Of a stretch of 64,000 nt of DNA, positions 1 through 64,000 are shown in pieces. Position numbers and translations under genes: made by a program. Positions within the stretch are counted from its first letter, which is position 1. Each line of letters opens with the position of its first letter. Location of the stretch: positions 434,001 to 498,000 of the forward strand of contig WSYJ01000178.1 of the NCBI GenBank assembly GCA_020186115.1, given 5' to 3'. The notes under the pieces are model-generated. The model searched no databases. It saw only the letters and a program-made list of their open reading frames with translations, and was not told the DNA's origin. This DNA is from Histomonas meleagridis. Taxonomy: Eukaryota > Parabasalia > Tritrichomonadida > Dientamoebidae.

Positions 1-204
1 AAATCAATTATAAAAGATGATATTACACTAAAGAAGATGATGAAAAAAAAAAAAAAATTCTCTAAAGCATCTGGAAAGCCTGTTGATCGTGCTTATAAAA
101 GACAAAAATTTTTGATGTATAAATATTTTGATGATAATTATGATGAATTCCAAAAATTAGTCCCACACGTTTCAGCCCAATATGAAAAGGATCCAAATCC
201 TTAA
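1..204 (+). CDS. Hypothetical protein, C-terminal part (left-arm copy)
   Basis: Open from the first base of the window to TAA at 202-204; it encodes the last 67 residues of the 108-aa protein seen complete at 31884-32210. Residues just after the window start are altered by a run of 15 A (43-57) that replaces, at equal length, the mixed sequence of the other copy, so that a stretch reads as lysines. The tail, with the motif ASGKPVDRAYKRQKF, is unchanged. I do not recognise the family. The N-terminus lies outside the window. Confidence 0.6.
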   Translation, partial: KSIIKDDITLKKMMKKKKKFSKASGKPVDRAYKRQKFLMYKYFDDNYDEFQKLVPHVSAQYEKDPNP

Positions 205-506
205 AAATTAATAAAGCAACCATTTAGGTTTTTTCTTATTTAATGTTAGCAAGCATTCCAGTTGATGTTATATTGCAATTTAAACCAAGGATATTATCCA
301 AACTTATAGTTTGCCATTAAGTCCACAAATAATTTCTGATCTTCTCGTGAAAATGGTATCATAAACATTCCACTTATCTATAAACTTCAAAAAATAACCC
401 ACTTAAAAACAATAATTGCACAACGTTCTTCCCAACTCTATACTTGGGTATTATATGATATATAAAATAAATGTTTTAAAATTATATTAAAAACATAAAG
501 AAACAT
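205..506. other. Intergenic, no gene seen
   Basis: AT-rich DNA between the convergent ends of the unknown small gene and the PHD-finger gene. No open frame of note and no RNA gene recognised. The matching stretch in the other arm (31569-31883) differs by an extra run of 15 T. Confidence 0.6.
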
Positions 507-1124
507 TTATTTAGGTTGATGATACATATCAATTTGTTCCGACAAATAGCCTAGAATTGGCGTGTTCATTTCTTTCGTCTCTTCAGAAAGTTCTTGAAGA
601 ATGTTGGAAAGATCTTTCAACAAATTTCGTTCTTCTGAAAGTTCTGAAAGGAGTTGCATTCCGCCTTCTTCATCAACACTACTTCGGACAATGTCTTCAA
701 GATTGAAATAAACATCATCGCGTGAAATAATCGCCGAAACCCATGCTGATGATTTTTCGAATAATTCGCTGATGTTGGCGCTATCTTGATATGAATTAGC
801 AATAACTTGCGTCATTTTGTTATTCCCTATTTCTTGACTTAATATTGATAAATCAATCCCTTTGTTTAAAAGTGCTTGTGATGATTCTTGTAAACAATAT
901 GGACAAACCCACGTCGGATTATCAGTTTCATCCTCAATACATTCAATATGAAATTGACAATGACAAACTGAACAAAAAATCATTTCATCTGAATTCGTTG
1001 GTTGACCACACGGACAACGAAATATTGGTGCATTTTCTTCTTCTTTGATTTTTTTATGAAAATTTCGATGCGATGGCGATGCAAGTCTTGAAAGTTCTGA
1101 AAGTCGTTGAAGAGGATCATTCAT
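507..1124 (-). CDS. PHD-finger protein (left-arm copy, intact)
   Basis: A 205-aa protein starting at ATG 1124 (the frame is open for five more codons upstream, but without an ATG). Residues ~35-80 form a PHD-type zinc finger: a CPCG pair, then CSVC, FHIEC and finally WVCPYC, giving the Cys4-His-Cys3 ligand order with the conserved Trp two residues before the last Cys pair. PHD fingers usually read histone H3 tails, so a nuclear chromatin role is likely by family. The rest is acidic and helical, with no second domain recognised. The gene is intact here, whereas the other copy at 30950-31568 has one extra C that shifts its C-terminus. Confidence 0.8.
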   Translation of the reverse strand: MNDPLQRLSELSRLASPSHRNFHKKIKEEENAPIFRCPCGQPTNSDEMIFCSVCHCQFHIECIEDETDNPTWVCPYCLQESSQALLNKGIDLSILSQEIGNNKMTQVIANSYQDSANISELFEKSSAWVSAIISRDDVYFNLEDIVRSSVDEEGGMQLLSELSEERNLLKDLSNILQELSEETKEMNTPILGYLSEQIDMYHQPK

Positions 1125-1290
1125 TATTGATGTGTTCAATTATGAAATAAAAAGTTATGTGGAATGAGAACGTGAGTTACTTAACGTGCGACTTAAAATG
1201 AAATTTGAAATTGTTTTAGTGGTATTTATAGTAAAATAGATAAATATAATCCAACAAAAAATATTTTTTACTCATATATATATAAATATT

Positions 1291-2197
1291 TTAATATTCA
1301 AAGAGTGCAAGCGAAAGAATACCTTTTTTATGTGAACTACCATTCGAATATATTTTTTTCCCTGTCTCTGCTTCCCACGTTCGATAATTATGTGCCTCCT
1401 GTGATAATATATTTGCTGTCTTTGGTAATGGCAACATCCCAAATCCATTTCATTTGACGGGGATCTTCAAGATGAAATTTTTCTTTATAATTTATAAAAT
1501 CATAAATTTTCGATGTTGAATCTGCTGATGTTGTAACAAAATATTTTTCATCTGGTGAAATCTTACTTCGAAGAATTACATCTTGATGCGCTTGAAAATT
1601 AATTTCTTGGCGAAATTCATTCAATTCTGAATCAAAATTCAAAACAGAAATTTCTCCATTTTGAAGTCCAACTAAAAATTTATTCCCATTTCGCGTCATG
1701 GAAAGACTTCGAATTGGACATTGTCGAACTTGATATTTATTTATTAATTGATAATTCCGATTGTCGTACATTTCAATAAATCCTTTTTCATCACTTAAAA
1801 AAAGATAATTTTCATTAGGATGAAGTAAAATATTATTAAGTGATGTTTCAGTGCTAATTGAATGTTGTGGTCGATTGCTTTGTAATGGATCCCAAAATTT
1901 AAATGTTCGATCTTCACTACATGAATAAAAATTATTTCCTAAAAAAACTAAATCTGTAACATTTCCTGTATGTCCTGTAAATTGAACAAATTTTTCATTA
2001 CTAATAATATTGTGTAAATTAACTTAAGGATTTGTGGCTGTTAAAAATTTCTTATCTTCATGAACTAAAATTCGATTAACTTGTGAATTAAGAATTGTGA
2101 CTGGACGAATATTTGGGTCTTCTTCCCATTCAAAAATACTTGTAAATGTAATACTTAAATCTAATCCTGCTGAGATTAAATAAGGTGTATAATTCAT
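1291..2197 (-). pseudogene. LST8: LST8-like WD40 protein, broken (left-arm copy)
   Basis: Starts at ATG 2197 and resembles LST8/mLST8, the seven-WD-repeat subunit of TOR kinase complexes: a SQVNR segment, the GHTGNVTDLVF and SEDRTFKFWD repeat, LHPNENYL, and the LST8-typical MKWIWDVA followed by a tyrosine-isoleucine-threonine strand near the end. Two lesions break it: an in-frame TAA about 58 codons in, where a Gln codon (CAA) would fit, and a +1 shift near 1388, after which the last repeat (NYRTWEAETGKK) continues in another frame to a stop at 1291. Both lesions also occur in the other arm, so either the gene died before duplication or the same consensus error was copied. No in-frame TAA occurs in the other genes here, so reassignment of TAA is unlikely. 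Confidence 0.72.
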
Positions 2198-2235
2198 AAT
2201 AAAAAAGAAATTTTTAATTTTTAATTATTTTGTTA

Positions 2236-2246
2236 AACGGTCATTT
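2236..2246 (+). promoter_or_regulatory. AACGGTCATTT promoter-like element
   Basis: Lies in the 70-bp gap between the divergently transcribed LST8-like and RPP40-like genes, 21 bp before the RPP40-like ATG. The AACGG core fits a Myb-type site (YAACNG), and similar elements stand just upstream of many starts in this window. Promoter function is inferred from position and recurrence. Confidence 0.4.
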
Positions 2247-2267
2247 AATCATTTTTTTTTTTTCTAA

Positions 2268-3161
2268 ATGATCCCAAGTATTAAAAGTCAATCATTTCGA
2301 GAAATTCGATCATCAATGAATCAAAAAGAACATTTGAAAAGTATTCTTCAAAAACATCCATTTATTCATTGTCTTGAAATTATCACGAATAAGCAACCAC
2401 CAACATTTCCTCATTTTTCTGATCATTATTATCAAGTTTTAATAAATCCAAAATTTTTAAAAGATGAAAATGTATTAAATGATATTATTGAAGGAAACAT
2501 TATTTTTGTTTCATTAACACCTATTCATAATGGGAATGGATTATATATTTATAAAGGAAATATTCTTTTTTTAATAAATCAAAGTACATATCAACGTTTT
2601 GGTCTTCAAGGTCAAAAATATGAAGACAAATATTTAATTTCCATTCAAGCGACAGAACGCGAACGCATTCAACGTCTTCAAATTGTTGAAAATATCGAAG
2701 GGATTCTTTATAGTAATAATTTAAATATTTATGAGAAATATATTGAAAAACTAGAAATTTCCACACCGAACATTGAAGGATGGAAAAATATTTCTAATTT
2801 TAATTTTAATATTTTTGAAATCTTTGAAAAGAAAAACATTAAACAAGAAGAAATCAAAGAGTTTATTTCTAACCTTGAGGAAAGTTTTTATAAGGAATTT
2901 ATAACTATAACATCAAATCTTTCTAAAATTATCATCAAAGGATTTCTTAATGTTTCAGAAATAGAAGAATTTCTGATGAGTCTTGGAGAAGAATCGTATT
3001 GCATCATTAGCATTTGGGATATGAAAGATGTTGTTTCATCATTTTTAGGCAAGAAACTTACGATGAAAGGCATTGGAGGAGGAACAGAAATGATTTTGTA
3101 TGGTGACGAATTTCCATTCTCTATCGAAATTCAAACAGTTGAATATTTACAAGAAGAATAA
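2268..3161 (+). CDS. RPP40: RPP40-like RNase P/MRP protein subunit (left-arm copy, intact)
   Basis: A 297-aa protein. Two regions recall the Ribonuc_P_40 family as I know it. The first is residues ~95-130, with STYQRFGLQGQKY followed by a strand of the LISIQ type, like the TYERLGLQG segment of human RPP40. The second is the C-terminal ~80 residues, where a KGFL strand leads to an EEFL helix and then GGGTEMILY, like the GFILPEKI...GGEHLYNFVIF layout of RPP40. RPP40 is a protein subunit of nuclear RNase P and RNase MRP, which process tRNA and rRNA precursors. The assignment is by remembered pattern, not by search. The start is the first ATG, 21 bp after an AACGG element shared with the divergent LST8-like gene. 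Confidence 0.6.
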   Translation: MIPSIKSQSFREIRSSMNQKEHLKSILQKHPFIHCLEIITNKQPPTFPHFSDHYYQVLINPKFLKDENVLNDIIEGNIIFVSLTPIHNGNGLYIYKGNILFLINQSTYQRFGLQGQKYEDKYLISIQATERERIQRLQIVENIEGILYSNNLNIYEKYIEKLEISTPNIEGWKNISNFNFNIFEIFEKKNIKQEEIKEFISNLEESFYKEFITITSNLSKIIIKGFLNVSEIEEFLMSLGEESYCIISIWDMKDVVSSFLGKKLTMKGIGGGTEMILYGDEFPFSIEIQTVEYLQEE

Positions 3162-3284
3162 ACAAATAAATAAATATATTATATATAAATAAATGAATAA
3201 AATCATATAAAAACATTTTAAATATTTTTTTGAACAAATGAATTTAAAAAGAATAAGGAAAATAATCAACAAAACAATTTTTAT

Positions 3285-3938
3285 TTAATAAATTAAACAA
3301 TTATTATTCGATGTTTCATTATTGTCATTATTAAGATATTCTTCTATTTCTTCATCAATATCATGAACAAAGAATAAATTCGATTCATTTGGTAACATAT
3401 TTAATGTCGAAAGATATTTGTTTTGAACTTTAATCGATATATAACGAAAAAGTGTTTGAAGATTAAGTGTTTCAGGAACACTGATTCGAAATAATGGCGC
3501 ATTGAGTTGCTTCGACATTCGCGTCGATTCTTCAACTTTAATTAAACTATTTTCAATTAAATCTGTTTTGTTTTCAACTAGAATAACTTCAGTATTAGGT
3601 GAATACATTTTAACCTTTTCTAACCATTCTGGAATACTTTCAAATGATGAACGATCTTCAACTGAATAAAAAAGAACAAAAATATTAACTTCTTCAAAAA
3701 CATCTTCACTAAGAAAATGATATTTTTCAAGACCTGGTGTATCCCATAGAAATAAATGAACTGATTCTTGTGTGTTTTCTAAATTATAATTAATTTCATA
3801 AAATTCAGAACTTAACGAAGGAATATATGTTGAAGGAAATTCATTATTTAAATATTTTTGAATAACTGAAGTTTTCCCAACCCCACTATTCCCAACGAAA
3901 ACAATTTTAAAATCATAACCAAGATAACTTTCTTTCAT
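3285..3938 (-). CDS. Ras-superfamily small GTPase with CaaX end (left-arm copy)
   Basis: 217 aa from ATG 3938; an upstream extension in the same frame has no ATG. The P-loop GNSGVGKT is at residues 16-23, the G3 box reads WDTPG (66-69) with Leu where Ras/Rab proteins have the catalytic Gln, and G4 is NKTD. The G5 loop reads RISV instead of the usual TSAK. The protein ends in CLIY, a plausible CaaX prenylation box, which is Ras/Rho-like rather than the double-Cys end of Rabs. Loss of Gln suggests slow or absent intrinsic GTP hydrolysis. The other copy at 28135-28788 has a 15-T run that turns Val-Leu into Phe-Phe, and one Tyr-to-His change. Confidence 0.82.
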   Translation of the reverse strand: MKESYLGYDFKIVFVGNSGVGKTSVIQKYLNNEFPSTYIPSLSSEFYEINYNLENTQESVHLFLWDTPGLEKYHFLSEDVFEEVNIFVLFYSVEDRSSFESIPEWLEKVKMYSPNTEVILVENKTDLIENSLIKVEESTRMSKQLNAPLFRISVPETLNLQTLFRYISIKVQNKYLSTLNMLPNESNLFFVHDIDEEIEEYLNNDNNETSNNNCLIY

Positions 3939-4451
3939 TTTTTTCTTTTCTTTTTTTCTTTTAAGTTTTACGTTTATTATTCCCACTTTTCATAAACAAC
4001 AGAAAATAAATAATCAGCTGCAAAGAAAGTTCTATATATTGTTAATTATATTTCCCATATTAAAATAGTTACAAGTTATCTGATAGTTTAAAAACTATAA
4101 AATCTTTTTATTAAGCATTTTATTCTATAAAAGCAATTTTAAGTAATTAATTTTTCATTAATTATATTTATAAAAATAATATTAATATATAAAAATGGAG
4201 TATGAACACAATATTGCTTAAAAAAATTTTACCATAATATATTTGCATAAACAATTAATTTTATAAAGAATATAATGTCAATATCCTTTTATCTCTTAAA
4301 TATTCGACATCATTGGTGTGGATTCCTAATTACAATCATCAATATTTTATAATTTTATAACTGATTTTTGATTTAATATCGATATTCATTAAAAATTAAA
4401 AAATGAATGAAGGAATTTTGAATTTTATTCATCTCCTATTAGATTCTATGA
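3939..4451. other. Intergenic, no gene seen
   Basis: AT-rich spacer upstream of the GTPase gene and downstream of the BspA-like gene, both on the minus strand. It contains AAACGT about 25 bp before the GTPase ATG, a weak match to the upstream element seen elsewhere. Otherwise nothing is recognised. Confidence 0.55.
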
Positions 4452-7400
4452 TCATGGATCAATTTTATTGGAAAATCGTTCCTTTTTTTTCTTGTATATT
4501 ATAAACATCACCAATACAGTTAGAGTAGACGCACCAATAATACAAACTACGATTGAAACAGCAAGTACTGCAGAAGAGTGACCTTCTTCCACAGTAATTG
4601 GTGCATAACTTGATTCAGGTTCTTCTGAGCATGAACATTCTTGACACGATATTTCAGTATATTCTGGACAACTAATTTCACTTTGTTCTGGACATGAACA
4701 TTCAGGAATTGTAATTTCTGTAGGTTCTTGATAAATAATTCCATTATCAAATCCATACCATAAATAATGATTATTTTCAGGATTAATTGTACATTGTTCA
4801 AGATAATTATTCCAAGCTGCTTCAATTGGTAATTTAATTATAGGTAATTTTCCTGCATTAACAAAAATATTTTCATTAAATGTTGTTGGTGGTTTTATTC
4901 CAAGTTTTAATTCTTTTAATTTTATACAATTGTTAAATATATTTGAAGAATCTTGATTCACTGTCGAAATTGAGGATAAATCAATTGATTCTAAATTTGT
5001 ACAACCATTAAAATGATTATCTCCTATCATTATTGATATTTTTGGTAATGAAATTGATAATAAAGAAGAACAATTCATAAAACAATTAGATGACATAATA
5101 TTAGCATATTCAACATTAATTGATTTTAATTTTGTTAAATTCGCAAATAAATTATTTGGAATACTAACTAAAAGAGGGATCGAAACTTCTTGTAAATTAT
5201 AATCACCTATTAGATCATCTGACCTCATAGTTTGTTGTAAATCTAAAACTAATTTTGTTAAATTTGGAAGATTTTGTAATACACCATAAGCAAATGTAAC
5301 TTCACCATGAATAATAATTTCAGTCAAAGAAATACAATTAGTAAATGTTCCACTTTGTATTTCAGAAATTGTTGCAATATTTGCTTCAAATTTAATTAAT
5401 GTTAAACAATCTTTTAATACATCTCTTAAATCATTAGCTTCTATAAGACCTCCAATAAGTTCTAATGTTTCAACGTTATCATTTGTGTATAAATTTAATG
5501 AAAGTTTTCGACTTTTATATTCGATTCCATTAATCTTAAATATTTTCATTGGTGGTAAAAGATTTGAATCGATATTAATTCCACACCATTTTTCATCTTC
5601 TTTAATATCATCCACTACATTTGATTGATCATCATAAATAAGATAATCATCTTTATTAGGTAATTCTAATTGAATATTTGGACAATTTATAAATGAATCT
5701 TTATGAAATGTTGTTGGTTGTTTTGAAGGTAATTTTATTCGAATTAATTGATTACAATCTTGAAATATTAATGATGCAGTGTTATCAACATTTTCTAATG
5801 AAGATAAATCAATTTCTCTTAAATTATTGCATCCTGAAAATATTTGATCACCATTTAATTGTAAACATCCTGGAATAATAATTGTACTTAATAAATTACA
5901 ACCTAAAAATGCGCCGAAATTAATAACTTTTGTTTCTTTAAATTCAATATATTGTAATAAAGTACAACCACTAAAACATTCTTTCATTAAAGAAACACTT
6001 TTCATAATTTTAACTTTAGTTAATGTTTTTATATCTTTAAATTGTTCAGATTCAATTATAGAAGATTCCAAAACAGCAGATTCTAATATCGAAATTTCTG
6101 TTAACAATGGGAATTCTGTATGTAATTCATTTAGATGTGATTGTTTAATTAACCCTTTTTGTATTTCTACTTTTTTAACTTCTGTAATACCACTAATTTT
6201 TGCTGCATTAATTAAAGTATCACTATTTAATGATTCTCCATCATTTATTGATACTGTAATATATAATTGAATTAAACCAATTCCACACCATTTCAAATCA
6301 TCACTTAAATCATCTTCAACATCAATATTTGAATCATATAAACGTAATTCATCATTTTTTAACCCAAGAATTATAATATCTTTTCCTTTAAATGTATCTT
6401 TATTAAATGTTTTTGGTGGAATATTTGGTAAATATATTGAATTTAAAGGACAATCTTTAAATATATTACATGAATCAGAATTAACATTTTGTAAATTTAT
6501 AAGACTAATCGAAGTTAATGAAGTACAACCTGAAAAATGATTATCTCCTTCTAATGTAATAATATTTAAACTAATTGATTCAATACTTTTACAACCACTA
6601 AAAGCAGAATCACAAAGTATTTTAGCATCTTCAATTATAACATTTTTAAGTTGAATACAATCTTTAAAACAATTTTGAGGAATTTTAGTAATTCCTGGTA
6701 ATGTTATTGAAATAAGAGGTAACCCACTAAAAATCGAATCAGTTAATTCATCTTTTAAAGTTACTGTTTTAGATATAATTAAATTTTCAAGAAAAGATAA
6801 TTTGGTAATACTTTCAAGAATAGAATTTATTGTTAAAATCCCTTTAATAATTTCTAATGTATTAATAGATAATTCAGAAATACCTGATGATAATATACAA
6901 TCAGAAAGTTTCATTCCTGTAATTATTTTATTTTGTCCATTTATTTTAATTCCTATTAAAACAGAAGGTATAATAAGTCCACACCAAAGTCCATCATTTT
7001 CTTTATCATCTTCTACTAAATTATTATTATCATATGTTAAATAATCATTTTCAGATGGTAAAATTAATGATAATTGTTCTTCAAGACCAACAAATACATT
7101 TTTATTAAAAGTATTTGGTGGAATTGAAGGGAAATTTAAAGTTTTAAGTTTATGACAACCAGAAAAAATACTATTAGCATCACTTGGTACAGTTTTCAAT
7201 TCTTTTAATGAAATTGATAATAATTCATTACAATTATTAAAAATGATTATTACCAATAATATTTTGTAACTTATTTAATACGATTGTTTTAAGTTTAATA
7301 CAATCTTTAAAAGCTGAAGAATACATTGAAGTTGCTGTAATTATTACATTTTCTAAAGATAAACAACCACAAAATGCTTCTTCACCAATTGAATAAGTTC

Positions 7401-10400
7401 CATCATATAAAATAGTAATATATTTCAAGTTTATATTATTTGACATAGCATTTGAAGGAATTTCTTCAATAATAACATTTGATGGAATCGTTAAAGAAGT
7501 AATAGAAGAAGGAAGTGGGAAATCTGAACCTGATATTTTTCCTTTAATTATTTCAACAATTTTAGAATCTTCATTAATAATACTTTTTAATGTTAAACCA
7601 TTAACTATTTCACCATCTATTAAACATGATATTATTGTATAAGATAAAATAAGTGAATAAAATTTCATATTATTATCAATTCCATCTGCTTTATCATATT
7701 GAATAGCTTCTTCATTAGTTATTCCAATAAGTAAAGGATTACTATCAAATAAAAATGAACCTTGAACTATTGGTGGTGTACCAGATAATTGAATTGATTT
7801 AATATTTGGTGAATTTTCCGAAATATAACCAATGTCATTAACTTTTGTCAAATTTGGTAATTCTATATTTTTAAGATTTAAATTATTAGAAAAGAAATGT
7901 GAACCTGTAATTGTATCAACAAATGGAAATGAAATGATTTCAAGTGATGTTGGACCATAAAAACAACGTGAACTTAATTCTTTTGTATTTGGTATATTTA
8001 TAGATTGAAGATTTATACATCCTTCAAAAGAACTTGTTCCAATTAATCTAATTCCACATTTAATATTTATATTTTGAATTTTTTGATGATTTTTTAAGAA
8101 ATTATCAGGAATTATTTGATTTTCAATTGAAGCAGAAGATTCAATTATTAAATCTGTTAAAGTGACAAAAGTATCTTTGAAAGTATTTAGAACTTCATTT
8201 GTTAAATGACCATTAAATATTGTTAATTGATTAATTTCTGAAGTAACTTTTCCTGTAGCAAGACATGCATCATATAATGTAATACCAATTCCAAAAGAAT
8301 TATCAGCACTAATATTAATCCATTCATAATGTTTTAATTCTAAACCACACCAATGATTATCTCCAGCTGTATCACCTTCAACATTAATATCATTATCATA
8401 TATATTAATTGATTCAGGTGGAATTACAATATCACATGTAAGAGATAAAAATGTATCTCTATGAAATGTTAAAGGAGGTCGATCTGGCATTGATATTGTT
8501 TTTAATCCTCTACATCCTTTAAATATATTTGCTGATGTTGAATCAACTGTAACTAAAAATTTTAAGGAAAGTGATTCAATATTTTCACAATTTGAAAAAA
8601 TATAATCGCCTTGAAATTCTTGAATTTTTGGTATTTCGAGTTCAACTAAGCTAATACAACCACTAAATGCAAAAGAACCAAGTTTCGTAACTAATGGTAA
8701 TTTACATTTTTTCATTGCAGTAAAATCTAAAAATCCATTTTCAGGAACATTTAATGCATTTGGGAAGAAAACATTTTCTAATATTTTTGGGGATGGAATA
8801 ACACCAAATTCAATTGATTGATAACCAAGTGAAATTGTTTTTATATTATTACAATCAGAAAATGCATTCGTTCCCATATAAGTACATGAATCAAGTTCTA
8901 AAATTGTTAATTTTTGACAATTCGAAAAACAATATTCATCAATTGAAGTACAATGTTTTGCATTTACTTCAATTAATTGAATACAATCTCTAAACATCCA
9001 TTTCCTTAAAATTGGTACATTTTCGAATGAAACTTTTTGAAGAACAGAACATCCATCAAATTGACATCCAACATTTCCTTGACCATAAACACTTCTTGTA
9101 GAAAGTTCAATAACATTATTAAATGTAACTTCTATAAAAACACATTTATAAAATGCATCAGTTCCAATTGAATTTAATTTTGGTGCAATAATATTTTTTA
9201 AGTTGTATACAATTAGCAAATGCATAATTTCCAATATTTGTACATTCAATAATTTCAACGGAAGTTAATTTTGGACAAGAATTAAATGCATAATTATCAA
9301 TTGTTATCAGAGAAGATAAACTAATTGTTGTTAATGATGAAATTTCACTAAATGCATATTCACCAATATAATTAACTATTGGAAATGTAACATTAGTATA
9401 TGAATGACATCGAACAAAAGCACTTCCATCAATAGTTGTTACAACAGGTGTATCGATATAAATAAGTTGAGTACAATCTCTGAACATCCATTTTCTAATA
9501 ATAGGCGTATTTTTCATTGTAATCTTTTTAAGTACAGAACATCTATCAAATTGACATCCAACATTTCCTTGACCATAAACACTTCTTGTAGAAAGTTCAA
9601 TAACATTATTAAATGTAACTTCTATAAAAAACACATTTATAAAATGCATCAGTTCCAAGTTTAGTAACAAGTGGTGCATTAATTGATGAAAGTTGAATAC
9701 AATTATAAAATGCATAATTATCAATAGTTACACAATTTGGTAATATAACTGTTATTAAATTATTACAACCTTCAAAAGCATTTTGTGCGATTGTTTGAAC
9801 AGGTGAATTAATAATTGTTAAATTTGGTAAATTAGCAAATGCAGAATTTCCAATATAATTTAATATTGGGAAATCTATATTTGAATAACTTGTACAACCT
9901 GTAAATGTTTTTTCATCTATGACTGTAACATTTGGTGCATTAATATCGATCAAAGAATAACAATTTTTAAACATCCATTTTCTTAAATTATTCACTAATG
10001 GCATTGATATTGATTTAAGTAATTCACAACCTTCAAATTGTGATCCAACATTTCCTTCACCATAAACATTATATGTTCCAAATGAAATTACATTTTGTAA
10101 TATTACATTTTCTATAGATGTATATTGAAAAGCACGATCATTAATTGTTTGTACAGATGGAATTTTAATTAACGTAAGTTTTGAACAACCACTAAATCCT
10201 TTTGAGTTAATAGTAATACAATTTATTAAATCAATACTAATTAAATTCACACATCCTTCAAAAGCAGCAACACCTATAGTAATAACAGAATCTAAAGTAA
10301 TATTTTGAATCCCTTGACATCCTGCAAAAGCAGATTCATCAATTGTTTGTAATTTTGGGAATGTAATATTACATAATGAAGAACAACCAGAAAATGTTGA

Positions 10401-12148
10401 AGAATCTGTACTAACAACTTCAGGTGCATCTATTGATTCCAAAACGGAACAATCTTTAAACATCCATTTCTTAAAATATGTTAAAGCATGTAATGAAATA
10501 CTTTTAAGATGTGAACAACCTTCGAAACAATTTGCAAAATTCCCACTTCCATAAACATTTCTAATTACGATTGTTACAAGTTTATTTAATTCAACATGAA
10601 CTAAAGCTGTTTTATAAAAAGCATCTGAAGAAATTGAAGTTAAAGAAGGCATTGATATTTCTGAAAGCTTAACACAATTTTTGAAACAATAATAACCAAT
10701 AGATGTTACATTTGAAAATTCTACTTTTTCAAGAGATTGACAATCCATAAAAGAACTTTCACCTATTGTTATAACAGAAATCATTTTAACATAAACTAAA
10801 TTATTATAACCAGAAAATGCATTATCTTCAATCTTATTAATTTTTTGTAATATAAGATTTGTTAAAACTGAACAACCTGAAAAAGCATTTGAACCTATTG
10901 TTTGAGCATTATCCATATTTAAATTTAATAATGAAGTACAATCTTTAAACATCCAAGCAGGAATACTTCTTGCTTTTTGAGCAGAAAAACTATTTAAATT
11001 ATTACAACCCATAAAATATCCACCAACATTATTAGTACCATCAATATTCCCTAATTCAAAATTTTCTAATTCATTAAATGTTAATTGTGTTACCCCAATA
11101 TTCCGAAACGCAGCATATGATATTGATTGAAGTATTGGAATTTCTACACGTGTTAAACTTTTACATCCATTAAAAGCATTATTCCCTATTGATATACAAA
11201 CTTTTAAAACGACTGTTTCTAAATTTATACAATTTTGGAAAGCAGATGATTCAATATTTTCTACTTTTAGAAAATTAATTTCTTTAATTGTTGGAATATC
11301 TTTAAATGAAGCAATTCCGATTGTCTTTAATTCAGGTAAATTTAATGTTGAAAGACTACAACCTGAAAAACATCCTTCTTCAATTATTTTAACTTTCTCT
11401 CCAATAATTGTATTGAGATTTGAACATCCATTAAAAGCATATTTACTAATTTTTTCAATTTGATTTAATTGAATATTTTCAAGAAAAGTACATGAATCAA
11501 AACAATAACCATCTTCACTCATTTCTAAAAGATTATTTAAAGTTAATGAAACGAAAGCACAACTTTTGAAACAATGATGAACCAATATAATTAATTAATG
11601 GTGCATTTAATATTGATAAGTGAATACAATCACTAAAAGCATAATCATTTATTGTATTAATTAATGGTAATTCAATCGAAGAAAGATCAGTATTTGAAAA
11701 TCCATAATTATCAATAATTTTTACATTTGGTAAAGTAATTGAAGCTAATGAAACACATGATTGAAAAGCTGAATCTTTTATATTTTCACAAGATGAAAAA
11801 TTTTATATTATAAAGAGCACTACATTCAGCAAAAGCTTTCTCACCAATAATTGTTGCACCATCAATGATTACACTTGATAATAAAACACATCCTTTCATT
11901 AAGTTATCACTTATTATCCCTGTGAATGAATCAATATGAATTTCAAGTGTTAATAATGATGTAAATGAATTTGAAATTATCAAATTTAATGGAAAATCTC
12001 CTGATTTAACATTTAAAGATGTAATAGTATCAATCCCAGCACCATATGAATTAAGGATATCATCAAATGTATCACCTGTGTATTCTTGCTGGTTAACTTC
12101 AATCACCATAATGGAAGATATTCCAGAAAGCAGAATAACAAAAATCAT
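4452..12148 (-). CDS. BspA-like leucine-rich-repeat surface protein (left-arm copy, 5 frameshifts)
   Basis: One gene of 7,697 bp broken by five single-base insertions (near 11785, 11575, 9630, 9205 and 7248; four lie in homopolymers). Without them it has 2,564 codons, the same as the other copy. The N-terminus (MIFVILLSGISSIMVIEV) is a signal peptide. The body is BspA/TpLRR-type repeats (LRR_5) of the form AFxxCxxLxxI. The first half holds five super-repeats of ~163 aa, each with a VYGxGN-like and a WMF(K/R)(D/N)C segment. The second half has blocks closed by a YD...DD...WCG module. A Cys-rich stalk (PECSCPEQ), one membrane span and a KKKKER tail end the protein, so it is a type I surface protein. 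BspA-like proteins are expanded in trichomonads and implicated in adhesion. AACGACC at 12161 lies just upstream. Confidence 0.9.
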
Positions 12149-12763
12149 ATGAAATCAAAATGGTCGTTTATAACAAATTTTTGATAAATTTTGTCTGTTA
12201 TAATGAAAGAAAATCACGACGACAATATAACAAAGATTGAAAAGAACTTAAGTTGTATCATAAATATTTTTGAATTTAATATCAAATTATGTTTAACATT
12301 CTCTGTTCATATCCAAGAAATATTTTAGTTTGTTCAAATTCATTACATTGATTAAAATTATGATGAATATGATAAATTTTTTTATTATTAAACCATCAGG
12401 ATAAATTGAAGAAATTCAATATTAAATTCTTGAGTTATAAAAAATATTACACCAACATCAATGAATGCGAATTCTTACAAAAGAGTCAACTTTATTATGA
12501 TTAATATTCATTCTTGTTATGTATTAATTTCCATATTATTATATTATTTAAGGATATAAAATGGTTTATATATTCCGATTGTATTCTATCTATATTTGAA
12601 TATATAAATTTGCAATCTTTATTAAATGAAAAGTCTTTCATCAATACAAAATGAATATTATAAAGAAAATGAGTTTCAAAATCTATTACATTTATCTGAG
12701 ATTAAATTTAATTATATTATTTATTAATATATATCCTATTAAAGAATATACAACAATTCTATT
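12149..12763. other. BspA upstream region and arm/spacer junction
   Basis: The first 232 bp belong to the left arm (to 12380) and hold an AACGACCATTTT element (minus strand, ending at 12168) 13 bp before the BspA ATG. The single-copy spacer begins at 12381. No gene is seen between there and the end of the peptidase homologue at 12764. Confidence 0.6.
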
Positions 12764-13786
12764 TCAGCAAAGATTCTTAATTTCTTCAGCTATTTTGTTT
12801 CCATTTACGTATTTGATCAACTTTGCAAGATTCAACACTTCGTTATATTCTTCGTCACTTAAGAACTTCTTACATTTCTTTAATTCATTTACAGCACTTC
12901 TATAAAAATATTTATTCTTAACATGCGCCATATCATTCATAGCTTCCATTTCATCTGATGCAAATATTTTCCTTAATGATTTATATACTTTGGAGTCTTT
13001 CTTATTTTGTCCACATAAAAATTCCGCAATTTTCATTGTGTTCATTGATAAGTCACTGAGTTCGTTAATCGACGAACCATAAAATTTGAAATACTTAATC
13101 ATATCTTTAAATGTTCCATCGGGATGTGTTTCAATGAATGTTGACATTGTAAGTGGAAATTCTTGTGTCAGATATACATTGCCAAGTATCGGATCTTGGA
13201 ATTCATATTTTCCTTGAGCGCCTGTTAATATATAAACATTGGGAATAAGGCTGAAGCCATGTAAGAAAAATGCTTCGACTGATATGGCGAAGAAAAGATG
13301 TTTAAATTTCTTATTTGTTGACATTTGTTGGATGATTTTCTGAAGAGTGTCAAATAAAAGATAATCATTTTCGTCTGGGAGTGTGAGGAATTGCATGGAA
13401 CGATCACCAGTATAGAAAATATAAACATTATCGAATTCATTTGATAAAAGTGCAGGACCATTGGATGTGTTGCCAAGTAAAACATTGTAAAAGTTTTGAG
13501 ATGTGACGTTTTCACCCCTATATGCAATGTTTTCAGAACCAGGATAAACATTTATTGAATGGTTTAGATTATGAAAAACTTGGCCGGGATACATGTTTCT
13601 TGGTGACAGGGCAATGTCATCACAGTCCATTAAGATTATCTTATTTTTATCAAACCCATTTTGTATAAGAAGATGATATTGATAGAAAGAATCTGCTGAT
13701 TCAAAATAACGAGTCCAACCTTTTCCGCCAGTTAGGATAACTGCCCAATTATCACAAACAACTGTTGACAAGAAAAGAAGGAGCAT
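12764..13786 (-). CDS. C13 (legumain/GPI8-like) peptidase homologue lacking catalytic His and Cys
   Basis: 340 aa from ATG 13786. The signal peptide is MLLLFLSTVVC. The family core follows: NWAVILTGGKGW, a CDDIALSPRN segment like the DD(I/M)A strand of legumain and GPI8, then INVYPG and ENVTSQNF. In active members the next strands carry T(D/G)HG (catalytic His) and EAC or DTC (catalytic Cys). Here they read YTGDRS (Asp128 at the His position) and VEAFFLHG (Phe173 at the Cys position). It is therefore probably a secreted pseudopeptidase with a binding or regulatory role, not a protease. The C-terminal ~90 residues are helical and end in Cys. It is divergent from the PQ-loop gene with 818 bp between. 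Family assignment is firm and inactivity is inferred from alignment by eye. Confidence 0.8.
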   Translation of the reverse strand: MLLLFLSTVVCDNWAVILTGGKGWTRYFESADSFYQYHLLIQNGFDKNKIILMDCDDIALSPRNMYPGQVFHNLNHSINVYPGSENIAYRGENVTSQNFYNVLLGNTSNGPALLSNEFDNVYIFYTGDRSMQFLTLPDENDYLLFDTLQKIIQQMSTNKKFKHLFFAISVEAFFLHGFSLIPNVYILTGAQGKYEFQDPILGNVYLTQEFPLTMSTFIETHPDGTFKDMIKYFKFYGSSINELSDLSMNTMKIAEFLCGQNKKDSKVYKSLRKIFASDEMEAMNDMAHVKNKYFYRSAVNELKKCKKFLSDEEYNEVLNLAKLIKYVNGNKIAEEIKNLC

Positions 13787-14604
13787 CTCCTCCAAAAAAT
13801 GAAGTGTTCAACATGTTGCTTTTCAAAAAGTTATTTTTATAGTCAACCTGACCACGGCCAAATAATTTCAGAAAATTAACTTGTTTCATGAAACCCATAC
13901 ATACATTTCTCTTCAAAAAAGCATAATATTTTTTAATACAATGATTGTAAAGTCCATCTATTTTTGTAAATAATGCCATTATTTTTTGAAATTTTATTAT
14001 TCAAAAATAAAAAAATCAGATTACACCGATGTAACTAATTTCAGATTTTTCGTTATACATGTAATAGCAAAATTTATCTGTTTATGTTTTCATAAAATTC
14101 TTTATGTAATGAAATTCTTTTCAAATCATTCTTTGACAAATTATCTTTAAATAAAATATAATAAATAGGAGATATCTATCAAAAATTACCTCTTCTCAAG
14201 ATGCATTTTCAGGTTTAATGTGGATATTGGTTCTGCTAGCATTTTCGGATCAAAAAAATTAATATAAACATAAGCTTATGCGGCAAACATTATTTTTATA
14301 AGGTAAGTATTTGAACTTATCTTTAGTATAATAAAAATGGCATATAGATTTAATCAGATATCTGATTAGTTATAACTATAGATAAGCAAAATTATATAGC
14401 ACTATGTTAAATAATTTTTTTACAAACATCAACATTTAATGAAAGCTTAACGCTAGCCCTGGTGTGTGACACTTAAAAATTTGTTGTGAAAGCATTTAAC
14501 GTTCTTCCGACCGTTTTGCAACAACCAGAGCTCTGAATTTTTGAATCGACGTTTTATTTTTTGAATTTTCTAACGTTTTATCCATATAGAAGCAAGAACC
14601 ATCC
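13787..14604. other. Divergent intergenic region between peptidase homologue and PQ-loop gene
   Basis: An 818-bp AT-rich region upstream of both genes. Short open frames exist but have no coding character. An AACGTTT element at 14572 lies 27 bp before the PQ-loop ATG, and further AACGTT and GACGTTTT matches occur at about 14500-14555. No RNA gene is recognised. Confidence 0.5.
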
Positions 14605-15414
14605 ATGATCGACACTCTTGCATCTCATCTCAACATTTTAAGGATGATATTTGACGCCATAATCATGGTTTTTCCAACTGTAGGGTATATTGACACATGT
14701 CGTCTTATGCAAAAATCCAAAAGTTCAATTCCTTATAATTTCAAAACAGTATTAATCCTCCTAGCAGGCAATGGATGCAAAGTCCTCTACTACATTTATC
14801 ATCCATATGCTCTTCGAATATTTGGTCAATCTGTATCACTATTAATCATTGCTTTTGTTCTCACATTTTTCAAGCATTTGTACAAGACTAACCCCTCAAA
14901 CCGAAGTACAATTTTATCCTATCTTAATCCGGATGAAACTTCGTCATTTCATGATTTTGTTTTTTTAATTTCTGCATACACATGTCTATTCTATCTTATT
15001 TTCAAGACTTTTTGCTATGTTTTTGGCCAAACATATATTGTTGAAGCCATTGGAATATTAGGAAATTTAATAGATTCAATAATTTCAGTACCAACATTTA
15101 TTCAAGTTGTTGTTAGAGGAAATATTGTCGGTATTTCCGTTGTTCTTATTCTTCAATATCTTCTTGGTGATGTTGTAAAAATCGTATTATTTGTCGTCAG
15201 TAACACGCCATGGTTTTTCACTGGTGGCGCTGTTTTCCAACTTCTCTTAGACAGTATTCTCTTTATCAAATTCTTTTATCTTAAGTCGCGCAGTACCACG
15301 AAACTTTCCATTGAAGAAGAACGTTTAATTTCACCAGTGAATTCATCCGATGAATCATTTGATGATGCTAAAGAGGAAGAAGATATCAATGAAGAAGAAG
15401 AAGAAAAAGTATGA
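14605..15414 (+). CDS. PQ-loop repeat membrane protein (SLC66A2/PQLC1-like)
   Basis: 269 aa with about seven hydrophobic helices. The first half, with a proline-containing helix-turn (FPTVGYIDTCRLM) and NFKTVLILLAGNGCKVLYY, resembles the first PQ-loop of PQLC1/SLC66A2. A second, weaker motif (SIISVPTFIQVV) sits near residue 160. PQ-loop proteins are small-solute transporters or lipid-linked membrane proteins of lysosomes, Golgi and endosomes; the substrate here is unknown. The tail (residues ~230-269) is strongly acidic and ends in a Glu run, so it should face the cytosol. The stop codon is only 2 bp from the stop codon of the convergent ARM-like gene, so the 3' ends of the two mRNAs must overlap. 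Confidence 0.75.
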   Translation: MIDTLASHLNILRMIFDAIIMVFPTVGYIDTCRLMQKSKSSIPYNFKTVLILLAGNGCKVLYYIYHPYALRIFGQSVSLLIIAFVLTFFKHLYKTNPSNRSTILSYLNPDETSSFHDFVFLISAYTCLFYLIFKTFCYVFGQTYIVEAIGILGNLIDSIISVPTFIQVVVRGNIVGISVVLILQYLLGDVVKIVLFVVSNTPWFFTGGAVFQLLLDSILFIKFFYLKSRSTTKLSIEEERLISPVNSSDESFDDAKEEEDINEEEEEKV

Positions 15415-15416
15415 CC

Positions 15417-16790
15417 TTAGAAAACATTATCCAACGAATCTAGTTCTTCATCACTAGGTATATAGTTTTCATGGAAAAAGTACGTCGCAACGTTCAATAT
15501 ACCTATGATATCGTTGTTCATTAATCTACCAACAATATCCCAGCCATTATTTTCGTCGAATAAAGATATAAATCTATCCCTAAGTTCCATGTTTTGTGAA
15601 TTTAATATCCATGAGAAACATTCAAATATATTTTGAAGTATATTTACATCTTCAATTTCCATACAATTTATTAGAAATTGTAAAATTTCATTGCTACAAA
15701 ATGCTGAGGTTTCTTCGAAATTTAAATGGATAATAATATTATATACAAGACAAACAACATCTTTCTTTAATTGAAGAGGTGATGGCTGATTAACTACAAG
15801 TAAAATTAATTGAACAATGCCTAAGCGTGAGAGGAAATTCATCCCAAAATTTTCAATGTTTGAGATAGCACTAAACAATTGAAAAAGTGAATGAAGAATT
15901 TGAACGTTATTTGATGCGCCTTCGTGTGCCAAAGCTTTTTCAATAATGGAGCATTCAAACTCATTAGCCATATGGCTGATGCGGAATATTTGACAAATAA
16001 TATCAAGAATGATTTGAATTGTTTTGTCGCTGCATTCTGGTGATGAAAGTGATCCGAAAATAACTTGATCAATGTCCGAAATTTGGACAATAGAACTAAT
16101 GTTACTTTTAACACGAAGAAGCCATAAGAGAAGTGAAAGATTATCATCAACGGGAATTTGTAGAGATTGACTATGAATTAAATAAAATAAACGTGCTGTC
16201 GATTCATTGGCCAAACAAAACTTATGAAAAGAAATAAGAAGATTCACGGCAAGATATTTTTGTTCTGGTGTTGCAACATTTGATTCGAGAAGTTCAATAA
16301 ATTTGGTAATGTAAACTCGTGTTTTGACATATTTTTCGTAAAATTTGTTTCTGCGAGAAACAGTTAGGAGAATAATTAAGCACTGTTTAAGAAAATCAAG
16401 TGATTTGCGATGAATATGCTCAAATAGATAATAAATAAAAACCTTAAATTTTTCATCAGTAAATGAAATAACAGAGCATATCTTGCAAAATATTTCCAAT
16501 GAAAGCATTTGAGTGTTTGGAGACATTATTGGACTTATACATTCAATTAGAACATCAAGGCATTGACTCTTATAAAAGCTGTCTGAGAACTTGAATTCTT
16601 GGGTATTCATTATTTGTAAGAGTTGACTAAGGGATTCATTTAATTTTTCTTCATTTTTCTCTTCCCATGAAATAGATATATTATCAAAAACCAGTTGAAC
16701 GAAGTTTGGTTCGCCAGACCTGCGTTGGTCTTTGCCACTTATGATATTATTGATACGAGTATTTGCTTCCGAAATCATGAAGGGCTTCAT
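15417..16790 (-). CDS. Armadillo/HEAT-like helical-repeat protein (importin-alpha-like)
   Basis: 457 aa, almost entirely alpha-helical with Leu/Ile/Phe spacing typical of ARM repeats. The N-terminal ~30 residues are basic (DQRRSGEPNF), as in the importin-beta-binding segment of importin-alpha-like proteins. The tail is acidic (SDEELDSLDNV). Similar overall plan and length to the protein at 37307-38665, which suggests two members of one divergent family. By family such proteins are adaptors; a nuclear-import role is possible but not shown. It starts at ATG 16790, 63 bp from the divergent 2H gene. Confidence 0.6.
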   Translation of the reverse strand: MKPFMISEANTRINNIISGKDQRRSGEPNFVQLVFDNISISWEEKNEEKLNESLSQLLQIMNTQEFKFSDSFYKSQCLDVLIECISPIMSPNTQMLSLEIFCKICSVISFTDEKFKVFIYYLFEHIHRKSLDFLKQCLIILLTVSRRNKFYEKYVKTRVYITKFIELLESNVATPEQKYLAVNLLISFHKFCLANESTARLFYLIHSQSLQIPVDDNLSLLLWLLRVKSNISSIVQISDIDQVIFGSLSSPECSDKTIQIILDIICQIFRISHMANEFECSIIEKALAHEGASNNVQILHSLFQLFSAISNIENFGMNFLSRLGIVQLILLVVNQPSPLQLKKDVVCLVYNIIIHLNFEETSAFCSNEILQFLINCMEIEDVNILQNIFECFSWILNSQNMELRDRFISLFDENNGWDIVGRLMNNDIIGILNVATYFFHENYIPSDEELDSLDNVF

Positions 16791-16853
16791 CGCAAAATCT
16801 GGTCTAATTGAATTATTTACTCTGGTAAACTATACAAAATTTTGTTCAACCAA

Positions 16854-17549
16854 ATGGGCGAGAACATCAACCAATATCAACAGCGAACACGTGGATTCAT
16901 GATGAATAGTCTAAAATATAATTGCGCTTTTGAAACAAGACCAAGTTTAAGACAAAAAGTCAACGATGAAGGACATTTCATTCCTTTTTATGGCGATACA
17001 ATCGTATTTAATTTAGATAACGCAATTAAAAACAAAGCATTGGAATTACAAAATGTTCTTTATGAAAATAACCAAAATATCCTTGCAGATCGCATTGATC
17101 CATCTACATTTCATGTTACTCTCCATGATTTAAGTAACGGAAACTCTAGAAATGAACTCCTTTCTCAAATGGAGCAAAACAAAGAAAGTTCCACAAAAAT
17201 TTTGGAAATGGTTGAAAGTGAGAAATTAGATCCTATCTCTCTTCGCACAGTTAGTGTCTTTAATATGGTTAACACAAGTGTCGTTTTAGGCCTGGAGCCA
17301 GCAAATAATCGTTCTTGCTATCGACTGATGGCTTTACATAATCGATTCCAATCAGTTGTTCGATTGGATTATCCACTCACACTGCACATCACACTTGGAT
17401 ATTATAAGCCAGGGACTTACTCACCTGAGCAAATATCGCAACTAAACCAAACATTTATGGAATTGAACAAAACTATGGGCGAAGAGTTTTTCTTAGATGA
17501 AAAGCAGCTTCTGTACCAGAGATTCGACAGTATGAATCATTACTTTTGA
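16854..17549 (+). CDS. 2H-phosphoesterase-like protein
   Basis: 231 aa from ATG 16854 (four upstream codons are open but have no ATG). It carries two H-x-T motifs of the 2H phosphoesterase superfamily: FHVTLHDL near residue 85 and LHITLGYYKPG near residue 180, about 95 residues apart and each on a predicted beta strand. 2H enzymes act on 2',3'-cyclic nucleotides, on RNA ends or on ADP-ribose derivatives; the substrate here is unknown. A strand with YGDTIVFNL precedes the first motif. There is no signal peptide or membrane segment. Eukaryotic function is not established, and transfer from bacteria is possible. Confidence 0.65.
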   Translation: MGENINQYQQRTRGFMMNSLKYNCAFETRPSLRQKVNDEGHFIPFYGDTIVFNLDNAIKNKALELQNVLYENNQNILADRIDPSTFHVTLHDLSNGNSRNELLSQMEQNKESSTKILEMVESEKLDPISLRTVSVFNMVNTSVVLGLEPANNRSCYRLMALHNRFQSVVRLDYPLTLHITLGYYKPGTYSPEQISQLNQTFMELNKTMGEEFFLDEKQLLYQRFDSMNHYF

Positions 17550-17641
17550 TTCACGTTTTTAATAAAAGAAACGTTTTTATACACAACCGTAAAATAGATA
17601 TTACTCTTAAAGCGAATAATTTTATAGTAAAATATACTAAA

Positions 17642-17651
17642 TACCCGGACT
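17642..17651 (+). repeat. Mariner terminal inverted repeat core (3' side of transposase)
   Basis: TACCCGGACT, matched exactly in reverse complement at 18866-18875. Confidence 0.8.
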
Positions 17652-17682
17652 ATAAATACAAAAGCAATTTCAAATGTTTTTT

Positions 17683-18709
17683 TTACTTGGAATAGTATTC
17701 CCCATTACTGCTGATTATTGTTTCTAATCTGTGAATCCATTCATCAAATACAGACATTAATTCGTCATGGTTAATATTCTTCAAATAATTAGTGATATAG
17801 TCATACAAAACCTGTTCGTTTTAGAACATATAACCATTCATACTATTTTTTAATTTCCCAAATAAATAGAAGTCACTAGGGGAAATATCATGGGAGTATG
17901 GTGGATGTTCAAGTTGAGCCAGTTCGGAATTTGATATAAAAAATCTTGTTTTTAATGAAGTGTGAGGTCTTGCATTGTCAAAGTGGACTGTATACTTTTT
18001 TGAATGTGGATTTCTTCCTTCAGGATATAATTTAATTTCAGATGGTCGAAGTATATTATTAATAATGAAGTAGTCAGAATTAAATTTATTATGTTTTGGT
18101 AAAACATCGATAATATAAAATTCCCAAGGATACCAAAATATTGTAAACATATTTTGGCTCCCCAATTAACCGTCTTGGTTACTTTGGTACATTTTCTCGA
18201 TCTTGTGAATACATTATTTTGTGATAATACCGTAAATAAATCCAGGACTCATCACCAGTTATTACATGATGATATCCTTCCATTTTAAAAATTCTAAGTT
18301 GTTGCAAAATTGATTTTGCATATTGTACCTGTTTCTTTTTCAGGGCAGACGTTAACATGTGTGGTACCCATTGAAGATGATACTTTTTGAAACCTAATGT
18401 TCAAGTTAAAACTTATTTAATTGTGATTGGAGTATGACCGCATAGAAATGCTTATCTTTTAACTGTATCAAAAGGTTCTTTATTGAGCCAATATAAAATT
18501 TTATCATCAATTCCTTTGGATATGGGTCTTCCAGGTATATCTAAATTGTTTAGATCTTCCCGACCGCTCTTTATTTCTGATATCCAGAAATACATCTGCG
18601 TTCGTTTGTATGCATCCTCCCCATAAACATTTTCTAGTTCATTAATCATTTGCTTTCCATTATATCCTTTTTTCATCAAAAAAGATATAACATATCTTTG
18701 TTCAAGCAT
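17683..18709 (-). pseudogene. Mariner transposase pseudogene (DD34D)
   Basis: Starts at ATG 18709 with a mariner-type DNA-binding region ending in PGRP. The catalytic domain is recognisable: ITGDESWIYL (first Asp), HFDNARPHTS (second Asp) and HDISPSDFYLFGKLK (third Asp), with exactly 34 residues between the second and third Asp, the mariner DD34D signature. Four in-frame stops lie between ~18200 and 18460 and a frame change near 18165, so no active enzyme is made. It ends at TAA 17683-17685. The motif WVPHMLTSALK is also typical of mariner. This is an old copy with no intact ORF. Confidence 0.88.
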
Positions 18710-18865
18710 TTAAAAAAATGACACTTTTCGGTTTTTGATGATTTAAACTCCCCTTATTTCAATGAATCCTTGTAATTTTAATTTTATATTTTATATTTAA
18801 AATTCCTCATAAATGAAATATATATTTATATATGTTATTTTTACATATTACATTTATATAGCTGG

Positions 18866-18875
18866 AGTCCGGGTA
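18866..18875 (-). repeat. Mariner terminal inverted repeat core (5' side of transposase)
   Basis: AGTCCGGGTA, the reverse complement of 17642-17651. Confidence 0.8.
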
Positions 18876-18884
18876 TTTAATATA

Positions 18885-19917
18885 CACTACTATATTAATC
18901 ATATTATTTTATAAAGATATAAAAAAATTGTTTTGTGTTGACAAATGTCATTCAGTTTAACAATTTTCAACATTTAAATTTCATAAATTTTTGTTGGTGT
19001 TTCTTATTGTTTTCTTGTTATTCATATTTTACTCATATACATTATTAAGTAATGAAGATATTTTTATTTAAGGATGCGCCTTAAATATTAAGTTTTCTTT
19101 AAAGCTCATCATAACATGTTTCATTATTCTTTCTTATTTAAATCATTTATTTCTAATAATTTCTTTGGCCGTCTTTTTTTCCATATTTCTCTTCAAACTC
19201 TCGATGCCAAATATAGTATATCCACATTTTATGTTACAGCACAGAATACCTCGATTTTTATGGAATAAGATGTTCTACCTGATAATTTGTCTGTGGTTAG
19301 TGTGCAAAGATTTCTATGTATTTCCCTTAATTAAATAATATACTCGTCTACCCACTGTTGTTAATGTTCTTTTTTAAATATCAGGGTTCAAACGGAATCG
19401 CCATTTCTCACAACATTGCTATTCTACCAGGTGCTTGTTTTAAAATTTATCATATTCATCATAATTTTAATCAATGTAATGAATTTGAACAAACTAAAAT
19501 ATTTCTTGGATATGAACAGAGAATGTTAAACATAATTTGATATTAAATTCAAAAATATTTATGATACAACTTAAGCAAATCGAAGTTAAAATCATTTTCT
19601 TTCGGCCACATATTTTGAATGTAGAATTTTAAGAAAATTTGTTTGAATTTAAGTGGTCACTTGTCAAAACGGATTTTGTTGTCAAATATCATTCGTTCGA
19701 TTCAAAAATTGTGCGAAATACGTTATAAAAGGTTTTGGATTGAATACAGAATTCTATTAAACCGTGGCTTTGAATATTTGAACGATTTGAAATGCTCAAT
19801 GATTAATATTGTTCAAATTTTCTTTTCAATCTTTGTTATATTGTCGTCGTGATTTTCTTTCATTATAACAGACAAAATTTATCAAAAATTTGTTATAAAC
19901 GACCATTTTGATTTCAT
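18885..19917. other. Spacer/right-arm junction and BspA upstream region
   Basis: Single-copy DNA to 19441 with no gene seen, then right-arm DNA. A short open frame crosses the junction, but only its second half is shared with the left arm, so it is not supported as a gene. 19577-19819 (243 bp) is absent from the left arm. The last 98 bp match the left BspA upstream region, including the AACGACC element. Confidence 0.5.
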
Positions 19918-22900
19918 ATGATTTTTGTTATTCTGCTTTCTGGAATATCTTCCATTATGGTGATTGAAGTTAACCAGCAAGAATACACAGGTGATACATT
20001 TGATGATATCCTTAATTCATATGGTGCTGGGATTGATACTATTACATCTTTAAATGTTAAATCAGGAGATTTTCCATTAAATTTGATAATTTCAAATTCA
20101 TTTACATCATTATTAACACTTGAAATTCATATTGATTCATTCACAGGGATAATAAGTGATAACTTAATGAAAGGATGTGTTTTATTATCAAGTGTAATCA
20201 TTGATGGTGCAACAATTATTGGTGAGAAAGCTTTTGCTGAATGTAGTGCTCTTTATAATATAAAATTTTCATCTTGTGAACATATAAAAGATTCAGCTTT
20301 TCAATCATGTGTTTCATTAGCTTCAATTACTTTACCAAATGTAAAAATTATTGATAATTATGGATTTTCAAATACTGATCTTTCTTCGATTGAATTACCA
20401 TTAATTAATACAATAAATGATTATGCTTTTAGTGATTGTATTCACTTATCAATATTAAATGCACCATTAATTAATTATATTGGTTCATATTGTTTCAAAA
20501 GTTGTGCTTTCGTTTCATTAACTTTAAATAATCTTTTAGAAATGAGTGAAGATGGTTATTGTTTTGATTCATGTACTTTTCTTGAAAATATTCAATTAAA
20601 TCAAATTGAAAAAATTAGTAAATATGCTTTTAATGGATGTTCAAATCTCAATACAATTATTGGAGAGAAAGTTAAAATAATTGAAGAAGGATGTTTTTCA
20701 GGTTGTAGTCTTTCAACATTAAATTTACCTGAATTAAAGACAATCGGAATTGCTTCATTTAAAGATATTCCAACAATTAAAGAAATTAATTTTCTAAAAG
20801 TAGAAAATATTGAATCATCTGCTTTCCAAAATTGTATAAATTTAGAAACAGTCGTTTTTAAAAGTTTGTATATCAATAGGGAATAATGCTTTTAATGGAT
20901 GTAAAAGTTTAACACGTGTAGAAATTCCAATACTTCAATCAATATCATATGCTGCGTTTCGGAATATTGGGGTAACACAATTAACATTTAATGAATTAGA
21001 AAATTTTGAATTAGGGAATATTGATGGTACTAATAATGTTGGTGGATATTTTATGGGTTGTAATAATTTAAATAGTTTTTCTGCTCAAAAAAGCAAGAAG
21101 TATTCCTGCTTGGATGTTTAAAGATTGTACTTCATTAGTAAATTTAAATATGGATAATGCTCAAACAATAGGTTCAAATGCTTTTTCAGGTTGTTCAGTT
21201 TTAACAAATCTTATATTACAAAAAAATTAATAAGATTGAAGATAATGCTTTTTCTGGTTATAATAATTAAGTTTATGTTAAAATGATTTCTGTTACAACA
21301 ATAGGTGAAAGTTCTTTTATGGATTGTCAATCTCCTGAAAAAAGTAGAATTTTCAAATGTAACATCTATTGGTTATTATTGTTTCAAAAATTGTGTTAAG
21401 CTTTCAGAAATATCAATGCCTTCTTTAACTTCAATTTCTTCAGATGCTTTTTATAAAACAGCTTTAGTTCATGTTGAATTAAATAAACTTGTAACAATCG
21501 TAATTAGAAATGTTTATGGAAGTGGGAATTTTGCAAATTGTTTCGAAGGTTGTTCACATCTTAAAAGTATTTCATTACATGCTTTAACATATTTTAAGAA
21601 ATGGATGTTTAAAGATTGTTCCGTTTTGGAATCAATAGATGCACCTGAAGTTGTTAGTACAGATTCTTCAACATTTTCTGGTTGTTCTTCATTATGTAAT
21701 ATTACATTCCCAAAATTACAAACAATTGATGAATCTGCTTTTGCAGGATGTCAAGGGATTCAAAATATTACTTTAGATTCTGTTATTACTATAGGTGTTG
21801 CTGCTTTTGAAGGATGTGTGAATTTAATTAGTATTGATTTAATAAATTGTATTACTATTAACTCAAAAGGATTTAGTGGTTGTTCAAAACTTACGTTAAT
21901 TAAAATTCCATCTGTACAAACAATTAATGATCGTGCTTTTCAATATACATCTATAGAAAATGTAATATTACAAAATGTAATTTCATTTTGGAACATATAA
22001 TGTTTATGGTGAAGGAAATGTTGGATCACAATTTGAAGGTTGTGAATTACTTAAATCAATATCAATGCCATTAGTGAATAATTTAAGAAAATGGATGTTT
22101 AAAAATTGTTATTCTTTGATCGATATTAATGCACCAAATGTTACAGTCATAGATGAAAAAACATTTACAGGTTGTACAAGTTATTCAAATATAGATTTCC
22201 CAATATTAAATTATATTGGAAATTCTGCATTTGCTAATTTACCAAATTTAACAATTATTAATTCACCTGTTCAAACAATCGCACAAAATGCTTTTGAAGG
22301 TTGTAATAATTTAATAACAGTTATATTACCAAATTGTGTAACTATTGATAATTATGCATTTTATAATTGTATTCAACTTTCATCAATTAATGCACCACTT
22401 GTTACTAAACTTGGAACTGATGCATTTTATAAATGTGTTTTTATAGAAGTTACATTTAATAATGTTATTGAACTTTCTACAAGAAGTGTTTATGGTCAAG
22501 GAAATGTTGGATGTCAATTTGATAGATGTTCTGTACTTAAAAAGATTACAATGAAAAATACGCCTATTATTAGAAAATGGATGTTCAGAGATTGTACTCA
22601 ACTTATTTATATCGATACACCTGTTGTAACAACTATTGATGGAAGTGCTTTTGTTCGATGTCATTCATATACTAATGTTACATTTCCAATAGTTAATTAT
22701 ATTGGTGAATATGCATTTAGTGAAATTTCATCATTAACAACAATTAGTTTATCTTCTCTGATAACAATTGATAATTATGCATTTAATTCTTGTCCAAAAT
22801 TAACTTCCGTTGAAATTATTGAATGTACAAATATTGGAAATTATGCATTTGCTAATTGTATACAACTTAAAAATATTATTGCACCAAAATTAAATTCAAT

Positions 22901-25900
22901 TGGAACTGATGCATTTTATAAATGTGTTTTTATAGAAGTTACATTTAATAATGTTATTGAACTTTCTACAAGAAGTGTTTATGGTCAAGGAAATGTTGGA
23001 TGTCAATTTGATGGATGTTCTGTTCTTCAAAAAGTTTCATTCGAAAATGTACCAATTTTAAGGAAATGGATGTTTAGAGATTGTATTCAATTAATTGAAG
23101 TAAATGCAAAACATTGTACTTCAATTGATGAATATTGTTTTTCGAATTGTCAAAAATTAACAATTTTAGAACTTGATTCATGTACTTATATGGGAACGAA
23201 TGCATTTTCTGATTGTAATAATATAAAAACAATTTCACTTGGTTATCAATCAATTGAATTTGGTGTTATTCCATCCCCAAAAATATTAGAAAATGTTTTC
23301 TTCCCAAATGCATTAAATGTTCCTGAAAATGGATTTTTAGATTTTACTGCAATGAAAAAATGTAAATTACCATTAGTTACGAAACTTGGTTCTTTTGCAT
23401 TTAGTGGTTGTATTAGCTTAGTTGAACTCGAAATACCAAAAATTCAAGAATTTCAAGGCGATTATATTTTTTCAAATTGTGAAAATATTGAATCACTTTC
23501 CTTAAAATTTTTAGTTACAGTTGATTCAACATCAGCAAATATATTTAAAGGATGTAGAGGATTAAAAACAATATCAATGCCAGATCGACCTCCTTTAACA
23601 TTTCATAGAGATACATTTTTATCTCTTACATGTGATATTGTAATTCCACCTGAATCAATTAATATATATGATAATGATATTAATGTTGAAGGTGATACAG
23701 CTGGAGATAATCATTGGTGTGGTTTAGAATTAAAACATTATGAATGGATTAATATTAGTGCTGATAATTCTTTTGGAATTGGTATTACATTATATGATGC
23801 ATGTCTTGCTACAGGAAAAGTTACTTCAGAAATTAATCAATTAACAATATTTAATGGTCATTTAACAAATGAAGTTCTAAATACTTTCAAAGATACTTTT
23901 GTCACTTTAACAGATTTAATAATTGAATCTTCTGCTTCAATTGAAAATCAAATAATTCCTGATAATTTCTTAAAAAATCATCAAAAAATTCAAAATATAA
24001 ATATTAAATGTGGAATTAGATTAATTGGAACAAGTTCTTTTGAAGGATGTATAAATCTTCAATCTATAAATATACCAAATACAAAAGAATTAAGTTCACG
24101 TTGTTTTTTATGGTCCAACATCACTTGAAATCATTTCATTTCCATTTGTTGATACAATTACAGGTTCACATTTCTTTTCTAATAATTTAAATCTTAAAAA
24201 TATAGAATTACCAAATTTGACAAAAGTTAATGACATTGGTTATATTTCGGAAAATTCACCAAATATTAAATCAATTCAATTATCTGGTACACCACCAATA
24301 GTTCAAGGTTCATTTTTATTTGATAGTAATCCTTTACTTATTGGAATAACTAATGAAGAAGCTATTCAATATGATAAAGCAGATGGAATTGATAATAATA
24401 TGAAATTTTATTCACTTATTTTATCTTATACAATAATATCATGTTTAATAGATGGTGAAATAGTTAATGGTTTAACATTAAAAAGTATTATTAATGAAGA
24501 TTCTAAAATTGTTGAAATAATTAAAGGAAAAATATCAGGTTCAGATTTCCCACTTCCTTCTTCTATTACTTCTTTAACGATTCCATCAAATGTTATTATT
24601 GAAGAAATTCCTTCAAATGCTATGTCAAATAATATAAACTTGAAATATATTACTATTTTATATGATGGAACTTATTCAATTGGTGAAGAAGCATTTTGTG
24701 GTTGTTTATCTTTAGAAAATGTAATAATTACAGCAACTTCAATGTATTCTTCAGCTTTTAAAGATTGTATTAAACTTAAAACAATCGTATTAAATAAGTT
24801 ACAAAATATTATTGGTAATAATCATTTTAATAATTGTAATGAATTATTATCAATTTCATTAAAAGAATTGAAAACTGTACCAAGTGATGCTAATAGTATT
24901 TTTTCTGGTTGTCATAAACTTAAAACTTTAAATTTCCCTTCAATTCCACCAAATACTTTTAATAAAAATGTATTTGTTGGTCTTGAAGAACAATTATCAT
25001 TAATTTTACCATCTGAAAATGATTATTTAACATATGATAATAATAATTTAGTAGAAGATGATAAAGAAAATGATGGACTTTGGTGTGGACTTATTATACC
25101 TTCTGTTTTAATAGGAATTAAAATAAATGGACAAAATAAAATAATTACAGGAATGAAACTTTCTGATTGTATATTATCATCAGGTATTTCTGAATTATCT
25201 ATTAATACATTAGAAATTATTAAAGGGATTTTAACAATAAATTCTATTCTTGAAAGTATTACCAAATTATCTTTTCTTGAAAATTTAATTATATCTAAAA
25301 CAGTAACTTTAAAAGATGAATTAACTGATTCGATTTTTAGTGGGTTACCTCTTATTTCAATAACATTACCAGGAATTACTAAAATTCCTCAAAATTGTTT
25401 TAAAGATTGTATTCAACTTAAAAATGTTATAATTGAAGATGCTAAAATACTTTGTGATTCTGCTTTTAGTGGTTGTAAAAGTATTGAATCAATTAGTTTA
25501 AATATTATTACATTAGAAGGAGATAATCATTTTTCAGGTTGTACTTCATTAACTTCGATTAGTCTTATAAATTTACAAAATGTTAATTCTGATTCATGTA
25601 ATATATTTAAAGATTGTCCTTTAAATTCAATATATTTACCAAATATTCCACCAAAAACATTTAATAAAGATACATTTAAAGGAAAAGATATTATAATTCT
25701 TGGGTTAAAAAATGATGAATTACGTTTATATGATTCAAATATTGATGTTGAAGATGATTTAAGTGATGATTTGAAATGGTGTGGAATTGGTTTAATTCAA
25801 TTATATATTACAGTATCAATAAATGATGGAGAATCATTAAATAGTGATACTTTAATTAATGCAGCAAAAATTAGTGGTATTACAGAAGTTAAAAAAGTAG

Positions 25901-27617
25901 AAATACAAAAAAGGGTTAATTAAACAATCACATCTAAATGAATTACATACAGAATTCCCATTGTTAACAGAAATTTCGATATTAGAATCTGCTGTTTTGG
26001 AATCTTCTATAATTGAATCTGAACAATTTAAAGATATAAAAACATTAACTAAAGTTAAAATTATGAAAAGTGTTTCTTTAATGAAAGAATGTTTTAGTGG
26101 TTGTACTTTATTACAATATATTGAATTTAAAGAAACAAAAGTTATTAATTTCGGCGCATTTTTAGGTTGTAATTTATTAAGTACAATTATTATTCCAGGA
26201 TGTTTACAATTAAATGGTGATCAAATATTTTCAGGATGCAATAATTTAAGAGAAATTGATTTATCTTCATTAGAAAATGTTGATAACACTGCATCATTAA
26301 TATTTCAAGATTGTAATCAATTAATTCGAATAAAATTACCTTCAAAACAACCAACAACATTTCATAAAGATTCATTTATAAATTGTCCAAATATTCAATT
26401 AGAATTACCTAATAAAGATGATTATCTTATTTATGATGATCAATCAAATGTAGTGGATGATATTAAAGAAGATGAAAAATGGTGTGGAATTAATATCGAT
26501 TCAAATCTTTTTACCACCAATGAAAATATTTAAGATTAATGGAATCGAATATAAAAGTCGAAAACTTTCATTAAATTTATACACAAATGATAACGTTGAA
26601 ACATTAGAACTTATTGGAGGTCTTATAGAAGCTAATGATTTAAGAGATGTATTAAAAGATTGTTTAACATTAATTAAATTTGAAGCAAATATTGCAACAA
26701 TTTCTGAAATACAAAGTGGAACATTTACTAATTGTATTTCTTTGACTGAAATTATTATTCATGGTGAAGTTACATTTGCTTATGGTGTATTACAAAATCT
26801 TCCAAATTTAACAAAATTAGTTTTAGATTTACAACAAACTATGAGGTCAGATGATCTAATAGGTGATTATAATTTACAAGAAGTTTCGATCCCTCTTTTA
26901 GTTAGTATTCCAAATAATTTATTTGCGAATTTAACAAAATTAAAATCAATTAATGTTGAATATGCTAATATTATGTCATCTAATTGTTTTATGAATTGTT
27001 CTTCTTTATTATCAATTTCATTACCAAAAATATCAATAATGATAGGAGATAATCATTTTAATGGTTGTACAAATTTAGAATCAATTGATTTATCCTCAAT
27101 TTCGACAGTGAATCAAGATTCTTCAAATATATTTAACAATTGTATAAAATTAAAAGAATTAAAACTTGGAATAAAACCACCAACAACATTTAATGAAAAT
27201 ATTTTTGTTAATGCAGGAAAATTACCTATAATTAAATTACCAATTGAAGCAGCTTGGAATAATTATCTTGAACAATGTACAATTAATCCTGAAAATAATC
27301 ATTATTTATGGTATGGATTTGATAATGGAATTATTTATCAAGAACCTACAGAAATTACAATTCCTGAATGTTCATGTCCAGAACAAAGTGAAATTAGTTG
27401 TCCAGAATATACTGAAATATCGTGTCAAGAATGTTCATGCTCAGAAGAACCTGAATCAAGTTATGCACCAATTACTGTGGAAGAAGGTCACTCTTCTGCA
27501 GTACTTGCTGTTTCAATCGTAGTTTGTATTATTGGTGCGTCTACTCTAACTGTATTGGTGATGTTTATAATATACAAGAAAAAAAAGGAACGATTTTCCA
27601 ATAAAATTGATCCATGA
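19918..27617 (+). CDS. BspA-like leucine-rich-repeat surface protein (right-arm copy, 8 frameshifts)
   Basis: Mirror copy of the gene at 4452-12148, 7,700 bp from ATG to TGA. Eight single-base insertions, near 20862, 21086, 21228, 21340, 21988, 24107, 25908 and 26510, all in short homopolymers, break the frame; a T-to-A change near 21269 adds a TAA. Removing the insertions leaves 7,692 bp, exactly the length of the corrected left copy. The signal peptide, LRR_5 body, five VYGxGN/WMF super-repeats, YD...WCG modules, Cys-rich stalk, membrane span and basic tail are all present. None of its insertions is shared with the left copy, which argues for sequencing error over decay. Confidence 0.88.
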
Positions 27618-28134
27618 TCATAGAATCTAATAGGAGATGAATAAAATTCAAAATTCCTTCATTCATTTTTAATTTTTAATGAATATCGATATTAAATCAA
27701 AAATCAGTTATAAAATTATAAAATATTGATGATTGTAATTAGGAATCCACACCAATGATGTCGAATATTTAAGAGATAAAAGGATATTGACATTATATTC
27801 TTTATAAAATTAATTGTTTATGCAAATATATTATGGTAAAAAATTTTTTTTAAGCAATATTGTGTTCATACTCCATTTTTATATATTAATATTATTTTTT
27901 ATAAATATAATTAATGAAAAATTAATTACTTAAAATTGCTTTTTATAGAATAAAATGCTTAATAAAAAGATTTTATAGTTTTTAAACTATCAGATAACTT
28001 GTAACTATTTTAATATGGGAAATATAATTAACAATATATAGAACTTTCTTTGCAGCTGATTATTTATTTTCTGTTGTTTATGAAAAGTGGGAATAATAAA
28101 CGTAAAACTTAAAAGAAAAAAAGAAAAGAAAAAA
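27618..28134. other. Intergenic, no gene seen
   Basis: Mirror of 3939-4451, between the BspA-like gene and the GTPase gene, both on the plus strand. Nothing is recognised apart from AAACGT before the GTPase start. Confidence 0.5.
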
Positions 28135-28788
28135 ATGAAAGAAAGTTATCTTGGTTATGATTTTAAAATTGTTTTCGTTGGGAATAGTGGGGTTGGGAAA
28201 ACTTCAGTTATTCAAAAATATTTAAATAATGAATTTCCTTCAACACATATTCCTTCGTTAAGTTCTGAATTTTATGAAATTAATTATAATTTAGAAAACA
28301 CACAAGAATCAGTTCATTTATTTCTATGGGATACACCAGGTCTTGAAAAATATCATTTTCTTAGTGAAGATGTTTTTGAAGAAGTTAATATTTTTTTTTT
28401 TTTTTATTCAGTTGAAGATCGTTCATCATTTGAAAGTATTCCAGAATGGTTAGAAAAGGTTAAAATGTATTCACCTAATACTGAAGTTATTCTAGTTGAA
28501 AACAAAACAGATTTAATTGAAAATAGTTTAATTAAAGTTGAAGAATCGACGCGAATGTCGAAGCAACTCAATGCGCCATTATTTCGAATCAGTGTTCCTG
28601 AAACACTTAATCTTCAAACACTTTTTCGTTATATATCGATTAAAGTTCAAAACAAATATCTTTCGACATTAAATATGTTACCAAATGAATCGAATTTATT
28701 CTTTGTTCATGATATTGATGAAGAAATAGAAGAATATCTTAATAATGACAATAATGAAACATCGAATAATAATTGTTTAATTTATTAA
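28135..28788 (+). CDS. Ras-superfamily small GTPase with CaaX end (right-arm copy)
   Basis: Same 217-aa protein as at 3285-3938, with no indel. Differences: a run of 15 T at 28391-28405 replaces G and C of the other copy and changes Val-Leu to Phe-Phe in the strand before the G4 box, and a T-to-C change gives His for Tyr in the switch I region. P-loop GNSGVGKT, WDTPG, NKTD and terminal CLIY are retained. The Phe-Phe change coincides with the homopolymer and may not be real. Confidence 0.8.
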   Translation: MKESYLGYDFKIVFVGNSGVGKTSVIQKYLNNEFPSTHIPSLSSEFYEINYNLENTQESVHLFLWDTPGLEKYHFLSEDVFEEVNIFFFFYSVEDRSSFESIPEWLEKVKMYSPNTEVILVENKTDLIENSLIKVEESTRMSKQLNAPLFRISVPETLNLQTLFRYISIKVQNKYLSTLNMLPNESNLFFVHDIDEEIEEYLNNDNNETSNNNCLIY

Positions 28789-28914
28789 ATAAAAAATTGT
28801 TTTGTTGATTATTTTCCTTATTCTTTTTAAATTCATTTGTTCAAAAAAAATATTTAAAAATGTTTTTATATGATTTTATTCATTTATTTATATATAATAT
28901 ATTTATTTATTTGT

Positions 28915-29810
28915 TTATTCTTCTTGTAAATATTCAACTGTTTGAATTTCGATAGAGAATGGAAATTCGTCACCATACAAAATCATTTCTGTTCCTCCTC
29001 CAATGCCTTTCATCGTAAGTTTCTTGCCTAAAAATGATGAAACAACATCTTTCATATCCCAAATGCTAATGATGCAATACGATTCTTCTCCAAGACTCAT
29101 CAGAAATTCTTCTATTTCTGAAACATTAAGAAATCCTTTGATGATAATTTTAGAAAGATTTGATGTTATAGTTATAAATTCCTTATAAAAACTTTCCTCA
29201 AGGTTAGAAATAAACTCTTTGATTTCTTCTTGTTTAATGTTTTTCTTTAAAAAAAAAAAAAAAAATATTAAAATTAAAATTAGAAATATTTTTCCATCCT
29301 TCAATGTTCGGTGTGGAAATTTCTAGTTTTTCAATATATTTCTCATAAATATTTAAATTATTACTATAAAGAATCCCTTCGATATTTTCAACAATTTGAA
29401 GACGTTGAATGCGTTCGCGTTCTGTCGCTTGAATGGAAATTAAATATTTGTCTTCATATTTTTGACCTTGAAGACCAAAACGTTGATATGTACTTTGATT
29501 TATTAAAAAAAGAATATTTCCTTTATAAATATATAATCCATTCCCATTATGAATAGGTGTTAATGAAACAAAAATAATGTTTCCTTCAATAATATCATTT
29601 AATACATTTTCATCTTTTTAAAAATTTTGGATTTATTAAAACTTGATAATAATGATCAGAAAAATGAGGAAATGTTGGTGGTTGCTTATTCGTGATAATT
29701 TCAAGACAATGAATAAATGGATGTTTTTGAAGAATACTTTTCAAATGTTCTTTTTGATTCATTGATGATCGAATTTCTCGAAATGATTGACTTTTAATAC
29801 TTGGGATCAT
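28915..29810 (-). CDS. RPP40: RPP40-like RNase P/MRP subunit (right-arm copy, 2 frameshifts)
   Basis: Mirror copy of the intact gene at 2268-3161. It is 896 bp rather than 894 because of one extra T near 29615 and one extra base at the 17-A run (29249-29265), which also replaces the mixed sequence that encodes Glu-Ile-Phe-Glu in the intact copy. Both flanks keep the RPP40-like segments. Start at ATG 29810. The breaks look like consensus errors, since the intact copy shows the true frame. Confidence 0.6.
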
Positions 29811-29880
29811 TTAGAAAAAAAAAAAATGATTAAATGACCGTTTAACAAAATAATTAAAAATTAAAAATTTCTTTTTTATT

Positions 29881-30786
29881 ATGAATTATACACCTTATTT
29901 AATCTCAGCAGGATTAGATTTAAGTATTACATTTACAAGTATTTTTGAATGGGAAGAAGACCCAAATATTCGTCCAGTCACAATTCTTAATTCACAAGTT
30001 AATCGAATTTTAGTTCATGAAGATAAGAAATTTTTAACAGCCACAAATCCTTAAGTTAATTTACACAATATTATTAGTAATGAAAAATTTGTTCAATTTA
30101 CAGGACATACAGGAAATGTTACAGATTTAGTTTTTTTAGGAAATAATTTTTATTCATGTAGTGAAGATCGAACATTTAAATTTTGGGATCCATTACAAAG
30201 CAATCGACCACAACATTCAATTAGCACTGAAACATCACTTAATAATATTTTACTTCATCCTAATGAAAATTATCTTTGTTAAGTGATGAAAAAGGATTTA
30301 TTGAAATGTACGACAATCGGAATTATCAATTAATAAATAAATATCAAGTTCGACAATGTCCAATTCGAAGTCTTTCCATGACGCGAAATGGGAATAAATT
30401 TTTAGTTGGACTTCAAAATGGAGAAATTTCTGTTTTGAATTTTGATTCAGAATTGAATGAATTTCGCCAAGAAATTAATTTTCAAGCGCATCAAGATGTA
30501 ATTCTTCGAAGTAAGATTTCACCAGATGAAAAATATTTTGTTACAACATCAGCAGATTCAACATCGAAAATTTATGATTTTATAAATTATAAAGAAAAAT
30601 TTCATCTTGAAGATCCCCGTCAAATGAAATGGATTTGGGATGTTGCCATTACCAAAGACAGCAAATATATTATCACAGGAGGCACATAATTATCGAACGT
30701 GGGAAGCAGAGACAGGGAAAAAAATATATTCGAATGGTAGTTCACATAAAAAAGGTATTCTTTCGCTTGCACTCTTTGAATATTAA
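29881..30786 (+). pseudogene. LST8: LST8-like WD40 protein, broken (right-arm copy)
   Basis: Mirror of 1291-2197. It shares the in-frame TAA (near 30052) and the +1 shift after GGCACA near 30688, and has one further lesion: near 30280 a T is missing and another is changed, placing TAA in frame. WD-repeat signatures GHTGNVTDLVF, RTFKFWD and MKWIWDVA remain. It is divergent from the RPP40-like gene with 70 bp between. Confidence 0.7.
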
Positions 30787-30900
30787 AATATTTATATATA
30801 TATGAGTAAAAATATTTTTGTTGGATTATATTTATATATTTTACTATAAATAACACTAAAACAATTTCAAATTTCATTTTAAGTCGCACGTTAAGTAAAT

Positions 30901-30912
30901 AACGTTCTCATT
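30901..30912 (+). promoter_or_regulatory. AACGTTCTCATT promoter-like element
   Basis: 38 bp before the PHD-gene ATG. The left arm reads CACGTTCTCATT at the same place, one of the few clustered substitutions between the arms. AACGTTCTCATT recurs next to the start of the ubiquitin-like gene at 54939. Confidence 0.35.
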
Positions 30913-30949
30913 CCACATAACTTTTATTTCATAATTGAACACATCAATA

Positions 30950-31568
30950 ATGAATGATCCTCTTCAACGACTTTCAGAACTTTCAAGACTTGCATCGCCA
31001 TCGCATCGAAATTTTCATAAAAAAATCAAAGAAGAAGAAAATGCACCAATATTTCGTTGTCCGTGTGGTCAACCAACGAATTCAGATGAAATGATTTTTT
31101 GTTCAGTTTGTCATTGTCAATTTCATATTGAATGTATTGAGGATGAAACTGATAATCCGACGTGGGTTTGTCCATATTGTTTACAAGAATCATCACAAGC
31201 ACTTTTAAACAAAGGGATTGATTTATCAATATTAAGTCAAGAAATAGGGAATAACAAAATGACGCAAGTTATTGCTAATTCATATCAAGATAGCGCCAAC
31301 ATCAGCGAATTATTCGAAAAATCATCAGCATGGGTTTCGGCGATTATTTCACGCGATGATGTTTATTTCAATCTTGAAGACATTGTCCGAAGTAGTGTTG
31401 ATGAAGAAGGCGGAATGCAACTCCCTTTCAGAACTTTCAGAAGAACGAAATTTGTTGAAAGATCTTTCCAACATTCTTCAAGAACTTTCTGAAGAGACGA
31501 AAGAAATGAACACGCCAATTCTAGGCTATTTGTCGGAACAAATTGATATGTATCATCAACCTAAATAA
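30950..31568 (+). CDS. PHD-finger protein (right-arm copy, 1 frameshift)
   Basis: Mirror of 507-1124. The zinc finger (CPCG, CSVC, FHIEC, WVCPYC) is intact. One extra C near 31425 (three C instead of two) shifts the frame and replaces the last ~50 residues; the true C-terminal sequence continues in the next frame to TAA 31566-31568. Probably a consensus error. Confidence 0.78.
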
Positions 31569-31883
31569 ATGTTTCTTTATGTTTTTAATTTTTTTTTTTT
31601 TTTATAATTTTAAAACATTTATTTTATATATCATATAATACACAAGTATAGAGTTGGGAAGAATGTTGTGCAATTATTGTTTTTAAGTGGGTTATTTTTG
31701 AAGTTTATAGATAAGTGGAATGTTTATGATACCATTTTCACGAGAAGATCAGAAATTATTTGTGGACTTAATGGCAAACTATAAGTTTGGATAATATCCT
31801 TGGTTTAAATTGCAATATAACATCAACTGGAATGCTTGCTAACATTAAATAAGAAAAAACCTAAATGGTTGCTTTATTAATTT
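31569..31883. other. Intergenic, no gene seen
   Basis: Mirror of 205-506, with a 15-T run (31589-31603) absent from the other arm. It lies between convergent gene ends. Nothing is recognised. Confidence 0.5.
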
Positions 31884-32210
31884 TTAAGGATTTGGATCCT
31901 TTTCATATTGGGCTGAAACGTGTGGGACTAATTTTTGGAATTCATCATAATTATCATCAAAATATTTATACATCAAAAATTTTTGTCTTTTATAAGCACG
32001 ATCAACAGGCTTTCCAGATGCTTTAGAGAATTTTTCAGCCAAAGAAATCATCTTCTTTAGTGTAATATCATCTTTTATAATTGATTTAATCAACTTTTCT
32101 CCATTACTTCCTATAAAATTAAAATTACCCAAAATAGCTTGAGTTCTTTCTTTCTCGGAAACATATCTTCGACTTGGTAAATTTTTTTTTACACCATATT
32201 TACTTTCCAT
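31884..32210 (-). CDS. Hypothetical 108-aa basic protein (complete copy)
   Basis: ATG 32210 to TAA. Small, charged and helical, with SRRYVSEKERTQAIL near the N-terminus and FSKASGKPVDRAYKRQKF in the second half. No signal peptide, membrane span or known motif, and I do not recognise the family. It straddles the last position (32087) that can be compared with the left arm. The partial left copy at 1-204 preserves the same C-terminus, which supports it as coding. Confidence 0.55.
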   Translation of the reverse strand: MESKYGVKKNLPSRRYVSEKERTQAILGNFNFIGSNGEKLIKSIIKDDITLKKMISLAEKFSKASGKPVDRAYKRQKFLMYKYFDDNYDEFQKLVPHVSAQYEKDPNP

Positions 32211-32549
32211 TGTTGTTTAATGAAGTGATTGTGCACTCCCATCACAATTGCCCACAAATTCAAGAGTTTACAATAAACATCGTTCGAAAAGCGTGCGCGT
32301 GTACGTGTAGCCGATGCCCATTTGAAAAAGTATTTCGTAACGATTCACAGCGTGGGCAGAAAATTTTTATACTCATTTCAAAAAACGTACACACAAAGAC
32401 CAATGTTATGAAAAATACTCGCGAAAATCTTATTCAACGAATGTAATAAGTTATTAACTCGAAGCAAATGTGATCGTTGTTCTTGAACTTATTATTTTTG
32501 TAATTTGATTTTGAAATGATAAAAACATTATTCAAGTTTAAAGGTGAAA

Positions 32550-32610
32550 CATGATATAGGGAAAAAATGGCCATCGCGAAGCGCTGGCGAAATTTTTCCC
32601 CTATATCATG
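32550..32610. repeat. Long hairpin: 19-bp arms around a GC-rich loop
   Basis: CATGATATAGGG at 32550 and CCCTATATCATG ending at 32610 are the outer parts of two 19-bp arms with one mismatch. The 23-nt loop is GC-rich and itself contains CGCGAAGCGC-like self-complementarity. The flanks (GGTGAAA before, TCAACTCAC after) extend the symmetry imperfectly. Function unknown: a MITE-like element, a structured RNA or a terminator-like site are possibilities. Confidence 0.7.
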
Positions 32611-33180
32611 TCAACTCACAGGCGAGAAAAGTAAAAAAGTGGGTAAGTAAATCATTAAATCATAAATAGATGAAATATCAAAAACATAAAAATACGAATT
32701 TTGAAACAAAAAAATCATAATTTATAAAAACATCATTCTTTTTTATTAAAGGTACACATCATATTAATAATTATTTTTAAAATTGTAATCACTGTAATTT
32801 TGTCTATATATGTTTTTTTGGAAGCCTACTTTTCATTTTATATAATATACAAGTATCCCCGAAGTACAATAGTACTTAAATTAGTTTTTAAATATTTCCA
32901 AATGATGAAAAATAAAAAGATAATAAATAATTTTCATATGAAATTTTATTCAAAAGCTATTCATAAAAAATTTAGTATAATTATGATATTATAATTTTAT
33001 GATAGTTTATACTACTTATTTTATATTTTTTCGATTCTAAATCTCTAAATTGAATGATATTGTTTTTTAGAATAATGAGAATATACAAAATTCAACAAAA
33101 TCCAAAATATTATTTAGAAGAATTTAAAAATTAATAAAGATATAAAAGCAAAACCAATAATTTATAAAAGTATGGATCTA

Positions 33181-33218
33181 TTTTTTGCCGAAGGCAAAAA
33201 ATAAATCTCAGGTGAGAA
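33181..33218. repeat. Tandem pair of short perfect hairpins
   Basis: TTTTTTGCC-GAA-GGCAAAAAA (33181-33201) is a perfect 9-bp stem with a 3-nt loop, followed at once by TCTCA-GG-TGAGA, a second perfect stem. The second resembles CTCACAGGCGAGAAA just after the hairpin at 32550-32610, so the two sites may be related. Confidence 0.65.
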
Positions 33219-34593
33219 ATAGATAATTTTTTTTTCCTCAATCAGTTGATATCAATTTACATGTTCAAGCGGTTCAAAGTCAAATTTGAATGAGTAAACG
33301 AATAAAAATCACTCAATCAGCTCGTATCGTTCTCAAAAACAATTTAAGAATATAGCTAGCTCAAGAAATGCTGTATTGACTCATATTCGGAGAAATAGAG
33401 AAATTAACATCATTACATAAAATGTCAAATAAGTTGAAAAATGTAATATATTCAAAATTTGATAGCACATGAGTAATATGAGATAAAAGGAATTGATAAA
33501 TGTATCTCAAGTCAGTATTTTGAAGATTATTTGCAAATTAGATTTGTGTAGATATTTATTCAATAAAATTGAACATTTTGCTAAAATACAAAAATTAAAA
33601 ATTAAAAAAAAAAATACATCAAATGAATTCGATGATCAAGAATCGTTTTTATCAAAAAAAATGTATCGTTTGTACCAAGATATTTCAAGAATATGTTGTA
33701 CTTACACAGAAACTATTTTGTTGATTATAATAAATTATTAATCAGGTTAAATAAGTAAATCATTAAGGTATTACGAAAATTATCGTATCATTCATTTTTT
33801 CCATTAAATTCATAAATTCAAGAAAATCAATATTTCATATAATTATTTGGAATGAATAACAAATCACGCTATTGTAAATAAATTTCATCAATTTTATTTC
33901 TTAACAAACCAAGGATCATTTGATTTGGATACCATTATCATCACAATGATAGAAAGAAATAAAGCATAGAAATTAAAGACACTTTTCGGATATGAATAAC
34001 GTGTTTTTTGAAATAAGGGTAAAAATTTGATAATATTTACCATCATTCAAATTCGCTTCTATCGGCACCTATCGTTCCCTCTATCGTTCAACATAAACCA
34101 TACAAAAGTCAATTTTTGTCACTTTTTGGAATGAAAGAATAAATTTATCTCGTGCTAATCATGATATTATTCTTAGATTTATATTAATCATAGATGCAAC
34201 TATGTATATATATTATATATTCATGATATCAAGATCGTAGGATGATCGTTATATACGGGTTGCAGAAATCGAAAGTCAATATTATACACATGTATTAATA
34301 GATTCAGAAATGAATTTTTCTATTTTCTGTAATTTAATTTTTTGAATTTTATTTAAGTTTAATTAGATATTTTTTCTATTTTTCCATATGAAACTTTAAA
34401 TCAAATATAAAAATAACATATGTTTTAACAAAAACATTTGTTTTCAGACTTTGAGGTTGTTTAACAATTGAAATTGAAATGAAAATTCATTTGTTTAGTT
34501 ATATATTCGAATTTGGCAAAAAAAAACATTAACATTAATATTAAAATGATTTAAATAATATTTATATTTATATTCATTAATAAAAAATACATT

Positions 34594-35176
34594 TCATCGT
34601 TTTGATGTTTGTTCTGTGAGAACTGATATTTTCGATTCGTATTTCTTATTCTTAATCACTTTCAAGATTTTCTTACGATATTTTTCCCACGTTTGTTCAT
34701 TAAAGCCATAATTAAACCAATCTGAAATGTCTGCATCGGGCGCTGTCCATGGCTTCGCTTCAACTGTGTTCGGTAATGATGATAAATCATAACTAAAGAT
34801 GGACTTCGTAGGATCAGAAGGATGAACTCCCATCGGATTAACAAGTTCCCATGGAATACGATTACCGCTAGAAAAGATTTCCGTGGGCGTAATCATGGCT
34901 GCGTAGTTACCTGTCGGCGTGTAATGTGCTTGCGTAGAATAACGACGTTTAGCTGCTTCAACTGCTGCTGTTTGTGTAATGTTCTCATCTAAAGATACTT
35001 TAATGTCATCATCATCATCACTACCTTCAATTTTCATCGTCATCATAATCATCTTCATCGTCTTCATCATCTTCTTCTTCACTTTCACCTTCACTTCGTT
35101 CTTCTTCATCTTCATTATCATTGTTTTCTTCTTCATCTTTATTATGTTGATGTTCTTCTTCTTTTTGTTCGCTCAT
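34594..35176 (-). CDS. FIP1: FIP1-like pre-mRNA 3'-end processing factor (one frame change)
   Basis: The FIP1 domain is clear near the C-terminus: KPWTAPDADISDWFNYGF followed by NEQTWEKYRKK, matching the PF05182 pattern. FIP1 is a subunit of CPSF that tethers poly(A) polymerase. The natural start is ATG 35176, beginning MSEQKEEE, followed by ~45 mostly acidic residues, as in other FIP1 proteins. That frame meets TGA near 35032, while the FIP1 frame is open from 35136; dropping one A from an AAAA run near 35035 joins the two into a ~193-aa protein. This is either a one-base consensus error or a real lesion. It is a rare frame break outside the duplicated arms. Confidence 0.82.
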
Positions 35177-35343
35177 TTTAAAGTTTGGAAAGCAAACAGA
35201 CATTCTGAAATATGGAATTGAAGAAAAATATCAAAAAATTATTATTTCACTATATTCAACCATTATTCTTATTAAAATTCAATGTTAAAAAAGAAGGGAA
35301 AAAAATCAAAAGCTATTTATTTATTCAAAAAAATTAGTATCGT

Positions 35344-35619
35344 TTAATCTTTCTTCTTTTGAAGAACTATCTTGAGTTGAATTGACTTTGGATCTTCTTT
35401 AACGCCATTATTCTCTAAAAGCCCTTTGACAATAAATGCTGGAAGATCGATATTATATACTTTTTTGAATGGTAACTTATAACTTGTTTCTTTTTGTTCT
35501 TGTTTGTCTTTCTTATCTTTCTTATATTTTTTATCTTTCTTGTCTTCCCTTGTGTCTTCTTTTTCTTTCCTATACTTTTTGCTTTCGTCTCTTCTCTCTC
35601 TTCTAACTCTTCCACTCAT
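35344..35619 (-). CDS. Lys/Asp-rich small protein
   Basis: 91 aa. Residues 1-45 are almost all charged (RVRRERRDESKKYRKEK and KDKKYKKDKK blocks), probably disordered; residues 48-91 (LPFKKVYNIDLPAFIVKGLL...) look folded. Not recognised. A charged tail plus small fold fits an RNA- or ribosome-associated protein, but this is speculation. AACGGTCTAC (35629-35638) lies 9 bp upstream of the ATG. Confidence 0.55.
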   Translation of the reverse strand: MSGRVRRERRDESKKYRKEKEDTREDKKDKKYKKDKKDKQEQKETSYKLPFKKVYNIDLPAFIVKGLLENNGVKEDPKSIQLKIVLQKKKD

Positions 35620-36049
35620 TTTTGTTTTAACGGTCTACAAATCCCATTTTTTCTTTTTTCTCTCAAAGATGGAAATAATTTTATATTAGTAAGCATATCT
35701 ATATTCACTTTCACTTTGCTATAGTAGAAATTGATATGAATAAGGTTTTCAACAGATTAATTAGAGCTAATTTATAAATTTGAAAAACAAAAGTATAAAA
35801 GCTGAATTAAGTCTGCCACCTAAAGTATAGCTTTAACGCGATTGTAACAATCTATAAGTTACAAAAAAAAATTCATTTTTTACTTTTTTGGGCGGATTTT
35901 TGATATTACCACAGACCAAACCCCATTCAAACAAACAACTTTTTGATGAGTTGGCAGATTGCTTTCTGTGCAAACCATTTACGATAGAACATGTAAAAAA
36001 CAACCACTGGCCTTTTTATTCAATTTGTTTCGGTAACCGTTGAGCAAAG
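35620..36049. other. Divergent intergenic region
   Basis: 430 bp between the Lys-rich gene (minus) and the kelch gene (plus). AACGGTCTAC lies at 35629 and CGGTAACCG at 36031-36039, each within 15 bp of its gene's start codon. Nothing else is recognised. Confidence 0.5.
36031..36041. promoter_or_regulatory. CGGTAACCGTT element before the kelch gene
   Basis: Contains the palindrome CGGTAACCG and a reverse-oriented AACGGTT, 9 bp before ATG 36050. It fits the Myb-like element seen upstream of other genes here. Confidence 0.35.
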
Positions 36050-37204
36050 ATGGGATCGGGAGCAAGCTATCCAACAACCCAATTTGTTCATCCATTTTCT
36101 AATGAAATGTACACTCCGTTTGGAGCATCAAGAATGGATTCTGAAAAGCTAAATTCAGATAATACCCTTCAACAATACAATGTTAATCTTATTGACACAC
36201 CCTTTGCTGGTATCTGGTCAGTTAAAGTTCCAGATTCTATAGCACCTAGACCTCGATCTGGTCATTTTACGTATTATGATGAACCAAATCATACCGTTTA
36301 CATCGGATATGGATCATTTAATTCGCAACTCTTCAATGATTTATGGGCTTTTGATACACTAAACGATACTTGGAGGAAAATACCTCTTACAGGAGATGAA
36401 ATTTCATGTAGAAGTGGAACAAGAGCAAGTTTTTATTCTAATCATCTTATTTTGTTCGGTGGGTATTGCGAACCAGATTATTTTGGTGACCTCCACACCA
36501 TTGATGTTAACACTGGTGAACGACGTCTTCTTGCAACCAATGGAATTCCACCCTCACCAAGATCATCACCAATTGTCGCCGTTTATAAAAACAAACTATT
36601 TGTTTGGGGTGGGTTTAATCAAGAATGGCCATCTGAGCTTAATATTCTGGATTTAGACACATTAACATGGACAAATATTGATCAGCTTATCCACGGAAGG
36701 ACAGCAGTTCCGTGGGTTTTGGATGGCAATATCCTTTATAGCTTTGGTGGGTCCAAGGTAGGGACAATGTTTTGTTTGGACATGGAAACAAATGAAATTA
36801 CCATGAAACAAACGACGGGAAGTGCTCCAACAAGCTCAATCATGGGCGCTGGCATGGTTAGGGTTGAACACTATGTTTTCTTCTTTGGTGGAAGATCGAA
36901 TAACAATCAATATACTCTTGTATATGCATGCGATCTGAATAAAATGTGGTGGTTTGTATTCCACATTATGCCAGATGGCAAAACAGTGTCAATACAGGAT
37001 GGTGTAATCAGCCAAAAGTCTGGAAGGTTTATGTTACCAAGGATACACTCTTTCAGCGTCTGCTACATCAAAGAAAAGAGAGAAATTCTATCGTTTTTGG
37101 GATACCCCGAAAATGACCCACCTCAACTTAATGTTATCAATATTGCGGAGTCTATGAGCTTCATACATTTAAGAGAGGACATGGTTTCTGTTTTAAATTA
37201 TTGA
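36050..37204 (+). CDS. Kelch-repeat protein with N-myristoylation start
   Basis: 384 aa. It begins MGSGAS, a good N-myristoylation signal (Gly2, Ser6), so it is likely membrane-anchored. Five to six kelch blades follow, each with a hydrophobic strand ending in GG or an equivalent and a conserved Trp: YIGYGSF...DLWAFDTLNDTW, LILFGGY...DLHTIDV, LFVWGGF...LNILDLDTLTW, LYSFGG, and YVFFFGGRS. Kelch propellers are protein-interaction scaffolds; no BTB, F-box or other partner domain is present. Its stop is ~100 bp from the convergent ARM-like gene. Confidence 0.85.
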   Translation: MGSGASYPTTQFVHPFSNEMYTPFGASRMDSEKLNSDNTLQQYNVNLIDTPFAGIWSVKVPDSIAPRPRSGHFTYYDEPNHTVYIGYGSFNSQLFNDLWAFDTLNDTWRKIPLTGDEISCRSGTRASFYSNHLILFGGYCEPDYFGDLHTIDVNTGERRLLATNGIPPSPRSSPIVAVYKNKLFVWGGFNQEWPSELNILDLDTLTWTNIDQLIHGRTAVPWVLDGNILYSFGGSKVGTMFCLDMETNEITMKQTTGSAPTSSIMGAGMVRVEHYVFFFGGRSNNNQYTLVYACDLNKMWWFVFHIMPDGKTVSIQDGVISQKSGRFMLPRIHSFSVCYIKEKREILSFLGYPENDPPQLNVINIAESMSFIHLREDMVSVLNY

Positions 37205-37306
37205 TTTGACGTTTTTTATTTTTGAAAATTTATATTTTCGGGTTAACTAAAAAAATATTTACAAAATTTAAATTTAAAAGTGGAGTTTTAAGAATTAAAA
37301 AACAAT

Positions 37307-38665
37307 TTATTCATTGTCAGAGTCGGTGGTAATTAATTTTAAAAGCTCATTTGCACATTCAGCAAGATCATCATTTTCAGAAAGACAATCATTATTTAAT
37401 GTTTCCATGAACTCAACTTCCATGGCTTTTTCTAAAATGAAATTCGCTTGTTCTTCTTCATCGATTCTGTATAACAAAATTGAGATTAATTGATATAATA
37501 TTTTTTTGTTTATGTGATCGAGTGAACCTAACATATCGAATAAAGATTCGCCAAACTCAGGTGAAAAAAATATTGGTTCTGCATATTGATAAATTGCACA
37601 AAATAATTGCAATAAAACCGTCTTGATTCGAACAGACCCATTCAAAAATAACTGAATGAAATCAAAAGATGAGAAAATTTGTGGAAAAGAATTTGTACCA
37701 TTCGTATATGCTGTGATGATTTGAATCATCTCGTGTTGGATATCTTCATTAGATTCTTGGAGTTTGCTGCATATGGTATTTAGTAATCCATGGACTTCAA
37801 CTTGAGGTGCAATTTCATCTGGTGAGATTATTAAAGAAAGTTTTAGAACATCTAGAGAAATGATAGAAGCTTTTTTTGAAAAAACTAGTTGAATTAGTGA
37901 TGGGCAAAGATTATTTGTAATAATCAAATGAATAATGTGGTGTTTAAAATGCTTGATCGTAAGAAAGTGATAAAAAGAATATAAAGGGTATTTAAGCAAT
38001 GATGGGTTTGGGTTGGTTTGAATTTGAAAGGAAAAAAAATTAAGAATATTTAACAAAACATCAATGTCTATGGAATCAGATACTGAAATAATATACAATA
38101 GGCGGAAGTAATTTGAGTCGGCTTGGCCATGATGTAACAACCAACCAACAAAATTGGATTGAACTGCATATTGAATGGAAAGTTTCACATCACAGCAAAT
38201 ATTACATAACATACAAAAAAGAAGCTTCAATGAAAAACTTTCGAAATTATCAATTCCTTGAAGAATGTAATTAAAAAATTGTTCCGAACCAATGTAACTT
38301 GAGAACTTGTTTGTTGTTTCCGTAACTGTACCCAGAAAAAATAATGCATTATCGCGCGTGTCCATATTTTGAATTAATTCAATAATTTTATCAAAGTTTG
38401 ATGAAGATAATAAAAATAAGCAATTTTCTGAATCTGCTCCGATAATTTCTATCATTTTTTCTAAAGAATCATTTTGTATTTGTGAATTATCAGTTTGTAA
38501 ATTTTCTAAACTCGCTCGAAAAATTTGTATATTAGTTTCTGAATCATTACTTGTACCATCATCATAATTAAAACTAGTTCCAAGCTTGACAATTCTTTGC
38601 GATCTGTACTTTGCGAATTTTGGGGAAGTTTTGTAGCTTGACTGTATCGAAGGAATACCTGACAA
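37307..38665 (-). CDS. Armadillo-like helical-repeat protein; no in-frame ATG at the 5' end
   Basis: About 450 aa, helical throughout, with an N-terminal basic segment (FAKYRSQRIVKLG) like importin-beta-binding regions and an acidic end (ITTDSDNE). It has the same plan as 15417-16790. The frame opens at TTG 38665 after an in-frame TGA, and the first in-frame ATG is ~70 codons inside. An ATG does occur 4 bp upstream but one base out of frame (ATGTTTGTC); if the TTT run were TT, the protein would start MLSGIPSIQ. So either a one-base consensus error or a non-AUG start. AACGATATA at about 38717 lies where a promoter would be expected. Confidence 0.6.
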   Translation of the reverse strand: MSGIPSIQSSYKTSPKFAKYRSQRIVKLGTSFNYDDGTSNDSETNIQIFRASLENLQTDNSQIQNDSLEKMIEIIGADSENCLFLLSSSNFDKIIELIQNMDTRDNALFFLGTVTETTNKFSSYIGSEQFFNYILQGIDNFESFSLKLLFCMLCNICCDVKLSIQYAVQSNFVGWLLHHGQADSNYFRLLYIISVSDSIDIDVLLNILNFFSFQIQTNPNPSLLKYPLYSFYHFLTIKHFKHHIIHLIITNNLCPSLIQLVFSKKASIISLDVLKLSLIISPDEIAPQVEVHGLLNTICSKLQESNEDIQHEMIQIITAYTNGTNSFPQIFSSFDFIQLFLNGSVRIKTVLLQLFCAIYQYAEPIFFSPEFGESLFDMLGSLDHINKKILYQLISILLYRIDEEEQANFILEKAMEVEFMETLNNDCLSENDDLAECANELLKLITTDSDNE

Positions 38666-38821
38666 ACATGGTCAATTAAGGCTGTTTTGTGATCATTTAG
38701 AACACAAAATATATATCGTTTATTTCGCGGATTTGCAAACAGATACTCTATCAAGTACACAGAAAATTTTTTCTATTTTAGCCGTGAATTATATACACAT
38801 AAAAATATTTACTAAGCATAA

Positions 38822-39598
38822 TCACTCCTCATTAATATTATCAAAAATTTCATAAGCAGTATATGCATGACTATAGTTATATCCAAGCTTTTTTGCTAAT
38901 GAGATAGAAGCTATATTATGAGCATCCCAACTTGGGTAAAGATTTCTTTTTAGACATTCTAAAATTAGTTTTGCACCAACAACGGAAGCAAGGCCTCTAC
39001 GACGATATTCTTCTTTAGTGTCTATTTCAATCTCAATTCCATGTTTATATGTGGAATATGAAGATGCACCAGAAACAATTTCCCCATTGATTGTTATAAC
39101 AAAACCAATTCCAAGATGTGAATATATTTCATAACTTTCATATTGCGAAACTAAATCATGGCTCCATTCATTTGACAAGCATTGACAGAAAAACTTTTCA
39201 TCAATCATATTTATATCGAATTCTTTTGGTAAAGTATTAACAATTTTGGACAATTTTTCTTTACAAAAGATATTTGGTTCTTTTTTTGTTGCATATCTCT
39301 CTATTTTTTTAGCTTTATTCCCATAGCATTCTTCAATAATTATTTCCCATTCTTTATTCTGTGGTATCATAATCATATAATTTTTGGAATGAGGATTAAA
39401 GACTGTTAGTTCGCGATTTGGTTCTCCTGCAAGAAAACAAAAATCACCTAGAATTGCCATCGCACAAGAAGGATTATCAACATGATCAACATAAATTTCC
39501 CCCATGATTCCTTGTATACAAGACCAAATGATTGTTTCTTCCCAATCCTTGAATAAAGGCTTTGATTTTTTTGTTTCTGTTAGTTTTTGGGGGATCAT
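38822..39598 (-). CDS. GNAT-family acetyltransferase (PF12746-like)
   Basis: 258 aa from ATG 39598; the longer open frame upstream overlaps the divergent DNAI7 gene and is not used. The C-terminal half is a GNAT fold with the acetyl-CoA loop YRRRGLASVVGAKLI, then NLYPSWDAHN and SISLAKKLGY, the typical final strand-helix. The N-terminal half (WSCIQGIMGEIYVD, CAMAILGDFCFLAGEP) fits the bacterial GNAT_acetyltran family PF12746 as I remember it. Substrate unknown. Such proteins are best known from Firmicutes, so bacterial transfer is plausible. It shares a 52-bp divergent promoter with DNAI7. Confidence 0.72.
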   Translation of the reverse strand: MIPQKLTETKKSKPLFKDWEETIIWSCIQGIMGEIYVDHVDNPSCAMAILGDFCFLAGEPNRELTVFNPHSKNYMIMIPQNKEWEIIIEECYGNKAKKIERYATKKEPNIFCKEKLSKIVNTLPKEFDINMIDEKFFCQCLSNEWSHDLVSQYESYEIYSHLGIGFVITINGEIVSGASSYSTYKHGIEIEIDTKEEYRRRGLASVVGAKLILECLKRNLYPSWDAHNIASISLAKKLGYNYSHAYTAYEIFDNINEE

Positions 39599-39650
39599 TT
39601 TATATAAACGGTCTTTCTTGAAACCGTTAAATTTATCGTTATTTTTTAAA
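39599..39650. promoter_or_regulatory. 52-bp bidirectional promoter with paired AACGGT elements
   Basis: The gap between the ATGs of the GNAT gene (minus) and the DNAI7 gene (plus). It contains AACGGTCTTT at 39607-39616 and AACCGTT at 39622-39628, i.e. one AACGGT on each strand, each oriented with one of the two genes. The whole promoter of both genes should lie in or beside these 52 bp. Confidence 0.5.
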
Positions 39651-41567
39651 ATGAGCAGAAAAGAAAAAAAAACTTTACTTACAAATGTTAAAGATGCAAG
39701 ACCAAATACAACAACTCCAAAAACGCCCACTCGTAAGCCACTAAAATCAAGTAAAGGAAAACGAAAAAAACTTTCCAAGAAAGAGATCCTTAGAAGAAAG
39801 AGGGAAAAGGCTGAACAAGAACGTCTTGAGCAACTTAGAATTGCCAAAGAGCTAGAAGAGAAGCGAGCTCATGAACAAGAGCAAGAAATGGAACGACTTG
39901 AGCAAGAAAGACTTCATTCAGAAAATGAATATCTCATTGAACTTCATAACAGAAAAAACCAATTTTGCTCGGACACACGCCTCAAAAAACATAGGGTTGC
40001 AGAATGGGAATATTACACTGAATGTGATCATTCAACAAATCCACTTGATCAAGCAGATGTTAATACATTTCTTTCTCAATGGCGCGAAAATGAAGAAACA
40101 GATATGCACAAATTGTTCAAACAAATTGAAACTGCCAAAAAATTATTAGATCAATTAATTGAATATCGATCACAATCTTCAGTTTCAAATGATATTAAAG
40201 AATATGAACGTTTTTCGCAACCAATACGCGACATCAGACAGTTAATTGAGACCAAAATCAATTTGCTTACCCAACATCAATTATTATTTAGTGACAAATA
40301 TGCAAGTGCCAAAAACGAAGTTCTATTAACAACTGAATCTGCGGGTTACAGCTATGGGTTATGGGTTAACCTTACCAAGAATCCACGAATCAATAATATC
40401 GATTTTGGATTTTCTTCCATTAAGATTCCTAAAGCCGTTGCTACGACTTCTATTGCTATTCGTATGACCATTTCACCCTTTCTTTCTGGGTTCCATGATT
40501 ATACACTTTTATCATCTATCTTATCATGCGAATTTTTCCAGCTCCCAATTCCTCCTAAACGAATTGGCAACATGACCCTTCGTCAGTTTTCTGCGTCCAG
40601 TGGTCTTCAACCGATTCCATATACGATCAGAAATCAAAGCGAAGTTCAGTCGCCGCTCGTTTTCACCATGAAAATCCAGCCAGAGCTTCTCCCAAGCGAC
40701 ACAAGTTCACTTACTGTTGTTAAAATTGATGAATCTGAAAGTCCAATTACAAATATTAATGTAGACAAAGAATCACAAACAGTCACATTTTCTTGTGAAA
40801 AAACTGGTCTTTTTGCATTAGCTATTCCAAGATACAATCAGTTTCCATTTAAGTTTTGGGAGATTAATTCAACAGCTGTTGATTCATGTGAGATTTTCAT
40901 TAGAACATCTTTGACAGAATTTTCGATTATAATCGATTCTGATGGGTTGTGTTCAATGTCATCACCCTTACTGTTTAACAAGATGACGGCTCCTAAGGCA
41001 TTAGAGTTCATGAAGCGCCACGGACTGAACATTGTTTCTCCAGAAGCATTCACAGCGGTTAGCGGTTTTGACATGACCGATAAAAATTCTGAGCTCGAAG
41101 AAGTTCTTAATCGCGGATTAGCTGATTGTGCTTCTGGTTTTGTAATTCGTTGTAGTAAATGGAATTCTCATATATCGAGTGATAGGGCAATACTAATTGC
41201 AAGAGAAATTAAGGAATTTGGAGAACCGATTTCTGATGATGAAGAATTTTTGGCAAACGAAGAAGAGGAAAAAGAAGAAGAAAAGAATGAAAACGAAGAA
41301 GAACAACAAATTGAAGAAAAGAAATCAAAATGGCATTGCATACATGTGAAAACAAAACATATAAACGAAATTAAGTATGCAGAAATAACTGATGAACTCG
41401 ATCCAAAGATGTTGGAAGGAACTCGATTTCATCAACACTTGATGCCAATGCTAATGGATATTGCATCTGAGGAAGTACAAAGTCGAGTGAAAAGTTGTTC
41501 AGGATTTGTGAACGAAACCATGTACTATCTCTTGAAGAAATTGAGGTTGTTCTCTTCTACAGAATGA
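39651..41567 (+). CDS. DNAI7: DNAI7/CASC1-like axonemal dynein intermediate chain (IC97)
   Basis: 638 aa from ATG 39651 (MSRKEKK). Residues ~25-110 are a basic then Glu-rich coiled coil (KKEILRRKREKAEQ), followed by the CASC1 N-domain features WEYYTECDHSTNP and VNTFLSQW. The C-terminal half has a beta-rich region and closes with a helical segment, consistent with the Casc1_C domain; an acidic low-complexity stretch (EEEEKEEEKNENEEEQ) lies at ~residue 540. IC97/DNAI7 belongs to inner-arm dynein of motile flagella, which trichomonads have. Identification is by pattern and composition. Confidence 0.75.
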   Translation: MSRKEKKTLLTNVKDARPNTTTPKTPTRKPLKSSKGKRKKLSKKEILRRKREKAEQERLEQLRIAKELEEKRAHEQEQEMERLEQERLHSENEYLIELHNRKNQFCSDTRLKKHRVAEWEYYTECDHSTNPLDQADVNTFLSQWRENEETDMHKLFKQIETAKKLLDQLIEYRSQSSVSNDIKEYERFSQPIRDIRQLIETKINLLTQHQLLFSDKYASAKNEVLLTTESAGYSYGLWVNLTKNPRINNIDFGFSSIKIPKAVATTSIAIRMTISPFLSGFHDYTLLSSILSCEFFQLPIPPKRIGNMTLRQFSASSGLQPIPYTIRNQSEVQSPLVFTMKIQPELLPSDTSSLTVVKIDESESPITNINVDKESQTVTFSCEKTGLFALAIPRYNQFPFKFWEINSTAVDSCEIFIRTSLTEFSIIIDSDGLCSMSSPLLFNKMTAPKALEFMKRHGLNIVSPEAFTAVSGFDMTDKNSELEEVLNRGLADCASGFVIRCSKWNSHISSDRAILIAREIKEFGEPISDDEEFLANEEEEKEEEKNENEEEQQIEEKKSKWHCIHVKTKHINEIKYAEITDELDPKMLEGTRFHQHLMPMLMDIASEEVQSRVKSCSGFVNETMYYLLKKLRLFSSTE

Positions 41568-41856
41568 AATATATATAAATGTTTCTATTAAATTTAATGT
41601 TTAATAACTATTTTTCATAAGCCCATGTGGTTCGGAACAAGCTTTTTTGTGGAAAATCATTTCAATCTGAATCGATTTCATAAGATATAATAAATATAAG
41701 AAATTTCAAAAACAAAATAAGAGCATTGTCTAATAGAATGAAAATATGTTCAGTTTTAAACCATTATCTTATTGGCTACAAACGCTTTCATGATTTTAAT
41801 TAAAGAGTTAATTGAAATGGCGGTTTTTTAGGGGCAAATTCGCTTTTGACCCAAAA

Positions 41857-42999
41857 ATGAAAAATCCTCTCAAAAATTGTGTTGGTTTTCATCGTTTTTC
41901 TCAAAAAAACACCTCCAAAACTTCTCCCATGAAGACCAAAACAGACCTTACTCCAAAGCACCCAATAGGCTCGCTTATCATGAACTATATTGTTGGCCCA
42001 AAAATCGGCCAAGGTGCTTTTGGCGAAATTTATTCTGCTATCGATCAATATACGGGTCTAATTTGGGCAATTAAGACCGAACCTAATTCAGTCAAACGTA
42101 AGACACTTGCATTTGAATACCAGATTTTGGCGCGTGTTCAATCATCTCCAACATTTCCACGTCTAGGCATATTAGGCCATGGCAAAGACTTTAGTTTTAT
42201 TTCTATGGAACTCCTAGGACCAAGCCTAGCTAATATTCTCAAGAAACTTCCAAAAAAGACATTTACATTTAGCACAGGAATTCGTGCCTCATATTTTATT
42301 CTTAAGTGCATAGAATCCCTCCATGTCTTTGGTTTTATTCACCGTGACATCAAACCAGGGAATATTCTTACACGTGAAGGTAGTGAACATCCATTATGTT
42401 TAATTGATTTTGGATTATCACGTATGTATATTGATCAAAACACGGGCAAACATTTTACTCGCCGTCCTAAGATAGGTTTTAGAGGTACTCGAGCATATGC
42501 TAGTGTTCATGCACATTTGTCACAAGATCTTTCCCGACGCGATGACTTGATCTCATGGTTTTATTTGACCTACGAGTTCGCTATTGGGCCTCTTCCATGG
42601 CGCCATCTCGGCAACAAGCATGAGATTCTTCGCATCAAGGAGAACTTCGATGTCGAGACGCAAGTCTCCGAAATTGCGCCCGAATTGATCGATGTATGGA
42701 ACTATGTAAAGAGTCTCAAGTTCGAGGAGACGCCGAATTATTCGCGAATATATGATAGCATTTTACGTATTTGTCGGAGAGAAGGATTTAAACTTGATGA
42801 CCCATTCGATTGGTCCGAAATGTTACATAAAAGTTCCAATAAAATGGCAAAAGCTGTTGAGGGATTAAAGCCAAACAGCCACTTAAAGAAGGCAAAATGT
42901 ACTGAGTCTTCTCTCCAGGAAAAATTGTTACATGCATCAATAACAATTCCGCCACCTTTTAGCCATGTGTCGGAAGAATCGGGATGCTGTGGATGCTGA
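41857..42999 (+). CDS. CK1-family protein kinase with C-terminal GCCGC
   Basis: Kinase domain complete: Gly loop IGQGAFGE (50-57), Lys73 in AIK, HRDIKPGN (162-169), IDFGLSR (183-189), and the CK1-type GFRGTRAYASVHAH and SRRDDLISWFY segments that replace the APE motif. It is closer to the TTBK/worm-type CK1 branch than to CK1-delta, since it has GTRAYAS. The protein ends GCCGC; the Cys pair and the CGC suggest S-acylation, or Rab-type CxC geranylgeranylation, hence membrane attachment. The start is uncertain: 41857 is the first ATG, while 41929 (MKTKTD) is equally plausible and nearer the kinase domain. Confidence 0.85.
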   Translation: MKNPLKNCVGFHRFSQKNTSKTSPMKTKTDLTPKHPIGSLIMNYIVGPKIGQGAFGEIYSAIDQYTGLIWAIKTEPNSVKRKTLAFEYQILARVQSSPTFPRLGILGHGKDFSFISMELLGPSLANILKKLPKKTFTFSTGIRASYFILKCIESLHVFGFIHRDIKPGNILTREGSEHPLCLIDFGLSRMYIDQNTGKHFTRRPKIGFRGTRAYASVHAHLSQDLSRRDDLISWFYLTYEFAIGPLPWRHLGNKHEILRIKENFDVETQVSEIAPELIDVWNYVKSLKFEETPNYSRIYDSILRICRREGFKLDDPFDWSEMLHKSSNKMAKAVEGLKPNSHLKKAKCTESSLQEKLLHASITIPPPFSHVSEESGCCGC

Positions 43000-43243
43000 T
43001 GAATTAGCATTTGTAAATAGTTTGCGAAATATGAATTTTGATTTTTTATTGAAATTCGATTATAGTCTTAAAATAAAGATAAAACTCTAAAGCTATAGTT
43101 TATTTATTTTTAATTTAGATTTACTTCGCTAAGTTAAGGGTTGTATAATATAATGTTGGTGATCAACATATACGTTCTAATATTTATACTTTAAAGTTAA
43201 GATGTTAATAATTAACATATTATATGTTGAAGAAATAAATATA

Positions 43244-46200
43244 TTAAGTATTGGTGTTATTTCCTGCTTTCTCAAGAAGTAATTCGATAATTTCAGTGTG
43301 GCCATGTTTAGATGCATATGTAATAGCTGTTTCAAATAAATTATATAATTTCCAAATGTTATATTGAAAGATTAAATAATTGAAGTGAATCCAAAATGAA
43401 ATACATAAACATTTTTTGTGTTAATATCAATTCCTTCTTGTTCAAGAAGTAGTTTGACTAATTTTATGGAACCTTTTTCAGATACATACATAAGTGCTGT
43501 TTTAAAATATTTCAATAATTTTCAAATATTATTTTTAAATGTTAAATTATTAATATAGACATTAAGCAAAACAAATATATATCTTTAGCATTAATATCAA
43601 TTCCTTCTTGTTCGATAAGTAATTTTACTATTTCGATGTTATCATCTTTAGATGCAAGCATGAGTGCTGTTTTAAAATATTTCAATAATTTCCAAGTATA
43701 ATTTCGAAATAAGAATTTATTAAATTAGAAATTAAATAAAACAAATAAATAGTTTTAGCATTGATATCAATTCCTTCTTGTTTGAGTAATAATTTTACTA
43801 TTTTTGTATTCCCTTTTTCAGTTGCAATTGAAAGCGATGTTTGATAAAATTTTAAGAATTTCCATATGTTTCTTTGAGATATCAAATTATTGAGATAAAT
43901 TTCAAATAAAACAATCAAAAATTTCTAATGTTAACATCAATTCCTTTTTGTTTAAGAAGCATTTTAATTATTTCTATGAAACTATTTATAGTTGCTTTCA
44001 TAAGTGCTGTTTCAAATAATATAAATGATTTCCAAATATTATTTTGAAATATAAAATTATTAAAATAAATTTTAAATAAAACAAATAAATAGTTTTAGCA
44101 TTGATATCAATTCCTTCTTGTTCTAGAAGTAATTTTACTATTTCTATGTTATCTTTTTCAGTTGCTTTCATAAGTGCTGTTTCAAATAATATAAATGATT
44201 TCCAAATATTATTTTGAAATATAAAATTATTAAAATAAATTTTAAATAAAACAAATAAATAGTTTTAGCATTAATATCAATTCCTTCTTGTTCTAGAAGT
44301 AATTTTACTATTTCTATGTTATCTTTTTCAGTTGCTTTCATAAGTGCTGTTTCAAATAATATAAATGATTTCCAAATATTATTTTGAAATATAAAATTAT
44401 TAAAATAAATTTTAAATAAAACAAATAAATAGTTTTAGCATTAATATCAATTCCTTCTTGTTCTAGAAGTAATTTTACTATTTCTATATGACCATTTAAA
44501 GATGCTTTCATAAGTGCTGTTTCAAATAATATAAACAATTTCCAAATATTATTTTGAAATATAAAATTATTAAAATAAATTTTAAATAAAACAAATAAAT
44601 AGTTTTAGCATTGATATCAATTCCTTCTTGTTCTAGAAGTAATTTTACTATTTCTGTGTGACCTTTTTCAGATGCTTTCATAAGTGCTGTTTCAAATAAT
44701 TTAAATAATTTCCAAATATTATATTTAAATATTAAATTATTAAAATAAATTCTATATAATACAAATAAATGTCTTTAGCATTAATATCAATTCCTTTTTG
44801 TTCAAGAAGTAATTTAACTATTTCTATATGACCATTTCCAGATGCATCCAGAAATGCATTATTATATAGCATAAATAATTTCCAATTATTATTTTAAAAT
44901 TCGTAATTAATAAAATAAATCCAAAAAGATACAAATAAAATCCATCTGAATTAATATCTTTTCCTTTTCTAAGTTCAAGAATTAATTTGACAATTTCTGT
45001 CTTACCATATGTTGCTGCTCGATTAAATGCTTTACTAAATAATTTGATAAGTTTCCATATATTAATTTGAGACATCGCTATATATTAATGTATTATTTGG
45101 TTATTTATATTAAATCCTTTATATGTTAGAAATAATTTTATGATATTGAATCGAAGAAAATCGGTTGCACTGGTAAAAGCAAATAATTATAATAAATATT
45201 AAACAAAACAAATAAAGACTTATATCATTAATTTCAATTCCTTCTTGTTCTAGAAGCAATTTAACAATTTCAATATGGCCATTTTTAGATGCCAATATAA
45301 GTGCTGTTCTAAATAATTTATATAATTTCCAAATATTATTTTGAATTACCAAATTATTAAAATAAATATAAAATAAAACAAATAAATAGTTTTAATATTA
45401 ATATCAATTCCTTCTTGTTCTAGAAGTAATTTAACTATTTTTGTATCACCTTTTTCAGCTGCAAGCATTAATAATGTTTTAATTAATTTAAATAAATTCC
45501 AAATGTTATAATGAAAAATCGATTAAGCTTAAAAAACAAACAAAAAAAGTTAAAAACATCACTTGCATTTAAGTTCACAAATCCTCCTTCAATAAGTGAT
45601 AATATTATATCCTTTTCCAATATATCTTTTTTATATGCAAAAACAAGTGATGCTTTAAGTATAATGAATAATTTCCAAAAATCATTTTGAAATATCAAAT
45701 CATAAGAATTTATATTAATTAAAAAAATAAAAAATATTTTCCATCATAAATATTATTTTTTCCGAGTAGTAATTTTACTATTTCTATATGACCATTTTCA
45801 GATGCTTTCATAAGTGCTGTTCTAAATAATTTAAATAATTTCCAAATATTATTTTGAATTACCAAATTATTAAAATAAATATTAAATAAAACAAATAAAT
45901 ATCTTTAGCATTAATATCAATTCCTTCTTGTTCTAGAAGTAATTTAACTATTTTTGTATGGCCATTTGCAGACGCTAAAATAAGTGCTGTTCTAAATAAT
46001 TTAAATAATTTCCAAATATTATTTTGAATTACCAAATTATTAAAATAAATATTAAATAAAACAAATAAATATCTTTAGCATTAATATCAATTCCTTTTTG
46101 TTCAAGAAGTAATTTAACTATTTTTGTATGGCCATTTGCAGACGCTAAAATAAGTGCTGTCCAAAATAATTTAAATAATTTCCAAATATTATTTTGAATT

Positions 46201-47929
46201 ACCAAATTATTAAAATAAATATTAAATAAAACAAATAAATATCTTTAGCATTAATATCAATTCCTTCTTGTTCTAGAAGTAATTTTACTATTTCTATGTT
46301 ATCTTTTTCAGATGCTTTCATAAGTGCTGTTTCAAATAATATAAATGATTTCCAAATATTATTTTGAAATATAAAATTATTAAAATAAATTTTAAATAAA
46401 ACAAATAAATATCTTTAGCATTAATATCAATTTCTTTTTGTTCAAGAAGTAATTTAACTATTTCTATATGACCATTTAAAGATGCATACATAAGTGCTGT
46501 TCGAAATAATTTAAATAATTTTCAAATATTGTTTTGAAATATAAATTTCAAATAAAACAAAAAAATATCTTTAGCATTAATTTCAATTCCTTCTTGTTCA
46601 AGAAGTAATTTAACTATTTCTGTATGACCTTTTTCAGAAGCAAACATAAGTTCGGTTCGAAATATTTTAAACAATTTCCAAATACTATTTTGATATATAA
46701 AATTAACACAGAAAACCTTTTCATAAAATACGAAAAAACATCAACAGCATTGATATCAATGTATTTTGTTTCAAGAATTATTTTAAATATTGCACCAATT
46801 CCTTTTTCATAACCATAATTAAGTTCAACATCAAACAAATTGAATAATTTTCAAATATTTTTTGTAAATCCAAAAATACTGATATAAAAATTAAATGAAA
46901 TACATAAATTTTTTTATATTTATTATTATTTTTGTAATCTAGAAGCATATTAACAATATCCATGTGATTATTTTCACATGCATAAATAAGCGCAGTCCAA
47001 AATAATTTTAATATATTCCAAAAATGAATTTAAAATATCAAAATATTATAATAAATATTGTAAAAAAGAAATTTATTGATTTAAAATTTATATCAATTCC
47101 TTTGAATTCAAGAAGTAATTTGGCTATTTCAGTATAACCATTAATGGATGCTAAAATAAGTGATGTAAAAAGTATTTTGATTAAACCCCAAAAATGAATT
47201 TTAATTATGAAAAATATTAAATAAACCTTAAACAAAGTAAAATAAAATCATGTGGATTAATGTCTATTTTTTCATGATGAAGAAGTAACCTAACAATTTC
47301 AATATCATTTTTTTGAACAGCGAGTATTAATGCTGTACAAAATAGTATAAAAAAACGCCAAACATCATGAAAAAATTTTAAACAACTTAAACAAAAATTA
47401 AATTCAACAAATAAAAATTAGAAGCATTGATGTTAATTCTCTTATAGTTAAGAAGTAATTTAAGGATCTTAATATATCTGTTCTTTACAGCATCCATAAG
47501 TGCTGTCCAAAATAAGATGAATAAGTTCCAAATTCTAAAAACAATTACCAAATATTTAAAATCAAAATTAAATTGGATAAACAAAGATTCACAGCATTAA
47601 CATTAATTCTTTTTTGTTGAAGAAGTAACTTAACTATTTTAATATGATTATTATCCACTGCCATTAAAAATGGTGTATAAAATTTGCTGAGTAAATTCCA
47701 AATATATATTTAAAATTTGAAATGATAAAAACAATTTTTCTTTTTAATAAAAAAATATTTTTAGCGTTTATTTTTATTCTTTCTTGCTCAAGAAGTAATT
47801 TAACTATATCAAAATAACCTTTACTACATGCAACAATTAATGGTGTATAAAAACATTAATATAAATTTTATTTCATACACAGAAACACCAATATTTTAAA
47901 ACATATTTTAGTAAATATTATAAAACATA
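43244..47929 (-). repeat. Phased ankyrin array: 28 ankyrin segments at ~170-bp spacing
   Basis: Twenty-eight ~29-residue ankyrin segments (pattern TALM.AS..G..EIVKLLLEQEGIDINAK) follow the one at the end of the 47918-49090 frame. Unit starts (minus strand) include 47846, 47676, 47506, 47336, 47166, 46330, 46160, 45990, 44690, 44520, 44350, 44180, 44010, 43840, 43670, 43500 and 43330. Of the 28 start-to-start distances, most are exactly 170 bp; others are 164, 167, 173 and 179, all equal to 2 modulo 3, with exceptions 156, 133 and 141. Each segment is open, but the ~83-nt linker shifts the frame, and linkers contain stops. The last segment ends in a clean TAA at 43244-43246. Whether linkers are removed from RNA is unknown. 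Confidence 0.85.
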
Positions 47930-49090
47930 TTTAACATTTACATCAGTTCCTTCTTTTTCAAGAAGTAATTTAACAATTTCAATATTTCCTGATCTTGTTG
48001 CTGATATTAAAGTTTCTTTAGGAATTTTATTTCCTAGAGAAAAATGTCTAAAAAGAAATATATTACCATTTTCGACTGCTTCAATTATTAATTTTTCAAC
48101 ATTTAATTTTTTCGTTTCTAAAAATGATAAAATTTCATAATTATCATATGTAATACATTTCTTTCCTAATTCAGTAAAATCTTCTTCTTTATTGTATTCA
48201 CTTTCGAAAAAATAATAAAATATTTCATTCCGATGAAATTCTATTGCTGTTTCTATTGATCCATTAAAGTTAGAATGATTCTGTTCACAATAATAAAGAA
48301 TTTCAAGATTTCCACCTGCTACAGCATATATTCCTGTATTTGTTAAATCAACATTATTTAAAATCAAGTATTTGAAGCATTTAATCGATCCAAAGAATGC
48401 TGCATAATCAACAAGTGAAAGTTTTTCTTTATTAATAAATGAATATCTTTCATATAATGATGGCTCTATGTTTTGCTTAAAATCAAAATTTGGTTCTGAT
48501 GATATTTCATGAAGTTTTTCTACATCATCATTTCGTATTGCTTTAATTGCATCCGAAGGATTAGATCCTTCATGAATGAGTTGCTTATGAAGCTTCCAAT
48601 CATCCTTTTTCAGCTCTTCAATATTATCAAAAAATTGTTTATGAAAAGGAATATTATTTGTTGAATCTTTAAATGCATTAATTTCTTCATCTGTTTTATA
48701 ATGAATAAAATATAAAGTTTTAATGTTTCGTACAACTTTAGGATTGACCATTTTTTGTTCAATCATATATCCTAAAAGATAATTAGATTCCTGAGTATTT
48801 AAATGTAAAAGTAAATTTGTAAAAATGTTAATTATTTTATTATAATATTTGGCTGATAATGTTTTAAGAAATTGAACAATATTATAGTCATTTTTATTTA
48901 AAATAAAAGCTGAATATATCAATCTACTTAAAATCAACATCGAAGAATAAGGATAATCAGAATCTAATAATTTTTCTATTGATTTAACAGATTCAGAAAT
49001 ATTACTTTCTCTAAAATCAAATATTGTATTTCGTATAATTTTGAGATATTGAATATATTTTGTTTCTCTCGTTCCTGTTGATTCTTTCAT
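47918..49090 (-). CDS. DUF3447-type ankyrin protein, N-terminal part of the array gene
   Basis: 390 codons from ATG 49090. Residues ~1-200 are helical and typical of the trichomonad DUF3447 ankyrin family. Residues ~230-330 match its signature (LSLVDYAAFFGSIKCFKYL, then AGGNLEILYYCE, then EFHRNEIFYYF). A first canonical ankyrin repeat (TRSGNIEIVKLLLEKEG) follows, ending DVNVK just before the frame closes at 47918. The next ankyrin segment, TPLIVACSKGYFDIVKLLL, starts 72 bp beyond that stop in another frame, and 27 more follow to 43244. The natural product is probably much longer than 390 aa if the linkers are bypassed. Confidence 0.8.
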   Translation of the reverse strand: MKESTGTRETKYIQYLKIIRNTIFDFRESNISESVKSIEKLLDSDYPYSSMLILSRLIYSAFILNKNDYNIVQFLKTLSAKYYNKIINIFTNLLLHLNTQESNYLLGYMIEQKMVNPKVVRNIKTLYFIHYKTDEEINAFKDSTNNIPFHKQFFDNIEELKKDDWKLHKQLIHEGSNPSDAIKAIRNDDVEKLHEISSEPNFDFKQNIEPSLYERYSFINKEKLSLVDYAAFFGSIKCFKYLILNNVDLTNTGIYAVAGGNLEILYYCEQNHSNFNGSIETAIEFHRNEIFYYFFESEYNKEEDFTELGKKCITYDNYEILSFLETKKLNVEKLIIEAVENGNIFLFRHFSLGNKIPKETLISATRSGNIEIVKLLLEKEGTDVNVKYVL

Positions 49091-49524
49091 TCCTTTTTAA
49101 TGGAAATTGTCAATTCAAATCAATATTTGTTGAGTAAAAAGTGCATATATTTTGAATGCAAAATTTCTTTGTTTTAATAGAACGAAAACAACTTTCAGAA
49201 AAGTCACAACTTAGGTCATTGGTTTTCATCAAAATTATATATAATGTTTTACTAAAGGATGCATAACTAATTATAAATTATTTTGCTAAACAAACAATTT
49301 TTTCAAAAGATTTTATAATTTGATCAAGTTAATTATTTTTTAGTTGCAATCATTAAACATTTAGAGCGCCTTAGGGTATTCCCAACTATTTGTAAATCAA
49401 CAATATTGGGAAATTAGATGTGCAAATTAATTTCAGCAAAAAAATATATAATAATAAAATTAGAATGACTTTAATCAAAGTCCATAAAGGAGTTTTTACT
49501 CTATATCTCAGATATTGAAAATTT
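49091..49524. other. Intergenic, no gene seen
   Basis: 434 bp upstream of the ankyrin gene and downstream of the IPP isomerase gene, both on the minus strand. No motif or RNA gene recognised. Confidence 0.5.
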
Positions 49525-50151
49525 CTAAAGTTTAATTATATCAGATTTCTGAGTAAGGAGTGTTTTGTTTGTGACCCATTGTAACCAGTTTGATGAAAGC
49601 CATTGATCATATATCTTAAGTAGCCAAGGAGAGAAAACATTTGGATTCGATTGTATTTCAGAATGTAACTCATCACTTGTAATCCACCTTACGGCATTTA
49701 TTTCATCAGGATTGAATTCAATCTTCTCGTTGTCATAAAAGCCGAATATAACATGATCTATTTCAGATTCAACCCATTCACCAGAAGCAGCATAATACTG
49801 AAATACACCAACTTCTGTAAGATGTGCATCATCTGTGAGATTTATATTTAGTTCAAATGATGTCCTTCGCTTTGCAGCTGAAATAATATCTTCATTTGGT
49901 TCTGGATGAGAGCAACATGTATTTGCCCAAATAAGAGGGAAAGTCAATTTCGTGTTGCTCCTTTGTTGAATTAGAAGTTGGCCTTTTGAATTGAACAAGA
50001 ATAATGAAAAAGCCCGATGCAATTTTGGTCCTTTATCTATATGATGAGCTTCATATTTATCACATATAGAAATTTGGTTATCTTGTTCATCCACTACTAT
50101 TACCTTACTTGAAAGCATTTGTTGAAGCTGAGAATCGTTGTTGTTGCTCAT
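49525..50151 (-). CDS. IDI1: Isopentenyl-diphosphate delta-isomerase (type I)
   Basis: 208 aa, Nudix-fold IDI. It interconverts IPP and DMAPP, the five-carbon units for prenyl chains. The active-site segments are intact: LHRAFSLFLF, NTCCSHP (Cys at 79/80) and WVESEIDHV (Glu128, Glu130). The length is usual for the cytosolic eukaryotic enzyme, and there is no targeting sequence or membrane span. A supply of prenyl groups agrees with the CaaX GTPase in this window, though the connection is only general. ATG 50151 is preceded by a T-rich run and GCGTTAAAA. Confidence 0.92.
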   Translation of the reverse strand: MSNNNDSQLQQMLSSKVIVVDEQDNQISICDKYEAHHIDKGPKLHRAFSLFLFNSKGQLLIQQRSNTKLTFPLIWANTCCSHPEPNEDIISAAKRRTSFELNINLTDDAHLTEVGVFQYYAASGEWVESEIDHVIFGFYDNEKIEFNPDEINAVRWITSDELHSEIQSNPNVFSPWLLKIYDQWLSSNWLQWVTNKTLLTQKSDIIKL

Positions 50152-50374
50152 TTTTTTTTAACGCACACCACTTTTTCTGAGAATAATACGGTTATTTGCA
50201 ATCGGGGCAAATTTTTCGCTTTTCCAAGTTGGTCAATTCCAACGATAAGACTAAATGAATGCGAAACTATCGTATTCATATTCAAAAACTGAAAAATGCA
50301 TTAAAACTTCTTCAAGGATCAAATCAAAGACAATTTATATAAAACATATATTTAATGTTTATTAAAAACAAAAC

Positions 50375-53053
50375 TTAATCGAAAGGGTTTTCATTTATTG
50401 GCACAGGATCAATTTCATCACAAAACGAATGATAATCAATTTCGTCGAAGTCAGTACATTTATACTTTTTACAAAGTAATTCCAATTCGTTTTCATCAGA
50501 CGACAAATTTAATCTTTTTATACATTGTTTGAACTGATTTTTTGTTATAATGTTTTTCCGTGGTCTTTTATCGCAATCATAAAACAATTGTTTAATTTCC
50601 ATTCTTCTTGTTTGCACGTAGTTTTTCATTCTATTTAATATGTTGTTACAAATAATTTTTTCATTTTCATTTAAATTATTTATTGAAATTTTTTGCAAAT
50701 TATTTTGATTTTGAATTTCATTGTTTTCAAATATTGCGTTGATTTGTTTACATAGCTCACGATAATTAATTAAATCTGGTTTTGTTTCTAAACAAAATAA
50801 TTTCGTTATGAATTGTATCTCATCTTCATTTAATGGCAAATTAATTTGTCCAACAATTGATCGAAATTGATTTGATGTAATAGTTCCATGATTTAAATGA
50901 TCGAAATTTTCAAAGAAATCTATAATTCTAATTCTTCTTTTATAGATATAATTTTGTAATTTCGGAAGAATTACATTCCATTGAATTTGTCTGGCGGTTA
51001 GTAACGGCTTCTTAACGTATCTCGGTGTAACGTTTTCTTTGTTTAAGTTGTCATTTTTATTTTCATTCAAAGAATTTACATCGTTTATAAATTCAATGTA
51101 ATTAACGAAGCCAGTATTTTTATCCAAATAAAACGAACAAAGCTGTTGAATTTCGTCATAAGAAATATTTACGCCAACCAATTGCATAACTTGATAAAAA
51201 GCATTTATCGTAATTTGTTTATGATTATATATATCTTTATCTTTAAATTGATCTACTAGTGATATTTTTCTTGAAATTATAAATTTGTTAATTATATTTA
51301 AAATTCGATTAATATTTTGATTTGGTTTTAATTTTGTTTTTTCACATGTTATAGTTAAAGGATTTTGTGGTGTCTCAAGTGGAGAAATATTTTTAGGCGA
51401 TATAAACGAAAGAATTTCATCAGCAAACACTTTCCATTTTATGTAATTTTTGCTTTTTGTTGATTTATATCTTTCCTTTAACATATCAAATTCTTGATTA
51501 GTTAATCGATAACCAGACATTAATATTCCACTTCGAAATTGTGTTTCTGTGATTTCTCCTAAATTTAATTTATCGAAATCTTTTAAGAAATCAGAAAAAT
51601 ATATCGAATGGATATAACTATAACGCTTCATGTCATCCAAAAGAGAATTAATATCAAATTTCTCATTAAGTTTCGGTAATAATATTTTCTTGGATTCATA
51701 TATTAAGTCATCTGCTTTATCTGATGTAATAAATAAATCGCCTGTTGGCGTTTTACCATAAATTTCTTCAAGTGATTCTTTATCTTTTAATAATGGTTTA
51801 TATGTTCTTCGTTGTTGTTGATGATTTACATCAACATCTTCTACAAATTTATAATAATCAAATCCAACTTCTTTACCATAATAATCAATTAAAAGATTTA
51901 AATCATTATCATCAAATGGTATTCGTAATGATGATAAAACTCTTTTAAATTGTAAATTGGTTACATATCCTCGATTGTTTTGATCAAAATCATGAAACGG
52001 TGGTAATATATTAATCCGATTTCGGGATATTATCGATTTAATTTTTTCAATTATTTGTGAAATACGTTTATCGGTAACAATTGAAATATTTGAATTGTTT
52101 ACATCCGATTTCTTTGATGCGATTTCAACATCGTTACAAAAATCTCTGTAATTATCATATTTGGTATAACCTTCTGTAAGTTGATATTTATCGGATAAAT
52201 AGAGAAGTTCTTCTTGACTAAAAGGAAATCCGTAAAGTGTTAAAACATTCATAAATTTGTCGGTCGTGATTTTACCGATATGAAGTGGATCTTGAAATGA
52301 AAAAAAATCTCGAATTCGAACACGATTCTTACGACAATATGTTGCAAAGCGTTGAATTACATCTGACGTGTTAGATGGAACAGGATTAAGTTTAATGGAT
52401 TGTTGATGATGCGGCATGTTTAAATCAATGGTGACATTTTGATTTTGTGGTAAATCTGAATACATCTGAAGATCATGATGAAGTTTCATATAATTGACAT
52501 CGTGGAGAGTGGGATCCATATAACGTTGAAGAAGAAGTGACATTTCATCAGATGAGAGATTTATAAATGGATTGTTCCTTAAAAATTGGGAAACAGTTAC
52601 TCTTCCATTACTGAGCCGATCAAAATCCATATAAGATTCACGGACATGAACACCGCGTGTTTTGACTTGATGATACAACTTAAGAAAAAGTTGATTAAGT
52701 TCTGGTGATATATCTTGAGTAATTTTTCCTGTTGTTTTTTCAATAATTTCTTTTGAGTTTTCAACATTTTGAGTTGGAGATTTTTCGAGGTCTTGATTTG
52801 TAAAAATGTTTTCAATTGTATGACAAAATTTACGATAATTCACATCGTCGTTTTCACCATAAAGGTTGGTTAAAGCATTTAATTCTTCATCTGTTATCTT
52901 AAATTTGATGAATTCAAAACATCGACGAAATTGATCTTTACTAACACGTCCAGTGGGAAGTTTATCAAAATCTTCAAACCATTCCAATGGGTAGATGTCA
53001 TTTAAAAAAATATGTGTTCTTATTCGATTGATTAAAGGTTCTACATCCACCAT
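50375..53053 (-). CDS. EF-hand-like repeat protein, eight modules (EFCAB6-like)
   Basis: 892 aa made of eight similar ~100-residue modules starting near residues 8, 120, 240, 340, 460, 585, 700 and 800. Each has an Arg-rich helix leading to a phenylalanine-rich turn, FxDFDxxxxGxIT, then QFxRxL, an EL.xL strand-helix, and ending (I/V)NYxxFCxDI. This is the EF-hand pair layout of EFCAB6/DJBP-like proteins. The loops keep the first Asp, Gly and Ile but mostly lack acidic residues at positions 3 and 5 (for instance DKLPTGRVS), so most should not bind calcium. Flagellar or cytoskeletal roles are common in the family. AACCGTT at 53067 lies 14 bp upstream. Confidence 0.75.
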   Translation of the reverse strand: MVDVEPLINRIRTHIFLNDIYPLEWFEDFDKLPTGRVSKDQFRRCFEFIKFKITDEELNALTNLYGENDDVNYRKFCHTIENIFTNQDLEKSPTQNVENSKEIIEKTTGKITQDISPELNQLFLKLYHQVKTRGVHVRESYMDFDRLSNGRVTVSQFLRNNPFINLSSDEMSLLLQRYMDPTLHDVNYMKLHHDLQMYSDLPQNQNVTIDLNMPHHQQSIKLNPVPSNTSDVIQRFATYCRKNRVRIRDFFSFQDPLHIGKITTDKFMNVLTLYGFPFSQEELLYLSDKYQLTEGYTKYDNYRDFCNDVEIASKKSDVNNSNISIVTDKRISQIIEKIKSIISRNRINILPPFHDFDQNNRGYVTNLQFKRVLSSLRIPFDDNDLNLLIDYYGKEVGFDYYKFVEDVDVNHQQQRRTYKPLLKDKESLEEIYGKTPTGDLFITSDKADDLIYESKKILLPKLNEKFDINSLLDDMKRYSYIHSIYFSDFLKDFDKLNLGEITETQFRSGILMSGYRLTNQEFDMLKERYKSTKSKNYIKWKVFADEILSFISPKNISPLETPQNPLTITCEKTKLKPNQNINRILNIINKFIISRKISLVDQFKDKDIYNHKQITINAFYQVMQLVGVNISYDEIQQLCSFYLDKNTGFVNYIEFINDVNSLNENKNDNLNKENVTPRYVKKPLLTARQIQWNVILPKLQNYIYKRRIRIIDFFENFDHLNHGTITSNQFRSIVGQINLPLNEDEIQFITKLFCLETKPDLINYRELCKQINAIFENNEIQNQNNLQKISINNLNENEKIICNNILNRMKNYVQTRRMEIKQLFYDCDKRPRKNIITKNQFKQCIKRLNLSSDENELELLCKKYKCTDFDEIDYHSFCDEIDPVPINENPFD

Positions 53054-54402
53054 TTGTAACGAACAAAACCGTTTAAATAAAGCTTGAAATTTGCACGTTA
53101 AAAGGTGGATAAAAATTGATTGAAAAAAGCATTCAATTTTATGTCATTTATTGCCAGCGTCAATTTTTTTCAACCACCAAACTGTAAGTGCGCACTTTTT
53201 GTTTTCACAAGTGAACAGTTGGTTCAATATAATTTAATCGTTTGATCTCAATTTTGTGCAGTTTTTGAAAGCAAAACACGCAAAAACAATTTCAATGCTT
53301 TACTAAATACAACAAGGATGAAGAAGAAGATCAAATTCATCGCTTATTGTTGATCATTTTTAAAAATTTGAATCTTCATCTTCCTAGCCTTGTGACAGCA
53401 TATATTGAGGAAATTAAATCACCTCTCATACTGTCAATTTATACGTTTATTGATAAATTTAAAGTACAATATTTCTATTTCTATATATCAAGAATATAAA
53501 TGTCTGCAACTTAGTGCAAATGCATTACATATGATGAAATTAAATTTGTTTTGCTTAAATATTTTCATGCTGCTTCTGTCTTCTCGAGCTACTTAGGCCA
53601 AATTCCATGATTTTAACTGATAACATTTGATTTTTTATTTAATTAATAGATGCAAAATAGATAAAGATAAGCCAAAACTTTTGCTTTGTTTCTGTGTTGT
53701 TTTGGTGGTTAACATTTTTGGTTATTAGAAAAAATAATTTGGAATTTAAAATATTTGTGAAATATGACCTATTCTATGTATCTATAATTTTCTACAAATA
53801 ATTTCTAAGAATAATTTGGTCATTATATTGAAGCAAATTGCCTTTTAGGGAATTTACATTATTTTATTTAGATCATTAATAACAAATCACGACATCGATC
53901 AATGATATTCATATGATTTATCAAAAATCCAAGGAGTAATCCTTATCTTGTTAAGAATAGATTTGTAGTTTTAAAATTTTTTTTAAGAAAGGGGAAAATT
54001 ATCTAAACTTTTTCAAGTTTTGTGGTTTTTCAGTTATATTGAAAAAGTTACGAAACCACTTTTTTTTGGGGTTTCCAATTGAAAAATTTTCATAATTTTC
54101 AATTGAAGATTTTAGTCGATCGTTGTTTCCGGACATTTTTTAAGAATCACGAACCGATTTCTATTGAAAATATCATTCACGTCAATTGAAATTTGGCAGG
54201 ATAACCGACGAAATTGTGTTGAAATTAAATCGGACTGCATTCAAAATATTTTGTTTCCACCAAAGAAACACTCATCGTTTTATAAGTGATCATCCAATTA
54301 TTTCCCCCAAAACAATGTACATTTCTACAGTTAAATCACTTCTAATCTTCTTAATAAGTATATCCAAAGTGGTTACATGAATGATTAGTTTGATCTTTTT
54401 GA
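53054..54402. other. 1.35-kb gene-poor region with inverted repeats
   Basis: No convincing gene. The first 20 bp hold AACCGTT (53067-53073), the likely promoter element of the EF-hand gene. Near 53985-54110 are two inverted repeats: AACTTTTTCA with TGAAAAAGTT, and CAATTGAAAA with TTTTCAATTG. Several ATTGAAA words repeat through to ~54230. No RNA gene recognised. Confidence 0.5.
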
Positions 54403-54933
54403 TTATCCATTTTCATCATTTTGCCATAATATCGGAAGTGGATCAGATGGGATATCGCTTGATGACGATGTATCATTGTTTTCACTTACTAAATATTGAT
54501 AGGGGTCTGAATCAGATAATGAAGAATCCGATTTTATCATATCTCCCATATTACTTCTCTTATCTTCGATGAGATCTAGCCTGCGCGCAGCTTCTTTTTG
54601 AATTGAATGTCGATGCGAATGTATTATTTCTTGAAATATATTAATTTTCTGTACAACTTTACATTGAATCACGGAATTCTTCCTTATTCCATAAGCACCT
54701 AAGAATACAGATGGGTTTAGCATCTCTCCATTATAGAATAAATATATCTTTTCATCGGAAAAACAAGAGAATTTCAGAAAATTCTCCAAATCTTCACCTG
54801 TTGAATATCTATTAATCCTTACTGGTAGTAGAGCTCCTGGTAGCCATTCTATTAAAACTTTCACCTCGTCATTCATTAGGGTTGGCTTCAAGATGATTTT
54901 TAAAGCAAAAAACGAAAGCGCCGATAGTGTCAT
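54403..54933 (-). CDS. Ubiquitin-like-domain protein
   Basis: 176 aa. Residues ~22-95 form a ubiquitin-like beta-grasp domain: VKVLIEWLPG, VRINRYSTGEDLENFLKF, then IYLFYNGEMLNPSVFLGAYGI and SVIQCKVV, corresponding to the beta1-beta2 hairpin, helix and the (L)x(F)xG(K/E)xL strand of ubiquitin. There is no C-terminal Gly-Gly, so it is not a conjugated modifier but a protein carrying the domain, as in proteasome shuttles or Herp-type proteins. The second half is Ser/Asp-rich and likely disordered (SDSSLSDSDPY). The ATG at 54933 lies 5 bp from AACGTTCTCATT. Confidence 0.7.
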   Translation of the reverse strand: MTLSALSFFALKIILKPTLMNDEVKVLIEWLPGALLPVRINRYSTGEDLENFLKFSCFSDEKIYLFYNGEMLNPSVFLGAYGIRKNSVIQCKVVQKINIFQEIIHSHRHSIQKEAARRLDLIEDKRSNMGDMIKSDSSLSDSDPYQYLVSENNDTSSSSDIPSDPLPILWQNDENG

Positions 54934-55454
54934 TTTTTAACGTTCTCATTGAAATCCGATTTGAACACAATATAACGCTGGAATAAAAACTTTTTCAAAG
55001 GGAATTCTGTTGAAGCCGTTTTACAATTGGTCAAATCATTTCAAACTTTACATCAGATTTGTGTAAACTTTAACACACATTTGAAATGAATCAAAAAGAC
55101 TTAAAAAGGAAATCGGAAAAAAACCAAATTTATCATAAAATAACTAAATATATTTCGATAATATAAAAAAACAAATCATTTAATATCTTAATTTATAAAA
55201 AAATTCATATTTAACTTTGAAATATCATTTTAAAAATAAAAAAATTTATTGTTTGTGCACAAACGGTCGCACTATTCAAAAAGTAAATCTCTGCAAAAAG
55301 TTGTATCGAATGTTTATTATCACTTTTTGAATGGTTATAAACATATTTTTGAGTGGTGTACACATTGTCATAAACTAAAAGTGAATCAAAGTAAGTGATC
55401 GTTTTCATCACAATTTTCAAAGACGATAAACATTGAGTATTCATTTTTTTCATT
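54934..55454. other. Intergenic, no gene seen
   Basis: 521 bp between the ubiquitin-like gene start and the end of the I/LWEQ gene. AACGTTCTCATT lies at 54939-54950. Otherwise AT-rich, with short frames only. Confidence 0.5.
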
Positions 55455-58400
55455 TTACTTTCCTTGTCTTGCTTCCTTAGCAAGTTTTTCTGCTTCCTCC
55501 AAAGCCTTTCTTGCTGCGACAACCTTAGCCTCTGCGTTCAACTTCGCGATCATACCACTCAATGGCCTTCTAGCACCTGCAATACCTCCAGCGACAGACT
55601 TTTGTTGTGCCTTCTTTTCAGCGTCCATTGCAGTTTCAGCGAATTGTCTAAGTTGTTTGATTAAGTTCTGTACTGAGTCTGTCATCTTATGCAAAGTCAC
55701 ATTTAATTCAGGCGAACCACCTTTTTGGTTATTTTCTACTAAGAAGTGTGCTACTGCCTGACTGATCAAGTTACATCCAGCCAATATCTTTGGCATAGCG
55801 TCTGGCTCATTATTTACAGTCGCTTCAGCAGCCACAGTAATTAATTCCAATGAATCCACCAAGTTATTAGCAGTATTAATCAAACCTTTTTGGTTAATAA
55901 TTTCCGGATTCTTTTGTAACACGAATTTAGTTTGAGCTTGTGCTACTTCGATTAACTTGGCAGCGTTATTTAATATTGGCGCACTTACTTCAATGATATC
56001 ACAACCTAAGTAATTATCACCAATTGTAAGTTTCTTTTCTGCAGCAGTGGACTTCAATGACATTAATCTTTGCATTGATGATTGACAAGCACGTGCAGCA
56101 ATGACTAATTCCTTTTCAACTTCATTTGTTACAGACAAATCAGCTTCAGCGGATTTAATTGTTGCGTCGACAGCGTTCATAGTTTGTTCTAATGCTGTTT
56201 CAGCCGTAGCCAAAAATGCAGCAACAGAATCTCTCCAACCTTCAGATCCCATTAATCTATTACGTGTTGCATCGATACATATATCACCAGCGTTAATTAA
56301 TGCGTTACGAGCTTTCAATAATTGATTTTGACATTGAGGGTTCCATGTTGAAGTTTGCATATTTGAAGTTGGGATAATTAATTCTGATAATTGAGTTTGG
56401 AATTCATTAAATTCCTTTTGGATTTGTTCCGCAGATGTCTTCGATCCATTTAATGATGAAATTAATTTCTCTAATGATGATTTAACTAATTTCTGTTTGT
56501 TATCAATTATTGGTTGAAGTTGAGCTATTTCTGTTGGTGAAGTTTCTGGTATTGTTGGAACTTTAAATCTAAATGGTAATGAATTAGCAACCTTAGGTTG
56601 TGGTACTACTTCTGTATTAAGTGAATCACTTACAGCTACACGAATATCATTAACTAACTTAGATAACTTAGTTGGAATATCTGTAGTTAATGATGACGCA
56701 TCTTCAGTAAGTTGTCCAAATAATCCTTGCAAATCATTAATCATTCCTAAGATATCTTCTTGTTCTTCTGCTCCTTTAGTAACTGTTTTAACTCCACCAA
56801 TGAACTTTTGTAATCCTAAGTTTAATGATGAACAAACTTTTCCAAACTTTAATGGTTTAGCACTTGAATTTTCTGTTGAAAGTTGTGCAAGTTTAAAGAT
56901 ATCTCCCATTAATTGATTAGACATAGCATGATAATCTTCAGATGATGGCTGAATTACACTTACTGGAGTTTCTACAATTTCATCAGCTAATTCTGCAATA
57001 TGACCTAATGCCATATTAATTTCTCTATTTGCCTTATTAACAGCTCTAATTTGAGCATTTTTATTTGATGATGTTGGGACTTTAGATACTATATCTGAAT
57101 ATGAATTTAATAACTCCAAAAGTTTTGTAGATTCTTCTTGTAATTCACTTGATGTATCTTTATTAGTTTCTCCACGTTTAGAAGCAGCTATTAAAGATAT
57201 ATTTGAAAGTTCTAAAGCTTTCGAACGTAATAAGTTGACTTTCTTTTGTATCTCTGGTAAATTAGCTTCAGTAGCTTTCTTAAGATCATTTGAAATTTCG
57301 GTACCTAATGATACTACTTCACTATTTAAGTCCATAATTTTATCTGATATTTGTTCTGAATCTAATTCTTGGACATCATCAGTACCTATTACCATATCTT
57401 CAAGTTGATCAATTAATTGTGCTAAATCAAAATCGCCATTAACTTCTTCACCATTACCATCTTTCGATTGATTAATATTTGATACATATCTATGTAATTT
57501 AGATTGTACTGAATCAGGATCATCTAATGGATTCGATTGACCTGACATTAATTTTTGTACTAAGTTCGCAAATAATGCTTGTTGTAATAAGTCATGAACT
57601 TCTTCTTTATTATTTGGATTCTTCTTTAATGTTTCTTTAAGTTTTTCTAATTTTTGTAATGAGATTTCTTCTGGATTACCATTAATTGCATTAATTAATG
57701 TTTCTAATTGTGAATATGCTAATTTTGGATTTGATTTCATTAACATTGAAATATCTCCAACAAGATTAGATAACATTAATTTAACTGGATCTTTATAATT
57801 CTCATTAATATATTGCGCTAAATTCATTAATATTTGTGGGGTTTCTTTAGCCTTTTCTTCATTATTATATTGCTTAAGTTTATCAAACATAGTTAATAAT
57901 GATGAAGATTTGATTTCTTCTGGTGGTATAAATTCGAGTCCTTTCTTAATTTGTTCTTGTTCTTGTTGAATTCGTTGAGCAATTTCTTTAAGTTTATCAA
58001 CAACGTCTTTGTTATTAGGATCATTACGATATTGTTCGAATAATTTCTTAAATTCATCAACATCTTCTTTAAGTGCATTAATGTTCTTAGATAATAATGG
58101 ACGAATAGATTCATTCTCTGATTGCATAACATCGATAAACATCTTTTCAATTTCATCTTCATTTGGTATATGATCGATAAATTGTTCATATTTAGGCTTC
58201 TTGCTTTCTTCTTCTTCTTTAAGTTGTTGTTCTTTTTGTAATTGTTCTTTTCTCTTTTCTTCTTCTTCTTGTTTCTTCTTATTATCAACTTCTCCACCAA
58301 TAGATTGTACTTCTGAGATAAGTTTATCACTAACAGGTTTAAGTTGTTGATTCATACCTAAAATGTTATCAAGCATTTGATTTAATACTGGGATTTGTGA

Positions 58401-60989
58401 TGTATCACCTGAAGCGATTCTAGCTGTAGCATCACCAATAGAATTAGCTATTATTCTAAGTTGTTCTGCTAATGGCTTTAATTGTTCTACTTTCTCTAAT
58501 GCATCAGCATATTCATAAAGTGAAGATATTAATTGTTGTCCTACTTGTGATACTTGAGTAGGATCATTCATGACTTGTTTAAGCATATTAATCTTGTTTT
58601 CGACATCATTAGTAGTATCTTTAAGTAAGAATCCAATTAATGAATTCATTGGTAATTCTCCTTCTGTTGTAATTGAGCCAACATAAGTCATTAATTGTGC
58701 TAATAATGTTAACGTTTGTGTAATACTATTAATACCTGCTTTAAGTTGTGCTGGAGCTTGTGCATGTTTAAGGATTTCTTGTGATTCTTTAAGTAATTCA
58801 AATGAAGGCTTAAAGACATCTCGACTTGCTGCTATTAATCCTAATATATAATTACGATCATATATACCAAATGGTGGTGGATTATTTAATTTCTCTTGAA
58901 TTGCTTTAATTCCTTCATTAATAATATTCTTAAGTTCACAGAAATGTTGATAATATTGTTCTGATTGAACAGTAGCAGCAGATGTAATCATATCAATGAA
59001 TGGTCCCATATATTGAGTAAATGCATCAACACAATGTTTATAATTAAGTTGTAATGCAAGTCGAAATGTTTGTGGGGCACCTGATATATCATAAGAAAAG
59101 ACTTCTAACTCATTAATTAATGGTAATATATCTTGTGGTATATTCGGATTATTTAATGAGCCATGTAATGCCTTTAATAATGACTTAAGTTTATCCGATT
59201 CTTTAACACATGATATAACATTTTGTGGATTAGTAGAATTACTATTACTACTAAAGACATTAGCTGATTGGCGAATAGAATCCATAAAGACTGAATAAAC
59301 ACCAATAAATTGTTGACGTGTTTCTAATGGTAATTCTTCTTTTCGTTTGTTTAATACCATACATGTATCAACAAGTGTTTTCATATTATTTGGATAAAAT
59401 CGTACAACATTATCTGCTAATAATTGTCGTGCTAAGACTAATTGCTTAATAATTGGATTAGATGTATCTAAACAACATAATGCAAATAAGAAGTTAGCTG
59501 TTAATATTCCAACTTTGTTTCGAAGTAAAACATTGTTTTGATTTAAGATAAATAACTTAAATCCATCAACAAATTCTAATAAACTCTTTGAGATAGCATC
59601 TCGTTGTTGAATTAATTTAGCTTTTTGATCAGCATTTGTTAAATGATTTAATTTAATTTGTACAAATGCACTAAATTCGGAATATTCAGTATTAAGACTT
59701 TGAATGTTTTCATTGATGTCTTCAATTGTTGCACCTGTCTTAAGGATTTGTGATAATATTCTTCCAGCAATTTCCATTGTTGGCTTAGCTGCTTCTGATA
59801 ATTCGGATGGTGCAAGTTGTCCAAGTGTTTGAAACACAGAGAATTTACGATCTTGTTTCATGGCTGCTATAAGTTTATCCATTTCTTGGTCATATTCTAT
59901 GTTTAAGCGTTGAAGTGTTTCAAATAATGGTACAAGTTGTGTATTAACTACGTTTTGGAATGGTATTGGTAAATCAGGTTGAATTTGTACTAATGATTGT
60001 AATAATGGTGCAAAGAATTGCCCAATACTTTCATGTGCTGTCTTTGAATCTTCAATAGCTTTCTCAAACTTATCTCGGAAACGCATTATGTTAAATACTG
60101 GAGCAAAGATATCATATCCAAATTTGGCCATTCGTTCAAGGACTTGCGCAAGGATTTGTAACGAACTGGGTGAATACATTCCAATCTTAAGGGATAATAA
60201 ACAAATACTTGCAACTGAGGATGAATATTGTTGTGCATATTGTTGGAAATGAATATATGCTTCTTCATTAAATGAAGGCATGAAGCTATCAAGAATCTTT
60301 TGTTGGAGAAGGCCATAAAGTTCAACTTGCTTTTGAATGGTTTCATTCGCTGTCTTGACAGATGCAATAAATGTTTGTTCTAAATCATTGGTGGGTTGAT
60401 GATTCATAAATGCAATCCTATATGCATCACCGTTTTGAATGGCTGCAATGATTTGGTTGGTAAGTTGATCAAGATATGGGCGAACTTCAGAAATGATGGA
60501 ATATTCTGACGGGATTTGTTGGTTTTCAAGATCAGCTGCTGAAGCAAGTGTTTGGATGATAGAAATATAGTCAAGGATACTGTATGCTACTTTGGAATAG
60601 ACGGCTTCACTAACTTTTGCATTGATGTAATCAATTGTCGTTTGAAGAAATTCTTCAATGAAGCCTGGGATAGAAGCAACGTACCTCTTAAGCTCCTCGA
60701 AGTAAAAGGCTAATGTTGAGTTGCCATAAATAACTTGAGCCATAGCATCACCTGGTGGAAGTTCTTTTGGATAACCAAATGAAATAGCTTTTGCAAAAAG
60801 TATTGCTGAAGCAATATTGTCAACACTATTAAATATCTCTTGAGGAAGCCCGTTTCTCTGAATTACATCTCTAACAAGAGCATTAGAGAATGATTGTGCA
60901 GTGAGTTGGACTTCAATCTCTTGGAGCACTCCATTAGCTGGAGTTATGGCGCGGTTCAAGCCATTAATAAGCTCTGTTATGTTCGTCAT
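55455..60989 (-). CDS. I/LWEQ (THATCH) actin-binding protein, talin/HIP1R-tail-like
   Basis: 1,844 aa and nearly all helical. The last ~250 residues are an I/LWEQ module: WRDSVAAFLATAETALE, an ELVIAARACQSSMQRLMSLK helix, the KLIEVAQAQTKFVLQ block, and a terminal dimerisation helix with ARKALEEAEKLAKEAR, as at the ends of talin, HIP1R and Sla2. Residues ~900-960 are a charged coiled coil (KKKQEEEEKRKEQLQKEQQ). Much of the body resembles talin-rod bundles. No FERM (talin) or ANTH (HIP1R) domain is seen at the N-terminus, which starts MTNITELINGLNR and is itself helical. Probably an actin-linking protein of the cortex or endocytic sites. Confidence 0.8.
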   Translation of the reverse strand: MTNITELINGLNRAITPANGVLQEIEVQLTAQSFSNALVRDVIQRNGLPQEIFNSVDNIASAILFAKAISFGYPKELPPGDAMAQVIYGNSTLAFYFEELKRYVASIPGFIEEFLQTTIDYINAKVSEAVYSKVAYSILDYISIIQTLASAADLENQQIPSEYSIISEVRPYLDQLTNQIIAAIQNGDAYRIAFMNHQPTNDLEQTFIASVKTANETIQKQVELYGLLQQKILDSFMPSFNEEAYIHFQQYAQQYSSSVASICLLSLKIGMYSPSSLQILAQVLERMAKFGYDIFAPVFNIMRFRDKFEKAIEDSKTAHESIGQFFAPLLQSLVQIQPDLPIPFQNVVNTQLVPLFETLQRLNIEYDQEMDKLIAAMKQDRKFSVFQTLGQLAPSELSEAAKPTMEIAGRILSQILKTGATIEDINENIQSLNTEYSEFSAFVQIKLNHLTNADQKAKLIQQRDAISKSLLEFVDGFKLFILNQNNVLLRNKVGILTANFLFALCCLDTSNPIIKQLVLARQLLADNVVRFYPNNMKTLVDTCMVLNKRKEELPLETRQQFIGVYSVFMDSIRQSANVFSSNSNSTNPQNVISCVKESDKLKSLLKALHGSLNNPNIPQDILPLINELEVFSYDISGAPQTFRLALQLNYKHCVDAFTQYMGPFIDMITSAATVQSEQYYQHFCELKNIINEGIKAIQEKLNNPPPFGIYDRNYILGLIAASRDVFKPSFELLKESQEILKHAQAPAQLKAGINSITQTLTLLAQLMTYVGSITTEGELPMNSLIGFLLKDTTNDVENKINMLKQVMNDPTQVSQVGQQLISSLYEYADALEKVEQLKPLAEQLRIIANSIGDATARIASGDTSQIPVLNQMLDNILGMNQQLKPVSDKLISEVQSIGGEVDNKKKQEEEEKRKEQLQKEQQLKEEEESKKPKYEQFIDHIPNEDEIEKMFIDVMQSENESIRPLLSKNINALKEDVDEFKKLFEQYRNDPNNKDVVDKLKEIAQRIQQEQEQIKKGLEFIPPEEIKSSSLLTMFDKLKQYNNEEKAKETPQILMNLAQYINENYKDPVKLMLSNLVGDISMLMKSNPKLAYSQLETLINAINGNPEEISLQKLEKLKETLKKNPNNKEEVHDLLQQALFANLVQKLMSGQSNPLDDPDSVQSKLHRYVSNINQSKDGNGEEVNGDFDLAQLIDQLEDMVIGTDDVQELDSEQISDKIMDLNSEVVSLGTEISNDLKKATEANLPEIQKKVNLLRSKALELSNISLIAASKRGETNKDTSSELQEESTKLLELLNSYSDIVSKVPTSSNKNAQIRAVNKANREINMALGHIAELADEIVETPVSVIQPSSEDYHAMSNQLMGDIFKLAQLSTENSSAKPLKFGKVCSSLNLGLQKFIGGVKTVTKGAEEQEDILGMINDLQGLFGQLTEDASSLTTDIPTKLSKLVNDIRVAVSDSLNTEVVPQPKVANSLPFRFKVPTIPETSPTEIAQLQPIIDNKQKLVKSSLEKLISSLNGSKTSAEQIQKEFNEFQTQLSELIIPTSNMQTSTWNPQCQNQLLKARNALINAGDICIDATRNRLMGSEGWRDSVAAFLATAETALEQTMNAVDATIKSAEADLSVTNEVEKELVIAARACQSSMQRLMSLKSTAAEKKLTIGDNYLGCDIIEVSAPILNNAAKLIEVAQAQTKFVLQKNPEIINQKGLINTANNLVDSLELITVAAEATVNNEPDAMPKILAGCNLISQAVAHFLVENNQKGGSPELNVTLHKMTDSVQNLIKQLRQFAETAMDAEKKAQQKSVAGGIAGARRPLSGMIAKLNAEAKVVAARKALEEAEKLAKEARQGK

Positions 60990-61541
60990 CTTTAAATGAG
61001 GTGAAATAGAAAAAGCGAATTATTTCGACTTTTTGAGATAAAGACTTTTTCATAACGGTTTTCCCAACACACAAGATTCCATACAAAAGCCGTCAAGAAT
61101 GGATTAAAAAAGTTGGAAATTGAATCGAGAACGATAAATTTATCATTATCATGTTTCTGTTTCATACTTAAAATTTCGTATCTGAAATTATAATTTTCGA
61201 AAATATTTATATGTTATCGATATAATTCTTCAAGTGTTATAATATCATTACAATGAACGATCATTCATTTATTAGTATCATGAATTACTCATTCTGCCGT
61301 TGATTACGTTGCAGTTATAATCGCGTGTATTCAATTTTGGCGCGAAAATTTAATTGAATTATTTGTGAACAGTTTTACATTTTATAACATTTTTAAAAAT
61401 CATTTTTGTTGATGAATTTTTGTTTTTTAAGATGGAAGAATTTTATTCACACTTAGAATATCGTAATACTATTTACAAATATCAAAAAATATAAATGACA
61501 TTATAAACAAGGTTTATTATAAAAACAAAAAATTTTCCATT
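60990..61541. other. Intergenic, no gene seen
   Basis: 552 bp upstream of the I/LWEQ gene and downstream of the karyopherin gene, both on the minus strand. TCACCTCATTT (minus strand) lies just before the I/LWEQ ATG and resembles a trichomonad initiator (TCA-Y-W). AACGGTT occurs at about 61056. Confidence 0.45.
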
Positions 61542-64000
61542 TTAAGTTTGGAAATTCATATGAATTTCATTCATCAATCTCTGGTAAGAATCGATAAAGA
61601 AATGTAATTTATTTTGATCACCTCCTAACTCATTCGAGATATTCGCAGCGAAGTTATCATCCATTGGATATTTCATACTAATATTTTGTAATAAAACGCT
61701 CCAAACGATGACTGCAATATTCATTTTCTGTATATTTACATAAGGCTGAGCTACAGCTTCAATTATTGCATGAACAAACATATCTTTTTGTTGTGTGTCC
61801 ATTATATGTGTTAATCCGCATAAGTAATGGAAAACATGAACACTATATTGAGGTTTTCGAGTTAAAGGAATACATTTCAAGAACAAAGGTAATGTTTCTT
61901 GAATAGGAAAATCGCCACCAATAACTTGACATACTAAAGAACAAATAGAAGCAACGAGACAATCTCTTTCTTTAGAAGGTATATCTTGTTCCATTTGTAA
62001 TCGTTTTATTAAAGAATCCATTATATTCATTGCGAAGTTTTTGATCAAATTAGTTTTAGTGACATTAACTGAAAGTAAATAAATTAGTTCTGTTATCATT
62101 GATGACTTTTGGTTTGAACCATTAAGGATCATAGAATTAATAAATGAAATTTTAGATACAAATGAATCGGAATTTATTAATTCGGTATATCTTTCTAATA
62201 TTATAAAGATTGTCTTAATTGAGAAATCTTGAACATAAGGTTTAGTTATTATTAACAATAAAAAGTTAAACACATTTCCTATTAATTGCATATCTTCACT
62301 TGCACTAATTAATGTAATAAAAGGAATTTGTATTTCTGCTAATATTTCGCCTAATTCAAAACTTGAAGCATAATCAACTTCATTAATTATTGTTATTATT
62401 TTATGTATCAATGAATTTATTATTGTTGGTTTAATGATATCATTTCCAAAATAAAAAATCGAATTCATTATAACTTTTAAATAATAACTTAAACTATCAT
62501 AATCATTAGGGATTAAATCTTGATAACATTTTTCGATAAGTGGTTGAATTTGTTCCTTTTGTAAAAAACATAAAATTGTTGATAATGAATTCATTGAAGC
62601 TTCAATACATATTGGAAATATAAAATAATTCGACAGATACAAAATTACATTATAAATTTTTAATATTAATTCTTCTTGCTTTAAGTTTTTCGATATTTTA
62701 CTTAAAATATTTAATGCAAGTGAGCCTGATTTAATTGATGGTTGAATTGGTATATTTTCTGTTGTATATAATTCTAATTGATTTATTATATTCTTATTAA
62801 TGTTAACTAATAGTTCTTTAATAATAGGATCTAGAAAACAAAATAAATTAGTTTTATATGTTTTAAATAATACTATAAAACATTTCATTACTTCAATTGA
62901 ACTTTCAGAATCATTTGTATTAATTCCATTTATTATAAATTGTATCACATTAGGTAAATGTGGAATAAGTAAATCACTTGCACATATCGCTAAACTTGAT
63001 ATAGACTCAAATATTATGGAATAAGTTGATTCTAATGAAATTGGATTCGAACAAATACTTTCAATGTATTGATAAATTTGCTCAAAATTTAGATTCACAA
63101 AAGATTTCGAATTCCGAATGATTTGTGTTAGGAATAATTGACCATAAAATACGAATTTTTGATTTTGATTCGAAATTAAATGTTGCAAAAACTTAAAGAC
63201 AATAGGAAATATTTCATCTGTATTATTAATCACAAATAATACATTTAAAAAAAGTTTAAAATCATCTGGACAAAAATTTATAAGATGATTTTGAATAATA
63301 TTAATAACTAATATTGGTTCTTGATTGATAATAGGCTCAAAAAATTGAATAAGTCTTTCATCAAGACATGTGCTTGCAACTTTGTGCACGAAAACTGAGT
63401 TTGATTGGAGAGCGATCAAAAACAATTCAAAAAGTTTCTTCATATGTGGCTGAAAAACTCGTTGAGAAGATGAAATAACTGCAGCACGAATTAAAATAAA
63501 TGAAAAAGAGCTAACTCCTTGATCACTAGAAGATGTCAATTCCTCAACTAACATGAATATGTTTTGTAATAAAATATTTGAATCAATCTGAGAAAATGAA
63601 AGCTTTAAAAATGCAAAAATATCAGTAAATCGATCAAAAGGATCATCAATATCACTACTATCAAACAAAAAACGATAAATCATCTGCTCCATTTTGATAA
63701 CATTTGGAACGTCCGAAAAAATTCGTTTAATATCAATTGTTGCTGTTAGCAAATTCACCAAAAGGAATTCGTGAAGCTGTATTACGTAGCTATGTGAATA
63801 ATTCGTTGACTGAAGAATTTGCATGATATATGGAATAGATTCTTTAAATGGAAATAAAGTTCCTCCTTTGTCAGTGTATTTGCTAACTGCACAAGTTATG
63901 AATGTCAATCTTGTAAAATCATTTGAAGAAATTGATTCAATAAAAAGCTTGAAAAAAGATTGTGAAATACGTGAAACGACTTCAATTTTTCCTTGGAGTA
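61542..64000 (-). CDS. Importin-beta-like karyopherin, HEAT-repeat protein (partial, runs off the window)
   Basis: At least 819 aa; the frame stays open through 64000, so the N-terminus is outside. Tandem helical HEAT repeats throughout. The C-terminal part (ERDCLVASICSLVCQV, then IQETLPLFLKCIPL, then VFHYLCGL) follows the last repeats of importin-4/importin-5-type karyopherins, where a pattern of the form DN-A--AI, a (V/I)LP-WL-LPL helix and a YLC-L helix recurs. These carry cargo through nuclear pores under Ran control. The N-terminal Ran-binding repeats are not in view, so the subfamily is open. Confidence 0.68.
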   Translation of the reverse strand, partial: LQGKIEVVSRISQSFFKLFIESISSNDFTRLTFITCAVSKYTDKGGTLFPFKESIPYIMQILQSTNYSHSYVIQLHEFLLVNLLTATIDIKRIFSDVPNVIKMEQMIYRFLFDSSDIDDPFDRFTDIFAFLKLSFSQIDSNILLQNIFMLVEELTSSSDQGVSSFSFILIRAAVISSSQRVFQPHMKKLFELFLIALQSNSVFVHKVASTCLDERLIQFFEPIINQEPILVINIIQNHLINFCPDDFKLFLNVLFVINNTDEIFPIVFKFLQHLISNQNQKFVFYGQLFLTQIIRNSKSFVNLNFEQIYQYIESICSNPISLESTYSIIFESISSLAICASDLLIPHLPNVIQFIINGINTNDSESSIEVMKCFIVLFKTYKTNLFCFLDPIIKELLVNINKNIINQLELYTTENIPIQPSIKSGSLALNILSKISKNLKQEELILKIYNVILYLSNYFIFPICIEASMNSLSTILCFLQKEQIQPLIEKCYQDLIPNDYDSLSYYLKVIMNSIFYFGNDIIKPTIINSLIHKIITIINEVDYASSFELGEILAEIQIPFITLISASEDMQLIGNVFNFLLLIITKPYVQDFSIKTIFIILERYTELINSDSFVSKISFINSMILNGSNQKSSMITELIYLLSVNVTKTNLIKNFAMNIMDSLIKRLQMEQDIPSKERDCLVASICSLVCQVIGGDFPIQETLPLFLKCIPLTRKPQYSVHVFHYLCGLTHIMDTQQKDMFVHAIIEAVAQPYVNIQKMNIAVIVWSVLLQNISMKYPMDDNFAANISNELGGDQNKLHFFIDSYQRLMNEIHMNFQT

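Follow-up and report, generated by a model that had tools for sequence, protein, structure and literature searches.

Single turn codons separated by 17-nt elements in a hypervariable ankyrin gene family of Histomonas meleagridis: a candidate class of ultra-short intervening sequence

Linkers between the ankyrin segments of a tandem gene of Histomonas meleagridis possess a 17+3 architecture that recurs in arrays on 22 contigs: each linker is a run of AT-rich 17-nt elements, with a single codon between neighbours. In the usual 83-nt linker the order is codon-17-codon-17-codon-17-codon-17-codon, with the five codons encoding the ankyrin turn D-x-x-G-x, which is followed by T-A-L. The best reading of this arrangement, and one we consider probable, is that the elements constitute a second, ultra-short class of intervening sequence that is eliminated at the RNA level in a family of hypervariable ankyrin genes. 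Usually four 17-nt elements would interrupt the turn of each repeat, at the junctions between codons 30, 31, 32, 33 and 34. They would be removed one by one, most likely from RNA, and the single codons joined into the turn D-x-x-G-x-T-A-L, giving a long ankyrin protein with repeats of ~34 residues and hypervariable exposed positions. The remover may be either the spliceosome, with degenerate ultra-short introns as its substrate, or a different nuclease-ligase pathway.

The window, a 64,000-nt stretch of DNA from this poultry parasite, carries the gene on its minus strand. A 390-aa ORF (47918-49090; Pfam DUF3447/Ank) is followed downstream by 28 more ankyrin segments, and the array ends with a TAA at 43246-43244. 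The original prediction of an N-terminal frame and 28 segments, all open as far as this TAA, holds with hand-set segment boundaries, as does its observation that the linkers displace the frame: 25 of 28 unit lengths equal 2 modulo 3, with exceptions of 156, 139 and 135 nt (hand-set boundaries). The uninterrupted N-terminal coding part spans 47930-49090, the mechanical ORF extending to 47918 and thus into the first linker (47847-47929), which contains four elements and five codons, has an atypical loop (TKGKY) and is the least certain parse. Seven diverged units follow (46657-47846; starts 47846, 47676, 47506, 47336, 47166, 46996 and 46829), and next to them lies a 156-nt unit (46501-46656; loop DEIYER, loop-codon frame kept). 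Its linker of 69 nt is 14 nt shorter than usual, which we read as element 2 cut from 17 to 3 nt; the earlier statement that length changes fall mostly in the ankyrin part needs qualifying to this extent. Four near-consensus units (45821-46500; starts 46500, 46330, 46160 and 45990) precede those starting at 45820, 45653, 45477, 45307, 45168 and 45033 (44861-45820), where several boundaries were set by hand, several units are strongly diverged and the linkers contain 4, 4, 4, 2, 3 and 4 elements in order. The degenerate segment at 45168-45094 is open, with stops appearing in an alternative register (start 45137). Nine units of four elements apiece (43331-44860; starts 44860 to 43500) and the last ankyrin segment with the terminal TAA (43244-43330) complete the gene. 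No tandem elements were found elsewhere in the window at a score of >=9 and a spacing of 20 or 23.

The arrangement is illustrated by one unit, in which the 29-codon ankyrin segment TALMKASEKGHTEIVKLLLEQEGIDINAK (44604-44690) is followed by loop codon 30 (ACT, 44601-44603), element E1 ATTTATTTGTTTTATTT (44584-44600), codon 31 (AAA, 44581-44583), E2 ATTTATTTTAATAATTT (44564-44580), codon 32 (TAT, 44561-44563), E3 ATTTCAAAATAATATTT (44544-44560), codon 33 (GGA, the ankyrin glycine, within the TTTGGAA core; 44541-44543), E4 AATTGTTTATATTATTT (44524-44540) and codon 34 (GAA, 44521-44523), which adjoins the next ACA GCA CTT. The ~83-nt linker had been treated as one block; intervening material is indeed present, but five ankyrin-turn codons lie inside it. 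Similarly, the TTTGGAA core is recurrent, as had been noted, but consists of the TTT that ends element 3, the GGA of glycine and the A that starts element 4. Its TTTGAAA variant, formerly taken for a linker change that creates TGA, is a Gly to Glu replacement in the loop codon.

A parser using hand-set segment boundaries and 17-nt elements only resolved 28/28 linkers of the window, yielding 108 elements; none of the 140 loop codons is a stop, and Gly is correctly placed in 23 linkers. Applied to same-composition shuffles, the same parser gave a mean of 14.8 stops (7-23) and 0.3 correctly placed Gly (0-2), and AT-rich stretches of the window never gave fewer than 5 stops (mean 11.9) or more than 2 Gly. 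The proposed search of the same genome for further arrays was productive, with 319 such linkers on 22 contigs. When element lengths of 16, 17 and 18 nt were allowed, 280 of the 319 parsed cleanly, and the 211 unique sequences contain 1059 loop codons without a stop. Among 1237 elements, 1189 are 17 nt long, 40 are 18 nt (19 of these in array C72, which has frameshifts in A-runs) and 8 are 16 nt; the consensus is ATTT-N9-ATTT. Stops make up 12 of the 1350 codons of all unique linkers, each within an irregular parse. There are usually four elements per linker and 2-15 in other arrays; the family-2 linkers spanning this range, 43 to 303 nt in length, sit between open segments.

A fixed-offset test without a fitted model was applied to 142 unique 83-nt linkers (204 in total) at offsets 0, 20, 40, 60 and 80, and found 0 stops in 710 triplets, with up to 120 stops in other registers. 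Triplets are most diverse at offsets 20, 40 and 80 (Simpson.81,.84 and.88), and offset 60 is GGA in 116/142. The last loop codon is a stop in 0/211 cases, compared with 22.2 expected from column frequencies. For the 633 codons flanked by elements on both sides, the third base after TA is T in 72/72 (Fisher 5e-29) and after TG is A in 0/12 (Fisher 1e-5), p-values that are overstated, the units of an array being related by duplication and the counts non-independent; after other dinucleotides it is A 339, T 195, G 9 and C 6 times. This third-base rule fixes the element boundary to the base and excludes a register one base leftward. Ankyrin repeats without interruption in the same genome share this turn, with G in 8/9 and D in 6/9 (10 rows, 9 distinct). 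At the level of sequence, these data demonstrate that the interposed codons are under coding constraint.

An unusual intron class had been among the original suggestions. An intervening class is still the best reading, but the unit is usually four 17-nt inserts and not one stretch of 65-85 nt. A single conventional or unusual intron of that length in each linker would fit the change of frame in 233/319 linkers and the in-frame stop in 181/319, but would discard codons 31-33, which form D-x-x-G-x and avoid stops, and is the least credible explanation we consider. A single 68-nt intron with its ends in a TTT direct repeat was likewise rejected once the interposed codons proved coding, and a 3' splice site ACAG/CA within ACA GCA was rejected on the AG-less TSL/TPL repeats of otherwise intact arrays. 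Reading through by frameshift fails, as had been argued: only 33/319 linkers keep the frame without an in-frame stop.

Variation was compared among matched units (21 arrays, 183 units). The elements carry fewer variants per site (0.27) than synonymous sites (0.40), and nonsynonymous variants per site reach 1.41, 1.91 and 2.09 in loop codons 31, 32 and 34, compared with 0.31 in the Gly codon; these three codons thus vary 5-8x faster than the elements. Stops number 2 against 81.7 stop sites in the segments plus codon 30, and 0 against 25.7 in codons 31-34. Framework nonsynonymous relative to synonymous variation is only 0.80, and framework nonsynonymous variation is 0.56 of that expected from an element-derived mutation spectrum (334 observed, 598 expected; 3 groups with a stop in the base-wise consensus skipped, every base judged singly). 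Plain pairwise dN/dS over the segments, which the original prediction had proposed as a check with ~1 indicating a pseudogene, is 0.78-1.17 and hence close to that value, yet stops are almost absent. We attribute this ratio to the hypervariability of the exposed codons.

The same ratio would be expected of a dead or archival array, preserving a past coding constraint, with no translation beyond the N-terminal ORF. Decayed-looking sister arrays do exist (L037, L055 and part of L075), and the annotated H. meleagridis relative recovered (P0018, 428 aa) itself contains no array. However, elements E1-E4 are position-specific and common to arrays, and are therefore older than the loop-codon variation, which is stop-free. 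The first five diverged units of the window, cut at consensus offsets, yield the loops NKQGY, NNGGW, NNKGC, DKHGF and SNDGW. Their 20 elements have a mean identity to consensus of 11.9/17 and depart from it at 102/340 sites, yet Gly is kept (GGA/GGC/GGG), twice via synonymous changes, and all five linkers are still 83 nt. A dead amplified array is thus disfavoured for the window gene, and we think it unlikely, because the stop-free variation of loop codons arose with the inserts already in place.

Across the whole genome, the family-2 tandem pattern has 1992 matches against 3 for the reversed pattern, and the element-4 pattern 1356 against 0. The first 100 family-2 matches listed (contigs C1-C8) contain 1 stop (TGA) where 15.3 are expected, and the first 100 element-4 matches listed contain 0 where 6.7 are expected. 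The tails of five database proteins were also tried, the ORFs of many other relatives ending too early for this test. Three of the five (P0001, P0015 and P0016) fit the 17+3 pattern, at one offset each; P0016 lies outside this assembly, its best near-full-length match being 53% and its best partial match 57% among the matches listed. The tail of P0007 has no compatible offset, but with 24 aa it is not long enough for the 83-nt class; P0018 fits no standard class and shows one weak, odd offset. A protein search for element-free relatives returned 2 matches, one of which was the query. Elements within the N-terminal domain were rejected, the gaps of the three split matches inspected being open coding sequence.

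The usual splice signals are missing from the elements, in agreement with the original prediction regarding trichomonad introns. Among 268 distinct elements, 30 start with GT, 2 end with AG and 1 does both, unlike U2-type introns; the U12-type ends AT..AC occur in 1/268, and the branch-point motif CTAAC in 0/268 (CTAAY in 2, TTAAT in 56). Matches to U2 snRNA (80.5 bits, above the cut-off, with a GTAGTA box) and U6 (43.7 bits, cut-off 44, with ACAGAGA) indicate that the host has a spliceosome; the model search for U1 found no match. Candidate canonical introns in the genome are L059 and L065 (motif match only). The pattern GTATGT...ACTAACACACAG, searched with gaps of 10-40 and hence too short for the 71-nt candidate introns, gave 0 matches; CTAACACACAG alone gave 11 compared with 4 for the reversed pattern. 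Rfam 15 at gathering scores has 0 matches in the window. The folding energy is 0 kcal/mol for 348 of the 519 distinct codon-element-codon strings and averages -0.41, and 50 sampled linkers of the 142 have a mean z of +0.47 versus dinucleotide shuffles, with ends paired in 4/50 compared with 413/2000 shuffles. One consensus linker folded alone reaches -9.2 kcal/mol with its ends near each other. Lacking GT-AG, CTAAC and pairing ends, the elements are not predicted to be substrates of any known machinery.

Ribosomal bypass, in which the mRNA would retain the elements and each 17-nt gap be skipped by the ribosome, would account for the missing splice signals, and short bypassed inserts (byps) exist in yeast mitochondria. 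Known cases of bypassing share a rule by which the take-off codon is repeated at the landing site; here the final three nucleotides of an element repeat the codon before it in only 16/806 cases and ~108 hops would be needed for the window gene, so that bypass appears quite improbable. Excision from DNA in some cells or at some life stage is less probable again: exact, scarless excision would resemble that of ciliate internal eliminated sequences, but parabasalids are not known to us to carry out anything of the kind, which counts against it, and element-free array copies were not recognised among the matches listed. A cellular activity probably eliminates the 17-nt inserts, and we infer from the coding pattern that they are absent from the translated message through efficient RNA-level removal. 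The fuller proposal, of a new class of thousands of AT-rich, 17-nt ATTT-N9-ATTT sequences without the usual splice signals, excised singly from nuclear mRNA by some machine, has in our view an even chance of being right.

If true, a parasite reported to be intron-poor would contain ultra-short intervening sequences in their thousands, all but devoid of GT-AG and with one-codon pieces between them, challenging ideas of minimal intron and exon size or pointing to non-spliceosomal removal in a nuclear genome. Gain or loss of 17+3 = 20 nt units spares the frame of the product, and the turn would therefore consist of single-codon cassettes, a possible route for diversifying the sequence and length of the binding turn. 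The arrays would also represent a naturally occurring, extensive set of hypervariable ankyrin binders, and gene prediction would stop short at the first element.

Two H. meleagridis strains have 573 and 638 predicted introns, with 5.2-5.7% of genes containing an intron and at most one each (PMC8529796). In the open-licence literature searched on Histomonas splicing and ankyrins and on parabasalid mini-introns, such elements were not found described. The ultra-short spliceosomal introns of Stentor coeruleus are 15-16 nt, mostly begin with GU and end with AG, and share with the elements an AU-rich composition, a nearly fixed length and a weak branch-point consensus (PMC9505925). Unlike them, the Histomonas elements are separated by one-codon pieces and almost always lack GT..AG (present in 1/268). 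In Trichomonas vaginalis, another parabasalid, all 63 introns of types A and B are GT/AG, their 5' motif is extended and their branch site is merged with the 3' motif, type B being only 23-25 nt (PMC12316389); the CTAAC motif is not found in the Histomonas elements. Nonconventional introns of euglenids and diplonemids lack GT-AG, coexist with a spliceosome and have their ends brought into proximity by base pairing (PMC12621601, PMC6221363, PMC4770533). The Histomonas elements also lack conserved GT-AG borders in a host with a spliceosome, but neither single elements nor whole linkers pair their ends.

The byps of yeast mitochondria are short bypassed coding inserts of 27-55 nt, many per gene. 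The Histomonas elements are likewise short inserts in coding sequence and many per gene, but are nuclear, 17 nt long and do not follow the take-off/landing rule. The predicted product has the TPLH-like start, LLL helix, D-x-x-G-x turn and 33-34 residue period of ankyrin repeats, the period holding only when the elements are left uncounted. The best PDB matches of the 29-aa segment are a DARPin and consensus ankyrins, and the hypervariable codons 31, 32, 34, 5, 8 and 9 are similar to those randomised in DARPins. Unlike DARPins, the Histomonas repeats are natural, stand in tandem and are interrupted between codons by the 17-nt elements.

An array of ankyrin segments, spaced at about 170 nt, continues directly on the minus strand of the window from a 390-aa N-terminal ORF with DUF3447/Ank matches. 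The original observation, that the segments are open while the linkers between them change the frame, proved sound: with hand-set segment boundaries, 29/29 segments are open, the array ends on TAA, and 25 of the 28 unit lengths equal 2 modulo 3. A degenerate segment near 45168 contains stops in the first register tried and none in the register finally used. Elsewhere in the window, an inverted duplication of 12.25 kb and 99.4% identity (1-12246 and 19820-32087) carries ORFs that include long repeat-rich ones and a small GTPase-like one. Several of the ORFs are long in one copy and broken in the other. Either recent duplication or an effect of the assembly may explain the pair.

Linker architecture was analysed at fixed offsets in 142 unique linkers of the usual 83 nt (204 in all). 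Triplet diversity is highest at offsets 20, 40 and 80 (Simpson.81,.84 and.88), with.16-.50 for registers clear of offsets 0, 20, 40 and 80. GAT/AAT occupies offset 0 in 117/142 linkers and GGA offset 60 in 116/142. No stop is found among the 710 triplets at the five offsets (0, 20, 40, 60, 80), with up to 120 in other registers. In order, these five loop codons (30-34) mostly encode D/N, K/N/D/E, Y/D/N, G and E/N/K/Q/W, ahead of T-A-L; read from the sequence, the joined residues would be the ankyrin turn D-x-x-G-x-T-P-L. The same turn occurs in uninterrupted ankyrin repeats at other loci of the genome, with D in 6/9 and G in 8/9 distinct repeats (10 rows, one repeat having been entered twice). 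Between the loop codons lie four 17-nt elements, in order ATTTATTTGTTTTATTT, ATTTATTTTAATAATTT, ATTTCAAAATAATATTT and AATTATTTAAATTATTT.

The exact boundaries follow from the third codon base. Among 633 codons with an element on each side, this base is T after TA in 72/72 cases and never A after TG (G 9, C 2, T 1); at the remaining codons A occurs 339, T 195, G 9 and C 6 times (Fisher 5e-29 for the TA rule and 1e-5 for the TG rule, values that overstate independence as units share ancestry). The third base is therefore part of the codon, leaving an intervening piece of 17 nt that mostly runs from A to T. When five diverged upstream units were cut at the consensus offsets, their elements differed from consensus at 102/340 sites; each linker is still 83 nt long, and the turns read NKQGY, NNGGW, NNKGC (GGC), DKHGF (GGG) and SNDGW.

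In the window, a parser that assumes, rather than finds, a 17-nt element length resolves 28/28 linkers into 108 elements and 140 loop codons with 0 stops, Gly being the second-last loop codon in 23/28. For shuffled window linkers the same parser averaged 14.8 stops (never below 7) and 0.3 Gly (at most 2), and for AT-rich window stretches 11.9 stops (never below 5) and 0.32 Gly (at most 2). The 13 most diverged linkers alone yield 0 stops and 10 Gly, versus 5.8 stops (minimum 1) and 0.16 Gly (maximum 3) in the control. Parses are atypical for the first linker and the linker after 45653. A freer parse (16-18 nt) of the window's contig gave a length of 17 nt for 97 elements, 18 nt for 2 and 16 nt for 1.

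Other arrays with this linker are abundant: a 501-bp query matched at least 212 places, about 35 clusters by our reading, in the 43.28 Mb searched. The published H. meleagridis genome is given as 43 Mb with a GC content of about 28.7% (PMC8529796). We drew 319 linkers from 22 contigs (28 groups by contig and strand), requiring an HMM score of >=12 for both flanking segments, such that loop codons had no influence on the choice. Reading through would keep the frame without an in-frame stop in 33/319 linkers, and all three frames are closed in 163/319. A clean parse into codons and 16-18 nt elements was obtained for 280/319 linkers (211 unique), with 0 stops in 1059 loop codons; across all unique linkers, irregular ones included, stops occur in 12/1350 codons, every one in an irregular parse. 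The length of 17 nt accounts for 1189 of the 1237 elements, the rest having 18 nt (40) or 16 nt (8), and 31/35 unique 66-nt linkers parse with three elements. Contig C72 holds 19 of the 40 18-nt elements, where the extra base mostly lengthens a run of A or T; homopolymer errors may explain some of the 16- and 18-nt elements.

A second family (L067, L072, L073, L075) consists of tandem ATATGTTTTAATAATTT plus one codon, in linkers of 43, 63, 83, 103, 123, 143, 203 and 303 nt with up to 15 elements and open flanking segments. If the elements are removed, these 2 to 15 tandem 20-nt units would give turns ranging from about 3 to about 16 residues. Genome-wide, this pattern matches 1992 times versus 3 for its reverse, and the element-4 pattern 1356 times versus 0. 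In the first 100 listed matches of each, which represent the lowest contig numbers and not a random sample, codon stops number 1 (TGA) versus 15.3 expected for the second family and 0 versus 6.7 for element 4; T follows TA in 15/15 and A follows TG in 1/4 of the second-family codons. The single TGA lies at G000:C1:800155-800182.

A dead array is a rival reading, and the proposed dN/dS test alone would suggest no constraint (overall pairwise 0.78-1.17); the value mixes codon classes, however, and stops are scarce. Counting distinct variants per site in 183 matched units from 21 arrays, we found that segments together with codon 30 hold 2 stops versus 81.7 stop sites, and codons 31-34 hold 0 versus 25.7. 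Framework codons show 0.35 nonsynonymous variants per site (ratio to synonymous variation 0.80; 0.56 against a mutation spectrum taken from the elements), exposed codons 4, 5, 8, 9, 11 and 12 show 1.58, and loop codons 31-34 show 1.41, 1.91, 0.31 (Gly) and 2.09 nonsynonymous variants. The pairwise value near 1 thus arises because hypervariable exposed codons are mixed with weakly to moderately constrained framework codons. The hypervariable codons 5, 8, 9, 31, 32 and 34 resemble positions randomised in DARPins. Elements carry 0.27 variants per site versus 0.40 at synonymous sites, and so seem constrained themselves.

Stops are present in 24/345 rows of 87 nt: 10 are from C72, where six segments are frameshifted in A-runs and some were entered in two frames, a further 10 we read as last segments that carry the stop ending the gene, and the remaining 4 belong to neither group. 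The C72 array (G000:C72:128447-136440; L021, L025, L030) also has 18-nt elements mostly differing by one homopolymer base, reflecting either early decay or sequencing error. Decayed-looking arrays with stops and truncated segments were observed at L037 (minus, about 1890-3282), L055 (plus, about 2300-2900) and L075 (minus, 0-600). These stretches are natural controls for the intact arrays; with some copies dead-looking, function need not be retained in every copy.

N-terminal searches scored 93-98 candidates each, the matched places being at least as many, and in nine arrays followed to the end the last segment soon runs into a stop. P0018, an annotated 428-aa relative that NCBI lists under Histomonas meleagridis, matches C5:182605 at 100% over 428 aa. 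Of five database protein tails tried, those of P0001, P0015 and P0016 are compatible with Gly + T-A/P/S-L at a single offset each (83, 89 and 66, among 45, 71 and 71 tested; with the next E as anchor, 89 changes to 86), and those of P0007 and P0018 show no fit. Among the scored places, P0004 (best 60%) and P0016 (best 53% near full length, 57% partial) have no near-identical match, and are therefore from a relative.

The elements lack the standard trichomonad intron signals, as first observed: GT..AG occurs in 1/268 and CTAAC in 0/268 distinct elements, and 186/268 end in TTT. The genome contains U2 and U6 RNA genes with their GTAGTA and ACAGAGA boxes, and a U1 model search of it found none. 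Candidate canonical parabasalid introns of 71 nt (GTATGT...CTAACACACAG), by motif match alone, were seen at L059 and L065 (minus, about 1440), loci fetched for that motif. Bypass of the elements in translation, comparable to the byps of yeast mitochondria, is another rival, as is excision from DNA. Whole linkers are no more stably folded than their dinucleotide shuffles (mean z +0.47, 50 sampled of 142), their ends pair in 4/50 versus 413/2000 shuffles, and 348/519 distinct codon-element-codon strings have no fold at all. This fold control and the P0016 comparison are in line with the reading favoured here. Stentor introns are described with GU-AG ends, unlike the elements here, and at 15-16 nt show that a spliceosome copes with such lengths (PMC9505925). 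We therefore favour RNA-level removal of these ultra-short elements, which would be performed by a relaxed-end spliceosome or another machine.
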